This document shows positions 1 through 55,781 of a stretch of DNA of 55,781 bases, piece by piece. Made by a program: the position numbers and the translations under genes. A model generated the notes under the pieces. The model did not search any database, had not been told where the DNA came from, and worked only from the letters and a program-made list of their open reading frames with translations. The DNA is taken from contig JAFXDG010000048.1 of assembly GCA_017521285.1 (NCBI GenBank), positions 1 to 55,781 of the forward strand, given 5' to 3'. Source of the stretch: Bacteroidaceae bacterium (lineage in GTDB: Bacteria; Bacteroidota; Bacteroidia; Bacteroidales; Bacteroidaceae). Each line of letters starts with the position of its first letter. Positions within the stretch are counted from its first letter, which is position 1.

Positions 1-11
1 ATAATTAACTT

Positions 12-108
12 TTTAGACGCAGATGACGCAGATGACGCGGATTTTTCTTGATTATTATACCCGATAGGTTATAATTTATCTGCGTTATCCGCGTCATCCG
101 CGTCTAAA
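12..108. repeat. long imperfect palindrome made of 9-bp units
   Basis: Positions 12-41 and 79-108 are inverted copies with 26 of 30 positions matching. Each arm is built of a 9-bp unit of the type GATGACGCA/GATGACGCG. The arms could form a strong stem-loop, and the element may act as a transcription end for a gene left of the window. The rest of 1-291 shows no coding potential I can support. Confidence 0.7.
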
Positions 109-291
109 GAATGAAAAGAAGGCATTTTGACACACCCCCTTTTTTTATTCCAATGAAGGTGGCACATCTGAAAAAAGAGAAAAAGGGGAAAAGCAAGAAT
201 AATTCATGTATAGTTATTCAATTCAGCCACAAAAAGAACCGATTTTTCTCTTTTGAGAGGCTCAGATGCCTTCTATTTACAAAATAACATA

Positions 292-299
292 TATATTTG
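292..299 (+). promoter_or_regulatory. -7 box (TATATTTG) of the outer-membrane barrel gene
   Basis: TATATTTG fits the Bacteroidetes -7 consensus TAnnTTTG and lies 84 bp before the chosen start at 383. No clear TTTG is seen at the expected -33 distance. Its position makes the earlier in-frame ATG at 266 very unlikely as the real start, because that ATG would lie upstream of the transcript. Confidence 0.5.
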
Positions 300-382
300 C
301 ACCGATTTTAACAAAACGAAACACGTCGAGAAAGTTTCCGACCCGTGTTTCTATGTCTAACTTAACAAATAACAATTTAATT

Positions 383-916
383 ATGAAAAAGATTTTTTTG
401 ACATTGATGGTGATGGTTGCAGCTGTAGCTGCTAATGCTCAAGTATGGGTAGGTGGTTCACTCGGATTCTGGACAAATGGCGACGCTGAAGGCTCACAGA
501 CAAAGACAACATTCAACATTGCTCCCGAAGTAGGTTACGACCTTTCTGAAGATTGGTCAATTGCCCTTGCATTGGGTTATGCATCTGCCAAACCTGAAAA
601 AGGTGATGCAACAAACACATTGTCTGTAACTCCTTATGCCCGTTACAATGTATTGAAGGCTGGTAATTTCAAACTTTTCCTGGATGGAGCCGTTGATATT
701 GCTTCCATTGACAATGGCGATGACAGCTACTCGGCATGGGGTGTTGGAGTTAAACCCGGTGTTGCATATTCATTGAACGAGAAATTCAGCCTTGTTGCCC
801 ACATGGGCTTCTTGGGATATCAGGATGCTGATGATGAAATTTCTGGCGTTGTTCAGAAGGGATTCGGTTTCAATTTCTCCAACAATTTGTCATTCGGTGT
901 TTATTACGCATTCTAA
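383..916 (+). CDS. small outer-membrane beta-barrel protein
   Basis: A protein of 177 residues. It begins with a clear signal peptide (MKKIFLTLMVMVAAVAANAQ). The mature part alternates polar and hydrophobic residues in short strands and ends in an aromatic residue (YYAF), as expected for an eight-stranded OmpW/OmpX-like barrel of the outer membrane. I chose the ATG at 383 over 266 because the signal peptide starts there and a -7 box lies between the two. It is monocistronic, and its end shares a bidirectional terminator with the GH43 gene. The specific function is unknown; a porin-like or structural role is an inference from the fold. Confidence 0.8.
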   Translation: MKKIFLTLMVMVAAVAANAQVWVGGSLGFWTNGDAEGSQTKTTFNIAPEVGYDLSEDWSIALALGYASAKPEKGDATNTLSVTPYARYNVLKAGNFKLFLDGAVDIASIDNGDDSYSAWGVGVKPGVAYSLNEKFSLVAHMGFLGYQDADDEISGVVQKGFGFNFSNNLSFGVYYAF

Positions 917-938
917 GTTGTAGATTTGTAACATACTA

Positions 939-983
939 AAAAAAGAGTGTCAAAACGATTGATTCATTTTGACACTCTTTTTT
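939..983. terminator. bidirectional rho-independent terminator
   Basis: A perfect 16-17 bp stem (core GAGTGTCAAAA / TTTTGACACTC) is flanked by A-runs and T-runs. It lies between the convergent barrel gene (end 916) and GH43 gene (stop at 984-986), so it can serve both directions. Confidence 0.9.
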
Positions 984-2966
984 TCATTTCTTTTTATTCC
1001 AATATTCCTCTAACATTCGTGCTTCTTTTTTAGTAATGTGAATGACGGCTCCGTGTTTCTGTTCACTAAAGTTGGTGCGTGTCATTTTTCCGTTACCAAA
1101 ATTACCGATGGGAGTATAATGGATGAAATCCTTTGTTTCGGTGAATCCGAAATTATGCGGACGGATGTGGAAGTTATCGTGCATCACCACCCATGTGTCT
1201 TCACCAATACGCTTCCAACAATTAGGTGCTTCGTGGCTTTCGCGCACACCATCGTAATAATGATTGTCCATCATGTAAGGGCCAGTAATGCTGGCTGAAG
1301 TGGCATGTTTGATGGTTGCACCGCGCTCGTGTGACACGTAGTGGAGATGGTAAGTTCCGTCGTGATACATAATGTCGCTATCAATCACATTGTATTTTCC
1401 TTCCGGAGCTTCGAAGAGCAACTTCGGCTCGCTCTCCATCCGGGTGAAATCATCGTTCATATAGACGTAGTAGATACGATTGCGTCCGTTTCCAAAACGG
1501 GTTGTAAAATGTAAGAACAATTTCCCTTTCTCTTCATCGTAGCAAGTTTCGGGAGCCCACACACAACCAACTTCACTCCATTCACCGCCCAACTTCTGAA
1601 AATCAAGATTCGTGCGTGTCCAGTGCTTCAGGTCGGTCGAACGCATCAACACAAGACCTCTGTTGTTTCCCCAATCGTACTTCTTTCCGTCGCGCTCCCA
1701 TTGGGTCGTGCGGTATCCCTTCTGCATACCGAAGACATGAAGGTCAGTCATTGCCAGATAGAATGTGCCATCCAGTCCTCGGAAAATGTGCGGGTCGCGG
1801 ATGCCTTTTTGCTCGGCAATGGTGTCACCTGCGATCAGAGGTTTATCATCGTTCAAGGCAATGAACTCCAAGCCATCATAACTGATGGCCATGTGAAGGC
1901 CATGGTCAGCATCCTTATGATAGACCATCAGGTAAGCGCCCATTTTGCTCTCCATCTTGCGGATAGCCTTCTCTTCTTTGGCCTTACGGTCATAGTACTC
2001 TTTCAGGTAAGGCACACCATCGGTGGTGATGTCACATTTCAGGATGTTTCCCTTCTTGTCGTATTTCAACTCTTGTGCACACACCGAACGCGAGTAGCTG
2101 GTACCTTCATGCAATCCACCATTGTGAGTAAAGAGAATGCTCTTGCCTTTGAACTCAACGATAGCAGGATGAGTGGTGTTACTATTTCCAGCCACCTCCG
2201 AGAAGATGCCCTTGTATTCAAACGGTCCTTCGGGCGAATCGCTCACGGCATACCCAAGTTTTTCCGGCCAATTTTGAGCGAAGGTCAGATAATATATTCC
2301 ATTGTGCTTGTGCACCCACGGGGCTTCGGTAAAGTTGCTTCCAACGGGAGTAATATCCTTCACCTCTCCGTCAATCTCTATCATATTGGGCTTCAGTTTG
2401 GCAACATAGCATTTGCCATTCCCCCAATAAAGCCATGCATTGCCTTCTTCATCCTGATATACGGCAGGGTCGATACAAGCCCACGAGTGTGTGGTACCCG
2501 GGCAATGTTCGGTAGTAAGCAATTGTTTGCCCAAAGCATCCTTGAAAGGGCCATAGGGAGAATCGGACACGGCTACACCGATGCCACACCAATTGGTAGA
2601 TACATAAAAATAATATTTACCATCTTTTTCGGCCACATGTCCGGCGTATGCCGCATGGGAGTTTTGCCATTTGAATTCATCCACATGCAAGGGGCTCGGA
2701 TGCTCTGTCCATGTGCGCATATCGGTGGTGGTAAACAAGGCCCATTCATGCATCTTGTATCCGCTTTGATTTCCGGCAAAATCAACACCTGTGTACAAGT
2801 AGAGAGTATCGCCCTTCACCATAGCCGCCGGATCGGCCGTATGCTTGTGGGTAATAAACGGATTTTGTGTGGCATTCCAACGATAAGGCTCTCCGTTGGG
2901 GACAATTTGTGCCATAGCACCAGCACTCAACAAACCGAGTGCAAAAACTAATGTTGCTTTTCTCAT
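984..2966 (-). CDS. secreted glycoside hydrolase with two GH43-type five-bladed propeller domains
   Basis: 660 residues with a signal peptide ending near AMAQ (residue 20). The first propeller (about 30-320) shows the GH43 acid pattern: HTADPAAMV, then IDPAVY, then FTEAPWV, giving the Asp, Asp and Glu expected for base, pKa modulator and acid. The second propeller (about 340-650) repeats it with GIRDPHIF, WAPETCYD, IDSDIMYHDG and ESHEAPNCW. GH43 enzymes cleave arabinose- or xylose-containing side chains and related plant glycans; the exact substrate cannot be read here. The protein is likely periplasmic or on the outer membrane. It stands alone with no SusC/SusD neighbours, which is unusual for a Bacteroidales glycanase. 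The large opposite-strand open frame across it is a shadow. Confidence 0.85.
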   Translation of the reverse strand: MRKATLVFALGLLSAGAMAQIVPNGEPYRWNATQNPFITHKHTADPAAMVKGDTLYLYTGVDFAGNQSGYKMHEWALFTTTDMRTWTEHPSPLHVDEFKWQNSHAAYAGHVAEKDGKYYFYVSTNWCGIGVAVSDSPYGPFKDALGKQLLTTEHCPGTTHSWACIDPAVYQDEEGNAWLYWGNGKCYVAKLKPNMIEIDGEVKDITPVGSNFTEAPWVHKHNGIYYLTFAQNWPEKLGYAVSDSPEGPFEYKGIFSEVAGNSNTTHPAIVEFKGKSILFTHNGGLHEGTSYSRSVCAQELKYDKKGNILKCDITTDGVPYLKEYYDRKAKEEKAIRKMESKMGAYLMVYHKDADHGLHMAISYDGLEFIALNDDKPLIAGDTIAEQKGIRDPHIFRGLDGTFYLAMTDLHVFGMQKGYRTTQWERDGKKYDWGNNRGLVLMRSTDLKHWTRTNLDFQKLGGEWSEVGCVWAPETCYDEEKGKLFLHFTTRFGNGRNRIYYVYMNDDFTRMESEPKLLFEAPEGKYNVIDSDIMYHDGTYHLHYVSHERGATIKHATSASITGPYMMDNHYYDGVRESHEAPNCWKRIGEDTWVVMHDNFHIRPHNFGFTETKDFIHYTPIGNFGNGKMTRTNFSEQKHGAVIHITKKEARMLEEYWNKKK

Positions 2967-3011
2967 GTAGATATTATTTATTATATGGTTATTGTCATTT
3001 CATGGTAATTT

Positions 3012-3033
3012 CTTACTTTTTTGCAAAAGTAAG
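3012..3033 (-). promoter_or_regulatory. perfect palindrome overlapping the -7 box of the GH43 gene
   Basis: CTTACTTTT, TTGC, AAAAGTAAG forms a perfect 9+9 palindrome. On the minus strand the right arm gives TACTTTTG (3024-3031), a good Bacteroidetes -7 box about 58 bp before the GH43 start. A palindrome on top of a -7 box could be an operator, but AT-rich symmetry of this size can also arise by chance. Confidence 0.4.
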
Positions 3034-3085
3034 ACTTTTTCTCCTATCTATCCTTGTTTTATACTGTTTTTCTTGAAAATTAGAG

Positions 3086-3133
3086 TTAACTCCGTTCGCC
3101 TACCATGTTTATTCGGTTCGTAAACGGAGTTTA
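3086..3133. repeat. palindromic intergenic repeat (AACTCCGTT family), copy 1
   Basis: AACTCCGTT at 3088-3096 pairs with AACGGAGTT at 3123-3131, with a spacer containing TTCGCC and GGTTCG. A closely related element with longer perfect arms lies at 37068-37115. Both are intergenic. Confidence 0.6.
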
Positions 3134-3174
3134 TTCATCAAAAGTAAAAAAATCAAGAATTAATAGAAGAAATG

Positions 3175-3206
3175 TTTGACGGTTCTGCACAATCTTCGTA
3201 TATTTG
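3175..3206 (+). promoter_or_regulatory. promoter of the methylmalonyl-CoA decarboxylase operon
   Basis: TTTG at 3175-3178 and TATATTTG at 3199-3206 are separated by 20 bp, matching the Bacteroidetes -33/-7 arrangement (TTTG, 19-21 bp, TAnnTTTG). Transcription would begin near 3213, leaving a leader of about 40 nt before mce. Confidence 0.75.
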
Positions 3207-3253
3207 CGCAATATTATATTAATTAAGGTATAATTAACCAATAAATATACGTT

Positions 3254-3658
3254 ATGAAGATTTCTCACATTGAGCATCTGGGCATTGCCGTCAAGAGCAT
3301 TGAGGAAGCCCTCCCCTATTACGAAAACGTATTGGGACTGAAGTGTTACAACATCGAAACAGTAGAAGATCAAAAGGTACGCACCGCATTCCTGAAGGTG
3401 GGCGACACCAAGATTGAGTTGTTGGAGCCGACAAGCCCCGAGAGTACCATTGCCAAGTTCATCGAGAACAAGGGTGCTGGTGTACACCACGTTGCTTTCG
3501 CTATTGAAGATGGTGTAGCCAACGCACTGGCTGAGGCTGAAGAAAAAGGCATCCGCCTGATTGACAAGGCTCCGCGTGGAGGTGCTGAAGGATTGAACAT
3601 CGCTTTCCTTCACCCGAAATCAACTCAAGGTGTGTTGACTGAACTTTGTGAACAATAA
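3254..3658 (+). CDS. mce: methylmalonyl-CoA epimerase
   Basis: 134 residues, the usual size of the VOC-fold epimerase that interconverts (S)- and (R)-methylmalonyl-CoA in the cytoplasm. Metal ligands are visible as His8 (HIEHLG), the Glu of KIELLE, the His of GVHHVAF and the C-terminal Glu of VLTELCEQ. It is the first gene of the mce-mmdA-oadG-mmdC-mmdB operon and supplies the stereoisomer used by the decarboxylase, completing succinate-to-propionate conversion. The stop is followed after 3 nt by a copy of the gene-bracketing repeat. Confidence 0.95.
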   Translation: MKISHIEHLGIAVKSIEEALPYYENVLGLKCYNIETVEDQKVRTAFLKVGDTKIELLEPTSPESTIAKFIENKGAGVHHVAFAIEDGVANALAEAEEKGIRLIDKAPRGGAEGLNIAFLHPKSTQGVLTELCEQ

Positions 3659-3661
3659 AAG

Positions 3662-3848
3662 GAGACCCTCCCCCTACCCCTCCGCAAGGGAGGAGAGTGA
3701 ATAGTCTGTAAACTACAAACAGTACTATATGAAAGGGAGGCTTTCGCTATCTACGGGAGAAAAGATAATAATCAGTTAAATAACAACAAAAACAAGGGAC
3801 AGAACTTTTCACTCCCCTCCCTGGGGAGGGGCAAGGGGGAGGGTCCCC
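3662..3848. repeat. inverted pair of the 42-bp bracketing element between mce and mmdA
   Basis: Left copy 3662-3704 starts with GACCCTCCCCCTACCCC and ends GAGTGAATAG. Right copy 3808-3848 is its near reverse complement (TTCACTCCCCTCCC ... GGAGGGTCCCC). The left copy begins 3 nt after the mce stop and the right copy ends 8 nt before the mmdA start. Paired in the mRNA they would form a stem of about 40 bp closing a loop of about 103 nt between the two genes. Confidence 0.85.
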
Positions 3849-3856
3849 ATTTATTT

Positions 3857-5410
3857 ATGAGCAAGCAATTAGAAAGAATCAAGGAATTGGTGGAGCTTCG
3901 CACCAAAGCCCGTTTGGGCGGTGGCGAAAAGGCTATCGCCAAACAACATGAGAAAGGAAAATATACCGCTCGTGAGCGCATTGCCATGTTGCTCGACGAG
4001 GGCAGTTTTGAAGAGATGGACATGTTCGTGACCCATCGTTGCACCAACTTCGGGCAGGAGAAGAAATCATTCTTGGGCGATGGCGTGGTGACCGGTTCGG
4101 GTACTATCGACGGCCGTCTGGTATATGTCTTCGCACAGGACTTCACCGTATTCGGCGGTTCGTTGTCTGAGACTATGGCACAGAAGATTTGCAAAGTGAT
4201 GGATATGGCCATGAAAATGGGTGCGCCCTGTATCGGTATCAATGACTCGGGTGGTGCACGCATCCAGGAAGGTATCAACGCGTTGGCCGGATACGCCGAA
4301 ATCTTCCAGCGCAACATCCTTGCTTCGGGTGTAGTTCCCCAAATCTCAGGTATCTTCGGTCCGTGCGCCGGTGGTGCCGTATATTCTCCGGCATTGACCG
4401 ACTTCACACTCATGATGGAAGGTACTTCATACATGTTCCTCACCGGCCCCGCCGTGGTGAAGACCGTGACAGGTGAAGACGTGACTCAAGAACAACTCGG
4501 TGGTGCCAGCGTACACTCAACCAAGAGTGGTGTGACCCACTTTACCGCACAGACAGAGGAAGAGGGATTGGCCCTTATCCGTGAGTTGCTGAGCTACATC
4601 CCCCAAAACAATCAGGAGGAGGCTCCGCTCGTAGAGTGCACCGACCCCATCGACCGTGTGGAAGATGCGCTGAACGAAATTATCCCCGACAATCCCAACA
4701 AGGCTTACGACATGTACGAGGTTATCGGTGCCATCGTTGATGACGGCAAGTTCCTCGAGGTACAGAAGGACTATGCCACCAACATCATCATCGGCTTCGC
4801 CCGCTTCAATGGCCAGTCGGTAGGTATCGTTGCCAACCAGCCTTGCCGCTATGCCGGTGTGCTCGATTGCAACGCTTCACGCAAGGGTGCCCGCTTCGTT
4901 CGCTTCTGCGATGCATTCAATATCCCCATCGTTTCACTCGTTGACGTACCGGGCTTCTTGCCAGGAACTGGTCAGGAGTACAATGCCGTCATCCTGCACG
5001 GTGCCAAGTTGCTCTACGCTTACGGTGAAGCCACCGTACCCAAGGTGACCGTTACCCTGCGCAAGTCATACGGTGGTAGCCACATCGTGATGAGTTGCAA
5101 GCAATTGCGTGGCGACATCAACTACGCTTGGCCTTCAGCCGAGATTGCCGTAATGGGTGGCTCGGGTGCCGTAGCCGTACTCTATGCCAAGGAAGCTAAA
5201 GAGAAGGAAAATCCTGCCGAATATCTGGCCGAAAAGGAAGCCGAGTACACCAAGCTGTTCGCCAACCCGTACAATGCCGCCAAGTATGGCTACATCGACG
5301 ATGTTGTCGAACCGCGTAACACCCGCTTCCGCATCATTCGCGCATTAGCTCAGTTGCAGACAAAGAAACTGACTAATCCTGCGAAGAAGCACGGTAATAT
5401 TCCATTGTAA
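3857..5410 (+). CDS. mmdA: methylmalonyl-CoA decarboxylase alpha subunit (carboxyltransferase)
   Basis: 517 residues with the two crotonase-fold halves of the acyl-CoA carboxyltransferase family, about 25-260 and 270-510. Oxyanion-hole glycine-rich motifs are visible ([11 protein letters not shown] near 135; [15 protein letters not shown] and [11 protein letters not shown] in the C half). It transfers the carboxyl group from methylmalonyl-CoA to biotin on MmdC. The same family includes propionyl-CoA carboxylase beta, but the neighbouring membrane beta subunit and biotin carrier, without a biotin carboxylase, make the decarboxylase assignment far more likely. The C-terminus is followed after 2 nt by a bracketing repeat. 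Confidence 0.95.
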
Positions 5411-5412
5411 AA

Positions 5413-5560
5413 GAAGACCCACCCCCTACCCATCCACAAGGGAGGGGAGTGGATAGTCAACACTTACTTAATTTATTTCGGATATGAGAAAAATCATTCA
5501 TAAAATGGTTCACAGAGTATTCACTCCCCTCCCTTGCGGAGGGGCAGGGGGAGGGTCTTT
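5413..5560. repeat. inverted pair of the bracketing element between mmdA and the OadG-like gene
   Basis: Left copy 5413-5457 (GAAGACCCACCCCC ... GAGTGGATAG) begins 2 nt after the mmdA stop. Right copy 5520-5560 (TTCACTCCCCTCCC ... GGAGGGTCTTTT) lies inside the next coding sequence and is translated as FTPLPCGGAGGGSF. The pair encloses about 62 nt that include the start codon at 5484. Confidence 0.85.
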
Positions 5561-6440
5561 TCTCCTCATTCTCATCCTGTCACTCGCAAGTCTTACCTCT
5601 TGCAACAATCAGGAAAACGAGACCTCAAAAGTGGTACTGAACGAAGCGTTAAGTCTGAATAAAGGAAACTTTCAAGACGACTATGGCGTACACAATGCAT
5701 GGATTGAAGTATTCAACAAATCATATGGCACAGTAGATATTGCCGGATATAAGCTGGCTGTCTATAACGGCATAGGCGACACGGTATTCTACAATGTTCC
5801 CAAAGGCGATGTGCTGACCAAAATCAAGCCTCGCCAACATGCTCTTTTCTGGGCCGATGGCGAACCCAACCGAGGAACTTTCCACACCACCTGTACACTT
5901 GATACAGCACGTGTCAATTGGGTTGGATTGTACGACAATGGTGGCAAACTTATCGACCAGATTGAAGTGCCTGTCCTCGAAGCAGACCATTCGTATGCCC
6001 GCATCAATGATGCCAATCCCGAATGGGTGGTAAAAGGTGGTGACGAAGCCAGCAGCTACGTGACCCCCAGCACCAACAACATGACCATCGAGAAGAACGA
6101 AAAGCAGGAGAAATTTGCTTTACACGATGCTAGCGGTATCGGTATGGCCATCACCGCTATGCTTGTCGTGTTCAGCGGATTGATTATCCTCTACGTATCG
6201 TTCCGTCTGCTCGGTTTGGGTATGCAATCCAAGAAATCAACTGAAACAAGTAAAACTGAAACAATGACAGAAAACCAACCCGTAGCCAAAGCCGAAGGCA
6301 AGGAGGGAGAGGTTTACGCCGCCATCGCCATGGCTTTGCACGAAGAGATGAACAACGTGCACGACCAGGAATCAGGCGTACTCACCATCACCCGCCGTAC
6401 GTCGGCTTGGAATGCCAAGCACTTGATGCTGAGAAAATAA
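5484..6440 (+). CDS. lipoprotein with lamin-tail domain fused to an OadG-type membrane anchor (decarboxylase gamma-like subunit)
   Basis: 318 residues. The N-terminus is a lipoprotein signal with lipobox LTSC (Cys about 40), but the repeat-encoded peptide TPLPCGGAGGGS sits between the basic n-region and the hydrophobic core. Residues about 50-200 look like a lamin-tail beta-sandwich (NEALSLNKGNF, AWIEVFNKSYGTVDIAGYKL, WVGLYDNGGKLIDQIEV). Residues about 214-240 form one membrane helix (GMAITAMLVVFSGLIILYV), followed by a charged cytoplasmic tail, as in OadG gamma subunits that hold the carboxyltransferase on the Na+ pump. The gene lies exactly where gamma is expected. The roles of the external domain are unknown; binding to envelope material is an inference. 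Confidence 0.8.
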   Translation: MRKIIHKMVHRVFTPLPCGGAGGGSFLLILILSLASLTSCNNQENETSKVVLNEALSLNKGNFQDDYGVHNAWIEVFNKSYGTVDIAGYKLAVYNGIGDTVFYNVPKGDVLTKIKPRQHALFWADGEPNRGTFHTTCTLDTARVNWVGLYDNGGKLIDQIEVPVLEADHSYARINDANPEWVVKGGDEASSYVTPSTNNMTIEKNEKQEKFALHDASGIGMAITAMLVVFSGLIILYVSFRLLGLGMQSKKSTETSKTETMTENQPVAKAEGKEGEVYAAIAMALHEEMNNVHDQESGVLTITRRTSAWNAKHLMLRK

Positions 6441-6473
6441 GTTTTAAAACATTGAAAAATAAAAGAAAAAAGA

Positions 6474-6902
6474 ATGAAAGAGTACAAATATACCATCAAC
6501 GGTAACGAATACAAGGTTACCATCGGAGAAATTGAAGGCAACATTGCCAATGTGGAAGTAAACGGTACTGCTTACAAAGTGGAAATGCCCGAAACAGTAG
6601 AGGCTCCGAAGCCCGTGGCACGTCCCGTAGCACGCCCGGCAGCTCCTGCCGCATCTCCAGCATCTCGTCCGGCAGCTTCCAGCACGGGCAAGTCAGCCGT
6701 AAAGAGTCCCCTCCCCGGTGTCATCCTCGACATCAAGGTAAACGTAGGCGACGCCGTAAAACGTGGTCAGACCGTTCTCATCCTTGAAGCCATGAAGATG
6801 GAAAACAATATCAATGCCGACAAGGACGGAAAGATTACAGCCATCAACGTAAAGGCTGGCGAATCAGTACTTGAAGGAACTGATCTGGTAGTTATTGAAT
6901 AA
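6474..6902 (+). CDS. mmdC: biotin carboxyl carrier subunit of methylmalonyl-CoA decarboxylase
   Basis: 142 residues. An N-terminal region of about 45 residues leads into an Ala/Pro-rich flexible linker (about 46-75), then a biotinyl domain (about 76-142). The biotin attachment motif EAMKMEN places the modified lysine at Lys108. It shuttles the carboxyl group from MmdA to the membrane subunit. The gene lies 33 nt after the OadG-like gene and is followed by another bracketing pair. Confidence 0.95.
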   Translation: MKEYKYTINGNEYKVTIGEIEGNIANVEVNGTAYKVEMPETVEAPKPVARPVARPAAPAASPASRPAASSTGKSAVKSPLPGVILDIKVNVGDAVKRGQTVLILEAMKMENNINADKDGKITAINVKAGESVLEGTDLVVIE

Positions 6903-6913
6903 AATAAATCAAA

Positions 6914-7009
6914 CACGGCCCCATCCCAACCTTCCCCAAGGGGAAGGAGTAAATAGACACTCTGACAATCTACTCCCCTCCCTTGTGGAGGGGTAAGGGG
7001 GAGGGTCCT
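6914..7009. repeat. inverted pair of the bracketing element between mmdC and mmdB
   Basis: Left copy 6914-6956 is the most diverged (ends GGAAGGAGTAAATAG) and starts 12 nt after the mmdC stop. Right copy 6970-7009 (CTACTCCCCTCCC ... GGAGGGTCC) ends 13 nt before the mmdB start. The spacer is only about 13 nt, so this pair would form the tightest hairpin of the five. Confidence 0.8.
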
Positions 7010-7022
7010 AAAAAAAACTATT

Positions 7023-8183
7023 ATGGGAGAATTTATTAATTTCCTGACTAACAACCTCGCGGATTTCTGGACATACACCGGTTTTGCCAACGCAACCACC
7101 GGTCACCTCATCATGATTCTCGTAGGTTTGTTCTTCATCTATTTGGCCGTAGCCAAAGAGTTCGAACCGATGTTGCTTATCCCCATTGGTTTCGGTATTC
7201 TCATCGGTAACATTCCGTTCAACACAGAAGCTGGACTCAATGTCGGCATCTATGAGGAAGGTTCCGTACTCAACATCCTCTATCAAGGTGTGACCTCCGG
7301 CTGGTATCCGCCGCTCATTTTCTTGGGCATTGGTGCCATGACCGACTTCTCGGCACTTATCTCCAATCCCAAACTGTTGCTTGTTGGTGCGGCCGCCCAA
7401 TTCGGAATCTTCGGAGCCTACATGATTGCCATGGCCATTGGATTCGAACCAAGTCAGGCAGGTGCAATTGCCATCATTGGTGGAGCAGACGGCCCAACGG
7501 CCATTTTCCTCTCTTCAAAACTTGCTCCGAACCTGATGGGAGCCATTGCCGTGAGTGCCTACTCCTACATGGCTCTTGTGCCGGTTATCCAACCACCCAT
7601 CATGCGCCTGCTCACTACGAAGAAAGAACGCTTGATGCGTATGCCGACTCCGCGCAAGGTGTCACACACCGAGAAGGTGATTTTCCCCATCGTCGGTTTG
7701 CTCCTCACCTGCTTCCTGGTGCCGAGCGGTCTGCCCTTGTTGGGTATGCTCTTCTTCGGTAACCTGCTGAAAGAATCAGGAGTGACCCGTCGTTTGGCCG
7801 AGACAGCCCGTGGCCCGCTGATTGACACTATCACCATCCTGCTTGGCGTCACCGTGGGTGCCTCTACCCAAGCCAGTGAATTCCTTACAATCGACAGTAT
7901 TCTCATCTTCGGCCTCGGTGCCTTGTCATTCGTTATCGCCACCACATCGGGCGTACTGTTCGTAAAGTTATTCAACCTTATTTTGCCGAAACACAAGCGC
8001 ATCAATCCGCTCATCGGTAATGCTGGTGTATCAGCCGTGCCCGACTCAGCTCGTATAAGTCAAACCGTCGGCCTCGAATACGACCCCACCAACTACTTGC
8101 TCATGCACGCCATGGGTCCCAATGTGGCAGGTGTTATCGGTTCAGCCGTAGCAGCTGGTATCCTCCTCGGATTCCTGATGTAA
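7023..8183 (+). CDS. mmdB: sodium-ion-translocating decarboxylase beta subunit
   Basis: 386 residues, almost entirely hydrophobic helices (about 9-11), with the family's conserved segments GADGPTAIFLSSKLAPNL and GVTVGASTQASEFL and a C-terminal GNAGVSAVPDSARI. It decarboxylates carboxybiotin and uses the energy to pump Na+ out across the inner membrane. It is the last gene of the operon; a terminator hairpin follows at 8206-8252. The symbol oadB is used for the same family, but the surrounding genes point to the methylmalonyl-CoA enzyme. Confidence 0.95.
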   Translation: MGEFINFLTNNLADFWTYTGFANATTGHLIMILVGLFFIYLAVAKEFEPMLLIPIGFGILIGNIPFNTEAGLNVGIYEEGSVLNILYQGVTSGWYPPLIFLGIGAMTDFSALISNPKLLLVGAAAQFGIFGAYMIAMAIGFEPSQAGAIAIIGGADGPTAIFLSSKLAPNLMGAIAVSAYSYMALVPVIQPPIMRLLTTKKERLMRMPTPRKVSHTEKVIFPIVGLLLTCFLVPSGLPLLGMLFFGNLLKESGVTRRLAETARGPLIDTITILLGVTVGASTQASEFLTIDSILIFGLGALSFVIATTSGVLFVKLFNLILPKHKRINPLIGNAGVSAVPDSARISQTVGLEYDPTNYLLMHAMGPNVAGVIGSAVAAGILLGFLM

Positions 8184-8205
8184 CAAGAGTTTTTTCAAAC
8201 ATCAT

Positions 8206-8252
8206 TCAGGCACGGAAATCTTCACTATTTTATAAAGATTATCCGTGCCTGG
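8206..8252 (+). terminator. rho-independent terminator of the mmd operon
   Basis: CAGGCACGG at 8207-8215 pairs with CCGTGCCTG at 8243-8251, extended internally by AATCTT/AAGATT. It lies 23 nt after the mmdB stop; the following T-run is weak. Confidence 0.75.
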
Positions 8253-8299
8253 ATTATTATACACATACATACTTATTTCCAAAGCAAAACATCCAAACG

Positions 8300-9223
8300 A
8301 TGAAACGTAAGAAAAAAATCATTCTGATCACCTTCACCGCACTCATCATCCAACTATTCCTCATCGCGTTCATATTGCTCCCCTATTTCGTCATGGGGCA
8401 AATCCTCGATACTAAGGTTCGTTTTAGCAGAGTATTCACTCCCGAAGAGTTTGGTATAACGGCTACTCCCCTATCCGTCCAAACGGTTGATGGTCTAAAG
8501 ATTTCCGCATTCGAGGTCAAGAGCGAACAACCGACGAAAGCCGTCATCCTCTGCCTGTCAGGCATCCACAATCCATCGGTAACAGCTTTTTACGGACATG
8601 CCAAGATGTTTAAGGAACACGGATATTCCTCTATTCTGATAGATATGCGCGCACACGGAGAAAGCGAAGGAGAGCAAATTTGTGCCGGATACAAGGAATA
8701 CCTGGATGTAGATGCCGTAGTCGATTATGTAAAGGAACAGCCCTCATACCACAATGTCCCCATCATTGTTATGGGACTCTCATTAGGCGGGGCTACCGCC
8801 ATCAATGCCATTGCCAACAATGAACACATCGATGCACTTATAAGCTTATCTGCTTTTTCATCATGGGAAGAGGCTTTCCGCGACAACATGGCCATGTCTC
8901 TTCCACACTGGTTGGCCAATCTGCTTTCCCCCTTTGTAGATGTGGCCACTGAGTTGAAATACGGAGATGCAACCTCCATCAAACCCATATACTCGATAAG
9001 CCAATTAGGCCAACGTCCGGCATTGTTGATTCATTCACGAGAAGATAGTCAAGTGCCATACCCCCATTTCAAACGCCTCTTGCAAAACGCGCCAAAGGGA
9101 ACAGACACCCTCACCGTTGAAGGAGACAATCATCTCATTACAGACCATTTCACTATCCCTGAGAACGATAGTATTTATAGTCATACCCTGCTGAAATTCA
9201 TAACTTCAGCCGTTGGTCGTTGA
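8300..9223 (+). CDS. membrane-anchored alpha/beta hydrolase
   Basis: 307 residues with one N-terminal membrane helix (about 6-30) that probably anchors the enzyme outside the inner membrane. The alpha/beta hydrolase fold shows the nucleophile elbow GLSLGG (Ser about 154), a preceding DMRAHGESEG strand-loop, an acid candidate in HSREDSQVPY and a histidine in GDNHLITDH. Such proteins are esterases, lipases or peptidases; no substrate can be assigned. It is a stand-alone gene after the mmd terminator, and it converges on ung with only 30 nt between them. Confidence 0.8.
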   Translation: MKRKKKIILITFTALIIQLFLIAFILLPYFVMGQILDTKVRFSRVFTPEEFGITATPLSVQTVDGLKISAFEVKSEQPTKAVILCLSGIHNPSVTAFYGHAKMFKEHGYSSILIDMRAHGESEGEQICAGYKEYLDVDAVVDYVKEQPSYHNVPIIVMGLSLGGATAINAIANNEHIDALISLSAFSSWEEAFRDNMAMSLPHWLANLLSPFVDVATELKYGDATSIKPIYSISQLGQRPALLIHSREDSQVPYPHFKRLLQNAPKGTDTLTVEGDNHLITDHFTIPENDSIYSHTLLKFITSAVGR

Positions 9224-9253
9224 AAAAAAATGTAGTGCAAGAAAAAAAGGGCC

Positions 9254-9916
9254 TCACCATACAATGGGAGACTTGCCTTGCGAGACGAGATACTGATTGG
9301 TACGACTGAAGTGCTTGTTGCCAAAGAAACCATGCCAAGCAGAGAGGGGTGAAGGATGAGCAGAGGTAAGTACCAGGTGACGCGAACGGTCAATAAAAGC
9401 CCCTTTTTTCTGGGCGTAAGCCCCCCAAAGGATAAAGACAAGACCTTCGCGTTCGGTCGCCAAGGTGCGGATGGCGGCATCGGTAAACTCCTCCCACCCT
9501 TGGCGTTGATGGCTACCCGCCTGATGGGCACGCACCGTGAGGGTTGCATTCAGAAGAAGCACTCCCTGATTGGCCCAACGGGTCAGATTACCGGTCGCAG
9601 GGACGGGAGTACCCAAATCACTTTCTATTTCCTTGAAGATATTGACTAATGAAGGAGGAAAGGGTACTCCGTCATTCACCGAGAAGCAAAGTCCGTGTGC
9701 CTGACCAGGACCATGATAAGGGTCTTGACCAATGATGACCACTTTCACCTGTTCAAACGGACAGAGGTCGAAAGCATTGAATATGAGCCGGCCGGGAGGA
9801 AACACCGTCCCACTGGCATACTCTTGGCGGACGAATTGGGTGAGACGGACAAAATAGTCCTTCTCAAACTCCGGAGCCAAGCGCCGTTTCCAACTATCTT
9901 CAATCCTGACGTCCAT
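9254..9916 (-). CDS. ung: uracil-DNA glycosylase
   Basis: 220 residues from the chosen start. The water-activating loop [13 protein letters not shown] carries the catalytic Asp65, and the C-terminal [10 protein letters not shown] loop carries the DNA-intercalation region. The enzyme removes uracil from DNA as the first step of base-excision repair. I chose the ATG at 9916 because the family starts at the following (V/I)-E-x-SW segment; an ATG at 9928 overlaps the asnA stop as TGATG and is an alternative that suggests translational coupling. Confidence 0.95.
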
Positions 9917-9927
9917 CCTGTATATCA

Positions 9928-10965
9928 TCAAATCAGATGCATACCATATTGTGCACACTCCTCACGCATCTCTTCCGGCCAGATGCTTGCTTGGATTTCT
10001 CCAATGTGTGCCTTACGCAGATAAACCATGCAAAGACGGCTCTGTCCGATACCTCCACCAATACTGAGTGGCAACGTTCCATCCAACAGGCGACGGTGGA
10101 AATAGAGTTCTTTGCGCTCTTCCTTGCCCGAAAGTGCCAACTGGCGCAACAAGGCCTCGCGATCAACACGGATACCCATTGAGGACAACTCCACGGCACG
10201 ATCGATGACACTATCCCAAACGAGAAGGTCGCCATTAAGCCCCGGAAGGCCATTTTCGCCCATCGTCGAATAGTCGTCGTAGTCAGGTGCACGGAGGTCG
10301 TGCTCCTTGCCATCGCCCAATTTGGCACCGATGCCAATGATGAAAACAGCCCCATACTCGCGAGTGATGCGGTCTTCGCGCTCTTTAGCCGTAAGGTCGG
10401 GATACATTTGACGCAACTCCTCGGAATGGATGAAGAAGAGCTTTTCAGGAAGGAAAGGATTTATTTGGGGATAGGTCTCGCACACCATGAACTCAGTGCG
10501 CAACATGGCAGCATATATGCGCGAGACAATGTCCTTCAGGAAAGCCACCGTACGGTCTTCGGCCGTAATGACGCGCTCCCAATCCCATTGGTCAACGTAC
10601 AAGGAATGCAGGTTGCCCAACTTTTCGTCGGCACGGATGGCGTTCATGTCGGTATAGATACCATACCCTGGCTCGAACTGATAGTCGGCCAATGTCAAAC
10701 GTTTCCACTTGGCCAACGAATGAACCACCTCGGCACGCGCATCGGCCAAGTCCTTGATGGGGAAACTTACGGCACGCTCCACCCCACTGAGGTCATCATT
10801 GATACCCATTCCCTGGAGGACGAACAACGGAGCGGTAACCCGACTGAGGCGAAGTTCAGTAGAGAGGTTCTGTTGGAAAAACTCCTTTATCAATTTGATA
10901 CCTTGCTCGGTCTGTTTCAAATTGAGCAAAGGCTTATAATTTGCTGGTTTTATTAAATAACTCAT
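9928..10965 (-). CDS. asnA: aspartate--ammonia ligase (ammonia-dependent asparagine synthetase)
   Basis: 345 residues, close to the 330 of E. coli AsnA, and similar throughout to this class II-synthetase-like fold. Recognisable segments include [28 protein letters not shown] and the C-terminal [17 protein letters not shown]-binding motif. It makes asparagine from aspartate, ammonia and ATP in the cytoplasm. It is co-transcribed with ung, whose possible start overlaps its stop codon. A -7 box lies upstream at 10999-11006. Confidence 0.95.
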
Positions 10966-10998
10966 ACGACTAATCTGATGCTATATTCAAATCGGCCG

Positions 10999-11006
10999 CA
11001 AATATA
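10999..11006 (-). promoter_or_regulatory. -7 box (TATATTTG) of asnA-ung
   Basis: Read on the minus strand, 11006-10999 is TATATTTG, matching TAnnTTTG, 34 bp before the asnA start. A good -33 box is not visible. Confidence 0.5.
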
Positions 11007-11125
11007 CACATTATTTTGTTAGAATGAGCACATTCCAGCGAAAAAACAGATAAAAAAGAAAGAAAAATATCTATTTCCCTATCTTTTCGACACATAGAAA
11101 AGGAACTACAATAGCGAAATGCCAC

Positions 11126-11902
11126 TCATCGCTTTATAATCTTGACACGGGTAAGTTCGCGCTCCAGCTCTTCAGCAGTCAGGCGGAGACGGAACTGTCC
11201 TTCGTGAGCCAGGGAGATGGCTCCCGTCTGTTCAGAGACAATAATCACGATGGCATCCGAAACTTGCGACACACCCAATGCCGCCCGATGGCGCAAGCCC
11301 AAATGGCGGGGGATATTCAAATCGTGGGACACCGGCAGGATACATCCGGCCGCCTTGATGCGGTTGTTGCTCACAATCATGGCTCCATCGTGCAGGGGGC
11401 TGTTCTTGAAAAAGATGTTTTCCACCAAGCGTTGGCTGATGGCAGCATCAATCACATCGCCCGTACGCACAAATTCATTGAGGGGTACCTCCTGTTCTAT
11501 CACAATGAGCGCTCCCACTTTCTGTTTGCTCATGTTGATGCAGGCCATCACCAGTGGCATGATGTCTGCCCGCCCGACCGTGTTTTCCTTATGCCCACCC
11601 AAAAAGCGGAAGAAACTCCGCATGTGATGGTGATTTCCCAGAGTGAGCAGGAAACGGCGAATCTCCTCCTGAAAAAGAACTATCAGAGCCAGGATACCCA
11701 CACTCTGCAACAAATCGAAGATACGCCCCAGCAAGCGCATCTCCAACACCTGAGAGACCAACACCCATACACCCAGAAATATCAACACTCCGATGAAGAT
11801 GTTCAACGAACCCGTCTCCTTCATCAGCCTGTATATCTTGTAGAGCAAGAAGGCCACCAACAAGATATCAACCAAATCCTTTATTCCAAACTCAATAAAC
11901 AC
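11126..11902 (-). CDS. dacA: membrane diadenylate cyclase (c-di-AMP synthase)
   Basis: 258 residues: three N-terminal membrane helices (about 8-80), then the DAC domain (about 100-240). The catalytic signatures LHDGAMIV and GLRHRAALG are both intact, as is the QEEIRR linker typical of CdaA/DacA. It condenses two ATP molecules to cyclic di-AMP, a second messenger linked to cell-wall and osmotic control. It lies 2 nt after folP, so the two are certainly co-transcribed. Confidence 0.95.
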   Translation of the reverse strand: MFIEFGIKDLVDILLVAFLLYKIYRLMKETGSLNIFIGVLIFLGVWVLVSQVLEMRLLGRIFDLLQSVGILALIVLFQEEIRRFLLTLGNHHHMRSFFRFLGGHKENTVGRADIMPLVMACINMSKQKVGALIVIEQEVPLNEFVRTGDVIDAAISQRLVENIFFKNSPLHDGAMIVSNNRIKAAGCILPVSHDLNIPRHLGLRHRAALGVSQVSDAIVIIVSEQTGAISLAHEGQFRLRLTAEELERELTRVKIIKR

Positions 11903-11904
11903 GC

Positions 11905-12771
11905 TTATGATATTTTTATTGAAGATTCCCTTAATTTATTCACCATCGTGACACATTGGCGACAGGCCTCCACATCGTGCACACGCAAAATGTGCGCCCC
12001 CTTCATCAAGGCAACGGTGTGCAGACAGGTGGTACCGTTCAGTGCCTCATCGGGCGCTATATCCAACAAACGGTACACCATCGACTTGCGCGATACACCC
12101 ACCAGAAGCGGAGCCTCCAGCATGTGCAACTCCTCCAGGCGCTCCATCAGCTGATAGTTGTGCCCCATCGTCTTGCCAAAGCCGAAGCCCGGGTCAACAA
12201 TGACATCGGCTATGCCCCTGTCGTGCAATTCATCCACCCGACGTGCCAACGAGCGCAACACCTCCCGACAGACATCATCGTTGTACAGGGGAGCCTGTTG
12301 CATGGTTTGGGGTGTCCCCTGCATGTGCATGATTATATAAGGTACGCGAAGGCGGGCCACCACATCAGCCATACGCCCGTCCATGTCTCCGCCCGAAATG
12401 TCGTTGACGATGGAGACTCCGTATTCCTCCACACACATGGTTGCCACATCCGCGCGGAAGGTATCGACAGAGACCACCATGTCCGGAGCCTCCATTCTGA
12501 GGATTTCAAGGCCATGGCGCAAGCGTGCCATCTCCTCCTCTGCCAGGACATCATCGGCACCCGGACGGGAAGAATAAGCCCCCACGTCTATCATGTCGGC
12601 CCCTTCCGCCACCAGTTGCGCCACCCTCTCGCGTATCTCCTCACCGGTCTGCTTCCGGCTATCGGGATAGAACGAGTCGGGCGTAAGGTTGAGGATGCCC
12701 ATCACCTTCGGCGCGTCAAGCATCATCAGCCTCCCGTTCACATTGATTGTATAGGGTTTGAAAGGTACCAT
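11905..12771 (-). CDS. folP: dihydropteroate synthase
   Basis: 288 residues with the TIM-barrel signatures ILNLTPDSFYPDSR and DVGAYSSRPGA, a VSVDTF strand, the NDISGG loop, DPGFGFGKT and GVSRKS. It joins p-aminobenzoate to the pterin diphosphate in folate synthesis and is the sulfonamide target. It is the first gene of folP-dacA and has a minus-strand -7 box at 12799-12806. Confidence 0.95.
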   Translation of the reverse strand: MVPFKPYTINVNGRLMMLDAPKVMGILNLTPDSFYPDSRKQTGEEIRERVAQLVAEGADMIDVGAYSSRPGADDVLAEEEMARLRHGLEILRMEAPDMVVSVDTFRADVATMCVEEYGVSIVNDISGGDMDGRMADVVARLRVPYIIMHMQGTPQTMQQAPLYNDDVCREVLRSLARRVDELHDRGIADVIVDPGFGFGKTMGHNYQLMERLEELHMLEAPLLVGVSRKSMVYRLLDIAPDEALNGTTCLHTVALMKGAHILRVHDVEACRQCVTMVNKLRESSIKIS

Positions 12772-12798
12772 ATCACACTTTTTTCACAAACTATTTGG

Positions 12799-12806
12799 CA
12801 AATGTA
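12799..12806 (-). promoter_or_regulatory. -7 box (TACATTTG) of folP-dacA
   Basis: The minus-strand reading TACATTTG fits TAnnTTTG, 28 bp before the folP start. It faces away from the murF -7 box at 12861, giving a compact divergent promoter region. Confidence 0.5.
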
Positions 12807-12860
12807 CACACATTTCTTGGGATAAAGCGATTTTATGCCTGTTTTTTATCGTTTTTGTTG

Positions 12861-12868
12861 TATCTTTG
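12861..12868 (+). promoter_or_regulatory. -7 box (TATCTTTG) of murF
   Basis: TATCTTTG matches TAnnTTTG and lies 24 bp before the murF ATG; the -33 region is T-rich without a clean TTTG. Confidence 0.5.
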
Positions 12869-12891
12869 TGCTATAAAAAAGGGAAACAGAC

Positions 12892-14202
12892 ATGAATATA
12901 CCTACCTTATACCACCTTTTCCAGCAACATCCGCTGGTGACCACCGATAGCCGGCAATGCCCGGCAGGTTCCATATTCTTTGCCCTCAAGGGGGAACATT
13001 TCAACGGAAATGCCTATGCCATCCAAGCCCTGGAAGCCGGATGCGCATACGCCATCATCGACGAAGAGCAGTATGCCGATGCCGCAGACGAGCGCCTCAT
13101 CCTGGTCGGTAACGCCCTGAAGGCTCTGCAACAATTGGCCAATCACCATCGTCGCCAGTTGGGCATCCCCGTCATAGGCATCACAGGCACCAACGGAAAG
13201 ACCACCACCAAGGAACTGGTGGCCAACGTGCTGAAACAGAAGTACCGCGTACTCTACACCGAGGGAAACCTCAACAACTCCATCGGAGTGCCCCTCACCC
13301 TGCTCCGCCTCACATCCGCCCACGACATGGCCGTCATCGAAATGGGAGCCAGCCATCCGGGCGACATCAAGAAGCTGGTCGATATAGCCGAACCCGACTT
13401 CGGCCTCATCACCAACGTGGGGATGGCCCATCTGCAAGGATTCGGTTCACTGGAAGGCGTCGTGCAGACGAAAGGCGAATTGTACGACTTCCTGCGCACA
13501 CGTCCACAGGCTACCATCTTCCTCCACAACGACAATGAGTACCTGACATCCATCGCCCGGGGATTGAAGCAAGTGCGCTACGGACACCCCGACCCGCAAG
13601 CCGACCTGTGTGTCAGTGGCGAGGTGGTCAGTTGTGCCCCCTACCTCCGTTTCCGTTGGCACACCTCCGACGGAGAGTGGCACGAGGTGCAGAGCCACCT
13701 CATCGGGTCATACAACATCGACAACATGATGGCAGCAGCCACCATCGGACTCCATTTCGGACTCACCCCCACACAGGTGGACGAGGCACTGGAGGCCTAC
13801 ACCCCCACCAACAACCGTTCGCAATTGCAACACACGGGCAACAACCACCTCATCATCGATGCCTACAATGCCAACCCCACCAGCATGATGGCCGCACTCA
13901 AGAACTTCCAGGCAATGGACGTCTCACCCAAAATGGCCATCCTCGGCGACATGAAAGAACTGGGCTCATGCAGCACCAGCGAACATCAGCGCATCGTCGG
14001 ATTCATCAAGGAAGCCGGATTCGACAAAGTGTGGCTCGTAGGCGACGAATTCTCCGCCGTAGCATCCGACACACCCTTCCCCACATTCAAGCAGGTGGAC
14101 GAGGTGATAGCAGCCCTACAGGAAGAGCCCGTCAAGGGATTCTACATCCTCATAAAAGGCTCGAACAGCATGAAACTGGCACAAACAACCAGCCATTTAT
14201 AA
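12892..14202 (+). CDS. murF: UDP-N-acetylmuramoyl-tripeptide--D-alanyl-D-alanine ligase
   Basis: 436 residues with the Mur-ligase three-domain order. The central ATPase P-loop GTNGKTTT lies at about 99-106, followed by EMGASHPGDI and the HxxxGF-type segment MAHLQGFGSLEG. The C-terminal domain includes IDAYNANPTSM, the MurF-specific DxYNANP motif. It adds D-Ala-D-Ala to the peptidoglycan precursor, using the dipeptide made by Ddl (encoded here at about 48 kb). Two small genes follow it closely on the same strand. Confidence 0.95.
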   Translation: MNIPTLYHLFQQHPLVTTDSRQCPAGSIFFALKGEHFNGNAYAIQALEAGCAYAIIDEEQYADAADERLILVGNALKALQQLANHHRRQLGIPVIGITGTNGKTTTKELVANVLKQKYRVLYTEGNLNNSIGVPLTLLRLTSAHDMAVIEMGASHPGDIKKLVDIAEPDFGLITNVGMAHLQGFGSLEGVVQTKGELYDFLRTRPQATIFLHNDNEYLTSIARGLKQVRYGHPDPQADLCVSGEVVSCAPYLRFRWHTSDGEWHEVQSHLIGSYNIDNMMAAATIGLHFGLTPTQVDEALEAYTPTNNRSQLQHTGNNHLIIDAYNANPTSMMAALKNFQAMDVSPKMAILGDMKELGSCSTSEHQRIVGFIKEAGFDKVWLVGDEFSAVASDTPFPTFKQVDEVIAALQEEPVKGFYILIKGSNSMKLAQTTSHL

Positions 14203-14226
14203 CCCACAAAAAAAACAACAAACCCT

Positions 14227-14778
14227 ATGAACATTCGGACAGATTACCTGAAACAATTCGAAGAGCGCGTGCAGGACGAACTCCTGCGTGTGTGCACATC
14301 AGCCGGAATGCTCGGTGGCACCCTTCTGGCCAGCGACGACATCGACGAGCATTGGAACACCCTGGCCCCCGAATACATGGCCGATGCCGTACCCCAAGTG
14401 AAGGACTACCCCACCGTATCCGTGGCATGGGCAGCCTATCTGGGCATGGGCGTCGCCTGGGGATGGGACACGGACTGGAACCTCTGCAAGCAGGACACCT
14501 ATCAGAGCTATTATGGCAAACAAGGGTTCGACAACATGGATGAACACATCGTTTACGACATGCTCGGCCTCACCCCCGACGGATACGAAGCCCGCCAGAT
14601 AGAGACCATCATCCGCCGGTGTGGAGAGACCACCGTCAGCCTCATCCGCCACGAACACATAGAGCCACAAAGCACCATGGCCTTCCACGTCTTTGCCCGC
14701 GCCTGTCGTGCGATGTACAGGATTGGAGCAGCCCTCGAACTGAAACGCCTCGGATATAAATTCGAGAAAATCAATTAA
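14227..14778 (+). CDS. conserved protein of unknown function (183 residues)
   Basis: I do not recognise this family. The protein is acidic and Trp/Tyr-rich, has no signal peptide or clear membrane span, and looks cytoplasmic and helical. Notable segments are VAWAAYLGMGVAWGWDTDW, YQSYYGKQGFDNMDEHIVYDML and a C-terminal helix ACRAMYRIGAALELKRLGYK. It starts 24 nt after murF and ends 14 nt before the next gene, so it is probably in one transcript with both. Codon use resembles that of murF, supporting a real gene. Confidence 0.7.
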   Translation: MNIRTDYLKQFEERVQDELLRVCTSAGMLGGTLLASDDIDEHWNTLAPEYMADAVPQVKDYPTVSVAWAAYLGMGVAWGWDTDWNLCKQDTYQSYYGKQGFDNMDEHIVYDMLGLTPDGYEARQIETIIRRCGETTVSLIRHEHIEPQSTMAFHVFARACRAMYRIGAALELKRLGYKFEKIN

Positions 14779-14792
14779 GGAGGGAGTGCGAG

Positions 14793-15098
14793 ATGAAAAA
14801 AGTCAAGATTACAGCCATACGGCAAACATGCTATCCCGACCTGATGAAGCAGTACGAAAACCCCATCGAACACACGTGCGACATCTGCCTTGGCCAAGTG
14901 TTCATCTCCACCGATGGAGCCAAGCCCGAGGGACTGTGCGAGAGCGCTTGGGAATCCATGCGTCCCTTCGTGGAAGAGCTTGCCCGGGGAGGAGGCAACT
15001 TCTTCGATGGCTGGATGAAAAATCCACATTCGGCCATGATTTCGTGCAACGACGGGTTCCGTCCCGTCAGCTTCCTGTTGGAGGCGTTGATTCGTTGA
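14793..15098 (+). CDS. TIGR04076-type small protein
   Basis: 101 residues. The pattern VKITAIRQTCYPDL, CDICLGQVFI, GLCESAWESMRPFV, GGGNFFDGWMKNP and ISCNDGFRPVSFLLE matches what I recall of the TIGR04076 family. Five cysteines are spread through the sequence, including C-x2-C near residue 29, so metal binding is possible but unproven. No function is established to my knowledge. It is the last gene of the murF run; a mobile-looking repeat begins 14 nt after the stop. Confidence 0.7.
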   Translation: MKKVKITAIRQTCYPDLMKQYENPIEHTCDICLGQVFISTDGAKPEGLCESAWESMRPFVEELARGGGNFFDGWMKNPHSAMISCNDGFRPVSFLLEALIR

Positions 15099-15112
15099 GG
15101 GTCTAAGGTCGA

Positions 15113-15469
15113 AGGTAGGGTGTCCAATTTGATGTACCCTATTTTGCACGAATTTAACGTGATTTTGATATAAGGAGCGGAGTAACTCAACTCCTCCCCT
15201 AAGTTAGGGGCGTAGCAAAGCCACTAGAGGATTGACCAAATGTCAATCCGTGCTTTGTGAGGGGAACACAGTGCTCTGTGCGACAATGGCCCGAAGGGTG
15301 GCCTTAGGCCGGAGGAGTGTGCGAAATTGAGAATTTTACGGACACACGCCCTCCCCCTGCGGGGACTCCCTCTAACGTTAGAGGGAGAGTTTTGGTTACA
15401 ACTGAACCTCATAGACTTACGCGTTGAATCAAAGCAAAAAGCAGATACAACAAATTGGACACCCTACCT
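15113..15469. mobile_element. MITE-like element with perfect 19-bp terminal inverted repeats
   Basis: Positions 15113-15131 (AGGTAGGGTGTCCAATTTG) and 15451-15469 are perfect inverted repeats enclosing about 320 bp. The interior has smaller hairpins (CCCCTAAGTTAGGGG at 15193-15207; CCCTCTAACGTTAGAGGG near 15368) and a C-rich stretch like the bracketing element. No transposase is encoded, as in a non-autonomous element. It fills the gap between the convergent TIGR04076 gene and glnA. Confidence 0.7.
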
Positions 15470-15494
15470 GAAACCTCGAAAATAACATAAAAAA

Positions 15495-15556
15495 AGAAGA
15501 CATAGGGACAGAGGGTATATTTATGCAAGAAACCCCAATGTCCCTATGCCTTCTTA
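15495..15556 (-). terminator. probable terminator downstream of glnA
   Basis: GAAGACATAGGGACA and TGTCCCTATGCCTTC form a long stem around a loop of about 30 nt, beginning about 30 nt after the glnA stop. A-rich sequence on the plus strand (T-run on the minus strand) lies at its distal end. Confidence 0.65.
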
Positions 15557-15586
15557 TAGGTCTGAATATAAAATGTCAACTTTTAT

Positions 15587-17089
15587 TTATCCGCAATGGA
15601 AATAGCGGTTGACGAGCTTCAGCATCTCCTCTTGGTTCCCATTGATGTCGGCACGCAATGTCTTGTCGCCATAGGAACGCAGCTTCTTGATGATACCATC
15701 AATCATGGCAGGGCTGAAGACGTTGTACTTCTCGAATGCGGCACGCTGGCTCTCCAGGCAATCGGCCGAAGCCTCGCAACTGTCGGGCAGACAGGCCAGG
15801 GAGTTCAATTTGTCGGCATTCTCCTTCTGGTGGATATTCACGTTCACATAGGTCTTTTCGGCTATCTCCAACGCATTCTCCAACTCGAAACCATAGCGGC
15901 AGGCTACGGCCAACCCTGCAATCAGCTGGTAGATGTCGGCAGAGCCGTCGGGTGAACGCATCTCCACTGTCTGCTTCTGGGTGGTATCGTAGTTGCTCTC
16001 GGCCTCCAGGGGGTTGGCGATTTTGCACATGTCACTCTTGGCAGCCCAGCCGAGAGGCACACGGACGAGCACCGAACGGTTGCGGTCGCCCCAACAAATG
16101 TTGGTGGGAGCCTCCTGATGGGGAACCAGGCGGAAATATGAGGTGGGATTGGTGTTGCCAAAGGCGGTGATGGAGGGCGCCAGTTCCATCATGCCTGCAA
16201 TGGCACGACGGGCTGTGGCAGAAAGTACTCCACCATCCAGCATCTGATTCTGTCCGTCCTTCACGATGCGCATGTGGATGTGCAATCCCGAGCCAGCCTT
16301 TCCGGCGGTAATCTTCGGTGCGAAGGTGATGTCGTAGCCCATCTGATAGCCCAAATTGCGGATAATCCACTTGGCAATCATCAATTGGTCGGCAGCATCT
16401 TCGGCACGTACGGGGAGGAACTCTATCTCGTTCTGTTCGTAAATCTTACCATCGATAGTAAAGTTTCCCACTTCGGAATGGCCATACTTGATTTGTCCGC
16501 CAGCCTGTGCGATGTAGGCCATGCAACGGGTGCGGAATTCGTTGAACTTGGCATAGGGTGCCGACTCGTGATAGCCCTTCTGGTCGGTGGCAGGAAACAT
16601 GCCTGCATCGGGGGCAATCACATAGTATTCCAGTTCGCCCATGGCCTGAAACTCCATCCCCGTCACCTCGTTGAATGCCTTGCAGGCCTTCCGCAGGGTG
16701 TTCTCGGGCGAGCTTTCCAGGGGTTCGCCGTCCTTGTTGAAATAAGAGCAAAGCATTGACAACGTAGGGATTTCGGCAAACGGATCAAGGAAGGCTGTGC
16801 TGAAACGGGGCAACACGTAGAGGTCGCTGCTTCCGGCTTCGATGAAGGGGAACAGACTGCTACCGTCCACACGTTCGCCACAGGTGAGAATGGCGTCGAG
16901 ATAGGCGGCATTGTTGATTACGAAATTCAATGTCTTCAACCGGCCATCACCTGCGGGATACATAAAGTTCACCATCCGGATGTCGTTCTGCTTGATATAG
17001 GCAACGATGTCGGCCTTAGTAAATTCCTTACTGGGTTTGCCAAGTGCGGCAACCAGTTTGTTAGGATTCATTTCCAATTCTTTATTCAT
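15587..17089 (-). CDS. glnA: glutamine synthetase (type I family, about 500 residues)
   Basis: 500 residues. Beta-grasp N-domain segments (DIRMVNFMYPAGDGRLKTLNF) precede the catalytic domain with GELEYYV, NEIEF, GSGLHIHM and RSPDGSADIYQLIAGLAVA. These provide the metal-binding glutamates and histidine of the family. It makes glutamine from glutamate, ammonia and ATP. A gamma-glutamylpolyamine-type specificity cannot be excluded by eye, but this form is common in Bacteroidales. It is preceded 32 nt upstream by a small Pmp3-type gene. Confidence 0.9.
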   Translation of the reverse strand: MNKELEMNPNKLVAALGKPSKEFTKADIVAYIKQNDIRMVNFMYPAGDGRLKTLNFVINNAAYLDAILTCGERVDGSSLFPFIEAGSSDLYVLPRFSTAFLDPFAEIPTLSMLCSYFNKDGEPLESSPENTLRKACKAFNEVTGMEFQAMGELEYYVIAPDAGMFPATDQKGYHESAPYAKFNEFRTRCMAYIAQAGGQIKYGHSEVGNFTIDGKIYEQNEIEFLPVRAEDAADQLMIAKWIIRNLGYQMGYDITFAPKITAGKAGSGLHIHMRIVKDGQNQMLDGGVLSATARRAIAGMMELAPSITAFGNTNPTSYFRLVPHQEAPTNICWGDRNRSVLVRVPLGWAAKSDMCKIANPLEAESNYDTTQKQTVEMRSPDGSADIYQLIAGLAVACRYGFELENALEIAEKTYVNVNIHQKENADKLNSLACLPDSCEASADCLESQRAAFEKYNVFSPAMIDGIIKKLRSYGDKTLRADINGNQEEMLKLVNRYFHCG

Positions 17090-17121
17090 GATTTTTACTG
17101 TTTTTTACAGGTTTACACACA

Positions 17122-17280
17122 TCAATTTCCTCCCTTGTTCAGGATAACCAGTGCTGCTATCACACCCGGAATCCAACCGGCACAGGTGAGCAACAGGACT
17201 ATAAGGATAGAACCGCAACCCTTGTCATACACGGCAAGAGGGGGGAAGATAATCGACAAAATAACTCTCCACAATGACAT
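17122..17280 (-). CDS. Pmp3/YqaE-type small membrane proteolipid
   Basis: A 52-residue protein with two hydrophobic helices: VILSIIFPPLAVY, then, after DKGCGS, ILIVLLLTCAGWIPGVIAALVI. The FPPLAV and CAGWIPGVIAALVI segments are the hallmark of the Pmp3/YqaE (UPF0057) family of tiny plasma-membrane proteins linked to cation homeostasis and stress. It ends in Asn and is followed by glnA after 32 nt, so both may share a transcript. A minus-strand CCTTCG-type -7-like sequence lies upstream near 17314-17321 but is weak. Confidence 0.85.
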   Translation of the reverse strand: MSLWRVILSIIFPPLAVYDKGCGSILIVLLLTCAGWIPGVIAALVILNKGGN

Positions 17281-17349
17281 AATTCTTTAATTATATTTGG
17301 TTAATACTGGGTGCGAAGGTACAACAAATTTCTGAAATTCCCACATGCA

Positions 17350-17718
17350 TCACTTCATAAATGCAAAATATACGGCCGCAACCAGGCAAAGGAAAGCGGC
17401 AGCATGGTTCCAATGAAGCGATTCACCCTTGAACAGAGTGGTGACAATAACGGTGAAAACCACCAACGAGACGGCCTCTTGGATGACCTTGAGCTGCATC
17501 AGCGAATAGGGGCCTCCGTTCCCATTGAAGCCGATACGGTTGGCAGGCACCGCCAAACAATACTCGAAAAAGGCGACACACCACGAAAAGACAATCACCC
17601 CAATCAGTGGCCACGAATTGCTGATTTTCATCTCCTGCAACTTCAGATGGCCATACCAGGCCAATGTCATCAGCACATTGGAACCTATCAAAAGCAATAC
17701 GGTATAGACACTTTTCAT
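17350..17718 (-). CDS. DMT-type small membrane protein (DUF486)
   Basis: 122 residues with four predicted membrane helices (about 5-22, 36-55, 72-95, 100-120). The segments NVLMTLAWYGHLK, FSWCVAFFEYCLAVPANRIG and SLMQLKVIQEAVSLVVF match the DUF486 family, distant relatives of small multidrug-resistance/DMT transporters. No substrate is known. It lies 25 nt downstream of ttcA on the same strand. Confidence 0.85.
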   Translation of the reverse strand: MKSVYTVLLLIGSNVLMTLAWYGHLKLQEMKISNSWPLIGVIVFSWCVAFFEYCLAVPANRIGFNGNGGPYSLMQLKVIQEAVSLVVFTVIVTTLFKGESLHWNHAAAFLCLVAAVYFAFMK

Positions 17719-17743
17719 ATATATTTTTTAAATAGTAAGAGTT

Positions 17744-18487
17744 TCACAGTTTGTCGGGCAACAAGTCTTCCTGCACATTGGTCATGCTCCCCCACAGGCT
17801 GTATCGTGCCTCGGGGTTCAGCCTTTCCAATTCCTTGAAGATACGCTTCATCTCTGACCGGTTCGAAGCCTCTTCGTAGGGGCAGTTCTTCACTTGCTTG
17901 CGGTATTGGTGCCATCGGGCGAGTTCCTCCAAGTCACTCTCGTGCACCAGGCACATGGGGCGGATGATGGTCATGTCGAACTTACGCATCACCAACTTGG
18001 GCGGCATGGAGCTGAAAGCCCCCTGGAAGGTGATGTTCATCAGGAGGGTTTCAAGAATGTCATCCATGTGGTGTCCCAAGGCTATTTTGTTACACCCCCA
18101 CTCCTTTGCCACGGTAAAAAGGGCTTTCCTGCGATTCCACGAACAGAGGAAACAGGGCGATTTGCGGGTGTCGGTCGTAGGGTCAAACGAGGTCTCATAC
18201 ACTTGGAAACTGACCCCCAAACGCTCGCAAAACGAGCGCAAATACTCCACATCTGACTGATAGGGTATGTTCGTCATGCACACATGAACTGCCTTCACCT
18301 GGAAATGTGGGCGATGGATGCGGGCGCGGGCGGACAACAGCTCCAGCAATGCCAATGAGTCCTTCCCTCCCGACAATCCGACCAATATCACGTCGCCATC
18401 GTCAATCAGACGATAGTTCACCACCCCCTTGCGAAAATGCTTGGTGATACGGTGCATCAGCAGTTCTTCTTCCGTAAATTGTGCCAT
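17744..18487 (-). CDS. ttcA: TtcA-type PP-loop ATPase (tRNA 2-thiocytidine biosynthesis family)
   Basis: 247 residues. The PP-loop SGGKDS lies at 39-44, and a Cys pair C112-x2-C115 (PCFLCSWNRR) sits where TtcA proteins hold their Fe-S cluster; Cys70 or another cysteine would complete the set. GHHMDDILETLLMN is the family's conserved helix. TtcA thiolates cytidine 32 in certain tRNAs. It is shorter than E. coli TtcA (311 residues), as seen in many anaerobes, so a related thiolase with another target remains possible. Confidence 0.8.
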   Translation of the reverse strand: MAQFTEEELLMHRITKHFRKGVVNYRLIDDGDVILVGLSGGKDSLALLELLSARARIHRPHFQVKAVHVCMTNIPYQSDVEYLRSFCERLGVSFQVYETSFDPTTDTRKSPCFLCSWNRRKALFTVAKEWGCNKIALGHHMDDILETLLMNITFQGAFSSMPPKLVMRKFDMTIIRPMCLVHESDLEELARWHQYRKQVKNCPYEEASNRSEMKRIFKELERLNPEARYSLWGSMTNVQEDLLPDKL

Positions 18488-18578
18488 ATATTTATAAAAA
18501 CGGTGGCAAAATTACATGAAAAAGCACATTTTGACCAACATTTCACAGTAAAAAGGTGATATTTACTGAAAATTTTCG

Positions 18579-18586
18579 TACTTTTG
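18579..18586 (+). promoter_or_regulatory. -7 box (TACTTTTG) of the TPR/PD40 gene
   Basis: TACTTTTG matches TAnnTTTG 44 bp before the start at 18630. A matching -33 box is not clear. Confidence 0.5.
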
Positions 18587-18629
18587 ACGGGTCTTTACGA
18601 CAGAATTCATCATTAAATGTATAGCAAAA

Positions 18630-20069
18630 ATGAGATTTTACAGATATTTACTACTGCTGGGATGGTTACCCTTGATGGCTTTGTCTGCATCGGCACAAAA
18701 TCAGGAACAGGCCAAACGCCTGTTCAATGCAGGCAAATACGAGGAAGCCAAACCGGCATTTGAAAAACTGCTCAAAAGGAATCCCAAGAACGGAAGCCTC
18801 AACTACTGGTATGGAGTCTGTCTGTACGAAACAGGGGAAGCCGACAAGTGTCTGCCCTATCTGAAACATGCGGCAGACCGCGATGTGCGCGAAGCCAACC
18901 GGTACCTGGCCATGTTTTATAGCGATTCGTACCGCTTCAGCGAGGCCGAAGAGAGTTGGGAAACATACTTCGAACTGATGGAAAAGGCAAAGAAACCGAC
19001 CGAACCCTATCAGGCGGCATACGACCGGGCTTCGTTAGGACGACAGATGCTCAGGAGCATCAGGGACATAACCTTTGTGGATAGTGTGGTGACAGACAAA
19101 GCCACATTCCTGACCGCCTACAACATGAGCAAAGAGGCGGGCGCACTATCAACCTACAACCAATTCTTCAACCAGAAGGACCAGCCGAAAGGCATCGTAT
19201 ATCAGACCGAGACAAAGAACAAAATCTACTACAGCTCGGCCAACAACGGGAAAGAATCCCTCTATACCGCCGACAGGCTGACTGACAAGTGGGAGAATGG
19301 GAAACCCCTAAACGGATTGGATGAGAAGAACAACAACAATTACCCCTTTATCCTTTCAGACGGTGTGACCCTCTATTTTGCAGCTGACGGAGAAGAGTCG
19401 TTGGGAGGATATGACATCTTCATCACCCGATACAATAGCGAAAACAACCAATATCTGAAGCCTGAGAACATAGGTATGCCCTTCAACTCGCCAGCCAACG
19501 ACTACATGCTGGTCATCGACGAGTTCAACAACCTGGGATGGTTCGCCTCTGACCGCAACCAACCCGAAGGGAAGGTCTGCATCTACACATTCATTCCGAA
19601 TGAGAAGAACACGACACTGGACGAAGAATTGTTTGACACCGAACACCTGCGCCGCCGGGCACAACTGGTATCCATCAAGGACACCTGGAAAAACAATCAG
19701 GAGATGCAACGCGCCAAGCAACGCATAGCCAGTGCCAAATATACTGAAACGGAAAGCAAAGAGGTGCAAAAGGATTTTGAGCTGATTATTGATGACCTCA
19801 CCACCTACTACACCCTGAAGGATTTCCGCTCCAAAGAGGCACGCGAACTGGCGACCCGCTGGATACAGGAGACAAAGAATCTGACCGCACTCAGCAACCA
19901 ATTGGAGCAAAAGCGCGCTGCCTATATCCAAGCCAATGCCACACAACGAAACAACATGAAGGCTGGCATTCTCGACATGGAGAAACGCATCGCACAAATG
20001 GAACAATCGGTGGCCAAATTAAGGTTGGAGACTTGCAACACCGAAAACCGTCACTTAGGAAAGAAGTAG
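18630..20069 (+). CDS. exported TPR and PD40 beta-propeller protein
   Basis: 479 residues with a signal peptide ending SASAQ (about 22). Residues about 25-130 contain TPR-like repeats (FNAGKYEEAKPAFEKLLKRNPKNGSLNYWYGVCLYETGEA). Residues about 190-330 carry PD40/WD40-like blades (IYYSSANNGKESLYTA, LYFAADGEESLGGYDIFITRY, LGWFASDRNQPEGKVCIYTF). A helical, coiled-coil-like tail follows (about 345-479). This resembles the front part of PorE-type envelope proteins but lacks the OmpA-like peptidoglycan-binding end. It is probably a periplasmic scaffold. NfeD and floA follow after 50 nt. Confidence 0.75.
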   Translation: MRFYRYLLLLGWLPLMALSASAQNQEQAKRLFNAGKYEEAKPAFEKLLKRNPKNGSLNYWYGVCLYETGEADKCLPYLKHAADRDVREANRYLAMFYSDSYRFSEAEESWETYFELMEKAKKPTEPYQAAYDRASLGRQMLRSIRDITFVDSVVTDKATFLTAYNMSKEAGALSTYNQFFNQKDQPKGIVYQTETKNKIYYSSANNGKESLYTADRLTDKWENGKPLNGLDEKNNNNYPFILSDGVTLYFAADGEESLGGYDIFITRYNSENNQYLKPENIGMPFNSPANDYMLVIDEFNNLGWFASDRNQPEGKVCIYTFIPNEKNTTLDEELFDTEHLRRRAQLVSIKDTWKNNQEMQRAKQRIASAKYTETESKEVQKDFELIIDDLTTYYTLKDFRSKEARELATRWIQETKNLTALSNQLEQKRAAYIQANATQRNNMKAGILDMEKRIAQMEQSVAKLRLETCNTENRHLGKK

Positions 20070-20119
20070 CTACGAGTGACAACTCATAATTCATAATTCA
20101 AAATTCATAATTAGAAAAA

Positions 20120-20587
20120 ATGGACATACTCATCATCATCGGCCTGCTCATCGCAGGTATTATTCTGCTCTTGCTGGAAGTCTTTCTCTTCCCAGGTATC
20201 AGTCTGGCCGGCATCGGTGCTACCGCTTGCATCATATATGCCAATGTACACGCTTTCACGGAATTGGGCACTTGGCCAGGTATCATCACATTGATCATCT
20301 CCATCATCAGCAGCATCCTGGTTTTCGTATGGTTCATGCGCTCCAAATCGCTTGACCGGCTGGCTCTGAAGAAAGATATTGACTCAACCGTGAAGCAACC
20401 CGAAGCTGCCACCATCCAACCAGGCGACACAGGCATAGCCCTTACCCGATTGGCACAGATTGGCAATGCCCAATTCGGCGACCGTATCGTAGAGGTGAAG
20501 ACTACGGGAGACTTCATCGATGCCAAAACACCCATTGTGGTGGAGCGCATCACCAACGGCATCATCTTCGTTGCCACCCAAGCATAA
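20120..20587 (+). CDS. NfeD-type membrane protein
   Basis: 155 residues: two or three membrane helices (about 2-50 and 53-75), then a small OB-fold beta domain (about 95-155; ALTRLAQIGNAQFGDRIVEVKTTGDFIDAKTPIVVERI). This is the short NfeD form that partners flotillin-like proteins, consistent with floA 39 nt downstream. The pair is thought to organise membrane microdomains. An AT-rich repetitive linker (TAATTCATAATTCAAAATTC at 20090-20109) lies just upstream. Confidence 0.85.
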   Translation: MDILIIIGLLIAGIILLLLEVFLFPGISLAGIGATACIIYANVHAFTELGTWPGIITLIISIISSILVFVWFMRSKSLDRLALKKDIDSTVKQPEAATIQPGDTGIALTRLAQIGNAQFGDRIVEVKTTGDFIDAKTPIVVERITNGIIFVATQA

Positions 20588-20626
20588 TTTCGATTCAATT
20601 TTTAACTTTTTAATTTCAATTGCTTT

Positions 20627-21613
20627 ATGTACATGCCATTCATTGTCATTGTCGGAGCTATCATTTTTATCTCCGTCTTTTTCCACTATGTGCCGTTCAT
20701 CCTGTGGTTGTCGGCCAAAGTATCAGGCGTAAACATTTCGCTCATCCAGCTCTTCCTGATGCGCATCCGTAATGTACCGCCATCAGTTATCGTGCAAGCC
20801 CTCATCGAAGCCCACAAGGCAGGCTTGAGCACCATCACCCGTGACGAATTGGAAGCACACTACCTGGCTGGTGGCCACGTTGAAAAAGTGGTACATGCAT
20901 TGGTGTCAGCTTCGAAAGCCAACATCGAACTCTCTTTCCAGATGGCTACAGCCATCGACCTTGCCGGACGCGATGTGTTCGAGGCCGTGCAGATGTCAGT
21001 TAACCCCAAAGTGATTGACACACCACCCGTAACCGCCGTAGCCAAAGATGGTATCCAGCTCATAGCCAAGGCTCGTGTAACCGTGCGTGCCAACATCCGT
21101 CAATTGGTGGGTGGAGCCGGTGAAGACACCGTATTGGCCCGTGTAGGCGAAGGTATCGTATCGTCCATCGGTTCGTCAGAAAACCACAAGAGTGTGCTCG
21201 AAAATCCCGACTCCATCTCCAAACTTGTACTCCGCAAAGGTTTGGATGCAGGTACGGCTTTCGAAATTCTCTCCATCGACATTGCCGATATTGATATAGG
21301 TAAGAACATCGGTGCTGCCCTTCAAATAGACCAAGCCAATGCCGACAAGAACATTGCCCAAGCCAAGGCTGAAGAGCGTCGTGCCATGGCCGTAGCCAGC
21401 GAACAGGAGATGAAAGCCAAAGCCGAAGAGGCACGCGCCATGGTTATCCAAGCCGAGGCCGAAGTACCCAAGGCTATGGCCGAAGCTTTCCGTTCAGGAA
21501 ACCTGGGCATCATGGATTACTACCGCATGAAGAACATCCAAGCCGACACACAGATGCGCGACAGCATTGCACATCCCGAAACCGGATGCTCTTGCGAACC
21601 ATTGGATAAATAA
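20627..21613 (+). CDS. floA: flotillin-like protein FloA
   Basis: 328 residues with a hairpin membrane segment near the N-terminus (about 3-30), an SPFH-type domain (about 100-230; [27 protein letters not shown]) and an Ala/Glu-rich coiled coil (about 230-285; [27 protein letters not shown]), which is the bacterial flotillin layout. It scaffolds membrane domains. It follows NfeD directly, the usual pairing. A GTG or ATG two codons later (20633) is an equally good start. Confidence 0.9.
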
Positions 21614-21622
21614 ATTCATTCA

Positions 21623-21695
21623 CAATTTACCATTTACCATGTTGTACAATTCCGTGTATCGCATAGCAAAATTGTACCGGGTAAATGGTAAATTG
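21623..21695. terminator. hairpin element after floA
   Basis: CAATTTACCATTTACC (21623-21638) and GGTAAATGGTAAATTG (21680-21695) are perfect 16-bp inverted repeats, with a second inner match GTACAATT/AATTGTAC. It could terminate floA transcription, or be a palindromic repeat like the other AT-rich ones in this genome. Confidence 0.6.
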
Positions 21696-21737
21696 CTATA
21701 CTCAAAGTCACAACCTTACACAACTTAAATTATTGTC

Positions 21738-23222
21738 ATGAAAAAGAAAATCCTTACAACCATCTGTGCATGTGCCTTGTCACTGTTTGCCATAGCACAA
21801 GAAGCAACCCAGTCATCCAAACCAGCCTCCCTCCGCTTCGATTTTGGTGGTGGAGAAATAGCCGAAGGGTTCATTGGAGTTTCAGCTACAACGGCTTATT
21901 CCGAAATACAAGGCTATGGATTTGAGGACGGAGCCAACATTTCCGAAATCATCCGCACCCCGAAACGAAAGAAAGCCATAGACCCATTGGCCTACGACTT
22001 TATTACGAGCAATGATGGCACCCCTTTCCGCTTCTCAATCAAGCTACCCGAAGGAAATTACAAAGTAACCGTCACCTTGGGAGACAAGAACGGTACATCC
22101 AAGACTACCGTCAGAGCAGAAACCCGTCGCTTGATGCTCGAAAGTGCCACTACCGCCAAGGGCGAAATACGCAAAGAGAGTTTCAACGTCAACATACGTA
22201 CACCCAAACTTTCAGCCGGCAATGCCATCAAACTCGATTCACACGAATGGGATGCCAAGACAGGCACCATCAAAACCCTCACATGGGACGACAAACTGAC
22301 TATCCAATTCAACGATGAGCAACCGTGTGTATGCGCCATAGAGATTGAGCCATTGGACGAGGCCATCACTGTTTTCGTCATTGGTGACTCCACCGTTACC
22401 GACCAACGTTCGGCCGGCACATGGGCACAATACCTCCCCCGTTGGTTCAAGGGCAATGTCGTAATTGCCAACCATGCCGAATCAGGTCAGACTCTCAAGG
22501 GCTTCCGTTTCCAACGCCGATGGGACAAAGTGATGGAAAGTATCAAGGAAGGAGACTACCTGTTTATCCAACTGGGCACCAACGATGAAAAGAAGAGAGG
22601 GCACGACCCCATGTGGCCAGCCGATGACCATGCGGGTGATTGGATAAGGACTCACTCTGATGCTGAAACTGATTACATTTGGGAACTTGCCATCATGGCC
22701 GTCGAGGCACGTCGCCACGGTGTGACCCCCGTCATCGTATCGCCCATGAGCAAATTTGACCGTAGAAACCTGAAAGCCACCCACGTCATGGATGCTTACG
22801 GAAAGAATGCTCCCAAAGCCGCAGAATTGGCCCAATGCGCTTACATCGACCTATGGGGTATGAGCATTGACATCATCAATGCTGTAGGCGAAGATGCCCT
22901 GCACGTCTATTCCGATGGCACACACACCAACGATTACGGAGGCTATCTCTACTCGCTCTGTATCGCCAAAGGCATTAAAGAAAACGGACTTGACTTGGCC
23001 AACTACCTGGTTGATGACTTGATTGATATCGACCCCAAGAATCCCACTCCCCGATATGCCGACTTCACCGTCCCCATTGAGAAGCGGGCAGCCCCTCGTC
23101 AAAAGGGTGCCACTTCCATGGGATTTGCTGCAGAAGGATTGGCTCCCGGCCAACGTTTCCCCGGTGACACACAAGGCGAAGCCGAATACCGTGCGGCCCA
23201 AAAGGCAAAACAAAAGAAATAA
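21738..23222 (+). CDS. secreted SGNH esterase, rhamnogalacturonan acetylesterase type (CE12-like)
   Basis: 494 residues with a signal peptide ending AIAQ (about 20). Residues about 30-200 form a beta-rich, galactose-binding-like domain (LRFDFGGGEIAEGF, GTPFRFSIKLPEGNYKVTVTLGD). The SGNH domain follows: block I VIGDSTVTDQR with Ser218, block III LGTNDE, and block V DGTHTNDYG with the Asp-His pair. Such enzymes remove acetyl groups from pectic rhamnogalacturonan, outside the cytoplasm. The neighbours are not pectin genes, so its substrate is inferred from family only. The nucleoside phosphorylase gene follows after about 20-40 nt. Confidence 0.8.
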   Translation: MKKKILTTICACALSLFAIAQEATQSSKPASLRFDFGGGEIAEGFIGVSATTAYSEIQGYGFEDGANISEIIRTPKRKKAIDPLAYDFITSNDGTPFRFSIKLPEGNYKVTVTLGDKNGTSKTTVRAETRRLMLESATTAKGEIRKESFNVNIRTPKLSAGNAIKLDSHEWDAKTGTIKTLTWDDKLTIQFNDEQPCVCAIEIEPLDEAITVFVIGDSTVTDQRSAGTWAQYLPRWFKGNVVIANHAESGQTLKGFRFQRRWDKVMESIKEGDYLFIQLGTNDEKKRGHDPMWPADDHAGDWIRTHSDAETDYIWELAIMAVEARRHGVTPVIVSPMSKFDRRNLKATHVMDAYGKNAPKAAELAQCAYIDLWGMSIDIINAVGEDALHVYSDGTHTNDYGGYLYSLCIAKGIKENGLDLANYLVDDLIDIDPKNPTPRYADFTVPIEKRAAPRQKGATSMGFAAEGLAPGQRFPGDTQGEAEYRAAQKAKQKK

Positions 23223-23241
23223 GAGAACATGGATAAAAGAC

Positions 23242-24201
23242 ATGTATAAAAAAGTTCAAGACATGAAAGATTATCATACAGAAAAGCAATCCACTCCCCT
23301 CCCCTGTGGAGGGGCTGGAGGAGGGTCTTCTTTTTTCCCTGAATCTGAGCTTATCATCAATCCCGATGGCACCATCTTCCACCTTCACCTGCTTCCCGAG
23401 CAATTGGCCGACAAAGTGATATTGGTGGGCGACCCTGGACGTGTTGCCCTCGTGGCTTCACATTTCGACTCCATAGAGTGCACCGTCGAGAGCCGTGAGT
23501 TCAAGACCATAACCGGCACTTACAAGGGCAAACGTATCAGCGCCCTATCTACAGGCATCGGATGCGACAACATTGATATTGTAATGAACGAACTGGATGC
23601 ATTGGCCAACATTGACTTTACCACGCGTAGCGAAAAGCCCAACCATCGCACACTCGAATTGGTACGTATTGGCACCTGTGGTGGCTTGCAACCCGACACT
23701 CCAATCGGCACCTTCATCCTCTCGGAAAAAAGTATCGGTTTCGATGGCTTGCTCAACTTCTATACCGGACGTGACCAAGTGTGCGACCTCGCTCTCGAAA
23801 AGGCATTCAAGCAACACGTCGATTGGCCATCCTCTATGGGAAATCCCTACGTAGCACCTGCAGATACAGAACTCACCACCCGCATAGCAGGAGACGGAAG
23901 CGATACGGTGCGTGGCATCACCATTGCTTGTGGCGGGTTCTTCGGTCCCCAAGGGCGCAAACTACGCATCCCATTGGCACATCCGACACTGAATGAAAAG
24001 ATCATGTCTTTCGCTCACGAAGGCTTACATATCACAAACTTCGAAATGGAGAGTTCAGCCTTAGCCGGTCTGTCCTTATTGCTCGAACACAAAGCCACCA
24101 CCGTCTGCATGGTCATCGCCAACCGCCTGGCCAAAGAGGCTAACGCCAATTACAAGACCTCCATTGACACCCTCATCTCTCTTGTATTGGAAAGGATTTA
24201 G
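23242..24201 (+). CDS. nucleoside phosphorylase (uridine phosphorylase family)
   Basis: 319 residues from the ATG at 23242 (an ATG at 23263 is the alternative). The conserved PNP/UDP family core begins at FPESELIINPDG and includes LVGDPGRV, RIGTCGGLQP and NFEMESSALAGLS, the phosphate- and ribose-binding segments. It cleaves nucleosides with phosphate in the cytoplasm for salvage. The N-terminus holds a translated copy of the bracketing element (STPLPCGGAGGGSS), and no in-frame ATG lies between it and the core. The longer open frame from 23023 begins with TTG inside the esterase gene and is not the real start. Confidence 0.85.
   Translation: MYKKVQDMKDYHTEKQSTPLPCGGAGGGSSFFPESELIINPDGTIFHLHLLPEQLADKVILVGDPGRVALVASHFDSIECTVESREFKTITGTYKGKRISALSTGIGCDNIDIVMNELDALANIDFTTRSEKPNHRTLELVRIGTCGGLQPDTPIGTFILSEKSIGFDGLLNFYTGRDQVCDLALEKAFKQHVDWPSSMGNPYVAPADTELTTRIAGDGSDTVRGITIACGGFFGPQGRKLRIPLAHPTLNEKIMSFAHEGLHITNFEMESSALAGLSLLLEHKATTVCMVIANRLAKEANANYKTSIDTLISLVLERI
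23290..23329 (+). repeat. single copy of the bracketing element inside a coding sequence
   Basis: CCACTCCCCTCCCC ... GGAGGAGGGTCTTC is read in frame as STPLPCGGAGGGSS. Unlike the other copies it has no inverted partner after the preceding stop codon at 23222. Confidence 0.85.
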
Positions 24202-24373
24202 GGGCGTTCATTGCACCTCTTCACACACCTTTGACTTAAAAATATCAAGAATCAAGTACTTTAAAAACTTCATACATTACCTTGTTCGGTATAATCAAAA
24301 CAGGCATTCCATATCGCGTTCCTCCAATGGTTAACAAACCATGATAATAAAGAAATACTATAGAACAAAGAAA

Positions 24374-24455
24374 AAAATGCGACTTGCATTTTTCAAAAAG
24401 CAAGTCGCATTTTCTGAAAAGCCAGTCGCATTTTAAGAAATGCAAGCCGCACTTT
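24374..24455. repeat. hairpin plus three direct repeats with an exact 21-bp period
   Basis: AAAATGCGACTTGC (24373-24386) and GCAAGTCGCATTTT (24400-24413) form a stem. The right arm repeats as GCCAGTCGCATTTT at 24421 and GCAAGCCGCACTTT at 24442, so starts are exactly 21 bp apart. On the minus strand the units read as heptapeptides of the form KC(D/G)xLF. The stem may terminate the minus-strand lipoprotein operon, whose last stop is at 24462. The rest of 24202-24461 shows no convincing gene. Confidence 0.75.
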
Positions 24456-24461
24456 TTTAGT

Positions 24462-25121
24462 TCAATTAACGGTACCTTCATATATATCGTTTTCACCCCA
24501 TGGACCAATACTTGCATCTACGCCACCACCTTTTTGCTTCACCGTAACCTGACAAGTGGCACTCTTGCCGCCTGCCGTGGCAGTGATGGTAGCGGCTCCT
24601 GCACCGATGGCCTTGACTGCTCCCGAAGAAGAGACGGTAGCTATTGAGGTATCGGAAGACTTCCATGTCACATCCTTGTCGGTGGCATTCTCCGGAAGGA
24701 CTTTCGCCGTAAGGGAATGACTCTCACCTACCGTCAGCGACAGTTCCGTGGATGAAAGCGTCACAGCGGTCACTTCTACAACATTTTCCTCCACTGTAAC
24801 CTGACAAGTGGCACTCTTGCCACCTGCTGTGGCAGTGATGGTAGCGGTTCCTGCACCGACGGCCTTGACTACTCCTGAAGAAGAGACGGTAGCTATTGAG
24901 GTATCGGAAGACTTCCATGTTACATTCTTGTCAGTGGCGTTCTCCGGAAGGACTTTCGCCGTAAGGGAATGACTCTCACCAACTGTCAGTATCAATTTGG
25001 TTTGTGACAAACGAACAGATGTCACTTCGATCGTCAACTCCGATTCATCGTCCCCTCCACAAGCGACAAAACACAACAAGACAAGTATCCATCCACACAA
25101 AAATAGAAAGATTTTTTTCAT
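24462..25121 (-). CDS. lipoprotein with two tandem BIG2 (bacterial Ig-like) domains
   Basis: 219 residues from the ATG at 25121. The signal peptide has lipobox FVAC followed by GGDDE, typical of Bacteroidales lipoproteins exported to the surface. Two BIG2 repeats of 84 residues each (VTVGESHSLTAKVLPENATDK, SSDTSIATVSSSG, ATITATAGGKSATCQVTV) are nearly identical. The C-terminal tail ASIGPWGENDIYEG resembles the last strand of fimbrillins. It is the last gene of the operon, 11 nt after the fimbrillin gene, and may be an adhesive or linker subunit of the same surface assembly (inference). Confidence 0.85.
   Translation of the reverse strand: MKKIFLFLCGWILVLLCFVACGGDDESELTIEVTSVRLSQTKLILTVGESHSLTAKVLPENATDKNVTWKSSDTSIATVSSSGVVKAVGAGTATITATAGGKSATCQVTVEENVVEVTAVTLSSTELSLTVGESHSLTAKVLPENATDKDVTWKSSDTSIATVSSSGAVKAIGAGAATITATAGGKSATCQVTVKQKGGGVDASIGPWGENDIYEGTVN
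24522..25025 (-). repeat. two tandem 252-bp copies encoding the BIG2 domains
   Basis: 24774-25025 and 24522-24773 are direct repeats, with long blocks identical at the DNA level (for example GACTTCCATGT flanks and the AAGGACTTTCGCCGTAAGG block near 24700 and 24950). This implies recent duplication or continuing gene conversion. Confidence 0.8.
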
Positions 25122-25132
25122 AGTCAATTGTA

Positions 25133-26008
25133 TTAGTTCCAATTACCTACACCACCGCCAATACTGATTTCTGCCTGTTGCGGATTCTCTGTAACAGTAA
25201 TGGTAATCGTGTGCTGATATCCTTGTTTGAAACTTATTGTTCCCTCCATCAGATAACTGATGTTACCCATGACAATTTCCACCAATGGGCGGCGAGTCGT
25301 GATATTCTGTGGAACAACAATAGCAACATAACGGTCTTTGGACAATTTCTGCATCTTGATGGACTGTGCACTGGCGTAAGCATCCTTGCAGGCACCACCT
25401 GCTGCCAAGTCAACGTTAGCTGTAGTGACAGTGTTGTGCAAAAATACTTCCATATTATCGGGAAGGTCTCCTTCAAAGTCCTTGCCCTTCACAATTTCCA
25501 CCAAGGCACGGCTCATCACATGACGGAACTTCAGACTGACAGGCGCTGTCCCTGCCTGTTGTCCTTCTGCTTTCGCCCACAGAAAGTCACTCAATGAATA
25601 ATTCTCAGCTATGCTTTGGTCGGTAAAGACCTTGAAGAGAAATGCTTCTGTGTCATTCACCTTCTCTGCATAGGGGTAATAAGCATAAACATTGTTCTTG
25701 CCTTCGTTCCAATAAAACGTACGCGATGGCGTCCACTTACTGCCATCATAAGAATAACGACCGTTGTTCACCGTGTTGCCAAATGGTTGGAGTATGGCAC
25801 CTTCCGGAACAACAAATACTCCGATTTGGTCTCCACTTTCAAAACCTGTACTTGTGGTACGAGTCTGCTGTGATGGGTAGATAGCCTCAATGCGGATTTC
25901 CTTTTCATTGATAGCCTTCTCCAAATTTTCATCATCTGAGCATGATGAGAATGCCAATGCAGCAAATGCGATGCTTACAAGTGGCAGAATGTTAGCGATT
26001 GATTTCAT
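25133..26008 (-). CDS. fimbrillin-family lipoprotein (Mfa-like)
   Basis: 291 residues with lipobox FSSC followed by SDDENLEK. The body matches the fimbrillin/Mfa_like pattern: TRTTSTGFESGDQIGVFV, NVYAYYPYAE, SLSDFLWAKAEG, SLKFRHVMSRALVEI, YVAIVVPQ and a C-terminal strand ending in GNWN. The same landmarks occur in the N-terminal third of the three large upstream proteins. Such proteins form fimbrial shafts or tips on the outer surface of Bacteroidales. Its start overlaps the stop of the upstream peptidase gene by 17 nt, implying coupled translation. Confidence 0.9.
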   Translation of the reverse strand: MKSIANILPLVSIAFAALAFSSCSDDENLEKAINEKEIRIEAIYPSQQTRTTSTGFESGDQIGVFVVPEGAILQPFGNTVNNGRYSYDGSKWTPSRTFYWNEGKNNVYAYYPYAEKVNDTEAFLFKVFTDQSIAENYSLSDFLWAKAEGQQAGTAPVSLKFRHVMSRALVEIVKGKDFEGDLPDNMEVFLHNTVTTANVDLAAGGACKDAYASAQSIKMQKLSKDRYVAIVVPQNITTRRPLVEIVMGNISYLMEGTISFKQGYQHTITITVTENPQQAEISIGGGVGNWN

Positions 26009-29000
26009 ATCTTCTTTCTTTTAGTTTCTTGAAAAATTGATTGTACTGACCACGTTTCAACATGACGGGAACGTTATGAGAGTGGATGGGTTGTAACTCC
26101 TGCACATTGTGTGCGGCACGAGTTCCATTTACCTCTGCACTTCCCCATTGGTCTGTGTCCACACTATAAAAGTCTCTTTCCATGTCGAACGGTTCTCCTG
26201 CCAAACTGAACACACGTCGTGTGATATCCAATCTGCTGATGGCATTATAATAAGGTACAGCATAGTTCATGCAACTGTTTGCTTCCGAACGCCATACTCC
26301 ACGGGTGTAGCCATAACCACCTTCAAAGACATCCACATAATTGCTGAAACGGGGGTCAAAAATCATGTCTGCCCAAGGCACATTAGCCGACAGTCCTGTT
26401 GTCGAGATATTGACATACCATCCTCTTGCATGGTAATCATTTATTGCATCTACCACACTACTGGGAACATACTTATTGGACACAATGGATTCGTCGGCCA
26501 GCTTTCCGAAGCCATGTCCGCCGGCTTCGTGCTGAATGATGCCGCGAGTGTCGTTGGGATAGGTACGGTCACTGGGTGGACAAACCGATATGGCAGAACC
26601 GTCATCATAGAAATATGTACATCCTGTATAGTCTGTCGTATTGGGTATCAATACAATCAGTGATTTCCACATGTCACCGTCCCAAAGCCAGCGGCCTGTC
26701 TGTCTGCCTGTCAGATTGCTTATATAGGCAAAAACCTTTTCTTCATATGGTATCAGTCTGGCTGGATAACCGCTGCAACAGCTCTCCTGTCCGGCAGTAA
26801 AGAATGTGCCGAATTTGGTATCTCGGGCAACATTCATCGTGTTCACGCCCGTTTCTTGACTAAGTGCCATACAAGCATAGACATCAAAATAATCGCGCAA
26901 CCGGTCGTATGGGGGCAGACCGAAGAAATATTCCATATCCTTGCGACAAAGTTCCAAGTAAGCCCCCGAAGCTATGCTCTCGGCATCCCAACCATCACCA
27001 ACGAAATACAGGCTGATACCGTTGCCTTTGCTATGTTTCTGCAATTGTACCAGTTGGTCTTCACCATATTCATACCCATACTGCGACAGCATACAATAGG
27101 TCTCCACGTCAGTTCCTTCAATCTGGAACACAATGCTGTCCTGACGCAATGACAAGCCGGATGGCAGCTCACTAAAGGTCGCGACAATCTCATTCTTCAA
27201 ACTTCCTTCCGTCTTCGAGAGTGTCACCCAGTCCGGTTGATGGGTAACTTTCCAGTTCCCATCGGCATTCAAAACGAGTGTTTGCTGACGAGGCGTAGCC
27301 AACGCACAAGCGTGTGCCGGCCGACAGACGAAGTTGCGATACTCTGTCAAACGGGTGAACTCACTCCATGTCCGGTTGTTTTTGTAGCGCTGCAGTCCTT
27401 CTTTAGGCACCTCCACATTTATCTGTGTTTTCACTACATTATTGAAAGCATAAGCATCAAGGTGAGGAGGAGTTGGGTTTTCGCTGACAATTGTCTTAAT
27501 ATACATATCGTTTGTAAACGCATCTGCCCCAATAGTCGTAATGTTTTTCGGAAGTACAACGCTGGTGATAAGCGGACAGTCTTGAAAGCATCGTTCAGGC
27601 ACTGTAACGATAGAGGAGGGTATCCTAATTTCACCGCTCAGATACTGACACCCCATGAAAGCCTCTCCTCCCAACAGCTGAAGTTTTTCTGGTAGGACAA
27701 TACTTGAAAAGTTATTACCCGTAAAGCTACCGAATCCGACTTCCCTCACCGTAGAAGGCAAAGCAAGTTCACCACGGAATTTACAATTCAAGAAAGCGCA
27801 TTCCTTGATGTTTGTTACACCCTCCTTTAATACCAGGTTGCCATCAAAAGAGCAATCAGCAAAGCAATGGGACAAAATGACTTTTATACCACTGGGAATA
27901 ACCAAATTACCCGTAAATCCACACCCAATAAACGCTTCACTACCTATTGACGTGAGCGACTCCGGCAATTCAAGTGTTCCAGATATATTATAACCGAAAG
28001 CATGGTCACCAATCTCTTCCAATCCTTCGGGGAATTTCAGTTCACCCTTTACGCCTCCCAATGCCAACCCTCCGATTTTTTTTAGTGTGGATGGAAATTC
28101 CACTCGAAACCCAACACTAGAATTAGCAGGATCAAATGCACCGTCTTGAATCTCTTCTAACCCTTCAGGAAATATCAATGTACCCACAATAGGTACTCCA
28201 CAAAAAGCAAACTGCCCGATGATTCGCAAACGGTCAGGCAAAACCAAATGAGAAATAAGTGCATCATTAAACGATCTCTCAGGAATACAGTCGTCATAAG
28301 AATCATTCTCATCATCAATAATCATGTCCTTCATATTCAAATTTTGCAGCATAGGCATATCTCCCATAAAACAAAGATCCTCGGCATTGACACGACCTGT
28401 GACCTTCAGGGAACGCACCTCCCGATAATCATACCCTTGTTTCTTCAACGTTTCACTGAACATTCCCGGAGTTTCCACATTGACGACAAGGTACTGCCTG
28501 ACAATGCCGTCGTGAAACTCTGCGTCATCAATCCACGCCGAAACGCTTTCACTTACCAACGTAAACGCATAGTCGCCCACCTCTTGCCGCTTATCCACTT
28601 TAATGGCAAATTTGTGCATTTTTCCCGACTGCAAGGTCACCATTTCCTCTTTTCTCAGCTTGTAGTTCTGGTCTCCCACGGAAATGGTCAAAATGTCGTT
28701 TCCTGCATTATAAGTCTTAGGTATCACAACGGCTCTATGGTCGGCACCATACGGCAAAGTGAAGATTGATGCATCACCTTGCCCTTCCGGTTCCACATAC
28801 CCTGTCTCCAAATTTATGGTAGTGGATGTTGCCGCATGATTTACCTGTACGTTCTTTGGTAAGGTGGCCCACTCCTTTTCATCAAATCCCTCCCCCATTT
28901 CCAATGTTACGGTCATTCCTGCCATCAGGTGTCTGAACGTCAGATTGATGGTACCGTCGTCGGGCAAAGCCTTCACACATTTGGCCCACAACAGGTCACT

Positions 29001-29495
29001 GGCCTCATATCCGCCAAGGCGTGTCGTTGTGGCTGTACGCTCCTGACGCGTATCGATACCAAACGTATAAACAGTTGGATTGTCTATGGATTCAACATAG
29101 GGATAGTACCCCACCACATCCACTGCTGTATGCTGATTTTTCCAATAGAGCGTTTTGCTGCTCGTCCATTTGACATTTGCCTCATCGTAAGTGAAAGGCT
29201 GATTATCAGCCCGCAGAGTGCCATCACTCAAAGACTCTGGTACATCAGCGCTGTAATCGGCAACAAAAATTCCGATGCGGTCACCGTCGGCAAAACCTGC
29301 ATCCGTAGCACGTGTCAATACGGGGTATTCCACATCGAACTCCATAGGAAAGGCTGTGTCAACACCGCCATTCTCCATCAGATCGTTTTCGCTGCACGAC
29401 ATCAACATGAGCGTAACAGCAATCAGGCTTATACCAACTTTTGTTGAAAAACGATAATATCTTGTCATCATATTTGATCTTTTTTCTGTTTTCAT
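25992..29495 (-). CDS. fimbrillin-like / BspA-LRR / BACON-like / M64 metallopeptidase fusion, paralogue C
   Basis: 1,167 residues. Lipobox LMSC (Cys about 34). Fimbrillin-like domain about 35-325 (RATDAGFADGDRIGIFVADY, ASDLLWAK, NLTFRHLMAGM, final strand SESVSAW). BspA-type leucine-rich repeats about 335-720 (LTSIGSEAFIGCGF-type units). BACON-like sandwich about 730-835 (LVLNADGNWKVTHQPDWVTLS). M64 peptidase about 850-1150, with zinc motif H989-E990-x3-H994 and LADE at 999-1002. M64 enzymes include the Clostridium IgA peptidase. The motif is intact, so activity is expected, on the cell surface. Its start overlaps the stop of paralogue B by 4 nt (ATGA). Confidence 0.85.
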   Translation of the reverse strand: MKTEKRSNMMTRYYRFSTKVGISLIAVTLMLMSCSENDLMENGGVDTAFPMEFDVEYPVLTRATDAGFADGDRIGIFVADYSADVPESLSDGTLRADNQPFTYDEANVKWTSSKTLYWKNQHTAVDVVGYYPYVESIDNPTVYTFGIDTRQERTATTTRLGGYEASDLLWAKCVKALPDDGTINLTFRHLMAGMTVTLEMGEGFDEKEWATLPKNVQVNHAATSTTINLETGYVEPEGQGDASIFTLPYGADHRAVVIPKTYNAGNDILTISVGDQNYKLRKEEMVTLQSGKMHKFAIKVDKRQEVGDYAFTLVSESVSAWIDDAEFHDGIVRQYLVVNVETPGMFSETLKKQGYDYREVRSLKVTGRVNAEDLCFMGDMPMLQNLNMKDMIIDDENDSYDDCIPERSFNDALISHLVLPDRLRIIGQFAFCGVPIVGTLIFPEGLEEIQDGAFDPANSSVGFRVEFPSTLKKIGGLALGGVKGELKFPEGLEEIGDHAFGYNISGTLELPESLTSIGSEAFIGCGFTGNLVIPSGIKVILSHCFADCSFDGNLVLKEGVTNIKECAFLNCKFRGELALPSTVREVGFGSFTGNNFSSIVLPEKLQLLGGEAFMGCQYLSGEIRIPSSIVTVPERCFQDCPLITSVVLPKNITTIGADAFTNDMYIKTIVSENPTPPHLDAYAFNNVVKTQINVEVPKEGLQRYKNNRTWSEFTRLTEYRNFVCRPAHACALATPRQQTLVLNADGNWKVTHQPDWVTLSKTEGSLKNEIVATFSELPSGLSLRQDSIVFQIEGTDVETYCMLSQYGYEYGEDQLVQLQKHSKGNGISLYFVGDGWDAESIASGAYLELCRKDMEYFFGLPPYDRLRDYFDVYACMALSQETGVNTMNVARDTKFGTFFTAGQESCCSGYPARLIPYEEKVFAYISNLTGRQTGRWLWDGDMWKSLIVLIPNTTDYTGCTYFYDDGSAISVCPPSDRTYPNDTRGIIQHEAGGHGFGKLADESIVSNKYVPSSVVDAINDYHARGWYVNISTTGLSANVPWADMIFDPRFSNYVDVFEGGYGYTRGVWRSEANSCMNYAVPYYNAISRLDITRRVFSLAGEPFDMERDFYSVDTDQWGSAEVNGTRAAHNVQELQPIHSHNVPVMLKRGQYNQFFKKLKERRYEINR

Positions 29496-32400
29496 TTGCT
29501 TACTGGACGTTCAGGTTCCGACGCGGAAATAAGAGGTGCATGTCCATGACGAGGTGCACTCACAAAAGTGTGAATCTGCTGAGAACTGCGTGTCGGTTTG
29601 GTGAAATCCTGTCCCCACTCACGACTGTCATTAGCCGCGAATTCATCAAAACTGAAAATTTCGCCTGCCAACATTTTGATTCGTCTGACGATGAGTTCAC
29701 GACACCAGGTGCTGTAATACGGCACATTGTTGTTCATGCAGGAGTTCTGTTCTGAGCGATAAACTCCTCGAGAGTGAAAATAACCACCTTCGTAAATATC
29801 CGTTATATCATTGAAGCGATTGTCGTTGATAAGATGTTTCCAAGGCACACTGATGTATTTGCCGTCCAATGACAGGTTTTCTCCCCAACCCTGGGCCTGC
29901 ATCTGCATAAGGTCGTCAACATGTTCGCAACAGTTACATCTACATGTCTGTATCCATGCAAGATGATATATATATTCATCGGCCAGTTTTCCAAATCCGT
30001 GACCACCGGCCTCGTGCTGCACCAGACCGCGTGCATCGTACGGATACTCTTCTTCGCTCTTCGGACAAAGGGCCACAGCTGCGCCTCCTCGTGCTCCGGG
30101 CCACATCTGTGTGATTCCATCATATACGGTTGTGTTGGGAGTTAGCACACAGGTCAGGGCATCTATATCTGACTCATCCACTAGTGTATGGTCAACGGCA
30201 TAGAAGAGTGCCGCATCAAAATCGGTACTCATGCGCCCCGAAGAAGAGACCGTCATAGTATTGAACTTCACATCACGGAGTGTATTCAGCGTCCCGATGC
30301 CACTTTCATAGCTCATGGCAAAGGCTGTATAGACATTGAAATAGTCACGATAGGTTTTGTAAGGCTCCGCATCGAAGAAATACTCCACCTGTTGTTTCAT
30401 GTCCGACAAATAGACACCATCAGCAATATCCTTGGCATCATAGCCGTCGCCGATGAAGACAAGATTGATGCCTTTACCATTTTGGGCCGTCTGGAGCGTC
30501 AGGGAGGTATCCTCGTCATACGGACTGTCATACTGTTCAATCTTATAGCAGGTGGTGTAGTTGTCACCATCAAGGCAGAACACAATGCTGTCCGCCCGGT
30601 TTTCACTGCCTTGAGGCAAAGCATCAATGGTCACTGCGAGTTTGGTTTTCTGCTGTCCTGACGTTTGGGAGACATGTGCCCAGTTAGGACAATGAGTCAC
30701 CGTCCATGCTCCATCTGCATTCAGGACGATGTCACGCACATTACCCTTGTTCAATAAACGCGCTCTTTGCGGGCGACACACGAAGTTGCGATATTCGGAA
30801 ATGCGTTTGAACTCTCCCCATCCGGGTGCATTCCTGTAAGCATCGACACACCCTTGGGGAACAACAAGTGTGAAATTGTCTTTAGCCACACCGTCAAAAT
30901 GTCCACTTCCTTCTAAAACAGGAGGCGTTTCCGACAGACACTGCAAATAATCCAAACTGAAGCAGTTTCGGAAACAGTTTTCTCCAATGGACAGCAGATT
31001 CTTAGGCAATACCACTGCCGTCAGCTTCTCACAACCTTCAAAGGCATTCAAAGCGATGTGATTCACCTTAGATGGGATGACTACCGTATCTATCAACTCC
31101 TTACAGCGGGAAAAAAGCCCTTCGGGTATTTCTTCAAAATTGTCTGGCAAATAGACATGCTTGAATCCTGTTTGGGCAAATGCATAACGCTCAACGATGG
31201 TAACGGTTGATGGCAACACCAAATCTCCATCGAAAGGATATAAATCGTTAGATTGTGGTGACAACTGAGATTCATAGAGTACCTGTATTCCCGAGAAAGC
31301 TGCAGCACGTATGGTTTTCAATCCTTCATGGAGTGTCAATGAACTGAATCCTGTGCGGGCAAAGGCTCCAATCCCAACCTCTGTCACCGAAGCCGGTACA
31401 TCGAGATTTCCTTTCATTCCCATATTTTCATAAAAACATTTACGTCCTATTGTGGTAAGGTTCTGAGGAATTCGGAGTTCACCCGTAATGCCTGTACACG
31501 ATTCAAAAGCAGCATCTCCCAAATAGTCTATTTTTTCGGGAAACGACAGTTCCTGTTCGATAGGGCATCCGGCAAAAGCACTGGTACCTATATGTCTTAA
31601 CGTAGATGGAAGACTGATGCGGCGTATCGTATGGGTATACCAAAGACCGTCACCTCCGTAACCATAAGAACCATTGACACCGATATTATCGAAAGCCCTA
31701 TCACCCACATAACTCAAACCTTCAGGTAGAATTATGTCGTGGCACAAACTTGTCCCCCTGAAAGCCAAACGACCTATTTTTTTCAGATTGTCGGGGAATA
31801 CGATATATTTTAATGTTGGCATCCTCCTAGCCCCCCATTGTTCATAGAATGCGTCATCGGGAATCACATCGTTTTCCATTTGCCCTTCTATGAAGCATCC
31901 AACGGTTTTGACCTCCTTCAAATTAAGTGCTTCCAAAAATGTAAGATAGGACAACATGAATCGGAAATCGTCATTATTGATGACACCCGTCAACTTCAGG
32001 TTGGTGATGTCTTTGTAATTCAAGCTTGCCTCATCCAATGCCGCCTTCAATCCGCCAGCCTGTGGCACATGGACTGTGATATATGCCTTAGCTTCTGCCT
32101 GATGACTTACAGCATCATTTTCCCATGCCACCACAGACTCACTGACAAGGATGAACTCGTAATCACCCTTCTCGCGTTTATCAACTTTGATAGCAAACTT
32201 ACTGAGTTTACCCGCCTGATAAACGGTTGTCTCCGAGCGGATGAACGAATAGAGGTCGCCGTCAATGACTATCTGAATTAGCTCTTTACCTGCATCAACA
32301 GTCTGTGGCACCACCACACAGCGCCACTCATTGCCATTGCGATACGGGACGATGGAGGTCAAAGTGTCGGTATCATCTGCCGTCACCACCCCTGTCTGAA

Positions 32401-33031
32401 GATTGATGTGCGAACTGAGTTTAGTATTTGTTACCGCAACAGCCTTGTCAAGTGAAGCCCATTCGCCATTGAACCCCTCACCTTCAATGAGTGACAGCTG
32501 AATGCCGGCCATCAGGTGCTGGTGATGAAGAATTATAGGAGACAGCGGTTGTACCCCAGTGACCTTCGCCCAAAGGAAATCACTCTTTTCGTAACCTCCA
32601 AGCAACTCTCCGGTAGTGCCCTTGTCCTGACGATGTTCCACCACAAATGGAATGGATGTTACATCGCTGACAGATTCCACAAAAGGATAATAACTATAGG
32701 CATCAACGGAAGTCTTTTTATCAGTCCAATAGAGGTGGGTAACACTCGACCAACCATCCTGACTGAGGGTGAATTTCACGTTGTCGGCATGATTACCGCT
32801 ATTTGCCAATGCACAAGGTTTCCCATCCTTATAATCGACCACATAGATGCCAATGGCATCGCCCATGGCAAAACCGGTATCATTCACGCGGGTAGCATAT
32901 TCCTGCTGGATGTTGGCCTCTACCTGCATTTCATGCCGGTTGACAGGCTCACTCATAAGAGCCTCATTCTCGGAGCAACCGATAAATAGTACGGAGACCA
33001 ATACACTTAAAAAAGCAACTCTGTATTTCAT
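29492..33031 (-). CDS. fimbrillin-like / BspA-LRR / BACON-like / M64 metallopeptidase fusion, paralogue B
   Basis: 1,179 residues with the same four-part order as its neighbours. Signal and lipobox FIGC (Cys about 19); fimbrillin-like domain about 20-320 (VNDTGFAMGDAIGIYVVDY, KSDFLWAK, SESVVAW); leucine-rich repeats about 335-735; BACON-like about 745-845 (IVLNADGAWTVTHCPNWAHVS); M64 domain about 855-1165. The zinc site is intact: H1006-E1007-x3-H1011 and LADE ending at E1019. A cysteine cluster CRCNCC follows the zinc motif. It lies 14 nt after paralogue A and overlaps paralogue C by 4 nt. Confidence 0.85.
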   Translation of the reverse strand: MKYRVAFLSVLVSVLFIGCSENEALMSEPVNRHEMQVEANIQQEYATRVNDTGFAMGDAIGIYVVDYKDGKPCALANSGNHADNVKFTLSQDGWSSVTHLYWTDKKTSVDAYSYYPFVESVSDVTSIPFVVEHRQDKGTTGELLGGYEKSDFLWAKVTGVQPLSPIILHHQHLMAGIQLSLIEGEGFNGEWASLDKAVAVTNTKLSSHINLQTGVVTADDTDTLTSIVPYRNGNEWRCVVVPQTVDAGKELIQIVIDGDLYSFIRSETTVYQAGKLSKFAIKVDKREKGDYEFILVSESVVAWENDAVSHQAEAKAYITVHVPQAGGLKAALDEASLNYKDITNLKLTGVINNDDFRFMLSYLTFLEALNLKEVKTVGCFIEGQMENDVIPDDAFYEQWGARRMPTLKYIVFPDNLKKIGRLAFRGTSLCHDIILPEGLSYVGDRAFDNIGVNGSYGYGGDGLWYTHTIRRISLPSTLRHIGTSAFAGCPIEQELSFPEKIDYLGDAAFESCTGITGELRIPQNLTTIGRKCFYENMGMKGNLDVPASVTEVGIGAFARTGFSSLTLHEGLKTIRAAAFSGIQVLYESQLSPQSNDLYPFDGDLVLPSTVTIVERYAFAQTGFKHVYLPDNFEEIPEGLFSRCKELIDTVVIPSKVNHIALNAFEGCEKLTAVVLPKNLLSIGENCFRNCFSLDYLQCLSETPPVLEGSGHFDGVAKDNFTLVVPQGCVDAYRNAPGWGEFKRISEYRNFVCRPQRARLLNKGNVRDIVLNADGAWTVTHCPNWAHVSQTSGQQKTKLAVTIDALPQGSENRADSIVFCLDGDNYTTCYKIEQYDSPYDEDTSLTLQTAQNGKGINLVFIGDGYDAKDIADGVYLSDMKQQVEYFFDAEPYKTYRDYFNVYTAFAMSYESGIGTLNTLRDVKFNTMTVSSSGRMSTDFDAALFYAVDHTLVDESDIDALTCVLTPNTTVYDGITQMWPGARGGAAVALCPKSEEEYPYDARGLVQHEAGGHGFGKLADEYIYHLAWIQTCRCNCCEHVDDLMQMQAQGWGENLSLDGKYISVPWKHLINDNRFNDITDIYEGGYFHSRGVYRSEQNSCMNNNVPYYSTWCRELIVRRIKMLAGEIFSFDEFAANDSREWGQDFTKPTRSSQQIHTFVSAPRHGHAPLISASEPERPVSK

Positions 33032-33045
33032 AAATTCTTCCTATT

Positions 33046-36000
33046 CTACTGTGGTAATCCTTCTCTGCTGTCCCTGCTGACAAATTTCTCGAAAGAATAA
33101 GTTTCGCCAGCCAGTTCCATGATGCGGCGTACAATAAGTTCGCGGCTTATGGTATTGTAATACTGGATATAAGTATTCATGCAACTCTGTGATTCGGAGC
33201 GGAAAACCCCACGGGCGTGGTAGTAACCTCCCTCAAAGACATCCACAATGTCACTGTAGTTCGGTTCAAAGATAAGGTGGTTCCACGGAACCATACTCAT
33301 TGCGGCAGTGAGCGATATGTTACCATACCACCCCTTGGCACGCCCGGTGTAGTATTCACTGATCCTGTTACACATTGGGCATGTACATGCCTTGATGAAG
33401 TCTTGATGCTCCACGCCCTCGTCTGCCAGACGTCCGAATCCCTTTCCTCCGGCATAGTACTGTACCAGACCGCGTGTGTCGTATGGATAATCAAACGGAC
33501 TCTCCGGTATGAAACTGACGGTCAGTCCGTCGTCGAAGATTTGTGTATGACCACTAAAGGTGTTCCGATTCATGGCAATGAGCACAAGGGCGTTGCCTAT
33601 ATTTTCATCGCTGACAACCGCCGACACACTCTTTACATACCGACGCAGTGCATCGTAATCACATCGGAGGCCGCTGTATGGGTCGTCGGTCGTGTTGAAC
33701 TTGTTTATGACAGGTGTCTGTACACTGGAAATCCCTTCCTCGGGTGAAACAGCCAACGCAGTCGTAACCGTGAAATAGTTACGGTAAGTTTTGTATGGCT
33801 CTATAGCAAAGAATTCCTCCATACGTTTCTTCACCGTCTCCAAATAGGAGCCTTCTGCAATCTGCTTTGCCGTAAAACCGTCCCCCACAATAAACAAGGG
33901 AATTTCTCGGGTCCCTTCGGTGGCTTTCTGAAGAACTATTTCCTTATCTTCTGCTTCCTCTGCTATGTATTGCGATACATGGCAAGTGGTCTGATACCCT
34001 GAACCATTCAGACTGAACACGATTTCTCCCTCACGAGGAGAGTCGGATGCATCAACCTTGATGGTAATTTCAGTGGTACGTACATCACTCGTGGTCTGGG
34101 ATAGATGACACCAAGTCGGGCATTCCGTCACTTCCCATTCTCCTTCGCTCCTAACCACCATGTTGCGGGTAATGCCTTGATCAAGACAAGATATCTGCCC
34201 CACACTTACCGCCAACTCGTGATAAGCGGTGATGTACTTGAAATCGCTCCACCCTGTGGCATTACGATACTTGTTGACCGATTGCTCGGGGACTTCCAAT
34301 ATGACGTGATCCATATCGCACCAGGCAAAAGTGTTGCCCTCAGCTGTGGGTGGTTCAGGATTCAGACAAGTTACATTTCTTAAGGCACGACATCCTTCAA
34401 AGGCACTACTACCAATAGATTCTACGTACTTGCCAATTTTCACGGTAGTCAAATCTTCACAATATGCAAAGGCATCTGCTTCAATGATTTCGGTATAGCC
34501 TGAGATATTCACCGAACGGATGTTGGTGCCAACGAACGCAGAACTCGACACTCGCGATATATGCAAAGGTAAATTCAAATTTTCTGGTAGGTTCTTGGAA
34601 CCAGCGAAAGCCGCTGCTCCTAAAATAGACAAACCATCAGGAAGATTTTCCATACCTCCTCGAAAATTGCAACCAGAGAATGCATCAGCACCTATGCTGA
34701 CAAGACCAGCCGGCCAAACGATTTTGTTATTAAATTGGTTACCGCTAAATGCACTATTGTCGATACGTACCACCTTGTCGTGAAACGTCAGGTTTGAGCC
34801 ATTAGCAAAATTCATGTGGCTAAAAGCGCCGGACGATACAACTGAAATAGACGTTGGGATATTGATTTCTCCTTCTATGTTTTTACCATAATCAGGAAAA
34901 CATTCCTCACCGATGTATTCCACAAATTCGGGCAGACGGAAATATCCCGAAGAATGATTTGCAGACATGAAAGCTCCATCACCAAGATACCATATATTGT
35001 TGCTGAGAGGAACATTAAAAGTACATCGATTCTCAGACAGTGCAAAGTCTCCAATGTATTCAAGTGAATCAGGAAGAATCAGATTCCCCTGAACTATTTC
35101 CATCAAACAACCATAACCAAGCACCTTGACGCCATCTGGAATAACTAATGTTGAATTATGGGCCAAACCTATCCTAGACAATGCGAAAAAACCAATGATT
35201 TTCAAATGTTTGGGAAGAACTAGATGATTGAGTTCAGTCATACCATTAAGCGCATGGTCGGGTAATACATTACGGCTAAATTCCTCATAAGAACCTCCTT
35301 TTTCTACTACATAATAATCATAGGTCGTTGTTTCATAAATATTGAGTGATCGTAGCTGGCTGAGCGATGTGCGGATATATTCAAAATCCCCACCGTTCAA
35401 ATTCCCAATAATTTTTAGATTGATGATTTCCTGAGGATTCTTGCCAGTTTGGGATATACAAGCCTCTAAAGTACCCTCTACGGGGCAATGGACGATGGTA
35501 TAGGCAGCTGCCTCAAAATTGTGAGAAGAATTGTCGTTCTCCCAAGGCTCGATATCCTCACTCACCAAACTGAGCGAGTAGTCCCCAACTTCTTTCTTGT
35601 CTATCTTCAACATAAAGACATGCATCTTTCCCTGTTGCAGTTTCGTTGCCTCTTCGCGTACATATTTATAAGATACACCATCAATGGTTACACCAATGAG
35701 TGATTTACCTTCAGCGACAATCTGAGGAATAGTGACAGCACGGTATATGTCATCATCCTGCGGAGCAGCAATGATGCTCTTTCCGTCGGTCTCTAATGGT
35801 GTGGCAACGCCGGTACTCAGGTTGATGTGAGCCGAAAGGGCCGTATTCTCAATGGTTACAATACGCGCCAACTTGTTCCATTCTTCACCCGCAAAACCAG
35901 TTCCCTGCTGCAGTACTACCTTTAAGCCTGCCAAACGATGCTCAAAGTTGAGATAGATCAGTTTGTCAGTTGGCTGCACCTTGGTCTCTTTTGCCCAAAG

Positions 36001-36459
36001 GAAGTCACTTTTCTCGTAACCACCCATCGTTCCGTCACCACCTACGGTACTCTGGTCAGCCTGAACAGAAAAAATATGTTCGGTCACTGACTCCATGGCA
36101 TTATCGTAAGGATAATATCCATAAACGTCGATAGCAGTCTGACTGTCTTTCCAATAAACAGCATGATTACCCTCCCAACAGTCAGAAGCATTGAGAGTAA
36201 GCGCATAGTTGTTGGCACGATTGTCACGCACCATGAGAGTACCAGGTTCGCCGTTCTGATAATCTACAATATAGATACCCATCTGGTCGCCAACGGCAAA
36301 GCCTGCATCATTGGCACGAGTGAGATTCAGCTGCTCAATGCTACCAGACAGGAGTATTTCTTGTTGGGACATCCCCTGACCATCCACCAACGCATCGTTG
36401 CACGACGAGAAACATCCCGCAACGGCTATGGCTGACAAAAACGATAGAAACTTTTTCAT
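33046..36459 (-). CDS. fimbrillin-like / BspA-LRR / BACON-like / M64 fusion, paralogue A, with degenerate zinc motif
   Basis: 1,137 residues, first gene of the operon. Signal with VAGC or FSSC lipobox (Cys16 or Cys20); fimbrillin-like domain about 20-310 (ANDAGFAVGDQMGIYIVDY, KSDFLWAK, SEDIEPW); leucine-rich repeats about 340-735; BACON-like about 745-835 (MVVRSEGEWEVTECPTWCHLS); M64-like domain about 840-1137. Where the paralogues have HEAGGH it reads YYAGGK (1001-1006), so both zinc histidines and the catalytic glutamate are lost while the surrounding GFGRLADE is kept. The open frame is otherwise intact, so this is a probable pseudoenzyme, perhaps binding without cutting. A C-T-C-P-M-C cysteine motif follows. 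Confidence 0.85.
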   Translation of the reverse strand: MKKFLSFLSAIAVAGCFSSCNDALVDGQGMSQQEILLSGSIEQLNLTRANDAGFAVGDQMGIYIVDYQNGEPGTLMVRDNRANNYALTLNASDCWEGNHAVYWKDSQTAIDVYGYYPYDNAMESVTEHIFSVQADQSTVGGDGTMGGYEKSDFLWAKETKVQPTDKLIYLNFEHRLAGLKVVLQQGTGFAGEEWNKLARIVTIENTALSAHINLSTGVATPLETDGKSIIAAPQDDDIYRAVTIPQIVAEGKSLIGVTIDGVSYKYVREEATKLQQGKMHVFMLKIDKKEVGDYSLSLVSEDIEPWENDNSSHNFEAAAYTIVHCPVEGTLEACISQTGKNPQEIINLKIIGNLNGGDFEYIRTSLSQLRSLNIYETTTYDYYVVEKGGSYEEFSRNVLPDHALNGMTELNHLVLPKHLKIIGFFALSRIGLAHNSTLVIPDGVKVLGYGCLMEIVQGNLILPDSLEYIGDFALSENRCTFNVPLSNNIWYLGDGAFMSANHSSGYFRLPEFVEYIGEECFPDYGKNIEGEINIPTSISVVSSGAFSHMNFANGSNLTFHDKVVRIDNSAFSGNQFNNKIVWPAGLVSIGADAFSGCNFRGGMENLPDGLSILGAAAFAGSKNLPENLNLPLHISRVSSSAFVGTNIRSVNISGYTEIIEADAFAYCEDLTTVKIGKYVESIGSSAFEGCRALRNVTCLNPEPPTAEGNTFAWCDMDHVILEVPEQSVNKYRNATGWSDFKYITAYHELAVSVGQISCLDQGITRNMVVRSEGEWEVTECPTWCHLSQTTSDVRTTEITIKVDASDSPREGEIVFSLNGSGYQTTCHVSQYIAEEAEDKEIVLQKATEGTREIPLFIVGDGFTAKQIAEGSYLETVKKRMEEFFAIEPYKTYRNYFTVTTALAVSPEEGISSVQTPVINKFNTTDDPYSGLRCDYDALRRYVKSVSAVVSDENIGNALVLIAMNRNTFSGHTQIFDDGLTVSFIPESPFDYPYDTRGLVQYYAGGKGFGRLADEGVEHQDFIKACTCPMCNRISEYYTGRAKGWYGNISLTAAMSMVPWNHLIFEPNYSDIVDVFEGGYYHARGVFRSESQSCMNTYIQYYNTISRELIVRRIMELAGETYSFEKFVSRDSREGLPQ

Positions 36460-36615
36460 CTATCTGTTCTTCAATTTCTGCTTATAGATACCTGAGATTC
36501 AGCGGTTACACATATATATACGAAAAGAACGTGGGTATCTGGATTACACATGTAAACGTCCTTTTACCACAATGTAGTTTTGTTCCAGCAGCTTCCATGA
36601 ACTGACCAGACGCGA

Positions 36616-36623
36616 CAAAAGTA
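36616..36623 (-). promoter_or_regulatory. -7 box (TACTTTTG) of the five-gene surface operon
   Basis: The minus-strand reading TACTTTTG matches TAnnTTTG about 157 bp before the paralogue A start, implying a leader of about 150 nt. No clear TTTG is seen at -33; a short repeat (GAACGAAGAGTGAAGAGTG, 36638-36656) occupies that region. No second promoter is evident within the operon. Confidence 0.45.
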
Positions 36624-36756
36624 CAAAAATAAATAAAGAACGAAGAGTGAAGAGTGAAAAATTTTAAGAAAAGAAGGTGGAAAATATGTTTTTCGTTGAT
36701 GCGTTGATTCGTTCGGCGTTGATGCGTTGAGAGGTTGAGATGGGGCGGTGAGTTCA

Positions 36757-36832
36757 AGGTCAAAGGGCGAAGGTCAAAGGTTCAAGGTTCAAGGTTCCAA
36801 GCCATCAGCCATAGCCAACAGCCATTGCCATT
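36757..36832. repeat. simple repeat: AAGGTCAAAGG-type runs plus GCCATCAGCCATAGCCA
   Basis: Short tandem AAGGTTC/AAGGTCA units are followed by a copy of GCCATCAGCCATAGCCAACAG. The inverse arrangement, with the complementary sequence, occurs at 42058-42190, so the two are copies of one composite element in opposite orientations. Confidence 0.65.
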
Positions 36833-36877
36833 ACGATGCCTGTTGGCTGTGGTTGTTTGCGTTAGATATGCTTAGTT

Positions 36878-37036
36878 GACCAAACAAGATAGCTTCTCGG
36901 ACCAAACAAGATAGCTATAAGTGCCGGAGAAGATAGCTCCTGTTTATTCGCACGTTCAATTTGAAACTGCCACGATGGAGTATGGATGTCAAGGCTTGGA
37001 TTATGGAAATGCAGCGATGGACTATGAAAGTGTTCA
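36878..37036. repeat. 22-bp tandem array (3 units) followed by 21-bp tandem array (3 units)
   Basis: Units starting at 36878, 36900 and 36922 share CCAAACAAGATAGCT (the last is diverged) at an exact 22-bp period. Units aligned at 36974, 36995 and 37016 (GATGGAGTATGGA-like) have an exact 21-bp period and read as heptapeptides (FHSPSLH, FHNPSLD, IHTPSWQ) on the minus strand. The surrounding gap 36624-37171 holds no gene I can support. Confidence 0.7.
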
Positions 37037-37067
37037 ATGCCAGTAGCGACAAACCAAAAATACAGAA

Positions 37068-37115
37068 TTAACTCCGTTCGCCAACCAAACAAATACGGTT
37101 CGCGAACGGAGTTAA
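37068..37115. repeat. palindromic intergenic repeat (AACTCCGTT family), copy 2
   Basis: TTAACTCCGTTCGC and its perfect complement GCGAACGGAGTTAA form 14-bp arms around about 20 nt. It is related to 3086-3133. It could also help terminate transcription near the end of the M48 gene (stop at 37172). Confidence 0.65.
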
Positions 37116-37171
37116 TAGTTTATCCCCAAACGGTCATCAGGCTTGAGGGTAAGGGTGGAAATTGCCCGAGA

Positions 37172-38038
37172 TTATTTGAAATGCAATTCGTAAGCGGGCT
37201 TGGAAGAAGAGGTGGCGGATGAAGAGGAAGAGGTATTCCCCACCTGGTATTTCTTCTTTATCTTGGGCAATTCACTCTGTATCTCCTTGATGCGTTTGGC
37301 ATCACTGGGATGGGTACTCATGAATTCAGGTATCTGTGCACCATCAGCTGACATCTTTTGCCAAAAGCCGATGGCCACATCAGGATTGTATCCGGCTATA
37401 GTCATCAGGATAAGTCCCATGTAGTCGGCCTCCAGCTCGTGCTTACGCGAGAAGGGAAGCGAAAGACCATACTGGGCACCCAAGCCATAAACCTGGGCAG
37501 CCATACTCTGCACCATCTCGCTCTTTTGTGACACGGCGGCACCCAAAATCTGTGCTCCATATTCGGCCAGCATCTGTTGGCTCATGCGCTCGTTGCTATG
37601 CTTGGCCACGGCATGAGCCACTTCGTGACCTACCACCACGGCCAATTCATCTTCCGACTCAACAAGATTCATCAAGCCCTCGTACACTACAATTTTTCCA
37701 CCGGGCATACAGAAAGCATTCACCTGTTTGTCGTTTACCAAATTGAACTCCCATGCAAAATTGGCCAATTCGCTCTCCAATCCATTCTGACGGAGATACT
37801 GGTCGGTAGCCGCGGCTATGCGTTTTCCCACCCGTGTAACCATGGCGGTGCGCGAAGCATTGGTCGAACGCGGAGCCGTGCTCATATAGCTACTATATTG
37901 GGTAAGACTGGACGAGAGCACTTCCTGATCACTTACCAACAGAACTTGCTTGCGTCCGGTGATAGGCACCGTACCACACCCGACACACAAAAGGGCGGCA
38001 ACAAGAAGGGACAAAGTTGTCTTTTTCATCATCTTCAT
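37172..38038 (-). CDS. M48-family metallopeptidase lipoprotein
   Basis: 288 residues with a lipobox CVGC (Cys21). The zinc motif H138-E-x2-H142 (GHEVAH) and the downstream HELEADYMG glutamate are intact; a Ser-rich tail (about 270-282) ends the protein. This resembles periplasmic M48 proteases such as LoiP/BepA-like quality-control enzymes that act on outer-membrane proteins. The start ATG overlaps the stop of the upstream barrel gene as TGATG, implying coupled translation; an ATG at 38029 is an alternative start. Confidence 0.9.
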   Translation of the reverse strand: MKMMKKTTLSLLVAALLCVGCGTVPITGRKQVLLVSDQEVLSSSLTQYSSYMSTAPRSTNASRTAMVTRVGKRIAAATDQYLRQNGLESELANFAWEFNLVNDKQVNAFCMPGGKIVVYEGLMNLVESEDELAVVVGHEVAHAVAKHSNERMSQQMLAEYGAQILGAAVSQKSEMVQSMAAQVYGLGAQYGLSLPFSRKHELEADYMGLILMTIAGYNPDVAIGFWQKMSADGAQIPEFMSTHPSDAKRIKEIQSELPKIKKKYQVGNTSSSSSATSSSKPAYELHFK

Positions 38039-38538
38039 CAGAAATAGAGGCCGAAGCCAAGTTTGAATCCTACTTTACTATAATCACTATCTTTGAAACT
38101 CAAGTCGTAATATACGGCCGGTTCAATGGTTACGGTACGACTGAGGAAAAAGGCATAACCGGCTTCGAACGACCAAAGGCCATCAGTAAAGTCTGTAGTA
38201 TTCTCCTCCTCGGCCTTGTATTCATAATGGCGGAACTTGATACCTGTCCCCACGTATATACCATTCTGGCTGAAGTAATAACGTGCCCCCACTCCAAAGG
38301 TAGCACTGCGCTCACCCTGCTTGTGATATACGCCCTCACCGTTCATCAAAAGAGCAATGTCATCGAAAAGGAAAGTACCAGCCGTAATCTGTCCGCCCAT
38401 GCGCAACTCTTCGGAGCCACTATATGAGAGGCCCAAATTGGTGACGGCCGCATTGAAATACCATTTGTTTTGTTCAAACTGTGCATGTGCCAAGGTGGTT
38501 GCCAACATCAACACGAGGCATACGAATAATTTTTTCAT
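38038..38538 (-). CDS. small outer-membrane beta-barrel protein
   Basis: 166 residues with a signal peptide ending AHAQ (about 20). The mature part has alternating-hydrophobic strands and ends KLGFGLYF with a terminal Phe, as required for outer-membrane barrel insertion. It is translationally coupled to the M48 lipoprotein, which may act on it or on other barrel proteins (inference). A MITE-like repeat lies upstream at 38569-38708. Confidence 0.8.
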   Translation of the reverse strand: MKKLFVCLVLMLATTLAHAQFEQNKWYFNAAVTNLGLSYSGSEELRMGGQITAGTFLFDDIALLMNGEGVYHKQGERSATFGVGARYYFSQNGIYVGTGIKFRHYEYKAEEENTTDFTDGLWSFEAGYAFFLSRTVTIEPAVYYDLSFKDSDYSKVGFKLGFGLYF

Positions 38539-38568
38539 TTCTTTTTTACCTTATATTTTTATTTATTT

Positions 38569-38708
38569 AAGTTTCGCAAACTCAACTTTTTGGAGTTCAG
38601 AAGTTCAGGAGTTTTCGCTTCGCTCAGGAGTTACAGACAATAGCTTTGAACATCATGTTAAGTATAGTCGAAATATCGTCTGAACTCCTGTAACTCTAGA
38701 AAGTTGAA
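38569..38708. mobile_element. MITE-like repeat (TTTCGCAAG family), copy 1
   Basis: It begins AAGTTTCGCAAACTCAACTTT and ends AAGTTGAA. Inside, GGAGTTACAGAC ... GTCTGAACTCC forms an inverted repeat around TTGAACATCATGTTAAGTAT. Related copies lie at 42830-43047 and 49022-49188. No open frame is present. Confidence 0.75.
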
Positions 38709-38729
38709 TCTATTTATTGTTGTTTTGTT

Positions 38730-38957
38730 TCATTTTTTATCATTTCGTTTTGCCTCCTCTTCGCGTTTGGCCATCATCTGTTCTTTCTTGCGAAGCACCC
38801 ACCAAAGGAGGACTATGATGAGATAGGATGCGCTGACAGTTACCCACTTTTCCGTATCACTCAGTTCGTGATTGCGGGGGATAAAATAGATGGCCATCAC
38901 CGTGGTATAGATGAAGAGCGCCAACGGCATGATGACGGATTTTCGGAATCGTTTCAT
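38730..38957 (-). CDS. small membrane protein upstream-coupled to CstA
   Basis: 75 residues with two hydrophobic helices (about 9-27 and 40-58) and a strongly charged tail (RKKEQMMAKREEEAKRNDKK). No family is recognised. It starts only 4 nt after the cstA stop, so it belongs to the same transcript and could be an accessory subunit of the CstA transporter (inference). Confidence 0.65.
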   Translation of the reverse strand: MKRFRKSVIMPLALFIYTTVMAIYFIPRNHELSDTEKWVTVSASYLIIVLLWWVLRKKEQMMAKREEEAKRNDKK

Positions 38958-38961
38958 ATTC

Positions 38962-40386
38962 TTATTTTACTTTTCTTTTCCAAAGGACAAACCACACCAA
39001 CCCGATTACGGTACATACTCCACCAATGGCGTATCCCCATGCGGCAGGCAATGCAAGCCCTTCGGGAGCCATACAGATGTAAGTGGAGCAGACACACGTC
39101 ATCAGCAAAGCAGGAAGCAGGGTGATATAGAAATTCTTCTTTTTCAAGGTCAGATACACGGTAATGGCCCACAGGGTGAAGACGGCCATCGTCTGGTTAC
39201 ACCAGGCGAAGTATCGCCAGATGATTTTGAAGCCATTAGCATCAGTAAGACTATACACCAAGATAGCGATGGTTACGGCAAACAAGGGGAGGCAAATCAT
39301 CAGCCGGTTGCGAATCTTCTTCTGGTCAAAATGGAGGAAGTCGGCCATGATGAGACGAGCCGAACGAAGCGCCGTATCGCCACTGGTGATGGGAGCTGCC
39401 ACAATGCCCAAGATGGCCAAGATGCTTCCGAAAGTGCCCAACCAATCTTTTGATATCTGAGTGGCTACCGCCGCACCCGAATAAGCCTTGCCGGTCAGTT
39501 GGTCAACAATGCCATTCTCTTGAAAGAAATAGGTGGCTGCTGCAGCCCAGATGAGCGCCACAATACCCTCGGCCACCATGGCTCCGTAGAAGATGGGGCG
39601 ACCATGCTTCTCGTTCTCCATGCAACGCGCCATCAAAGGCGACTGGGTGGCATGGAAACCACTGATGGCTCCACAGGCAATAGAGATGAACATCATGGGA
39701 AAAATGGGGTTAGCATCGTACTTTGTGCCAAAGCCCTCCCACATCTCGGGCAATTCGGGCGACTTCACATAGAGCATCACCAGAATGCCCATCGCCATAA
39801 ACAAAAGAGCCGCGGCAAAGAGCGGATAGATGCGACCGATAATTTTATCTACAGGCATCAATGTTGCCAACACATAGTAGAGGAAGATGATACACATCCA
39901 AAATATAAAATCAAGCGAAGCTGGAGTCATCCCCGCCAACAATTCGGCAGGCCCCGACACGAACACGGCCCCTACAAGCACCATCAGAATCATGGCAAAG
40001 ACACAGAAAATATTTTTTGTGCGTCCTCCCAAAAAACGGCCGACTATTTCGGGCAGACTTTCACCTCCGTGACGGATGGAGAGCATACCGGAGAAATAGT
40101 CGTGGACAGCACCGGCAAAAATGGTGCCAAGCACAATCCACAAGTAAGAAGCCGTACCGAACTGGGCACCCATGATGGCACCAAAGATAGGGCCAAGACC
40201 TGCAATATTGAGGAACTGGATCATGAATATCTTCCAGTTGGGCAGACGAATGAAATCGACCCCGTCGGCCTGTGTGATGGCCGGTGTCTGGCGGTTTGCA
40301 TCAGGGGCAAATACTCTCTCCACATAGCGGCCATAGATAAAATAGCCACCTATCAGCAGCAATAAAGCTAAGGTAAATGTAATCAT
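38962..40386 (-). CDS. cstA: CstA-family carbon-starvation transporter
   Basis: 474 residues with about 12-14 membrane helices. The conserved CstA segments are present: DGVDFIRLPNWKIFMIQFLNIAGLGPIFGAIMGAQFG near the N-terminus, HDYFSGMLSIRHGGESLPE, and FHATQSPLMARCMENE. CstA proteins import pyruvate or peptides. It is shorter than E. coli CstA (about 700 residues), as is common in Bacteroidales. A -7 box on the minus strand lies at 40415-40422. Confidence 0.9.
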   Translation of the reverse strand: MITFTLALLLLIGGYFIYGRYVERVFAPDANRQTPAITQADGVDFIRLPNWKIFMIQFLNIAGLGPIFGAIMGAQFGTASYLWIVLGTIFAGAVHDYFSGMLSIRHGGESLPEIVGRFLGGRTKNIFCVFAMILMVLVGAVFVSGPAELLAGMTPASLDFIFWMCIIFLYYVLATLMPVDKIIGRIYPLFAAALLFMAMGILVMLYVKSPELPEMWEGFGTKYDANPIFPMMFISIACGAISGFHATQSPLMARCMENEKHGRPIFYGAMVAEGIVALIWAAAATYFFQENGIVDQLTGKAYSGAAVATQISKDWLGTFGSILAILGIVAAPITSGDTALRSARLIMADFLHFDQKKIRNRLMICLPLFAVTIAILVYSLTDANGFKIIWRYFAWCNQTMAVFTLWAITVYLTLKKKNFYITLLPALLMTCVCSTYICMAPEGLALPAAWGYAIGGVCTVIGLVWFVLWKRKVK

Positions 40387-40414
40387 ATCGCTTATGAGTT
40401 TGCAAAATTTGATG

Positions 40415-40422
40415 CAAAAGTA
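40415..40422 (-). promoter_or_regulatory. -7 box (TACTTTTG) of cstA
   Basis: The minus-strand reading TACTTTTG lies 29 bp before the cstA start; the -33 region lacks a clear TTTG. Confidence 0.5.
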
Positions 40423-40461
40423 ACGAATAAATGGAAAAGTTACTGCATTGAAACGCGAATA

Positions 40462-40494
40462 TTTAGATTAATTAGACAGAAATGTGTAACTTTG
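40462..40494 (+). promoter_or_regulatory. promoter of the family-10-like glycosidase gene
   Basis: TTTA at 40462-40465 and TAACTTTG at 40487-40494 are 21 bp apart, fitting the Bacteroidetes -33/-7 pattern. Transcription would start near 40501, which places the ATG at 40482 upstream of the transcript and favours the ATG at 40515. Confidence 0.6.
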
Positions 40495-40514
40495 TACGCG
40501 AAAAAGCAAAACGA

Positions 40515-42074
40515 ATGAAACAGAATCGAACCGTACAACCCCATTTTTTCAGACCCTTATTCCTTATCCTGGCTTTCTTGATAGCAAAATTGGGATTCGG
40601 AGCACCCCCTATCACACCCTTATATACTCCAAAGAAACATGAAGTCCGAGCCGTATGGCTCACCACCTTCCGCGGACTCGACTGGCCTACCACACAGGTT
40701 AAAAGCGAAGCCGACATTGCCCTACAGAAGAAGGAACTGACGGACATTCTCGACCAATTGCAAGCCGTACACATCAATACCGTCATCTTCCAGACACGCG
40801 TGCGCGGAAACCTTATCTATCCTTCCGACATCGAGATATGGTGCGAATCGCTCACGGGCAAAGCAGGAGGCAATCCCGGATACGACCCGCTGGCCTTTGC
40901 CATCGAAGAGTGTCACAAGCGGGGCATGGAGTTGCACGCCTGGATGGTGGCCGTACCCTTAGGGAGCGACGAGGTACACAAAGAGATGGGGGCACAATCC
41001 ATCACGAAGCGCTATCCACACCTGTGCAAGCGTTTCCGAAATCATTGGTACCTGAATCCCGGACATCCTGATAATCAGAAATATCTGGCTTCGTTGGTCA
41101 ACGAACTGCTGACCCGCTATGACGTGGACGGAGTACACCTCGACTATATCCGCTATCCCGACCGTCCCCAGCGCTTCCCCGATGCAACCGACTATCGGAA
41201 GTATGGAAAGGGCAAAGAACTTTATCAATGGAGGCGCGACAATATCACCCGTCTGGTGCGGGGCGTATATGAGGAAGTAAAACGCCTGAAGCCATGGGTG
41301 AAAGTGAGCAGCGCCCCTTTGGGCAAATACCGAAACACCAGCCGCTATAAGTCGGGATGGAATGGTTACAACGACGTTTACCAAGAGACCCAACGATGGA
41401 TGCGCGAAGGCATACAGGACATGATATTCCCCATGCTCTATTATCGCGACAACTACTTCTACCCTTTCGTGCTCGACTGGAAGGAACATAGCCACGGCCG
41501 CATGGTAGTGCCGGGCATGGGCATCTACTTCCTCCACCCCTCCGAGGGCGACTGGACACTGGACGAAATCGATCGCCAACTGAACTTCATCCGTTGGAGC
41601 GGATGCGAAGGGGAATCAGCCTTCCGCTCGCGCTTCCTCACCGACAACACACAGGGCCTCTACGACCGTATGCAGGAGTACTATTACTACACACCCGCCT
41701 TGGTGCCTCCCATCTCGTGGATTGACTCCCAAGCTCCATCAAGTCCCTCTGACGCAAAGGCAAGACGGGAAAAGACGACCATCCGCCTCGCGTGGACATC
41801 GGCCACCGATAACATGGGAGGAGGCGTGCGCTACAACGTATATGCCTCGCACGACTATCCTGTAGATGTCAACAACCCGTCCAACCTGATTAAAACGTAT
41901 CTCACCGACACGTGCTACACCCATCAGGAAACGCTCTATCAGCCAACCCTCCACTATGCCATAACCTCCATCGACCGATGCGGAAACGAGAGTGAGCCGA
42001 CACAATTGCGCATGGAGGAAGCCCCACGGCCACGAAGCCTGGAAGAATTGAAATCATTGAACTTCAAACCTTGA
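40515..42074 (+). CDS. secreted glycosyl-hydrolase-like protein (GHL10 / DUF187 family)
   Basis: 519 residues from the chosen ATG. The signal peptide is LFLILAFLIAKLGFG. The TIM-barrel domain (about 35-350) shows the GHL10 hallmarks EVRAVWLTTFRGLDWPTT, NTVIFQTRVRGNLIYPS, NPGHPDNQKYLASLVNELL, DGVHLDYIRYP and VKVSSAPLGKYRNTSRY. A fibronectin-III-like C-terminal region follows (about 415-505). Homologues cleave N-acetyl-sugar or peptidoglycan-type glycans; the substrate here is unproven. Confidence 0.85.
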   Translation: MKQNRTVQPHFFRPLFLILAFLIAKLGFGAPPITPLYTPKKHEVRAVWLTTFRGLDWPTTQVKSEADIALQKKELTDILDQLQAVHINTVIFQTRVRGNLIYPSDIEIWCESLTGKAGGNPGYDPLAFAIEECHKRGMELHAWMVAVPLGSDEVHKEMGAQSITKRYPHLCKRFRNHWYLNPGHPDNQKYLASLVNELLTRYDVDGVHLDYIRYPDRPQRFPDATDYRKYGKGKELYQWRRDNITRLVRGVYEEVKRLKPWVKVSSAPLGKYRNTSRYKSGWNGYNDVYQETQRWMREGIQDMIFPMLYYRDNYFYPFVLDWKEHSHGRMVVPGMGIYFLHPSEGDWTLDEIDRQLNFIRWSGCEGESAFRSRFLTDNTQGLYDRMQEYYYYTPALVPPISWIDSQAPSSPSDAKARREKTTIRLAWTSATDNMGGGVRYNVYASHDYPVDVNNPSNLIKTYLTDTCYTHQETLYQPTLHYAITSIDRCGNESEPTQLRMEEAPRPRSLEELKSLNFKP

Positions 42075-42190
42075 ACTTTGAATATTGAACTATGGCTGAT
42101 GGCTATGGCTGTTGGCTTGAAACTTTAAACTTAAACTTGAAACTTTGAACCTTGAACTTGAAACTTTAAACTTTGAACTTTGAACCAATA
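42058..42190. repeat. TTGAACTTTGAA simple repeats with ATGGCTGATGGCTATGGCTG block
   Basis: Multiple TTGAAACTTT/TTGAACTTTGAA units flank ATGGCTGATGGCTATGGCTG. It is the reverse-orientation counterpart of 36757-36832. It begins inside the end of the glycosidase gene (ESLNFKP tail) and runs to the start of the HD gene. Confidence 0.65.
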
Positions 42191-42191
42191 T

Positions 42192-42728
42192 ATGGACGCA
42201 CTTGCCATCATCAATAAATACTACCCCGAGGAAAACGAATTGAAACACATCCTCGTGACACATAGTCGCGCCGTAGCCGACAAAGCGCTGGACATTGCCC
42301 GCCGACATCCCGAACTGAACCTTGACGAAACGTTCATCGAGGAAGCAGCCCTGTTGCACGACATAGGCATCTTTCTGACCGATGCCGACGGAATCCATTG
42401 CCACGGCTCCCATCCATACATTTGCCACGGTTACCTCGGAGCCGACCTGATGAGAGCCGAAGGCTATCCCCGCCATGCATTGGTGTGCGAGCGCCACACG
42501 GGTGCAGGTCTCTCACTGGAAGAGATAGAGCGGCAACAACTCCCCATCCCACATCGCGACATGCGCCCCGTCAGCATGGAAGAACAGGTGGTGTGCTTTG
42601 CCGACAAGTTCTTCTCCAAGACCAAGCTCGACAAAGAAAAAAGTATAGAAAAAGCACTCAAAAGCCTGCTCAAACATGGAGATGAAGGAGTGGAGCGCTT
42701 CGAACACTGGTGCAAAATATTTCTGTAA
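42192..42728 (+). CDS. HD-domain phosphohydrolase
   Basis: 178 residues. HD-family metal ligands are visible: H-S in VTHSRAVA, LLHDIG (the HD pair), a later His in ICHGYLGADLM, and FADKFFS with Asp. HD proteins hydrolyse phosphate esters of nucleotides; this short form resembles the family sometimes annotated as tRNA nucleotidyltransferase-like or phosphohydrolase. The ATG at 42192 is preferred to a TTG at 42180. It is cytoplasmic with no clear partner. Confidence 0.8.
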   Translation: MDALAIINKYYPEENELKHILVTHSRAVADKALDIARRHPELNLDETFIEEAALLHDIGIFLTDADGIHCHGSHPYICHGYLGADLMRAEGYPRHALVCERHTGAGLSLEEIERQQLPIPHRDMRPVSMEEQVVCFADKFFSKTKLDKEKSIEKALKSLLKHGDEGVERFEHWCKIFL

Positions 42729-42745
42729 CAAAGGAGATTAGACCT

Positions 42746-42824
42746 GACCAACCCTCAGCCATGGGATAAGGTGACCTTAACCCAAAGCTAAGGTATGCTT
42801 AACCCAGGGCTAAGGAATGTTAAC
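42746..42824. repeat. 22-bp tandem array (3 full units plus part)
   Basis: Units start at 42746, 42768 and 42790, followed by AAGGAATGTTAAC. The consensus is near AAGGTATGCTTAACCCAGGG. A related four-unit array lies at 51073-51160 and the first unit's CCTCAGCCATGGGAT recurs at the last bases of the window (about 55766-55780). Confidence 0.75.
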
Positions 42825-42829
42825 TTTAT

Positions 42830-43047
42830 AAGTTTCGCAAGCTCAACCTTCAGGAGTACTGGAGTGTAGGAGTGACGCTTCGCTTTGCTCATCGAAAACC
42901 TCTTTTGATAGTTCATTAAGGTATGGTCGCTTCGCTCAGGAGTTACAGACGATAGCTTTAAACGTCATGTTAAATATAGTCGAAACTATCGTCTGAACTC
43001 CTGTAACTACTGAACTCCTGCAACTTCTTATACTTGCGAAAGTTGAA
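42830..43047. mobile_element. MITE-like repeat (TTTCGCAAG family), copy 2
   Basis: The longest copy (about 218 bp), beginning AAGTTTCGCAAGCTCAACC and ending ACTTGCGAAAGTTGAA. CAGGAGTTACAGACGATAG and CTATCGTCTGAACTCCTG form an internal inverted repeat. An extra segment of about 60 bp near 42880-42940 is absent from copies 1 and 3. No gene lies in 42729-43150. Confidence 0.75.
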
Positions 43048-43125
43048 ATAGCTATAAAAGCCACATAATTCCCAAATAATTCATAAATTTAACGCATGAT
43101 AGGGCGCTATCTCCCGAATTATATG

Positions 43126-43133
43126 TACTTTTG
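43126..43133 (+). promoter_or_regulatory. -7 box (TACTTTTG) of lptD
   Basis: TACTTTTG matches TAnnTTTG and lies 18 bp before the lptD start, giving a very short leader. No clear -33 box is visible. Confidence 0.5.
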
Positions 43134-43150
43134 CCGACTGAAAGAGTAAA

Positions 43151-45964
43151 ATGCCAATAATGACATCATATAACAAGCATATATTTTTGCCCATTTTGTC
43201 ACTCATCGTCCTTCTGATAGCTACGTCAGGAGCCGGCGCCCGAGTGCGCAACGACGAGTATGGAAAGCTATACACGGCCTTGCGTGCAGAAGAGGACTCA
43301 CTGGCAAACGCAAATTTACTTGTTGACGGAGACACCCTACAGATTTCAGGCGATTCACTGACGGCTGCATTGGCCGATACATTAGTGACAGACTCGACCA
43401 GCGGTCAGAAAGAGGACGTGCTGGATGCTCCGGTAGCCTATCAGGCCGACGACTCGTTGGTGTGGATTGTGGCCGATGCCAAAGCCTACCTGTACAAGAA
43501 CAGTAAAGTGGACTACCAGAAAATCGGACTTACGGCCGAACAGATTACCGTAGATATTGACACAAAGACGGTGTATGCCCATGGCGTAAAGGATTCGACA
43601 GGCAAAGAGACGGGAAAGCCCATCTTCAAAGACGGTGACACACCCTACGAGAGCGACACGATGAGTTACAATTTCAAATCGCGCAAGGGATACATCAGCA
43701 ACGTAATCACAGAGCAAGGCGAAGGCTACATGACCAGCAAATATGCGAAAAAGGGTGCTGATGACGCTTTCTATGGAGGCGACGGAAAATACACCACCTG
43801 TGACAACCACGAGCATCCCCACTTCTACCTGGCACTGACACGTGCCAAGATGCGTCCGGGAAAGAATGTCGTATTCGGCCCTGCCTATCTGGTGGTAGAA
43901 GATGTGCCTCTTCCGTTGGCCATCCCCTTCGGATTTTTCCCCTTCAGTAATAGCGACTATGCATCAGGCTTCATCATGCCGACGTATGGTGACGAAACGG
44001 AACGCGGATTCTACCTGCGCGACGGAGGTTATTACTTCGCCATCAGTGACTATATGGACCTGAAGCTGACGGGTGAAATCTTCACCAAAGGATCGTGGGG
44101 ATTGAACGCCAGTTCGAGCTACAACAAGCGCTACAAGTTCTCCGGAGCCATCAACCTGAGCACCCTTACCACCAAATTGGGTGAAAAGAACATGCCCGAC
44201 TATTCAGTAAGCAAGGACTTCAAGGTGCAATGGACCCACCGCCAAGACGCGAAAGCAAGTCCGAACAGCACCTTCTCGGCCAGTGTGAACTATGCCACCA
44301 GCAGCTATGAAAAGAGCAATCTGAATAGCCAGTACAACTTGGCACTGAGTAGTCAGAGTACGCGTACGTCAAGTGTGAGCTACTCGCGCACCTTCCCCGA
44401 CATAGGCCTTACCCTCTCGGGTACATTCAACATCGCCCAAAATGTGCGCGATAGCAGCCTTTCGGTATCTTTCCCCGACCTGAACATATCACTGAGCCGC
44501 CTCTATCCCTTCAAACGGAAGAAAAAAGCAGGCAAGGAGCGCTGGTACGAAAAGATTTCGCTCAGCTATAGCGGTTATCTGAAGAACAGCATCCAATCCA
44601 AGGAAGACGAAATCATGAAGACAAGCATCATCAAGGATTGGAGCAATGGTATGCAACACCGCATCCCCATCAGTGCGACGTTCAACCTGTTCAAATACAT
44701 CAACCTGACCGCTGCCGTCAACTACACCGAACGTTGGTACACCTATCGCCAGAAAAAGGAATGGGACGAGGAATTGCAGGCCGCCGTCACCGACACCATC
44801 TATGGCTTCAACCGTGTCTATAACTACGACATGAGTCTCTCGATGAACACCAAACTCTACGGTTTCTACAAACCGTCGAAAGCTATCTTCGGCGACAAGA
44901 TTGATGCCGTGCGCCACGTGATGACTCCATCTGTCAGCTTCAGCATGGCTCCCGACTTCGGTGCATACAAATATGGATATTATGATTCATACAGCTACTA
45001 CGATGCCAAGGGCGAACTGGTAACTCAGGAGTATTCCCCCTACCAGGGAGCCGTATTCGGTGTGCCGGGCAAGGGGAAGACTGGTAGCGTCAGCTTCTCG
45101 GTATCGAACAACATTGAAATGAAAATCAATACCGACAAGGACTCTACGGGCGTGAAGAAAATAAGCATCATCGACGATTTGGGAGCCAGCATTTCCTATA
45201 ACCTTGCAGCACAACGCCAACCTTGGAGTAACCTGAACCTGCGATTGCGATTGAAATTGGGCAAGAATAAAACGTTCAACCTGAACGGAGTATTTGCCAC
45301 ATACGCCTATGAATTCAACGACAAGGGTCAAGTGGTTGTAGGCGACCGCACCGAATGGTCTTACGGACGCTTCGGACGCTTCCAAGGCATGAGCAACGGA
45401 TTCTCGTACACATTCAACAATGAGACATTCAAGAAATTATTCGGCCCCAAGGAAGACAAGGACAAAGACAACACTGAGGGAGAAGAAGACGAAGAAAACA
45501 ACGACAATTTGAACTCTGACGAAAGAGGTCAAAACAAGCAGACAGAAAAGAAAACCGAAAAAGCTGAAATAGACCCCGACGGATATATGGCCTTCAAGAT
45601 TCCTTGGTCACTCAACGTGTCATGGAACTATACGATTGCGGAAGATCGCACAAAGGATATCAATATCAAGACGATGCGCTATCCGTTCTCGTTCAGCCAC
45701 CGTATGAATGTGTCGGGAAGCATCAAGCCCTCAAACAATTGGAACATTTCGTTCACTTCGGGCTATGACTTTGACTACAAGAAGATTGCGGCCACCACCG
45801 TAAACATCAGTCGCGACCTGCATTGCTTCTCCATGTCATGCGGAATCATCCTTGCCCCCTACACCAGCTACAACTTCAGCATCAGTGCCAATAGCAGTAT
45901 GTTGGCCGATGCACTCAAGTATGACAAGCGAAGCAGCTACAGTAGCAACATCGACTGGTACTAA
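43151..45964 (+). CDS. lptD: LPS-assembly outer-membrane protein LptD (Bacteroidetes type)
   Basis: 937 residues. A signal segment (LPILSLIVLLIATSGAGA) is followed by an OstA/LptA-like jellyroll (about 105-235: DAKAYLYKNSKVDYQKIGLTAEQITVDI, GYISNVITEQGEGYMTSKYAKK, YTTCDNHEHPHFYLALTRAKM). A long C-terminal beta-barrel follows, with aromatic-rich strands ending SSNIDWY. An acidic linker (about 770-815) interrupts the barrel, probably as a surface or periplasmic loop. The protein inserts LPS into the outer leaflet. Its last 4 nt overlap the end of the convergent NigD-like gene. Confidence 0.9.
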   Translation: MPIMTSYNKHIFLPILSLIVLLIATSGAGARVRNDEYGKLYTALRAEEDSLANANLLVDGDTLQISGDSLTAALADTLVTDSTSGQKEDVLDAPVAYQADDSLVWIVADAKAYLYKNSKVDYQKIGLTAEQITVDIDTKTVYAHGVKDSTGKETGKPIFKDGDTPYESDTMSYNFKSRKGYISNVITEQGEGYMTSKYAKKGADDAFYGGDGKYTTCDNHEHPHFYLALTRAKMRPGKNVVFGPAYLVVEDVPLPLAIPFGFFPFSNSDYASGFIMPTYGDETERGFYLRDGGYYFAISDYMDLKLTGEIFTKGSWGLNASSSYNKRYKFSGAINLSTLTTKLGEKNMPDYSVSKDFKVQWTHRQDAKASPNSTFSASVNYATSSYEKSNLNSQYNLALSSQSTRTSSVSYSRTFPDIGLTLSGTFNIAQNVRDSSLSVSFPDLNISLSRLYPFKRKKKAGKERWYEKISLSYSGYLKNSIQSKEDEIMKTSIIKDWSNGMQHRIPISATFNLFKYINLTAAVNYTERWYTYRQKKEWDEELQAAVTDTIYGFNRVYNYDMSLSMNTKLYGFYKPSKAIFGDKIDAVRHVMTPSVSFSMAPDFGAYKYGYYDSYSYYDAKGELVTQEYSPYQGAVFGVPGKGKTGSVSFSVSNNIEMKINTDKDSTGVKKISIIDDLGASISYNLAAQRQPWSNLNLRLRLKLGKNKTFNLNGVFATYAYEFNDKGQVVVGDRTEWSYGRFGRFQGMSNGFSYTFNNETFKKLFGPKEDKDKDNTEGEEDEENNDNLNSDERGQNKQTEKKTEKAEIDPDGYMAFKIPWSLNVSWNYTIAEDRTKDINIKTMRYPFSFSHRMNVSGSIKPSNNWNISFTSGYDFDYKKIAATTVNISRDLHCFSMSCGIILAPYTSYNFSISANSSMLADALKYDKRSSYSSNIDWY

Positions 45965-46629
45965 TACTCCCTTGCCCATTGTTGCCAACCGGCAGAGGTT
46001 GGGATGCTGAAGAGAATGGAGTCGCCCGAAGCAAGACGCGAAGCATACGGTGACAAAGGTAAAGAGAGGTAAGCCTTCTGGGTATAAGCCGGCAAATCGC
46101 CATCCGCATCATGATAGAGGCGCACATGCAATGTGTGAACTCCGGTAGAAGAAGTGGTAAGGCTATCTTCCACAAAGCGGAAAACATGTCGCCCATTCTG
46201 AGCCTTTACGAGCAATACCATATTGAGGTAATTTCCTCCCCTCCAAATGCTTTGCATCTCTACGGCATCAGCCTTTATACCATCGGGGAAAGCATTCAAA
46301 GGCTCAGCATAAGGAGCCGGTATGGCTTGAAGAGAATAGATTTTCACCCCTCCATCAACAAGTTCATAGCGCGAAAGAGTGCGGTAAATGGTATCTGACT
46401 TAACTCCTTCAGCTATCAATTCAGACGTATTGACAATAGCCAGATTCTCCCCCTTATCCGTGTGGATGTGGGTGAACGCTCCCGAAGCATCCGTAACCAC
46501 ATCGGCAAACTCACTCAACAACGGGGGATAAACATAACCATCCTCGTCGTCAGAGCAGGAAATAAAGCCCGCCGACAACGTCAGCAGGCCTATTATACCT
46601 TTGAAAATATATCGTCCGGCCTTGTTCAT
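45961..46629 (-). CDS. NigD-like lipoprotein
   Basis: 222 residues with lipobox FISC followed by SDDEDGYVYPPL. The N-terminal part (TDASGAFTHIHTDKGENLAIVNTSEL ... DTIYRTLSRYEL) and the C-terminal beta domain (VEMQSIWRGGNYLNMVLLVKAQNGRHVFRFVED) match the two-part NigD family. That family is named from the nigrescin locus of Prevotella, but most genomic members have no known role. It is coupled to the acyltransferase through a TGATG overlap and overlaps lptD by 4 nt tail to tail. Confidence 0.8.
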   Translation of the reverse strand: MNKAGRYIFKGIIGLLTLSAGFISCSDDEDGYVYPPLLSEFADVVTDASGAFTHIHTDKGENLAIVNTSELIAEGVKSDTIYRTLSRYELVDGGVKIYSLQAIPAPYAEPLNAFPDGIKADAVEMQSIWRGGNYLNMVLLVKAQNGRHVFRFVEDSLTTSSTGVHTLHVRLYHDADGDLPAYTQKAYLSLPLSPYASRLASGDSILFSIPTSAGWQQWAREY

Positions 46630-47879
46630 CAGTCGATATTCATTGCTTTCAAATAGTTTTTCACAGGGTTGGCATACATGGCCAACATCTTTTCACACAA
46701 GAAGGCTTCATCCTTATCCGGAAGGTCAATCTTAGCCAATTGCCCGGCAATATATTGTTCGAAGACGGTTTTCTCCTCGGATGAATACTTGTCGGCAAAG
46801 CGATTCTCACCCGTCAACCAATCGTATGCCACATAGCTACCTGGATAGAAACGGTAATTGGCATGTATCTGCTGGTCAATCATGGCACTGATAGCGGAAA
46901 ATATATCTGTCTTGGGCATGGAAGGATCCAGTGCGTCCAACTTGTCGTTGATACACGGAGTCAGTTGGAAATGGATGCGCCCCTTGCGTCCGAAGATACC
47001 CGTCTGCATATTCAACAGGTCATCTTCACGACTCTTCTTGAAATCAGGTATATCGCGTTTCTGCTGATACTCCTTTGCTTTCAGATAATCACACGGGTCA
47101 TATTCATACGAAATGGCTGCAGGCGATATGTTCAATCCTTTCAAGCGTTCAACGATGGAGCCTTCGCCACCCATAGCCATCATCTTCAGCACACTATCCT
47201 GCGTGCGGTCGTCCGAATCCTTGGCACGTCCCTCGCGTTGGGCAATCCAGATGTTTTCCTTCTTCTCGTCGATAGCAAAGTGCATGTAGCGCGACATGCG
47301 GGCCGAAGCCTCCAACATCTGACGCATGGTGAGAGCACGTTGCACGATGAACGACTTGTTGATGCGCACCAGTTTCTTTATCCACGGGAAGATGAGCAGG
47401 TTGTCACCAATGGCGATCTCTACGGTATTTTGCCCATTATCGACCAAAAGGACAGAGAGCAAAGCCGAGTCAAGTACAATATCGCGATGGTTGGTAATGA
47501 ACGTGTGCGGACAATTGTCACCTTGAATGGCCGAGCAATCGATACTCATACCATCGCTACACTTCTTCACCAGATTGTGGAGGAAGGGATAGCAGAAGGC
47601 CTTTTGAAACTCCAGATTGGTTTTGCATTGGCGCATCTGCATGGCTATGGCCTCGAAAGGAATGCCGGGCATTACCTTCTCTATAACACGACGGAAAGCC
47701 TCATCGGCAATCAGTTCTTCATATACGGCAGGAAGTTCCTCAGGGGAATAAGGCCGTATGTCGTCGAATTCAGCGGGAATGGGAGACCCACTAACGGACC
47801 CTCCAATTGGTGACTCTCCCCCTTGCCCCTCCCTGTGAGGGAGGGAAGTAGATTGTTTTGAATCTCCTGTATTATTCAT
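46629..47879 (-). CDS. acyltransferase (PlsC/glycerol-acyltransferase-like)
   Basis: 416 residues. The catalytic H-x4-D motif is read in TNHRDIVLDSALL (NHRDIVLD), followed by acceptor-binding segments AREGRAKDSDDRTQ and NISPAAISYEYDPCDYLKA. These are features of the 1-acylglycerol-phosphate acyltransferase superfamily; the long sequence resembles a Bacteroidales group with unspecified acceptor. Residues 9-26 (STSLPHREGQGGESP region) are encoded by a bracketing-element copy ahead of the conserved start IPAEFDDIRPY. No in-frame ATG lies between, so this peptide is translated. Confidence 0.8.
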   Translation of the reverse strand: MNNTGDSKQSTSLPHREGQGGESPIGGSVSGSPIPAEFDDIRPYSPEELPAVYEELIADEAFRRVIEKVMPGIPFEAIAMQMRQCKTNLEFQKAFCYPFLHNLVKKCSDGMSIDCSAIQGDNCPHTFITNHRDIVLDSALLSVLLVDNGQNTVEIAIGDNLLIFPWIKKLVRINKSFIVQRALTMRQMLEASARMSRYMHFAIDEKKENIWIAQREGRAKDSDDRTQDSVLKMMAMGGEGSIVERLKGLNISPAAISYEYDPCDYLKAKEYQQKRDIPDFKKSREDDLLNMQTGIFGRKGRIHFQLTPCINDKLDALDPSMPKTDIFSAISAMIDQQIHANYRFYPGSYVAYDWLTGENRFADKYSSEEKTVFEQYIAGQLAKIDLPDKDEAFLCEKMLAMYANPVKNYLKAMNID

Positions 47880-47981
47880 AATCAGATTGATTTTTATTCT
47901 TTATAATGTTGTCTTGGGAATAAAGTCAACTTAAACTATTCACTCCCTTCCCTCACAGGAGGGGTAAGGGGGAGAGTCCCC
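47810..47981. repeat. inverted pair of the bracketing element between ddl and the acyltransferase gene
   Basis: Copy 47810-47855 lies inside the acyltransferase N-terminus. Copy 47936-47981 forms the ddl C-terminus (LGTLPLTPPVREGSE) and its TAG stop. They are near reverse complements separated by about 80 nt that hold the acyltransferase start at 47879. Confidence 0.85.
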
Positions 47982-49012
47982 AATTTATCTTCAATAATCT
48001 CAGTCATCACATCCTTGATGTCCAATCCGGCGGCACGCACCTGTTGGGGGATGAAACTAGTAGCGGTCATACCAGGAGTGGTGTTCACCTCCAAGAGGTT
48101 GATTTTAGTACCTTCGGTGATGAAGTAATCGATGCGGATGATGCCTTGTGCACCGATGATGTCGTAAACGGCAGAGGTCAACGCCCACACACGGTTGCGC
48201 ACTTCATCGGGGATACGGGCAGGGGTAATCTCTTCCACCTGACCATTGTACTTGGCATCGTAGTCGAAGTACTCGTTGTGGCTCACCACTTCGGTGATGG
48301 GGAGCACCACATTCTTGCCTTTCACCTTATAACACCCGCAAGAGATTTCTGTTCCGTCGAGGAAAGCCTCAATCACCACCTCATCGGCCTCTTCAAAGGC
48401 TTTGGCAATGGCAGGTTGGATGTCTTCAGGAGTTTTCACCTTGGTCACTCCGAAGCTGCTTCCTCCCAAACTGGGTTTCACAAAACAGGGAAGGCCAATC
48501 TTCTCCACCACATCGGAATCAGAGATTGTCTGCCCCTTGCGAAGCATCAGCGACTCGGCCACACGCACACCGAAGCCTTTCAAGTACTGGTTGCAGGCAA
48601 ACTTGTTGTAGGTGAGCGATGCGGCAAACACCCCACAACATGAATAGGGAATACCCAACATGTCGAAGTAACCCTGCAAACGTCCGTCCTCACCAGGTGT
48701 GCCATGGATGGTGATGTAGGCAAAGTCGAACTTCACCTTCTGGCCATCGAGCACAAAGCTGAAATCGTTGCGGTCGATGGGCAATTCGGTGCCATCAGTC
48801 AGTTGCACGTGCCAATCATTGCCGTGCATCACTACTATATATAAGGTGTATTTCTCCTTGTCGATAAACGAATAGATGCCTTGCGCACTACGCAAAGAGA
48901 CTTGGTACTCCGAGGTGTCGCCTCCGGCAACGATAGCGATGATGTGACTCTCCCCCACCTTCTCCCTGTGAGGGAGGGGAGTTGAATGATTTGTGTCCTT
49001 TATACTGTTCAT
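47936..49012 (-). CDS. ddl: D-alanine--D-alanine ligase
   Basis: 358 residues, ATP-grasp fold: AIVAGGDTSEYQVSLRSAQG near the N-terminus, HGTPGEDGRLQGYFDMLGIPYSC (substrate loop), KPSLGGSSFGVTKV, GTEISCGCYK and LLEVNTTPGMTATSFIPQQ. It makes the D-Ala-D-Ala used by MurF (gene at 12.9 kb). Both ends are altered by bracketing-element copies: the N-terminus carries STPLPHREKVGES before the first conserved strand, and the C-terminus ends in LPLTPPVREGSE. A GTG codon inside the N-terminal element could be an alternative start. Confidence 0.95.
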   Translation of the reverse strand: MNSIKDTNHSTPLPHREKVGESHIIAIVAGGDTSEYQVSLRSAQGIYSFIDKEKYTLYIVVMHGNDWHVQLTDGTELPIDRNDFSFVLDGQKVKFDFAYITIHGTPGEDGRLQGYFDMLGIPYSCCGVFAASLTYNKFACNQYLKGFGVRVAESLMLRKGQTISDSDVVEKIGLPCFVKPSLGGSSFGVTKVKTPEDIQPAIAKAFEEADEVVIEAFLDGTEISCGCYKVKGKNVVLPITEVVSHNEYFDYDAKYNGQVEEITPARIPDEVRNRVWALTSAVYDIIGAQGIIRIDYFITEGTKINLLEVNTTPGMTATSFIPQQVRAAGLDIKDVMTEIIEDKLGTLPLTPPVREGSE

Positions 49013-49297
49013 ATTCTATTTAAGTTTCGCAAGCTCAACTTTCTGGAGTTCAGGAGTACAGAAGTTTCCGCTTCGCTCAGGAGTTACAGACAATAGATTT
49101 GACCGTCATGTTAAGTATAGTCGAAACTATCGTCTGAACTTCTGTAACTACAGAACTCCTGCAACTTCTTATACTTGCGAAAGTTGAATATTCTATATCT
49201 TGTTCCTTTTCTACATCTTAATAATTTCTTTATGATAAGAATCAGTCGAGGCTATTCACTCCCCTCCCTCACAGGGAGGGGTAAGGGAGAGGGTCTG
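48944..49297. repeat. inverted pair of the bracketing element between rluD and ddl, enclosing a MITE-like repeat
   Basis: Copy 48944-48990 is in the ddl N-terminus; copy 49255-49297 makes the rluD C-terminus (TLSLTPPCEGGE) with its TGA stop. The 264 nt between them contain the ddl start (49012) and MITE copy 3 (49022-49188). Confidence 0.85.
49022..49188. mobile_element. MITE-like repeat (TTTCGCAAG family), copy 3
   Basis: It begins AAGTTTCGCAAGCTCAACTTT and ends ACTTGCGAAAGTTGAA, with internal inverted arms CAGGAGTTACAGAC and GTCTGAACTTCTG. It lies in the intergenic space between rluD and ddl, nested within a bracketing pair. Confidence 0.75.
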
Positions 49298-50353
49298 CTG
49301 GGTCCACCTTCTCCAACGCTCTATCAATTGCGTCATATCCTCGGGCAATTCGGTGGTGAAGAACATCTCCTCACCCGTGCGGGGATGCACAAAGCCAAGT
49401 GTGCGGGCATGAAGGGCCTGACGCGGACAAATGTCGAAGCAATTGTGTACAAACTGCTTGTATTTGGCAAAGTGAGTGCCCTTCAGTATTTCGTTTCCTC
49501 CATAGCGCTCGTCATTGAAGAGGATGTGGCCGATGTGCTTCATGTGCACACGTATCTGGTGTGTGCGTCCCGTCTCCAACCGGCACTCTACGAGGGTGAC
49601 ATAACCGAAACGCTCCAACACCTTGTAGTGGGTGACAGCATGTTTTCCAATCTCAGGATCACTGAAAACAGCCATCTGCATACGGTCCTTCGGATGGCGG
49701 GCAATGTTCCCCTCAATTCTTCCCGTGTCTTCCAAAAAGTTTCCCCAGACGAGGGCGTTATATTGGCGTTTTGTTGTCTTGTTGAAGAACTGAAGTCCCA
49801 GGTGTGTCTTGGCATCGGGTGTCTTGGCCACAACGAGCAAGCCCGACGTGTCTTTGTCGATACGATGCACAAGGCCCACTTGCGGGTCGTTGGGGTCGTA
49901 CTCAGGGTTGTCCCTCAGGTGCCAGGCAATGGCGTTCACCAAAGTGCCATGATAGTTTCCACATCCAGGATGCACCACCAATCCGGCCGGCTTGTTGATA
50001 ACCATCAGGTCTTCATCCTCATACACCACATCGAGGGGGATGTCCTCGGGGATGATGTCGTTGTCGTATCGCGGACGATCCATCATCACGGTGATAACCT
50101 CGCAAGGCTTCACCTTGTAGCTGCTCTTCACAGGTTTGCCATTGGCCATCACATACCCCATATCTGCCGCCCGCTGGATGCGGTTGCGCGAAGAGTTCAC
50201 AATGCGTTCGCCCAAGAACTTGTCCACCCGCATAGGTGTCTGCCCCTTATCGACAACCACCCGGAAGTGTTCGTGCAACTCGCCACTCTCCTGCCCCACC
50301 GGCTCTATGTCGTCCAACTCATCGGGCAGGATGTCTTCCGCTTCGTCTATCAT
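49256..50353 (-). CDS. rluD: RluD-type 23S rRNA pseudouridine synthase
   Basis: 365 residues. An S4 RNA-binding domain lies at about 40-100 (MRVDKFLGERIVNSSRNRIQRAADMGYVMANG), then the pseudouridine-synthase domain with the catalytic HRIDKDTSG motif (Asp156) and GRTHQIRVH. RluD modifies helix 69 of 23S rRNA. The final 12 residues (TLSLTPPCEGGE) come from a bracketing element that supplies the stop codon. It follows the PASTA gene by 41 nt. Confidence 0.9.
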   Translation of the reverse strand: MIDEAEDILPDELDDIEPVGQESGELHEHFRVVVDKGQTPMRVDKFLGERIVNSSRNRIQRAADMGYVMANGKPVKSSYKVKPCEVITVMMDRPRYDNDIIPEDIPLDVVYEDEDLMVINKPAGLVVHPGCGNYHGTLVNAIAWHLRDNPEYDPNDPQVGLVHRIDKDTSGLLVVAKTPDAKTHLGLQFFNKTTKRQYNALVWGNFLEDTGRIEGNIARHPKDRMQMAVFSDPEIGKHAVTHYKVLERFGYVTLVECRLETGRTHQIRVHMKHIGHILFNDERYGGNEILKGTHFAKYKQFVHNCFDICPRQALHARTLGFVHPRTGEEMFFTTELPEDMTQLIERWRRWTQQTLSLTPPCEGGE

Positions 50354-50394
50354 CTTCCTATACCTATTAATATATAATATATGTACGCACCGGG

Positions 50395-51048
50395 TTACTC
50401 AAACCACGAATCGTCCACCACCGTAGCCTCTTCGCTCTGGAAATTGCGTGACCCTCCCGACAAGCTGTCGCCCATCATCTCTTCCATGAACATATATTCG
50501 CCTCCACCGACTTCCAGCACCAACGTTGCACCCAAGGGCACTTCATCGCCATTCTTCAGCGACGCACCCTTGTACTTGATGCCGTATATCCAGTCTTGTT
50601 CACCTTCAATGGTGTCGTTTTCGGCCAACACGAATCCCATGGCCTTCAATTTGGCTTCTGCTTCGCGGAGCGAACTATTGTCTATCAGGTCGGGGATGAC
50701 CCGCATAGGCGGGCGGTTGGTGTTCACGGTGAGATACACCGAACGTCCCTCCTTCACCACCGAACCCTGTGCAGGGGTCATATCAAGGATAATGCCTCCG
50801 GGTTTCGACGGATTATAGGTTGAGTCGGACACTACGGGCGTCAACGTATGCTTGCGCAACAAAGCCTCCGCTTCGTCCCATTGCAGACCTATCACTTCGG
50901 GCACGGTCACGGCCACATCATGGTCGGTATAGTGGTCGAGCCACTTGAACACGCCCCACACCAATCCTACGGCCACAATAGCCATGGCCAACAGGTTGCC
51001 CCAAAAGAAGAAGTTCTTCTTGATGGAAAAGAATTCTTTTATCGTCAT
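50395..51048 (-). CDS. membrane-anchored protein with PASTA domains
   Basis: 217 residues: one N-terminal membrane helix (about 14-36), then about three PASTA repeats (VTVPEVIGLQWDEAEALLRKHTLTPVV; MRVIPDLIDNSSLREAEAKLKAMGFVL; GAS-rich third unit). PASTA domains bind peptidoglycan fragments. No kinase domain is attached, and the neighbours rluD and ddl suggest a cell-wall-linked role, as in other Bacteroidales. The protein is probably periplasmic, anchored in the inner membrane. Confidence 0.85.
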   Translation of the reverse strand: MTIKEFFSIKKNFFFWGNLLAMAIVAVGLVWGVFKWLDHYTDHDVAVTVPEVIGLQWDEAEALLRKHTLTPVVSDSTYNPSKPGGIILDMTPAQGSVVKEGRSVYLTVNTNRPPMRVIPDLIDNSSLREAEAKLKAMGFVLAENDTIEGEQDWIYGIKYKGASLKNGDEVPLGATLVLEVGGGEYMFMEEMMGDSLSGGSRNFQSEEATVVDDSWFE

Positions 51049-51072
51049 TTCTCTATTCTTTTGTCAGTCACT

Positions 51073-51160
51073 GAGCCTACATCAGTCGAAGACTGAACCA
51101 ACATCAGCCCAAGACTAAGCCTACCTTAACCCTGGCTTAAGGTAACCTTAACCCAAGGCT
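51073..51160. repeat. 22-bp tandem array (4 units) in the leader of the PASTA gene
   Basis: Units start at 51073, 51095, 51117 and 51139, each exactly 22 bp, with degenerate palindromic content such as CCTTAACCCTGGCTTAAGG. They lie between the putative promoter (51201-51229) and the PASTA start (51048), so they would be transcribed as 5' leader. Confidence 0.75.
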
Positions 51161-51200
51161 GATGCAGGCGGGGATAAAACCCACGTTTCTCTTCTGCCTG

Positions 51201-51229
51201 CAAATATACAAAAAAATAAAAGAAGCAAA
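51201..51229 (-). promoter_or_regulatory. promoter of the PASTA-rluD-ddl operon
   Basis: The minus strand shows TTTG (51229-51226) and TATATTTG (51208-51201), separated by 17 bp, a little short of the usual 19-21. It overlaps the T-run of the rpmH terminator. The implied leader is about 145 nt. Confidence 0.5.
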
Positions 51230-51258
51230 GGCATCTGCATAGAAAACCTTTACTTCTT
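51220..51258 (-). terminator. rho-independent terminator of rpmH
   Basis: On the minus strand AAGAAGTAAAGG and CCTTTGCTTCTT pair (11 of 12) across a loop of about 15 nt and are followed by TTATTTTTTT. Confidence 0.85.
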
Positions 51259-51289
51259 CTTATTAATCCTTCGTACTATGTCCGCAAGA

Positions 51290-51454
51290 TTACTTCTTGG
51301 TAGTACCGTTGAACTCGTCAGAAACGGTCAACTTCTTACGACCCTTTGCGCGACGTGCAGCCAATACTCGGCGACCATTAGCGGTAGCCATTCTCTCACG
51401 GAAACCGTGTTTGTTCTTTCTCTTTCTGTTTGAGGGTTGGAATGTTCTTTTCAT
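51290..51454 (-). CDS. rpmH: 50S ribosomal protein L34
   Basis: 54 residues, highly basic: [21 protein letters not shown] followed by [21 protein letters not shown], the L34 signature, with a short extra tail ([12 protein letters not shown]). The usual L34 is 44-52 residues, so the tail is slightly long, as in Bacteroidetes. It is divergent from efp, with a -7 box at 51502-51509, and ends in its own terminator. Confidence 0.97.
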
Positions 51455-51501
51455 TTCAATATTTTTGCTTTATGTTATTATTCCATTGCAGTTTCGGGGT
51501 G

Positions 51502-51509
51502 CAAAAATA
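51502..51509 (-). promoter_or_regulatory. -7 box (TATTTTTG) of rpmH
   Basis: The minus-strand reading TATTTTTG matches TAnnTTTG 47 bp before the start. A TTTG lies on the minus strand near 51537-51534, about 24 bp away, slightly long. Confidence 0.45.
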
Positions 51510-51558
51510 GATATTTTTTTTGAATCAACCAAGCAAACTGACTTTTTTAGCTCATACT

Positions 51559-51590
51559 TTTGCTTATTTTGCCGATTTCTTGTACTTTTG
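51559..51590 (+). promoter_or_regulatory. promoter of efp
   Basis: TTTG at 51559-51562 and TACTTTTG at 51583-51590, 20 bp apart, fit the Bacteroidetes consensus well. A second TACTTTTG at 51555-51562 overlaps the -33 box and may be an additional upstream start. Leader of about 97 nt. Confidence 0.75.
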
Positions 51591-51693
51591 CACCCGCAAA
51601 ACAATACTTTTTGCATCCAAATGTCATTTTTTGACTTCGGACAACAAGGAAAACATTCAAATAATAACATATAAATAAAAGGAGAAAATAATT

Positions 51694-52263
51694 ATGATTA
51701 ATGCACAAGACATTAAGAACGGAACCTGCATCCGCATGGATGGAAAGTTGTATTTCTGTATCGAATTCCTGCATGTAAAACCCGGTAAGGGTAACACCTT
51801 CATGCGCACCAAGCTGAAAGACGTGGTGAACGGATACGTACTCGAGCGTCGTTTCAACATCGGTGAAAAGCTGGAAGACGTGCGCGTTGAACGTCGTCCC
51901 TACCAGTTCCTCTACAAGGAAGGTGAGGATTACATCTTCATGAACAACGAGACTTTTGACCAGGCCCCCATCGCCAAGGACCTCATCACTGGTGTGAACT
52001 TCTTGAAGGAAGGTATGGAAGTAGAGGTTGTTTCTGACGCTTCAACTGACACCGTTCTTTATGCCGAACTCCCCGTGAAGGTTGTGCTTCAGGTGACTTA
52101 CACCGAGCCGGGCCTCAAGGGTGATACAGCTACCAACGCCACCAAGCCTGCTACCGTAGAGACTGGTGCCGAGGTGCGCGTGCCCCTCTTCATCAACGAA
52201 GGCGAGTTCATCGAAATCGACACTCGCGACGGCTCTTACCTGAACCGTAAGAAGGAAGCGTAA
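51694..52263 (+). CDS. efp: translation elongation factor P
   Basis: 189 residues with the three beta-barrel domains of EF-P. The tip loop [10 protein letters not shown] places the commonly modified residue at Lys32; the C-terminal signature [17 protein letters not shown] is present. EF-P relieves ribosome stalling at polyproline stretches. Bacteroidetes lack a clearly assigned modification pathway visible in this window. It is monocistronic, followed by a repetitive hairpin. Confidence 0.97.
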
Positions 52264-52276
52264 TTAGTAAAAAAAA

Positions 52277-52400
52277 CGAAGAGTGAAGAACGAAGAGTGA
52301 AGAATCATAGTGTGTAAAAGCTATTGGATTCTTCGTTCTTCGTTCTTCACTCTTTACTTAATATAGGATTCTTCACTCTTCATTCTTCACTCTTCATTTT
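52277..52400. repeat. GAAGAGTGAAGAACGAAGAGTG inverted/tandem repeat after efp
   Basis: The left arm 52277-52306 and the right arms 52327-52354 and 52367-52396 are built of GAAGAGTGAA / TTCACTCTTC units in opposite orientation. The structure could terminate efp transcription. A short relative sits at 36638-36656. Confidence 0.7.
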
Positions 52401-52402
52401 CT

Positions 52403-53503
52403 ATGCGCTACTCATTCGTCATCCCCGTCTATAACCGTCCCGATGAAGTGGACGAGTTGTTGGAAAGCCTCACCCACCAGACATTCACCGACTTTGAAGT
52501 CGTAGTGGTGGAAGACGGTTCATCAGTCCCTTGCCGACACATTGTGGAGAAGTATGCCAATCGCCTGCCCGTCCGCTACTTCGACAAACCGAACTCAGGC
52601 CCCGGACAGACACGCAACTACGGCGTAGAGCGTAGCACGGGCGAATACGTCATCGTGCTCGACTCTGATTGCATCATCCCCCCCGGTTATCTGCAAGCGG
52701 TAGAAGACGAACTGAAGCGCGAACCTGCAGACGCATTCGGAGGCCCTGACCGTGCACATGCCTCATTTACTCCCGTACAGAAGGCCATCAACTACGCCAT
52801 GACCTCCTTCTTCACCACGGGCGGTATTCGTGGAGGCTCGAAGAAGAAGATGGACAAGTTCTATCCGCGCAGCTTCAACATGGGCATCCGTCGCGACGTT
52901 TACCTTGCCCTCGAAGGTTTCTCCAAGATGCGCTTCGGCGAAGACATCGACTTCAGCATCCGCATCTTCAAGGGAGGCTACCGTTGCCGGCTCTTCCCCG
53001 AAGCATGGGTGTGGCACAAACGGCGCACCGACCTGAAGAAATTCTTCAAGCAAGTGCACAATTCGGGCATTGCCCGCATCAACCTCTACAAGAAATACCC
53101 CGAGTCACTGAAACTTGTCCACATGCTCCCCGCCGTGTTCACCGTAGGCGTATGCCTGTTATTGCTTCTTTTCATCATCGGCTTACTTTTCACGGGATTG
53201 GGCATCCTTACCATCTACCGGGCAACCCACGTTGGAGTTCATTGCATCAGTGGCCCTGTTGCCATCCTTGCACTCGGAGTATTCACCATGCTTGCCGCCC
53301 TTGCTCCCCTACTCCTCTTCTCGCTCATCATCTGCATCGATGCCTCCATCCGCAACCGTTCATTGTGGATAGGTCTGCTTTCTGTGCCCGCCTCGTTCAT
53401 CCAACTTACCGGCTACGGCACCGGATTCCTCCGCGCCTGGTGGAAGCGTTGCCTCCTTGGCAAAGACGAATTCGCCGCATTCGAGAAGAATTTCTACAAA
53501 TAA
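52403..53503 (+). CDS. family 2 glycosyltransferase with C-terminal membrane helices
   Basis: 366 residues. GT-A domain about 1-230: SFVIPVYNRPDEVDELLESL, VVEDGSS, GPGQTRNYGVE and the metal-binding D-x-D in VLDSDC; RFGEDIDFSIRI is the catalytic ED-x-D segment. Two or three C-terminal membrane helices (about 240-320) anchor it. It probably adds a sugar to a lipid-linked glycan; donor and acceptor cannot be deduced. It starts immediately after the repeat that follows efp. Confidence 0.9.
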   Translation: MRYSFVIPVYNRPDEVDELLESLTHQTFTDFEVVVVEDGSSVPCRHIVEKYANRLPVRYFDKPNSGPGQTRNYGVERSTGEYVIVLDSDCIIPPGYLQAVEDELKREPADAFGGPDRAHASFTPVQKAINYAMTSFFTTGGIRGGSKKKMDKFYPRSFNMGIRRDVYLALEGFSKMRFGEDIDFSIRIFKGGYRCRLFPEAWVWHKRRTDLKKFFKQVHNSGIARINLYKKYPESLKLVHMLPAVFTVGVCLLLLLFIIGLLFTGLGILTIYRATHVGVHCISGPVAILALGVFTMLAALAPLLLFSLIICIDASIRNRSLWIGLLSVPASFIQLTGYGTGFLRAWWKRCLLGKDEFAAFEKNFYK

Positions 53504-53620
53504 ATCCAGACGAGTTGAACAACAGACCCAGAAAGAGACTTGGTCATCTCACACCAAATGAGAAATTTAATTTATTATTAATTAATTCGAATTCGATTGC
53601 ATTTAAAAGTTGAATTCACC

Positions 53621-53628
53621 TATTTTTG
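53621..53628 (+). promoter_or_regulatory. -7 box (TATTTTTG) of the propeptide-like protein gene
   Basis: TATTTTTG matches TAnnTTTG 40 bp before the start at 53668; ATTG at 53596-53599 is a weak -33 candidate 21 bp upstream. Confidence 0.5.
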
Positions 53629-53667
53629 CGCAGCATATAATCCATTCTTATTTAACGACATACAATT

Positions 53668-55530
53668 ATGAGGACTGAAAAAATTTATGTAGTATGGTTG
53701 CTCTCTGCATTTTTTTTGATGTTAGGGAGTATGGGGGCGATTGCCCAAACCTACGAAAGAACCTTCTTTCTTGAGTTTGCACCAGAAAGTTTCCCGATTA
53801 AAAAAGGTCATGATGGATTGGATTATATCCAGCCTGATACATCGCTGTACAATTGTACATTTGAGAATGATACATCCAAGCCTGAATTACCTTGCATAAA
53901 TTACAAGATACTACTTCCTGACAATTATAAAATTAAAAAAGTATCGTACTTCGCCAAAGAAGAATTCTATTATGATGAAGGAGTCGTACTCCGACCCAAT
54001 TCCAAAGAAATACCAGCTTCTACAACATCTGGTGATGAAAACAAGGGTATTACATATCCCTATGCCATTCATCCTGCAAAAGCAATATGTACATCGGAAG
54101 AGGTTGTGGACGGATACAGGATAGGTAATTTCAGCATCATGCCATTCTATTATGCTGTTGAATATAAGTTACTAACCTTGTCGATGATTTTTAAGTTAAC
54201 TATTATTGTTGAACCTGTTGAAGAAACAGAAAAGATTGAGCATAAAGAAGAAATGGCGGAATCTCTCAAATCTTTGATTTACAACAATGAAGACATTGGA
54301 AAGAATACAGACAACTGGGCGAAGATAGAGAACCCCTCAACTCAATGCACAGTGGGCAATATTCCCATAAACGGATGGAATAAGATTGAGTACAGATACA
54401 CCAAAGACTGGAATATCCGTTTTGCCGCGCCCCAAACTTTGATGGAGACTGCACAAGTGGGCATCTTGGTAAATGCAGATTCAATCCATAACGGTACTAC
54501 GTATCAAGTGATAGAACGGAAAAAGAACGGAAACGTGACCGATTCATTGCTTTACCGTCAAGAAGGGAACAGGGTATATCGCTACTCCGAAACAGAAAAG
54601 AAGGATGTCCTTCTCTTTGATTTTGGTCTGAACGAAGGCGACGACTTCATTGCACCTGGTGGAGAAGTGTGGACGGTGGACGAAATCAGGCAAACCGCCG
54701 AATACAATGATTGGATGGAAAAGAAGATGGTCATGAAAGGGAAAGAAGACGGAACGGTCAAAGACGTATGGCTGGAGCATGTGGGTTCGCTTTATACAGG
54801 TATATTGACTTACGATGACCTTGGCGGAAGCAGTTCATTGCCCCAATTGGTCTATTGCCGGCAGGGTGATACTGATCCTTGGCTGTTCGATGTCAATACG
54901 GAACATTTTAAGATTGTGTATTTCCATCCTTTGAGGGGTGGAGATGACAAAGAGTATAACTTCGTCCAATCGTTATCCCCCGAAGAATTGGCATATTTCA
55001 ATCAAGGCGGAGGAGAATATCTGTACGCTAATTTTGAAGGAAACACATTGCATGTGTATGGAAAAATGGGAGTCGGTTGCTATCGTTATCCGATGGAGTG
55101 CCGCATCATTGGCAATGAAATATTATTGGAAGTTAACAATATGCATTATGGGGATTTGAATGATTGTGGTTATGGTTTCTACGTTGACATCAGAATCCCC
55201 CAAATAAAAGTCGGTGACTACATTGTCAAATATGAAACAATCGACTATCCCAAGGAAGTGCTGATTTTGACATCTTCTCCTTCTACTATTGGGTACACGC
55301 CAAGCATGAGAAGAGGGGTAAATATGTCAGTAAATGGCGCTACTTTCCTCTGCACTTCCCCCACAGCCGTAAAGTTGGAAATCTACACCATGGATGCCGT
55401 CAAGGTAGGCGAAGCTGCTTTTGCAAACGATGAAGCATCGGTGAAAGTGAAAAAGACTCCTGCAACGTATCTCTATATTGTGACCTATCCCAACGGACGG
55501 CGCGAGAGCGGGAAAGTGATGATGAAATGA
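53668..55530 (+). CDS. secreted protein with gingipain-propeptide-like region and T9SS type-A-like C-terminal domain
   Basis: 620 residues with a signal peptide ending AIAQ (about 27). Residues about 28-180 resemble the propeptide of C25 cysteine proteases (PELPCINYKILLPDNYKIKKV; YPYAIHPAKAI; MPFYYAVEYKLLTL), but no caspase-like protease domain follows; the middle (about 190-540) is unassigned. The last 80 residues match the T9SS sorting-domain pattern (VKLEIYTMDAVKVGEAAF ... ATYLYIVTYPNGRRESGKVMM). Base composition is more AT-rich than in the upstream genes. The role is unknown. Confidence 0.6.
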   Translation: MRTEKIYVVWLLSAFFLMLGSMGAIAQTYERTFFLEFAPESFPIKKGHDGLDYIQPDTSLYNCTFENDTSKPELPCINYKILLPDNYKIKKVSYFAKEEFYYDEGVVLRPNSKEIPASTTSGDENKGITYPYAIHPAKAICTSEEVVDGYRIGNFSIMPFYYAVEYKLLTLSMIFKLTIIVEPVEETEKIEHKEEMAESLKSLIYNNEDIGKNTDNWAKIENPSTQCTVGNIPINGWNKIEYRYTKDWNIRFAAPQTLMETAQVGILVNADSIHNGTTYQVIERKKNGNVTDSLLYRQEGNRVYRYSETEKKDVLLFDFGLNEGDDFIAPGGEVWTVDEIRQTAEYNDWMEKKMVMKGKEDGTVKDVWLEHVGSLYTGILTYDDLGGSSSLPQLVYCRQGDTDPWLFDVNTEHFKIVYFHPLRGGDDKEYNFVQSLSPEELAYFNQGGGEYLYANFEGNTLHVYGKMGVGCYRYPMECRIIGNEILLEVNNMHYGDLNDCGYGFYVDIRIPQIKVGDYIVKYETIDYPKEVLILTSSPSTIGYTPSMRRGVNMSVNGATFLCTSPTAVKLEIYTMDAVKVGEAAFANDEASVKVKKTPATYLYIVTYPNGRRESGKVMMK

Positions 55531-55553
55531 TTCTCCGCACCATGTCAGAATTG

Positions 55554-55653
55554 CCCTTTTTCACACAGCTGGCTGTGATGGCCGATGGAGCTGGCTGTGT
55601 TGGCCATCGCAGCCTGCTGTATCGGCCAATGCAGCAGGCTGCGTGAAAAAGGG
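55554..55653. repeat. long palindrome downstream of the last gene
   Basis: CCCTTTTTCACACAGC (55554-55569) and GCTGCGTGAAAAAGGG (55638-55653) match as inverted repeats at 15 of 16 positions. The interior has repeated CTGGCTGTG and GGCCATCGCAGCCTGCTG blocks with further pairing. It may be a terminator or a small palindromic element. The following 55654-55781 shows no gene; its last bases match the 22-bp array unit at 42751. Confidence 0.65.
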
Positions 55654-55781
55654 GATTCTGGCCCAACTTCTCCCGACGAAGAACAATTCACGGGAATCGG
55701 GATTATTTGTAATGACAATTCATTCACCCCTGTAAAGAAATCGAAAATACATCCTTCCTTCGCAACCTCAGCCATGGGATA

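Follow-up and report, generated by a model that had tools for sequence, protein, structure and literature searches.

What does a gut bacterium build from three consecutive genes that each join a pilin-like domain to a peptidase? The question is raised by five intact open reading frames, A, B, C, F and G, which follow one another in that order on the minus strand of a Bacteroidaceae contig (JAFXDG010000048.1). We analysed a stretch of 55,781 nucleotides, hereafter the window.

A tight unit of five genes

Gene A (33046..36459, minus strand; 1137 aa) encodes a lipoprotein and four-part fusion with a predicted pseudo-peptidase. Genes B (29492..33031, minus strand; 1179 aa) and C (25992..29495, minus strand; 1167 aa) encode the same fusion with an intact HExxxH. 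The assignments rest on Pfam and domain ranges, and for A and C also on the motif. They are followed by a stand-alone fimbrillin lipoprotein, the candidate stalk pilin F (25133..26008, minus strand; 291 aa; Pfam), and by the candidate anchor G (24462..25121 from ATG, minus strand; 219 aa), a lipoprotein with two Big_2 repeats (Pfam) and a fimbrillin-type C-terminal tail (tail profile). The order given in the preliminary description, three tandem fusions and then a fimbrillin and a Big_2 lipoprotein, is confirmed.

Along the chain, A comprises a fimbrillin domain (residues 16-323), BspA-type leucine-rich repeats (324-745), a BACON domain (746-830) and an M64 domain (833-1134). The corresponding ranges are 15-320, 321-746, 747-833 and 836-1140 in B, and 30-338, 341-718, 719-805 and 808-1118 in C. 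Pfam detects Mfa_like_1 with E-values of 1e-44 to 2.5e-47 in the fusions and 3.6e-56 in F, LRR_5 with 5.9e-38 to 1.7e-50 in A, B and C, and Peptidase_M64 with 3.3e-7 (C) to 6.4e-14 (B); the PF09471 bit scores of A, B and C (49.8, 52.2 and 30.2) all exceed the curated cut-off of 26. For BACON (PF13004, cut-off 25 bits), A lies above with 29.5 bits; B (17.2) and C (14.3) lie below, so the domain rests there on alignment with A and the orthologues. In other loci, L131, where the single-copy orthologue of Bacteroides acidifaciens DSM 15896 lies, scores 34.9, above the cut-off, and the B gene of L158 24.6, below it. No NCBIfam model exceeded its cut-off for the five proteins.

We assign the N-terminal region of A, B and C as fimbrillin on the Pfam match and on a profile match to the solved chains 4k4k, 4eps, 3t2l and 4dgu (E 1.9e-14 to 1.4e-3), the best of them, 4k4k (1.9e-14), being annotated as a 'putative cell adhesion protein'. 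The repeats have solved relatives in BspA-type surface proteins (4fs7, 4gt6, 6mlx), the difference being that here they sit inside a four-part lipoprotein fusion. The landmarks described earlier hold up, apart from minor differences: C has SDLLWAK where A, B and F have SDFLWAK, and the final fimbrillin strand is SEDIEPW in A, SESVVAW in B and SESVSAW in C.

Consecutive genes are spaced by +14 (A-B), -4 (B-C), -17 (C-F) and +11 nt (F-G, from the ATG of G; -10 if the upstream TTG of the ORF list is taken as start). These values match the overlaps of 4 and 17 nt and the gaps of 11-14 nt reported before and bear out a single tight unit; by sequence, both unit and architecture are well established. 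Directly after the stop of G lies an inverted repeat (24371..24458, minus strand; 42-nt arms, 79% complementary), a terminator-like end of the unit that is not among the sites of a terminator scan with fixed criteria. Upstream of A, the octamer TACTTTTG (36616..36623, minus strand), picked by eye, weakly resembles what we take to be the Bacteroides -7 box. The two-box promoter pattern that we assume for Bacteroides matches three times in the window, against 0.93 expected by chance, and never upstream of A; sigma-70-like and terminator-like sites in the window are no more frequent than in shuffles. A phase-variable promoter was also sought upstream of A. Inverted repeats are present there, two of short range (27- and 25-nt arms, 10-nt loops) and a further 12-nt pair 369 nt apart, and we claim no invertible element. 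The whole window has no Rfam match at gathering thresholds and no tRNA by ARAGORN.

The four-part fusion is not peculiar to this operon. Many Bacteroidales conserve it, one copy being the commonest state among the loci examined, and the notion of a fusion unique to the source genome was dropped, since relatives carry clusters elsewhere. All 80 named loci kept by our scan with two short peptide patterns (from 333 relatives of the window's B gene, the 80 best) have the same kind of cluster, some broken or cut by contig ends, and further genomes have it as well. Fusion genes, whole or in pieces, number one in 57 loci, two in 4 and three in 19. One scan pattern contained HE..G[HT], so the sample may hold too few dead single copies. 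MAG contigs make up many of the loci; L108 and L162 belong to the same genome, and duplicates of the same genomes (L070/L111, L076/L118, L079/L128, L072/L149 and others) are left out of the counts. Whole-genome searches scored a few candidates per genome.

Fimbrillin processing and the shared tail

In the accessible portions of the published type V scheme, pilins are lipoproteins with clostripain trimming and a C-terminal donor; the tip pilin has an extra C-terminal domain and the anchor retains its lipid. The present proteins resemble this FimA/Mfa1 class of Bacteroidota in their sequences: they share the Mfa_like_1 domain, lipoprotein precursors, an arginine conserved near the domain start, a C-terminal strand motif and a tip-like fusion carrying an extra C-terminal part. 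Contrary to known type V pili, that part is here an LRR-BACON-peptidase of more than 800 residues, there are up to three tip-like paralogues, and the anchor candidate can be devoid of a fimbrillin domain (Big_2, Pro/Asp/Glu-rich).

Residue R48 is invariant in all 95 aligned fusions. A looser pattern finds arginine at this place in 108 of 116 fusions (lysine in 4), 74 of 80 F-type proteins (lysine in 4) and 35 of 57 tail fimbrillins (lysine in 9). The 44 tail fimbrillins with either residue fit a processed subunit equally well as an anchor. A lipobox-like cysteine, by our own pattern, occurs in 112/116, 76/80 and 56/57 of the same proteins.

The C-terminus of G (24465..24530, minus strand; GGGVDASIGPWGENDIYEGTVN) is a candidate donor strand. 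A profile trained on 59 fimbrillin tails recognizes it with an E-value of 1e-4 among 2833 C-termini searched. Altogether 83 match: 77 fimbrillins and six other proteins from five distinct genomes, all six adjoining fusion genes. Shuffled C-termini gave no match at E < 0.01. The tail of G is common to partner fimbrillins and the same tail is found on different bodies; such a tail kept on exchangeable bodies is what the compared proteins show, and is what one would expect if an anchor carried a donor strand. Exactly one tail protein is present in 65 of the 80 loci. The profile has no match in the other 15; in 11 of these the fusions come to within 300 nt of where the contig stops, on one side or both. 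L115, L128, L132 and L176 lack a match despite more room. The tail protein of L158 may be a divergent fimbrillin and not a swapped body.

We consider it probable that the five genes encode a type V pilus-like surface system with A, B and C as enzyme tips, F as stalk and G as anchor. The three fusions would be lipoprotein pilins whose fimbrillin domain, once trimmed at R48, takes up a C-terminal strand from the subunit that follows. F would be a stalk or adaptor pilin, and G would anchor the fibre by its N-terminal lipid, with a Big_2 spacer and the tail as donor. The tips would present leucine-rich repeats and BACON for binding, together with the M64 domain. We infer assembly, cleavage at the arginine and the stalk and anchor roles from these features. 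The earlier suggestion that the fimbrillin part is an assembly or display module is supported. Against a tip position, A, B and C keep the last fimbrillin strand; they could still donate it and might lie within the fibre.

Could the five proteins instead form a pilus-free peptidase complex, lipid-anchored side by side via their fimbrillin domains, in which A serves B and C as a scaffold or regulator? The lipobox-like cysteines of the fusions and F-type proteins would suit it, and pseudopeptidases, M64 not among them, are said to regulate or scaffold their active relatives in the accessible part of one account (PMC11266112). However, an arginine conserved at the trimming position and a tail kept across differing bodies are predicted by strand exchange and not needed for co-anchoring, and we judge such a complex unlikely.

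The zinc motif and its loss

By motif comparison, B (29972..30016, minus strand; HEAGGHGFGKLADEY) and C (26487..26531, minus strand; HEAGGHGFGKLADES) carry HExxxH, one residue longer than the canonical HExxH. In A the site is destroyed (33415..33459, minus strand; YYAGGKGFGRLADEG): YYAGGK stands in its place and both histidines are gone. The earlier proposal that all three copies cleave is not supported, A having lost its zinc site. The family motif HEXXHXXXGXXD is absent from A, B and C; C further has DES in place of DEY, replacing the tyrosine, and has no Cys cluster. The Asp third ligand is changed to Glu in two C-type genes (L159 and L155).

Known M64 metallopeptidases (ThomasA IgA protease; B. 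fragilis BF3526, PDB 4DF9/9QDI; B. ovatus 3P1V) share with the fusions PF09471 above cut-off and the same order of HE..H..D motif and YEGG...R...MN region; structures 3p1v and 4df9 align with the fusion domain over most of its length. The fusions differ by HExxxH for HExxH, a preceding BACON, dead copies and a deep M64 branch of their own in the tree (one of 72 loci, L224, with motif HExxxH, gave no row). Since B and C have HEXXXH and A has lost its histidines, we describe B and C as a putative divergent M64-related branch, to which A belongs as a pseudo-peptidase, and none of them as ordinary members. The branch departs from a 2025 survey whose accessible text has M64 clusters retaining HEXXHXXXGXXD, except for variants with Glu in place of Asp and for a single protozoan cluster (PMC12402451). 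The preliminary description named immunoglobulin and mucin as possible targets. In that survey BF3526, the one Bacteroides M64 enzyme tested there, left intact IgA1, IgA2 and IgG1 uncut (PMC12402451).

This departure from a motif called characteristic of M64 clusters (PMC12402451, in the part available), and the clade that has mostly lost the ligand, could mean that no M64 domain of the branch, not even one with HExxxH, is catalytic, that all serve as binding modules, and that A merely shows further drift. We hold this to be quite improbable: H, E, H and D are all kept in the 57 single loci and in the 19 named B copies, contrary to free drift, and the HEXXGH of M49 dipeptidyl peptidase III, also longer by one residue, binds zinc and is catalytic according to the accessible text (PMC5667867). 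M49 differs in family and third ligand, and the parallel is one of motif alone. We infer catalysis by HExxxH and a substrate: B would be an active peptidase whose zinc site is of the HExxxH type, C a variant with an altered substrate gate, and A a pseudo-peptidase in which the domain persists and probably serves to bind substrate without cutting it.

Exactly one M64 domain without HExxxH occurs in each of 20 triplets (19 named and the window), and it belongs to the first gene in 19; in the exception, L108, A is intact and C dead. No dead motif is found in the 57 single or the 4 double loci. In a tree computed without the motif columns, with 29 of the 57 single copies included and two short C rows omitted, A forms one clade (100*) and B and C one set each, which establishes the three as orthologous groups across loci. 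Over six locus pairs, pN/pS of the M64 domain is 0.12-0.33 for dead copies, against 0.12-0.27 for B and 0.08-0.24 for C. As judged from these values, the dead domain is still constrained, about as much as B and C. That A is a decaying, functionless gene is very improbable after the tree and pN/pS, for although its zinc ligands vary among copies and two of 20 frames are broken (L107 and G003/L111, by decay or assembly error), A is a single clade over organism labels of four families and 16 copies are full-length and intact, the remaining two (L121, L159) being cut by contig ends. Broken frames also occur in single-type copies (L167, G008). One enzyme copy without a zinc site per triplet suggests that the paralogues share out the work, some cutting and another binding.

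Precedents and possible meaning

The destroyed motif of A, the HExxxH of B and C and the tail of G go beyond the preliminary description. What appears new here is the HExxxH M64 branch, the one dead copy per triplet and the tail-bearing G. The literature searched, with most subscription papers outside its scope, contained no description of this gene cluster, which is not proof of absence. Within the same scope, no paper joins M64, fimbrillin and BACON, none has two among Mfa_like_1, leucine-rich repeat and peptidase M64, and no Bacteroid- gene cluster of fimbrillin, leucine-rich repeat and metalloprotease was found. The papers matched there on type V pili or tip pilins do not feature a 'peptidase domain', M64 together with HEXXXH is absent among the matches listed, and a match for M64 with HEXXGH concerned Salmonella T6SS effectors.

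More tentatively, and as a possibility that falls somewhat short of probable, we propose a class of enzymatic type V pili in gut Bacteroidales. Their peptidase tip would carry an HExxxH new to M64, triplets would mix cutting, modified and non-cutting tips, and anchor bodies would be exchangeable because a short donor-strand tail suffices to dock. The tail itself offers a means of recognizing, by sequence, anchors that lack a fimbrillin domain, and the paired intact and dead paralogues are a natural experiment on the purpose of pseudo-peptidases.

Altogether, gut Bacteroidales conserve a gene cluster that appears to mount a large proteolytic enzyme on a pilus at the cell surface. If this is true, a widespread gut-bacterial gene cluster would gain a testable function, and the pili of Bacteroidales would not be adhesins alone but could carry an enzyme at some distance from the cell.

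Organization of the gene unit and its putative anchor

Between positions 36459 and 24462, five minus-strand genes follow one another with gaps of 14 nt at most. The three tandem fusions A, B and C (1137, 1179 and 1167 aa) each combine a fimbrillin domain, BspA-type LRRs and an M64 domain; the BACON match exceeds the Pfam cut-off in A only and stays under it in B and C. They are followed by F, a stand-alone fimbrillin lipoprotein of 291 aa, and G, a lipoprotein of 219 aa (counted from ATG) with two Big_2 repeats. A terminator-like inverted repeat lies immediately after G (24371-24458), and some 700 bp separate A from the next gene upstream. A-B-C-F-G is very likely one operon. The anatomy given in the preliminary description, both domain make-up and tight gene unit, was correct. 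The neighbouring genes look ordinary by Pfam: a FloA flotillin (20627-21613), a GDSL-type esterase (21738-23222), an M48 peptidase (37172-38038) and CstA (38962-40386).

Type V pili, as outlined in a review passage, comprise a tip pilin with a C-terminal ligand domain, a stalk pilin and an anchor pilin; the relevant passage of a study of P. gingivalis Mfa1 gives the same scheme, with doubt over which end is the donor (PMC5954841). The fusions fit the tip pilin, because Arg 48, the proposed trimming site near the start of the fimbrillin domain, is invariant in 95/95 aligned fusions and their C-terminus is occupied by a large effector part. From sequence, we consider a type V pilus-like system reasonably probable, in which the fusions would be the tip subunits, F the stalk and G the anchor.

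The C-terminus of G (GGGVDASIGPWGENDIYEGTVN) is like the tail of partner fimbrillins elsewhere, e.g. SGGINVSIGGWEDSGEDFGGTVN in the related locus L121. A profile of 59 fimbrillin tails, searched against 2833 ORF C-termini of the fetched loci, matched 83 of them at E < 0.01, namely 77 fimbrillins (training rows included) and 6 others; shuffled C-termini gave zero matches at this threshold. The six, all adjoining fusion genes, reduce to five distinct proteins, as L070 and L111 belong to the same genome: G itself (E 1e-4) and the proteins of L107 (two Big_2), L108 (638 aa, seven Big_2), L111 (203 aa, Pro/Asp/Glu-rich, without Pfam match) and L158 (317 aa, without Pfam match). The last contains a fimbrillin-like stretch and is therefore perhaps a divergent fimbrillin. 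The tree shows L107, L108 and the window to be closely related, so the Big_2 body perhaps arose in one event, in which case the L111 body would be a second.

Among the named loci (the best 80 of 333 relatives of B), 65 have exactly one tail match and none has two. In 11 of the 15 loci without a match, less than 300 nt separates the fusions from a contig end; in L115, L128, L132 and L176 there is more space, yet no match to the tail profile either. Two of these, the triplets L115 and L128, have a protein immediately upstream of A, ending in what we take to be a T9SS-like stretch. A constant tail on differing bodies is the picture expected for an anchor that carries a donor strand.

A longer zinc motif in the M64 domain

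The zinc-motif region reads YYAGGKGFGRLADEG in A, HEAGGHGFGKLADEY in B and HEAGGHGFGKLADES in C. An alignment with 3p1v and 4df9, M64 enzymes of solved structure (HEFGHSFGGLADEY), shows one extra residue in B between the two zinc histidines (HExxxH). Of 58 loci from the order and phylum searches, 49 contain HExxH only, 8 HExxxH only and one both, the second motif there being probably due to chance.

A tree of 84 M64 domains (30 HExxxH, 51 HExxH and 3 dead, with the motif lost) was computed with motif columns excluded; the method was a quick one giving SH-aLRT support only, and it flagged L223 as a long branch. On this tree, 34 rows (30 HExxxH, 3 dead and the HExxH row L222) are separated from 50 HExxH rows by a branch of support 100. 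L222 (G892:C4:335704-336552), close by score (E 9.8e-56), carries HExxH (HEMGHAFAFLADEY) yet falls within the HExxxH side, possibly as a reversal or an intermediate.

In a 2025 survey of M64, HEXXHXXXGXXD is described as kept by proteins throughout the clusters, except for Asp-to-Glu variants in two clusters and residues absent from one protozoan cluster (PMC12402451). The nearest parallel found is HEXXGH of family M49, whose two His coordinate zinc according to the text concerned (PMC5667867).

One dead copy in each triplet

The best 80 of 333 relatives comprise 57 single, 4 double and 19 triple loci by number of M64-bearing genes. Counting HExxxH as intact, each of the 19 triplets and the window has exactly one dead M64 domain; none occurs in the single or double loci. 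The dead copy is the first gene in 19 of 20 triplets, window counted; the exception is L108, which keeps the motif in its first gene (HEVGGHNFAYLGDES) and lacks it in its third (REAGGFGFGKLANEA).

On a tree of 98 rows, A forms a single clade of 20 rows (support 100), while B and C each form one set, joined respectively by the first (96) and the second (99) gene of the double locus L155. With orthology this clear, the order A-B-C is old, and the zinc ligand was lost early, or repeatedly within A.

The dead domain of A is maintained. Nei-Gojobori pN/pS ratios for M64 in six pairs of related triplets, rough because synonymous sites are often saturated, are 0.12 to 0.33 in A, 0.12 to 0.27 in B and 0.08 to 0.24 in C. 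LRR and fimbrillin domains are more variable than M64 in most rows, the L111/L112 pair of A being an exception (M64 0.33, fimbrillin 0.15). Against maintenance, A falls into two separate ORFs in L107, and an in-frame stop interrupts it in L111 (genome G003); single-type copies are broken as well (L167, split inside its contig, and genome G008).

In the same 80 loci, a C.C..C cluster directly past the zinc motif occurs in 17/19 A, 18/19 B, 0/19 C and 55/57 single copies, and the Tyr of DEY is retained in 19/19 B, 57/57 single, 3/19 A and 0/19 C. In both L159 and L155, Glu takes the place of the expected third-ligand Asp in the C-type gene. In the BF3526 structure, as described in the passage on it, one residue of the DEY stretch is the third ligand of the zinc, another coordinates a second zinc together with three Cys, and the Tyr is part of the loop closing the active site (PMC12402451). 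By analogy with these roles, and given its changes at the same residues, we infer that C would be a peptidase with an altered gate.

Distribution of the family

Relatives of the M64 part of B (E <= 1e-15) occur in 54 of 301 genomes of the taxonomic family to which the window's genome belongs; the BACON-M64 profile (E <= 1e-10) matches 40/247 genomes in the order and 36/395 in the phylum, mostly weakly and mostly with HExxH. The fusion is present in all 80 named loci (the best 80 of 333 relatives), some being just contig-cut or broken pieces.

The common single-type layout is fimbrillin-fusion-fimbrillin, often with an LRR protein of ~480-750 aa downstream. In L160 (Butyricimonas synergistica, 12230-16566), a WG-repeat lipoprotein and a protein of ~320-340 aa without Pfam match precede this LRR protein; similar genes are also seen in the single-type L131 and L141. 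Second fusion copies with DED or DET replacing DEY were observed in two Butyricimonas MAGs (L125, 12257-15685; L157, 4560-8000); they pair outside A, B and C on the 98-row tree (support 100).

Triplets run A-B-C-fimbrillin, often with a second fimbrillin, and 9 of the 19 have a ruminant gut site in the record title (goat, sheep, roe deer, water deer, yak, water buffalo). The genome of the triplet L108 also holds the single-type L162, and that of the window has further fusion and fimbrillin pieces near contig ends, L087 (G000:C63, 11044-13161) and L081 (G000:C24, 1898-3942), which may be one single-type locus divided by assembly. Altogether, the peptidase-bearing fimbrillins are a widespread family. 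Their M64-like zinc motif is unusual, their triplets are ordered and contain one dead member, and their candidate anchor is modular.
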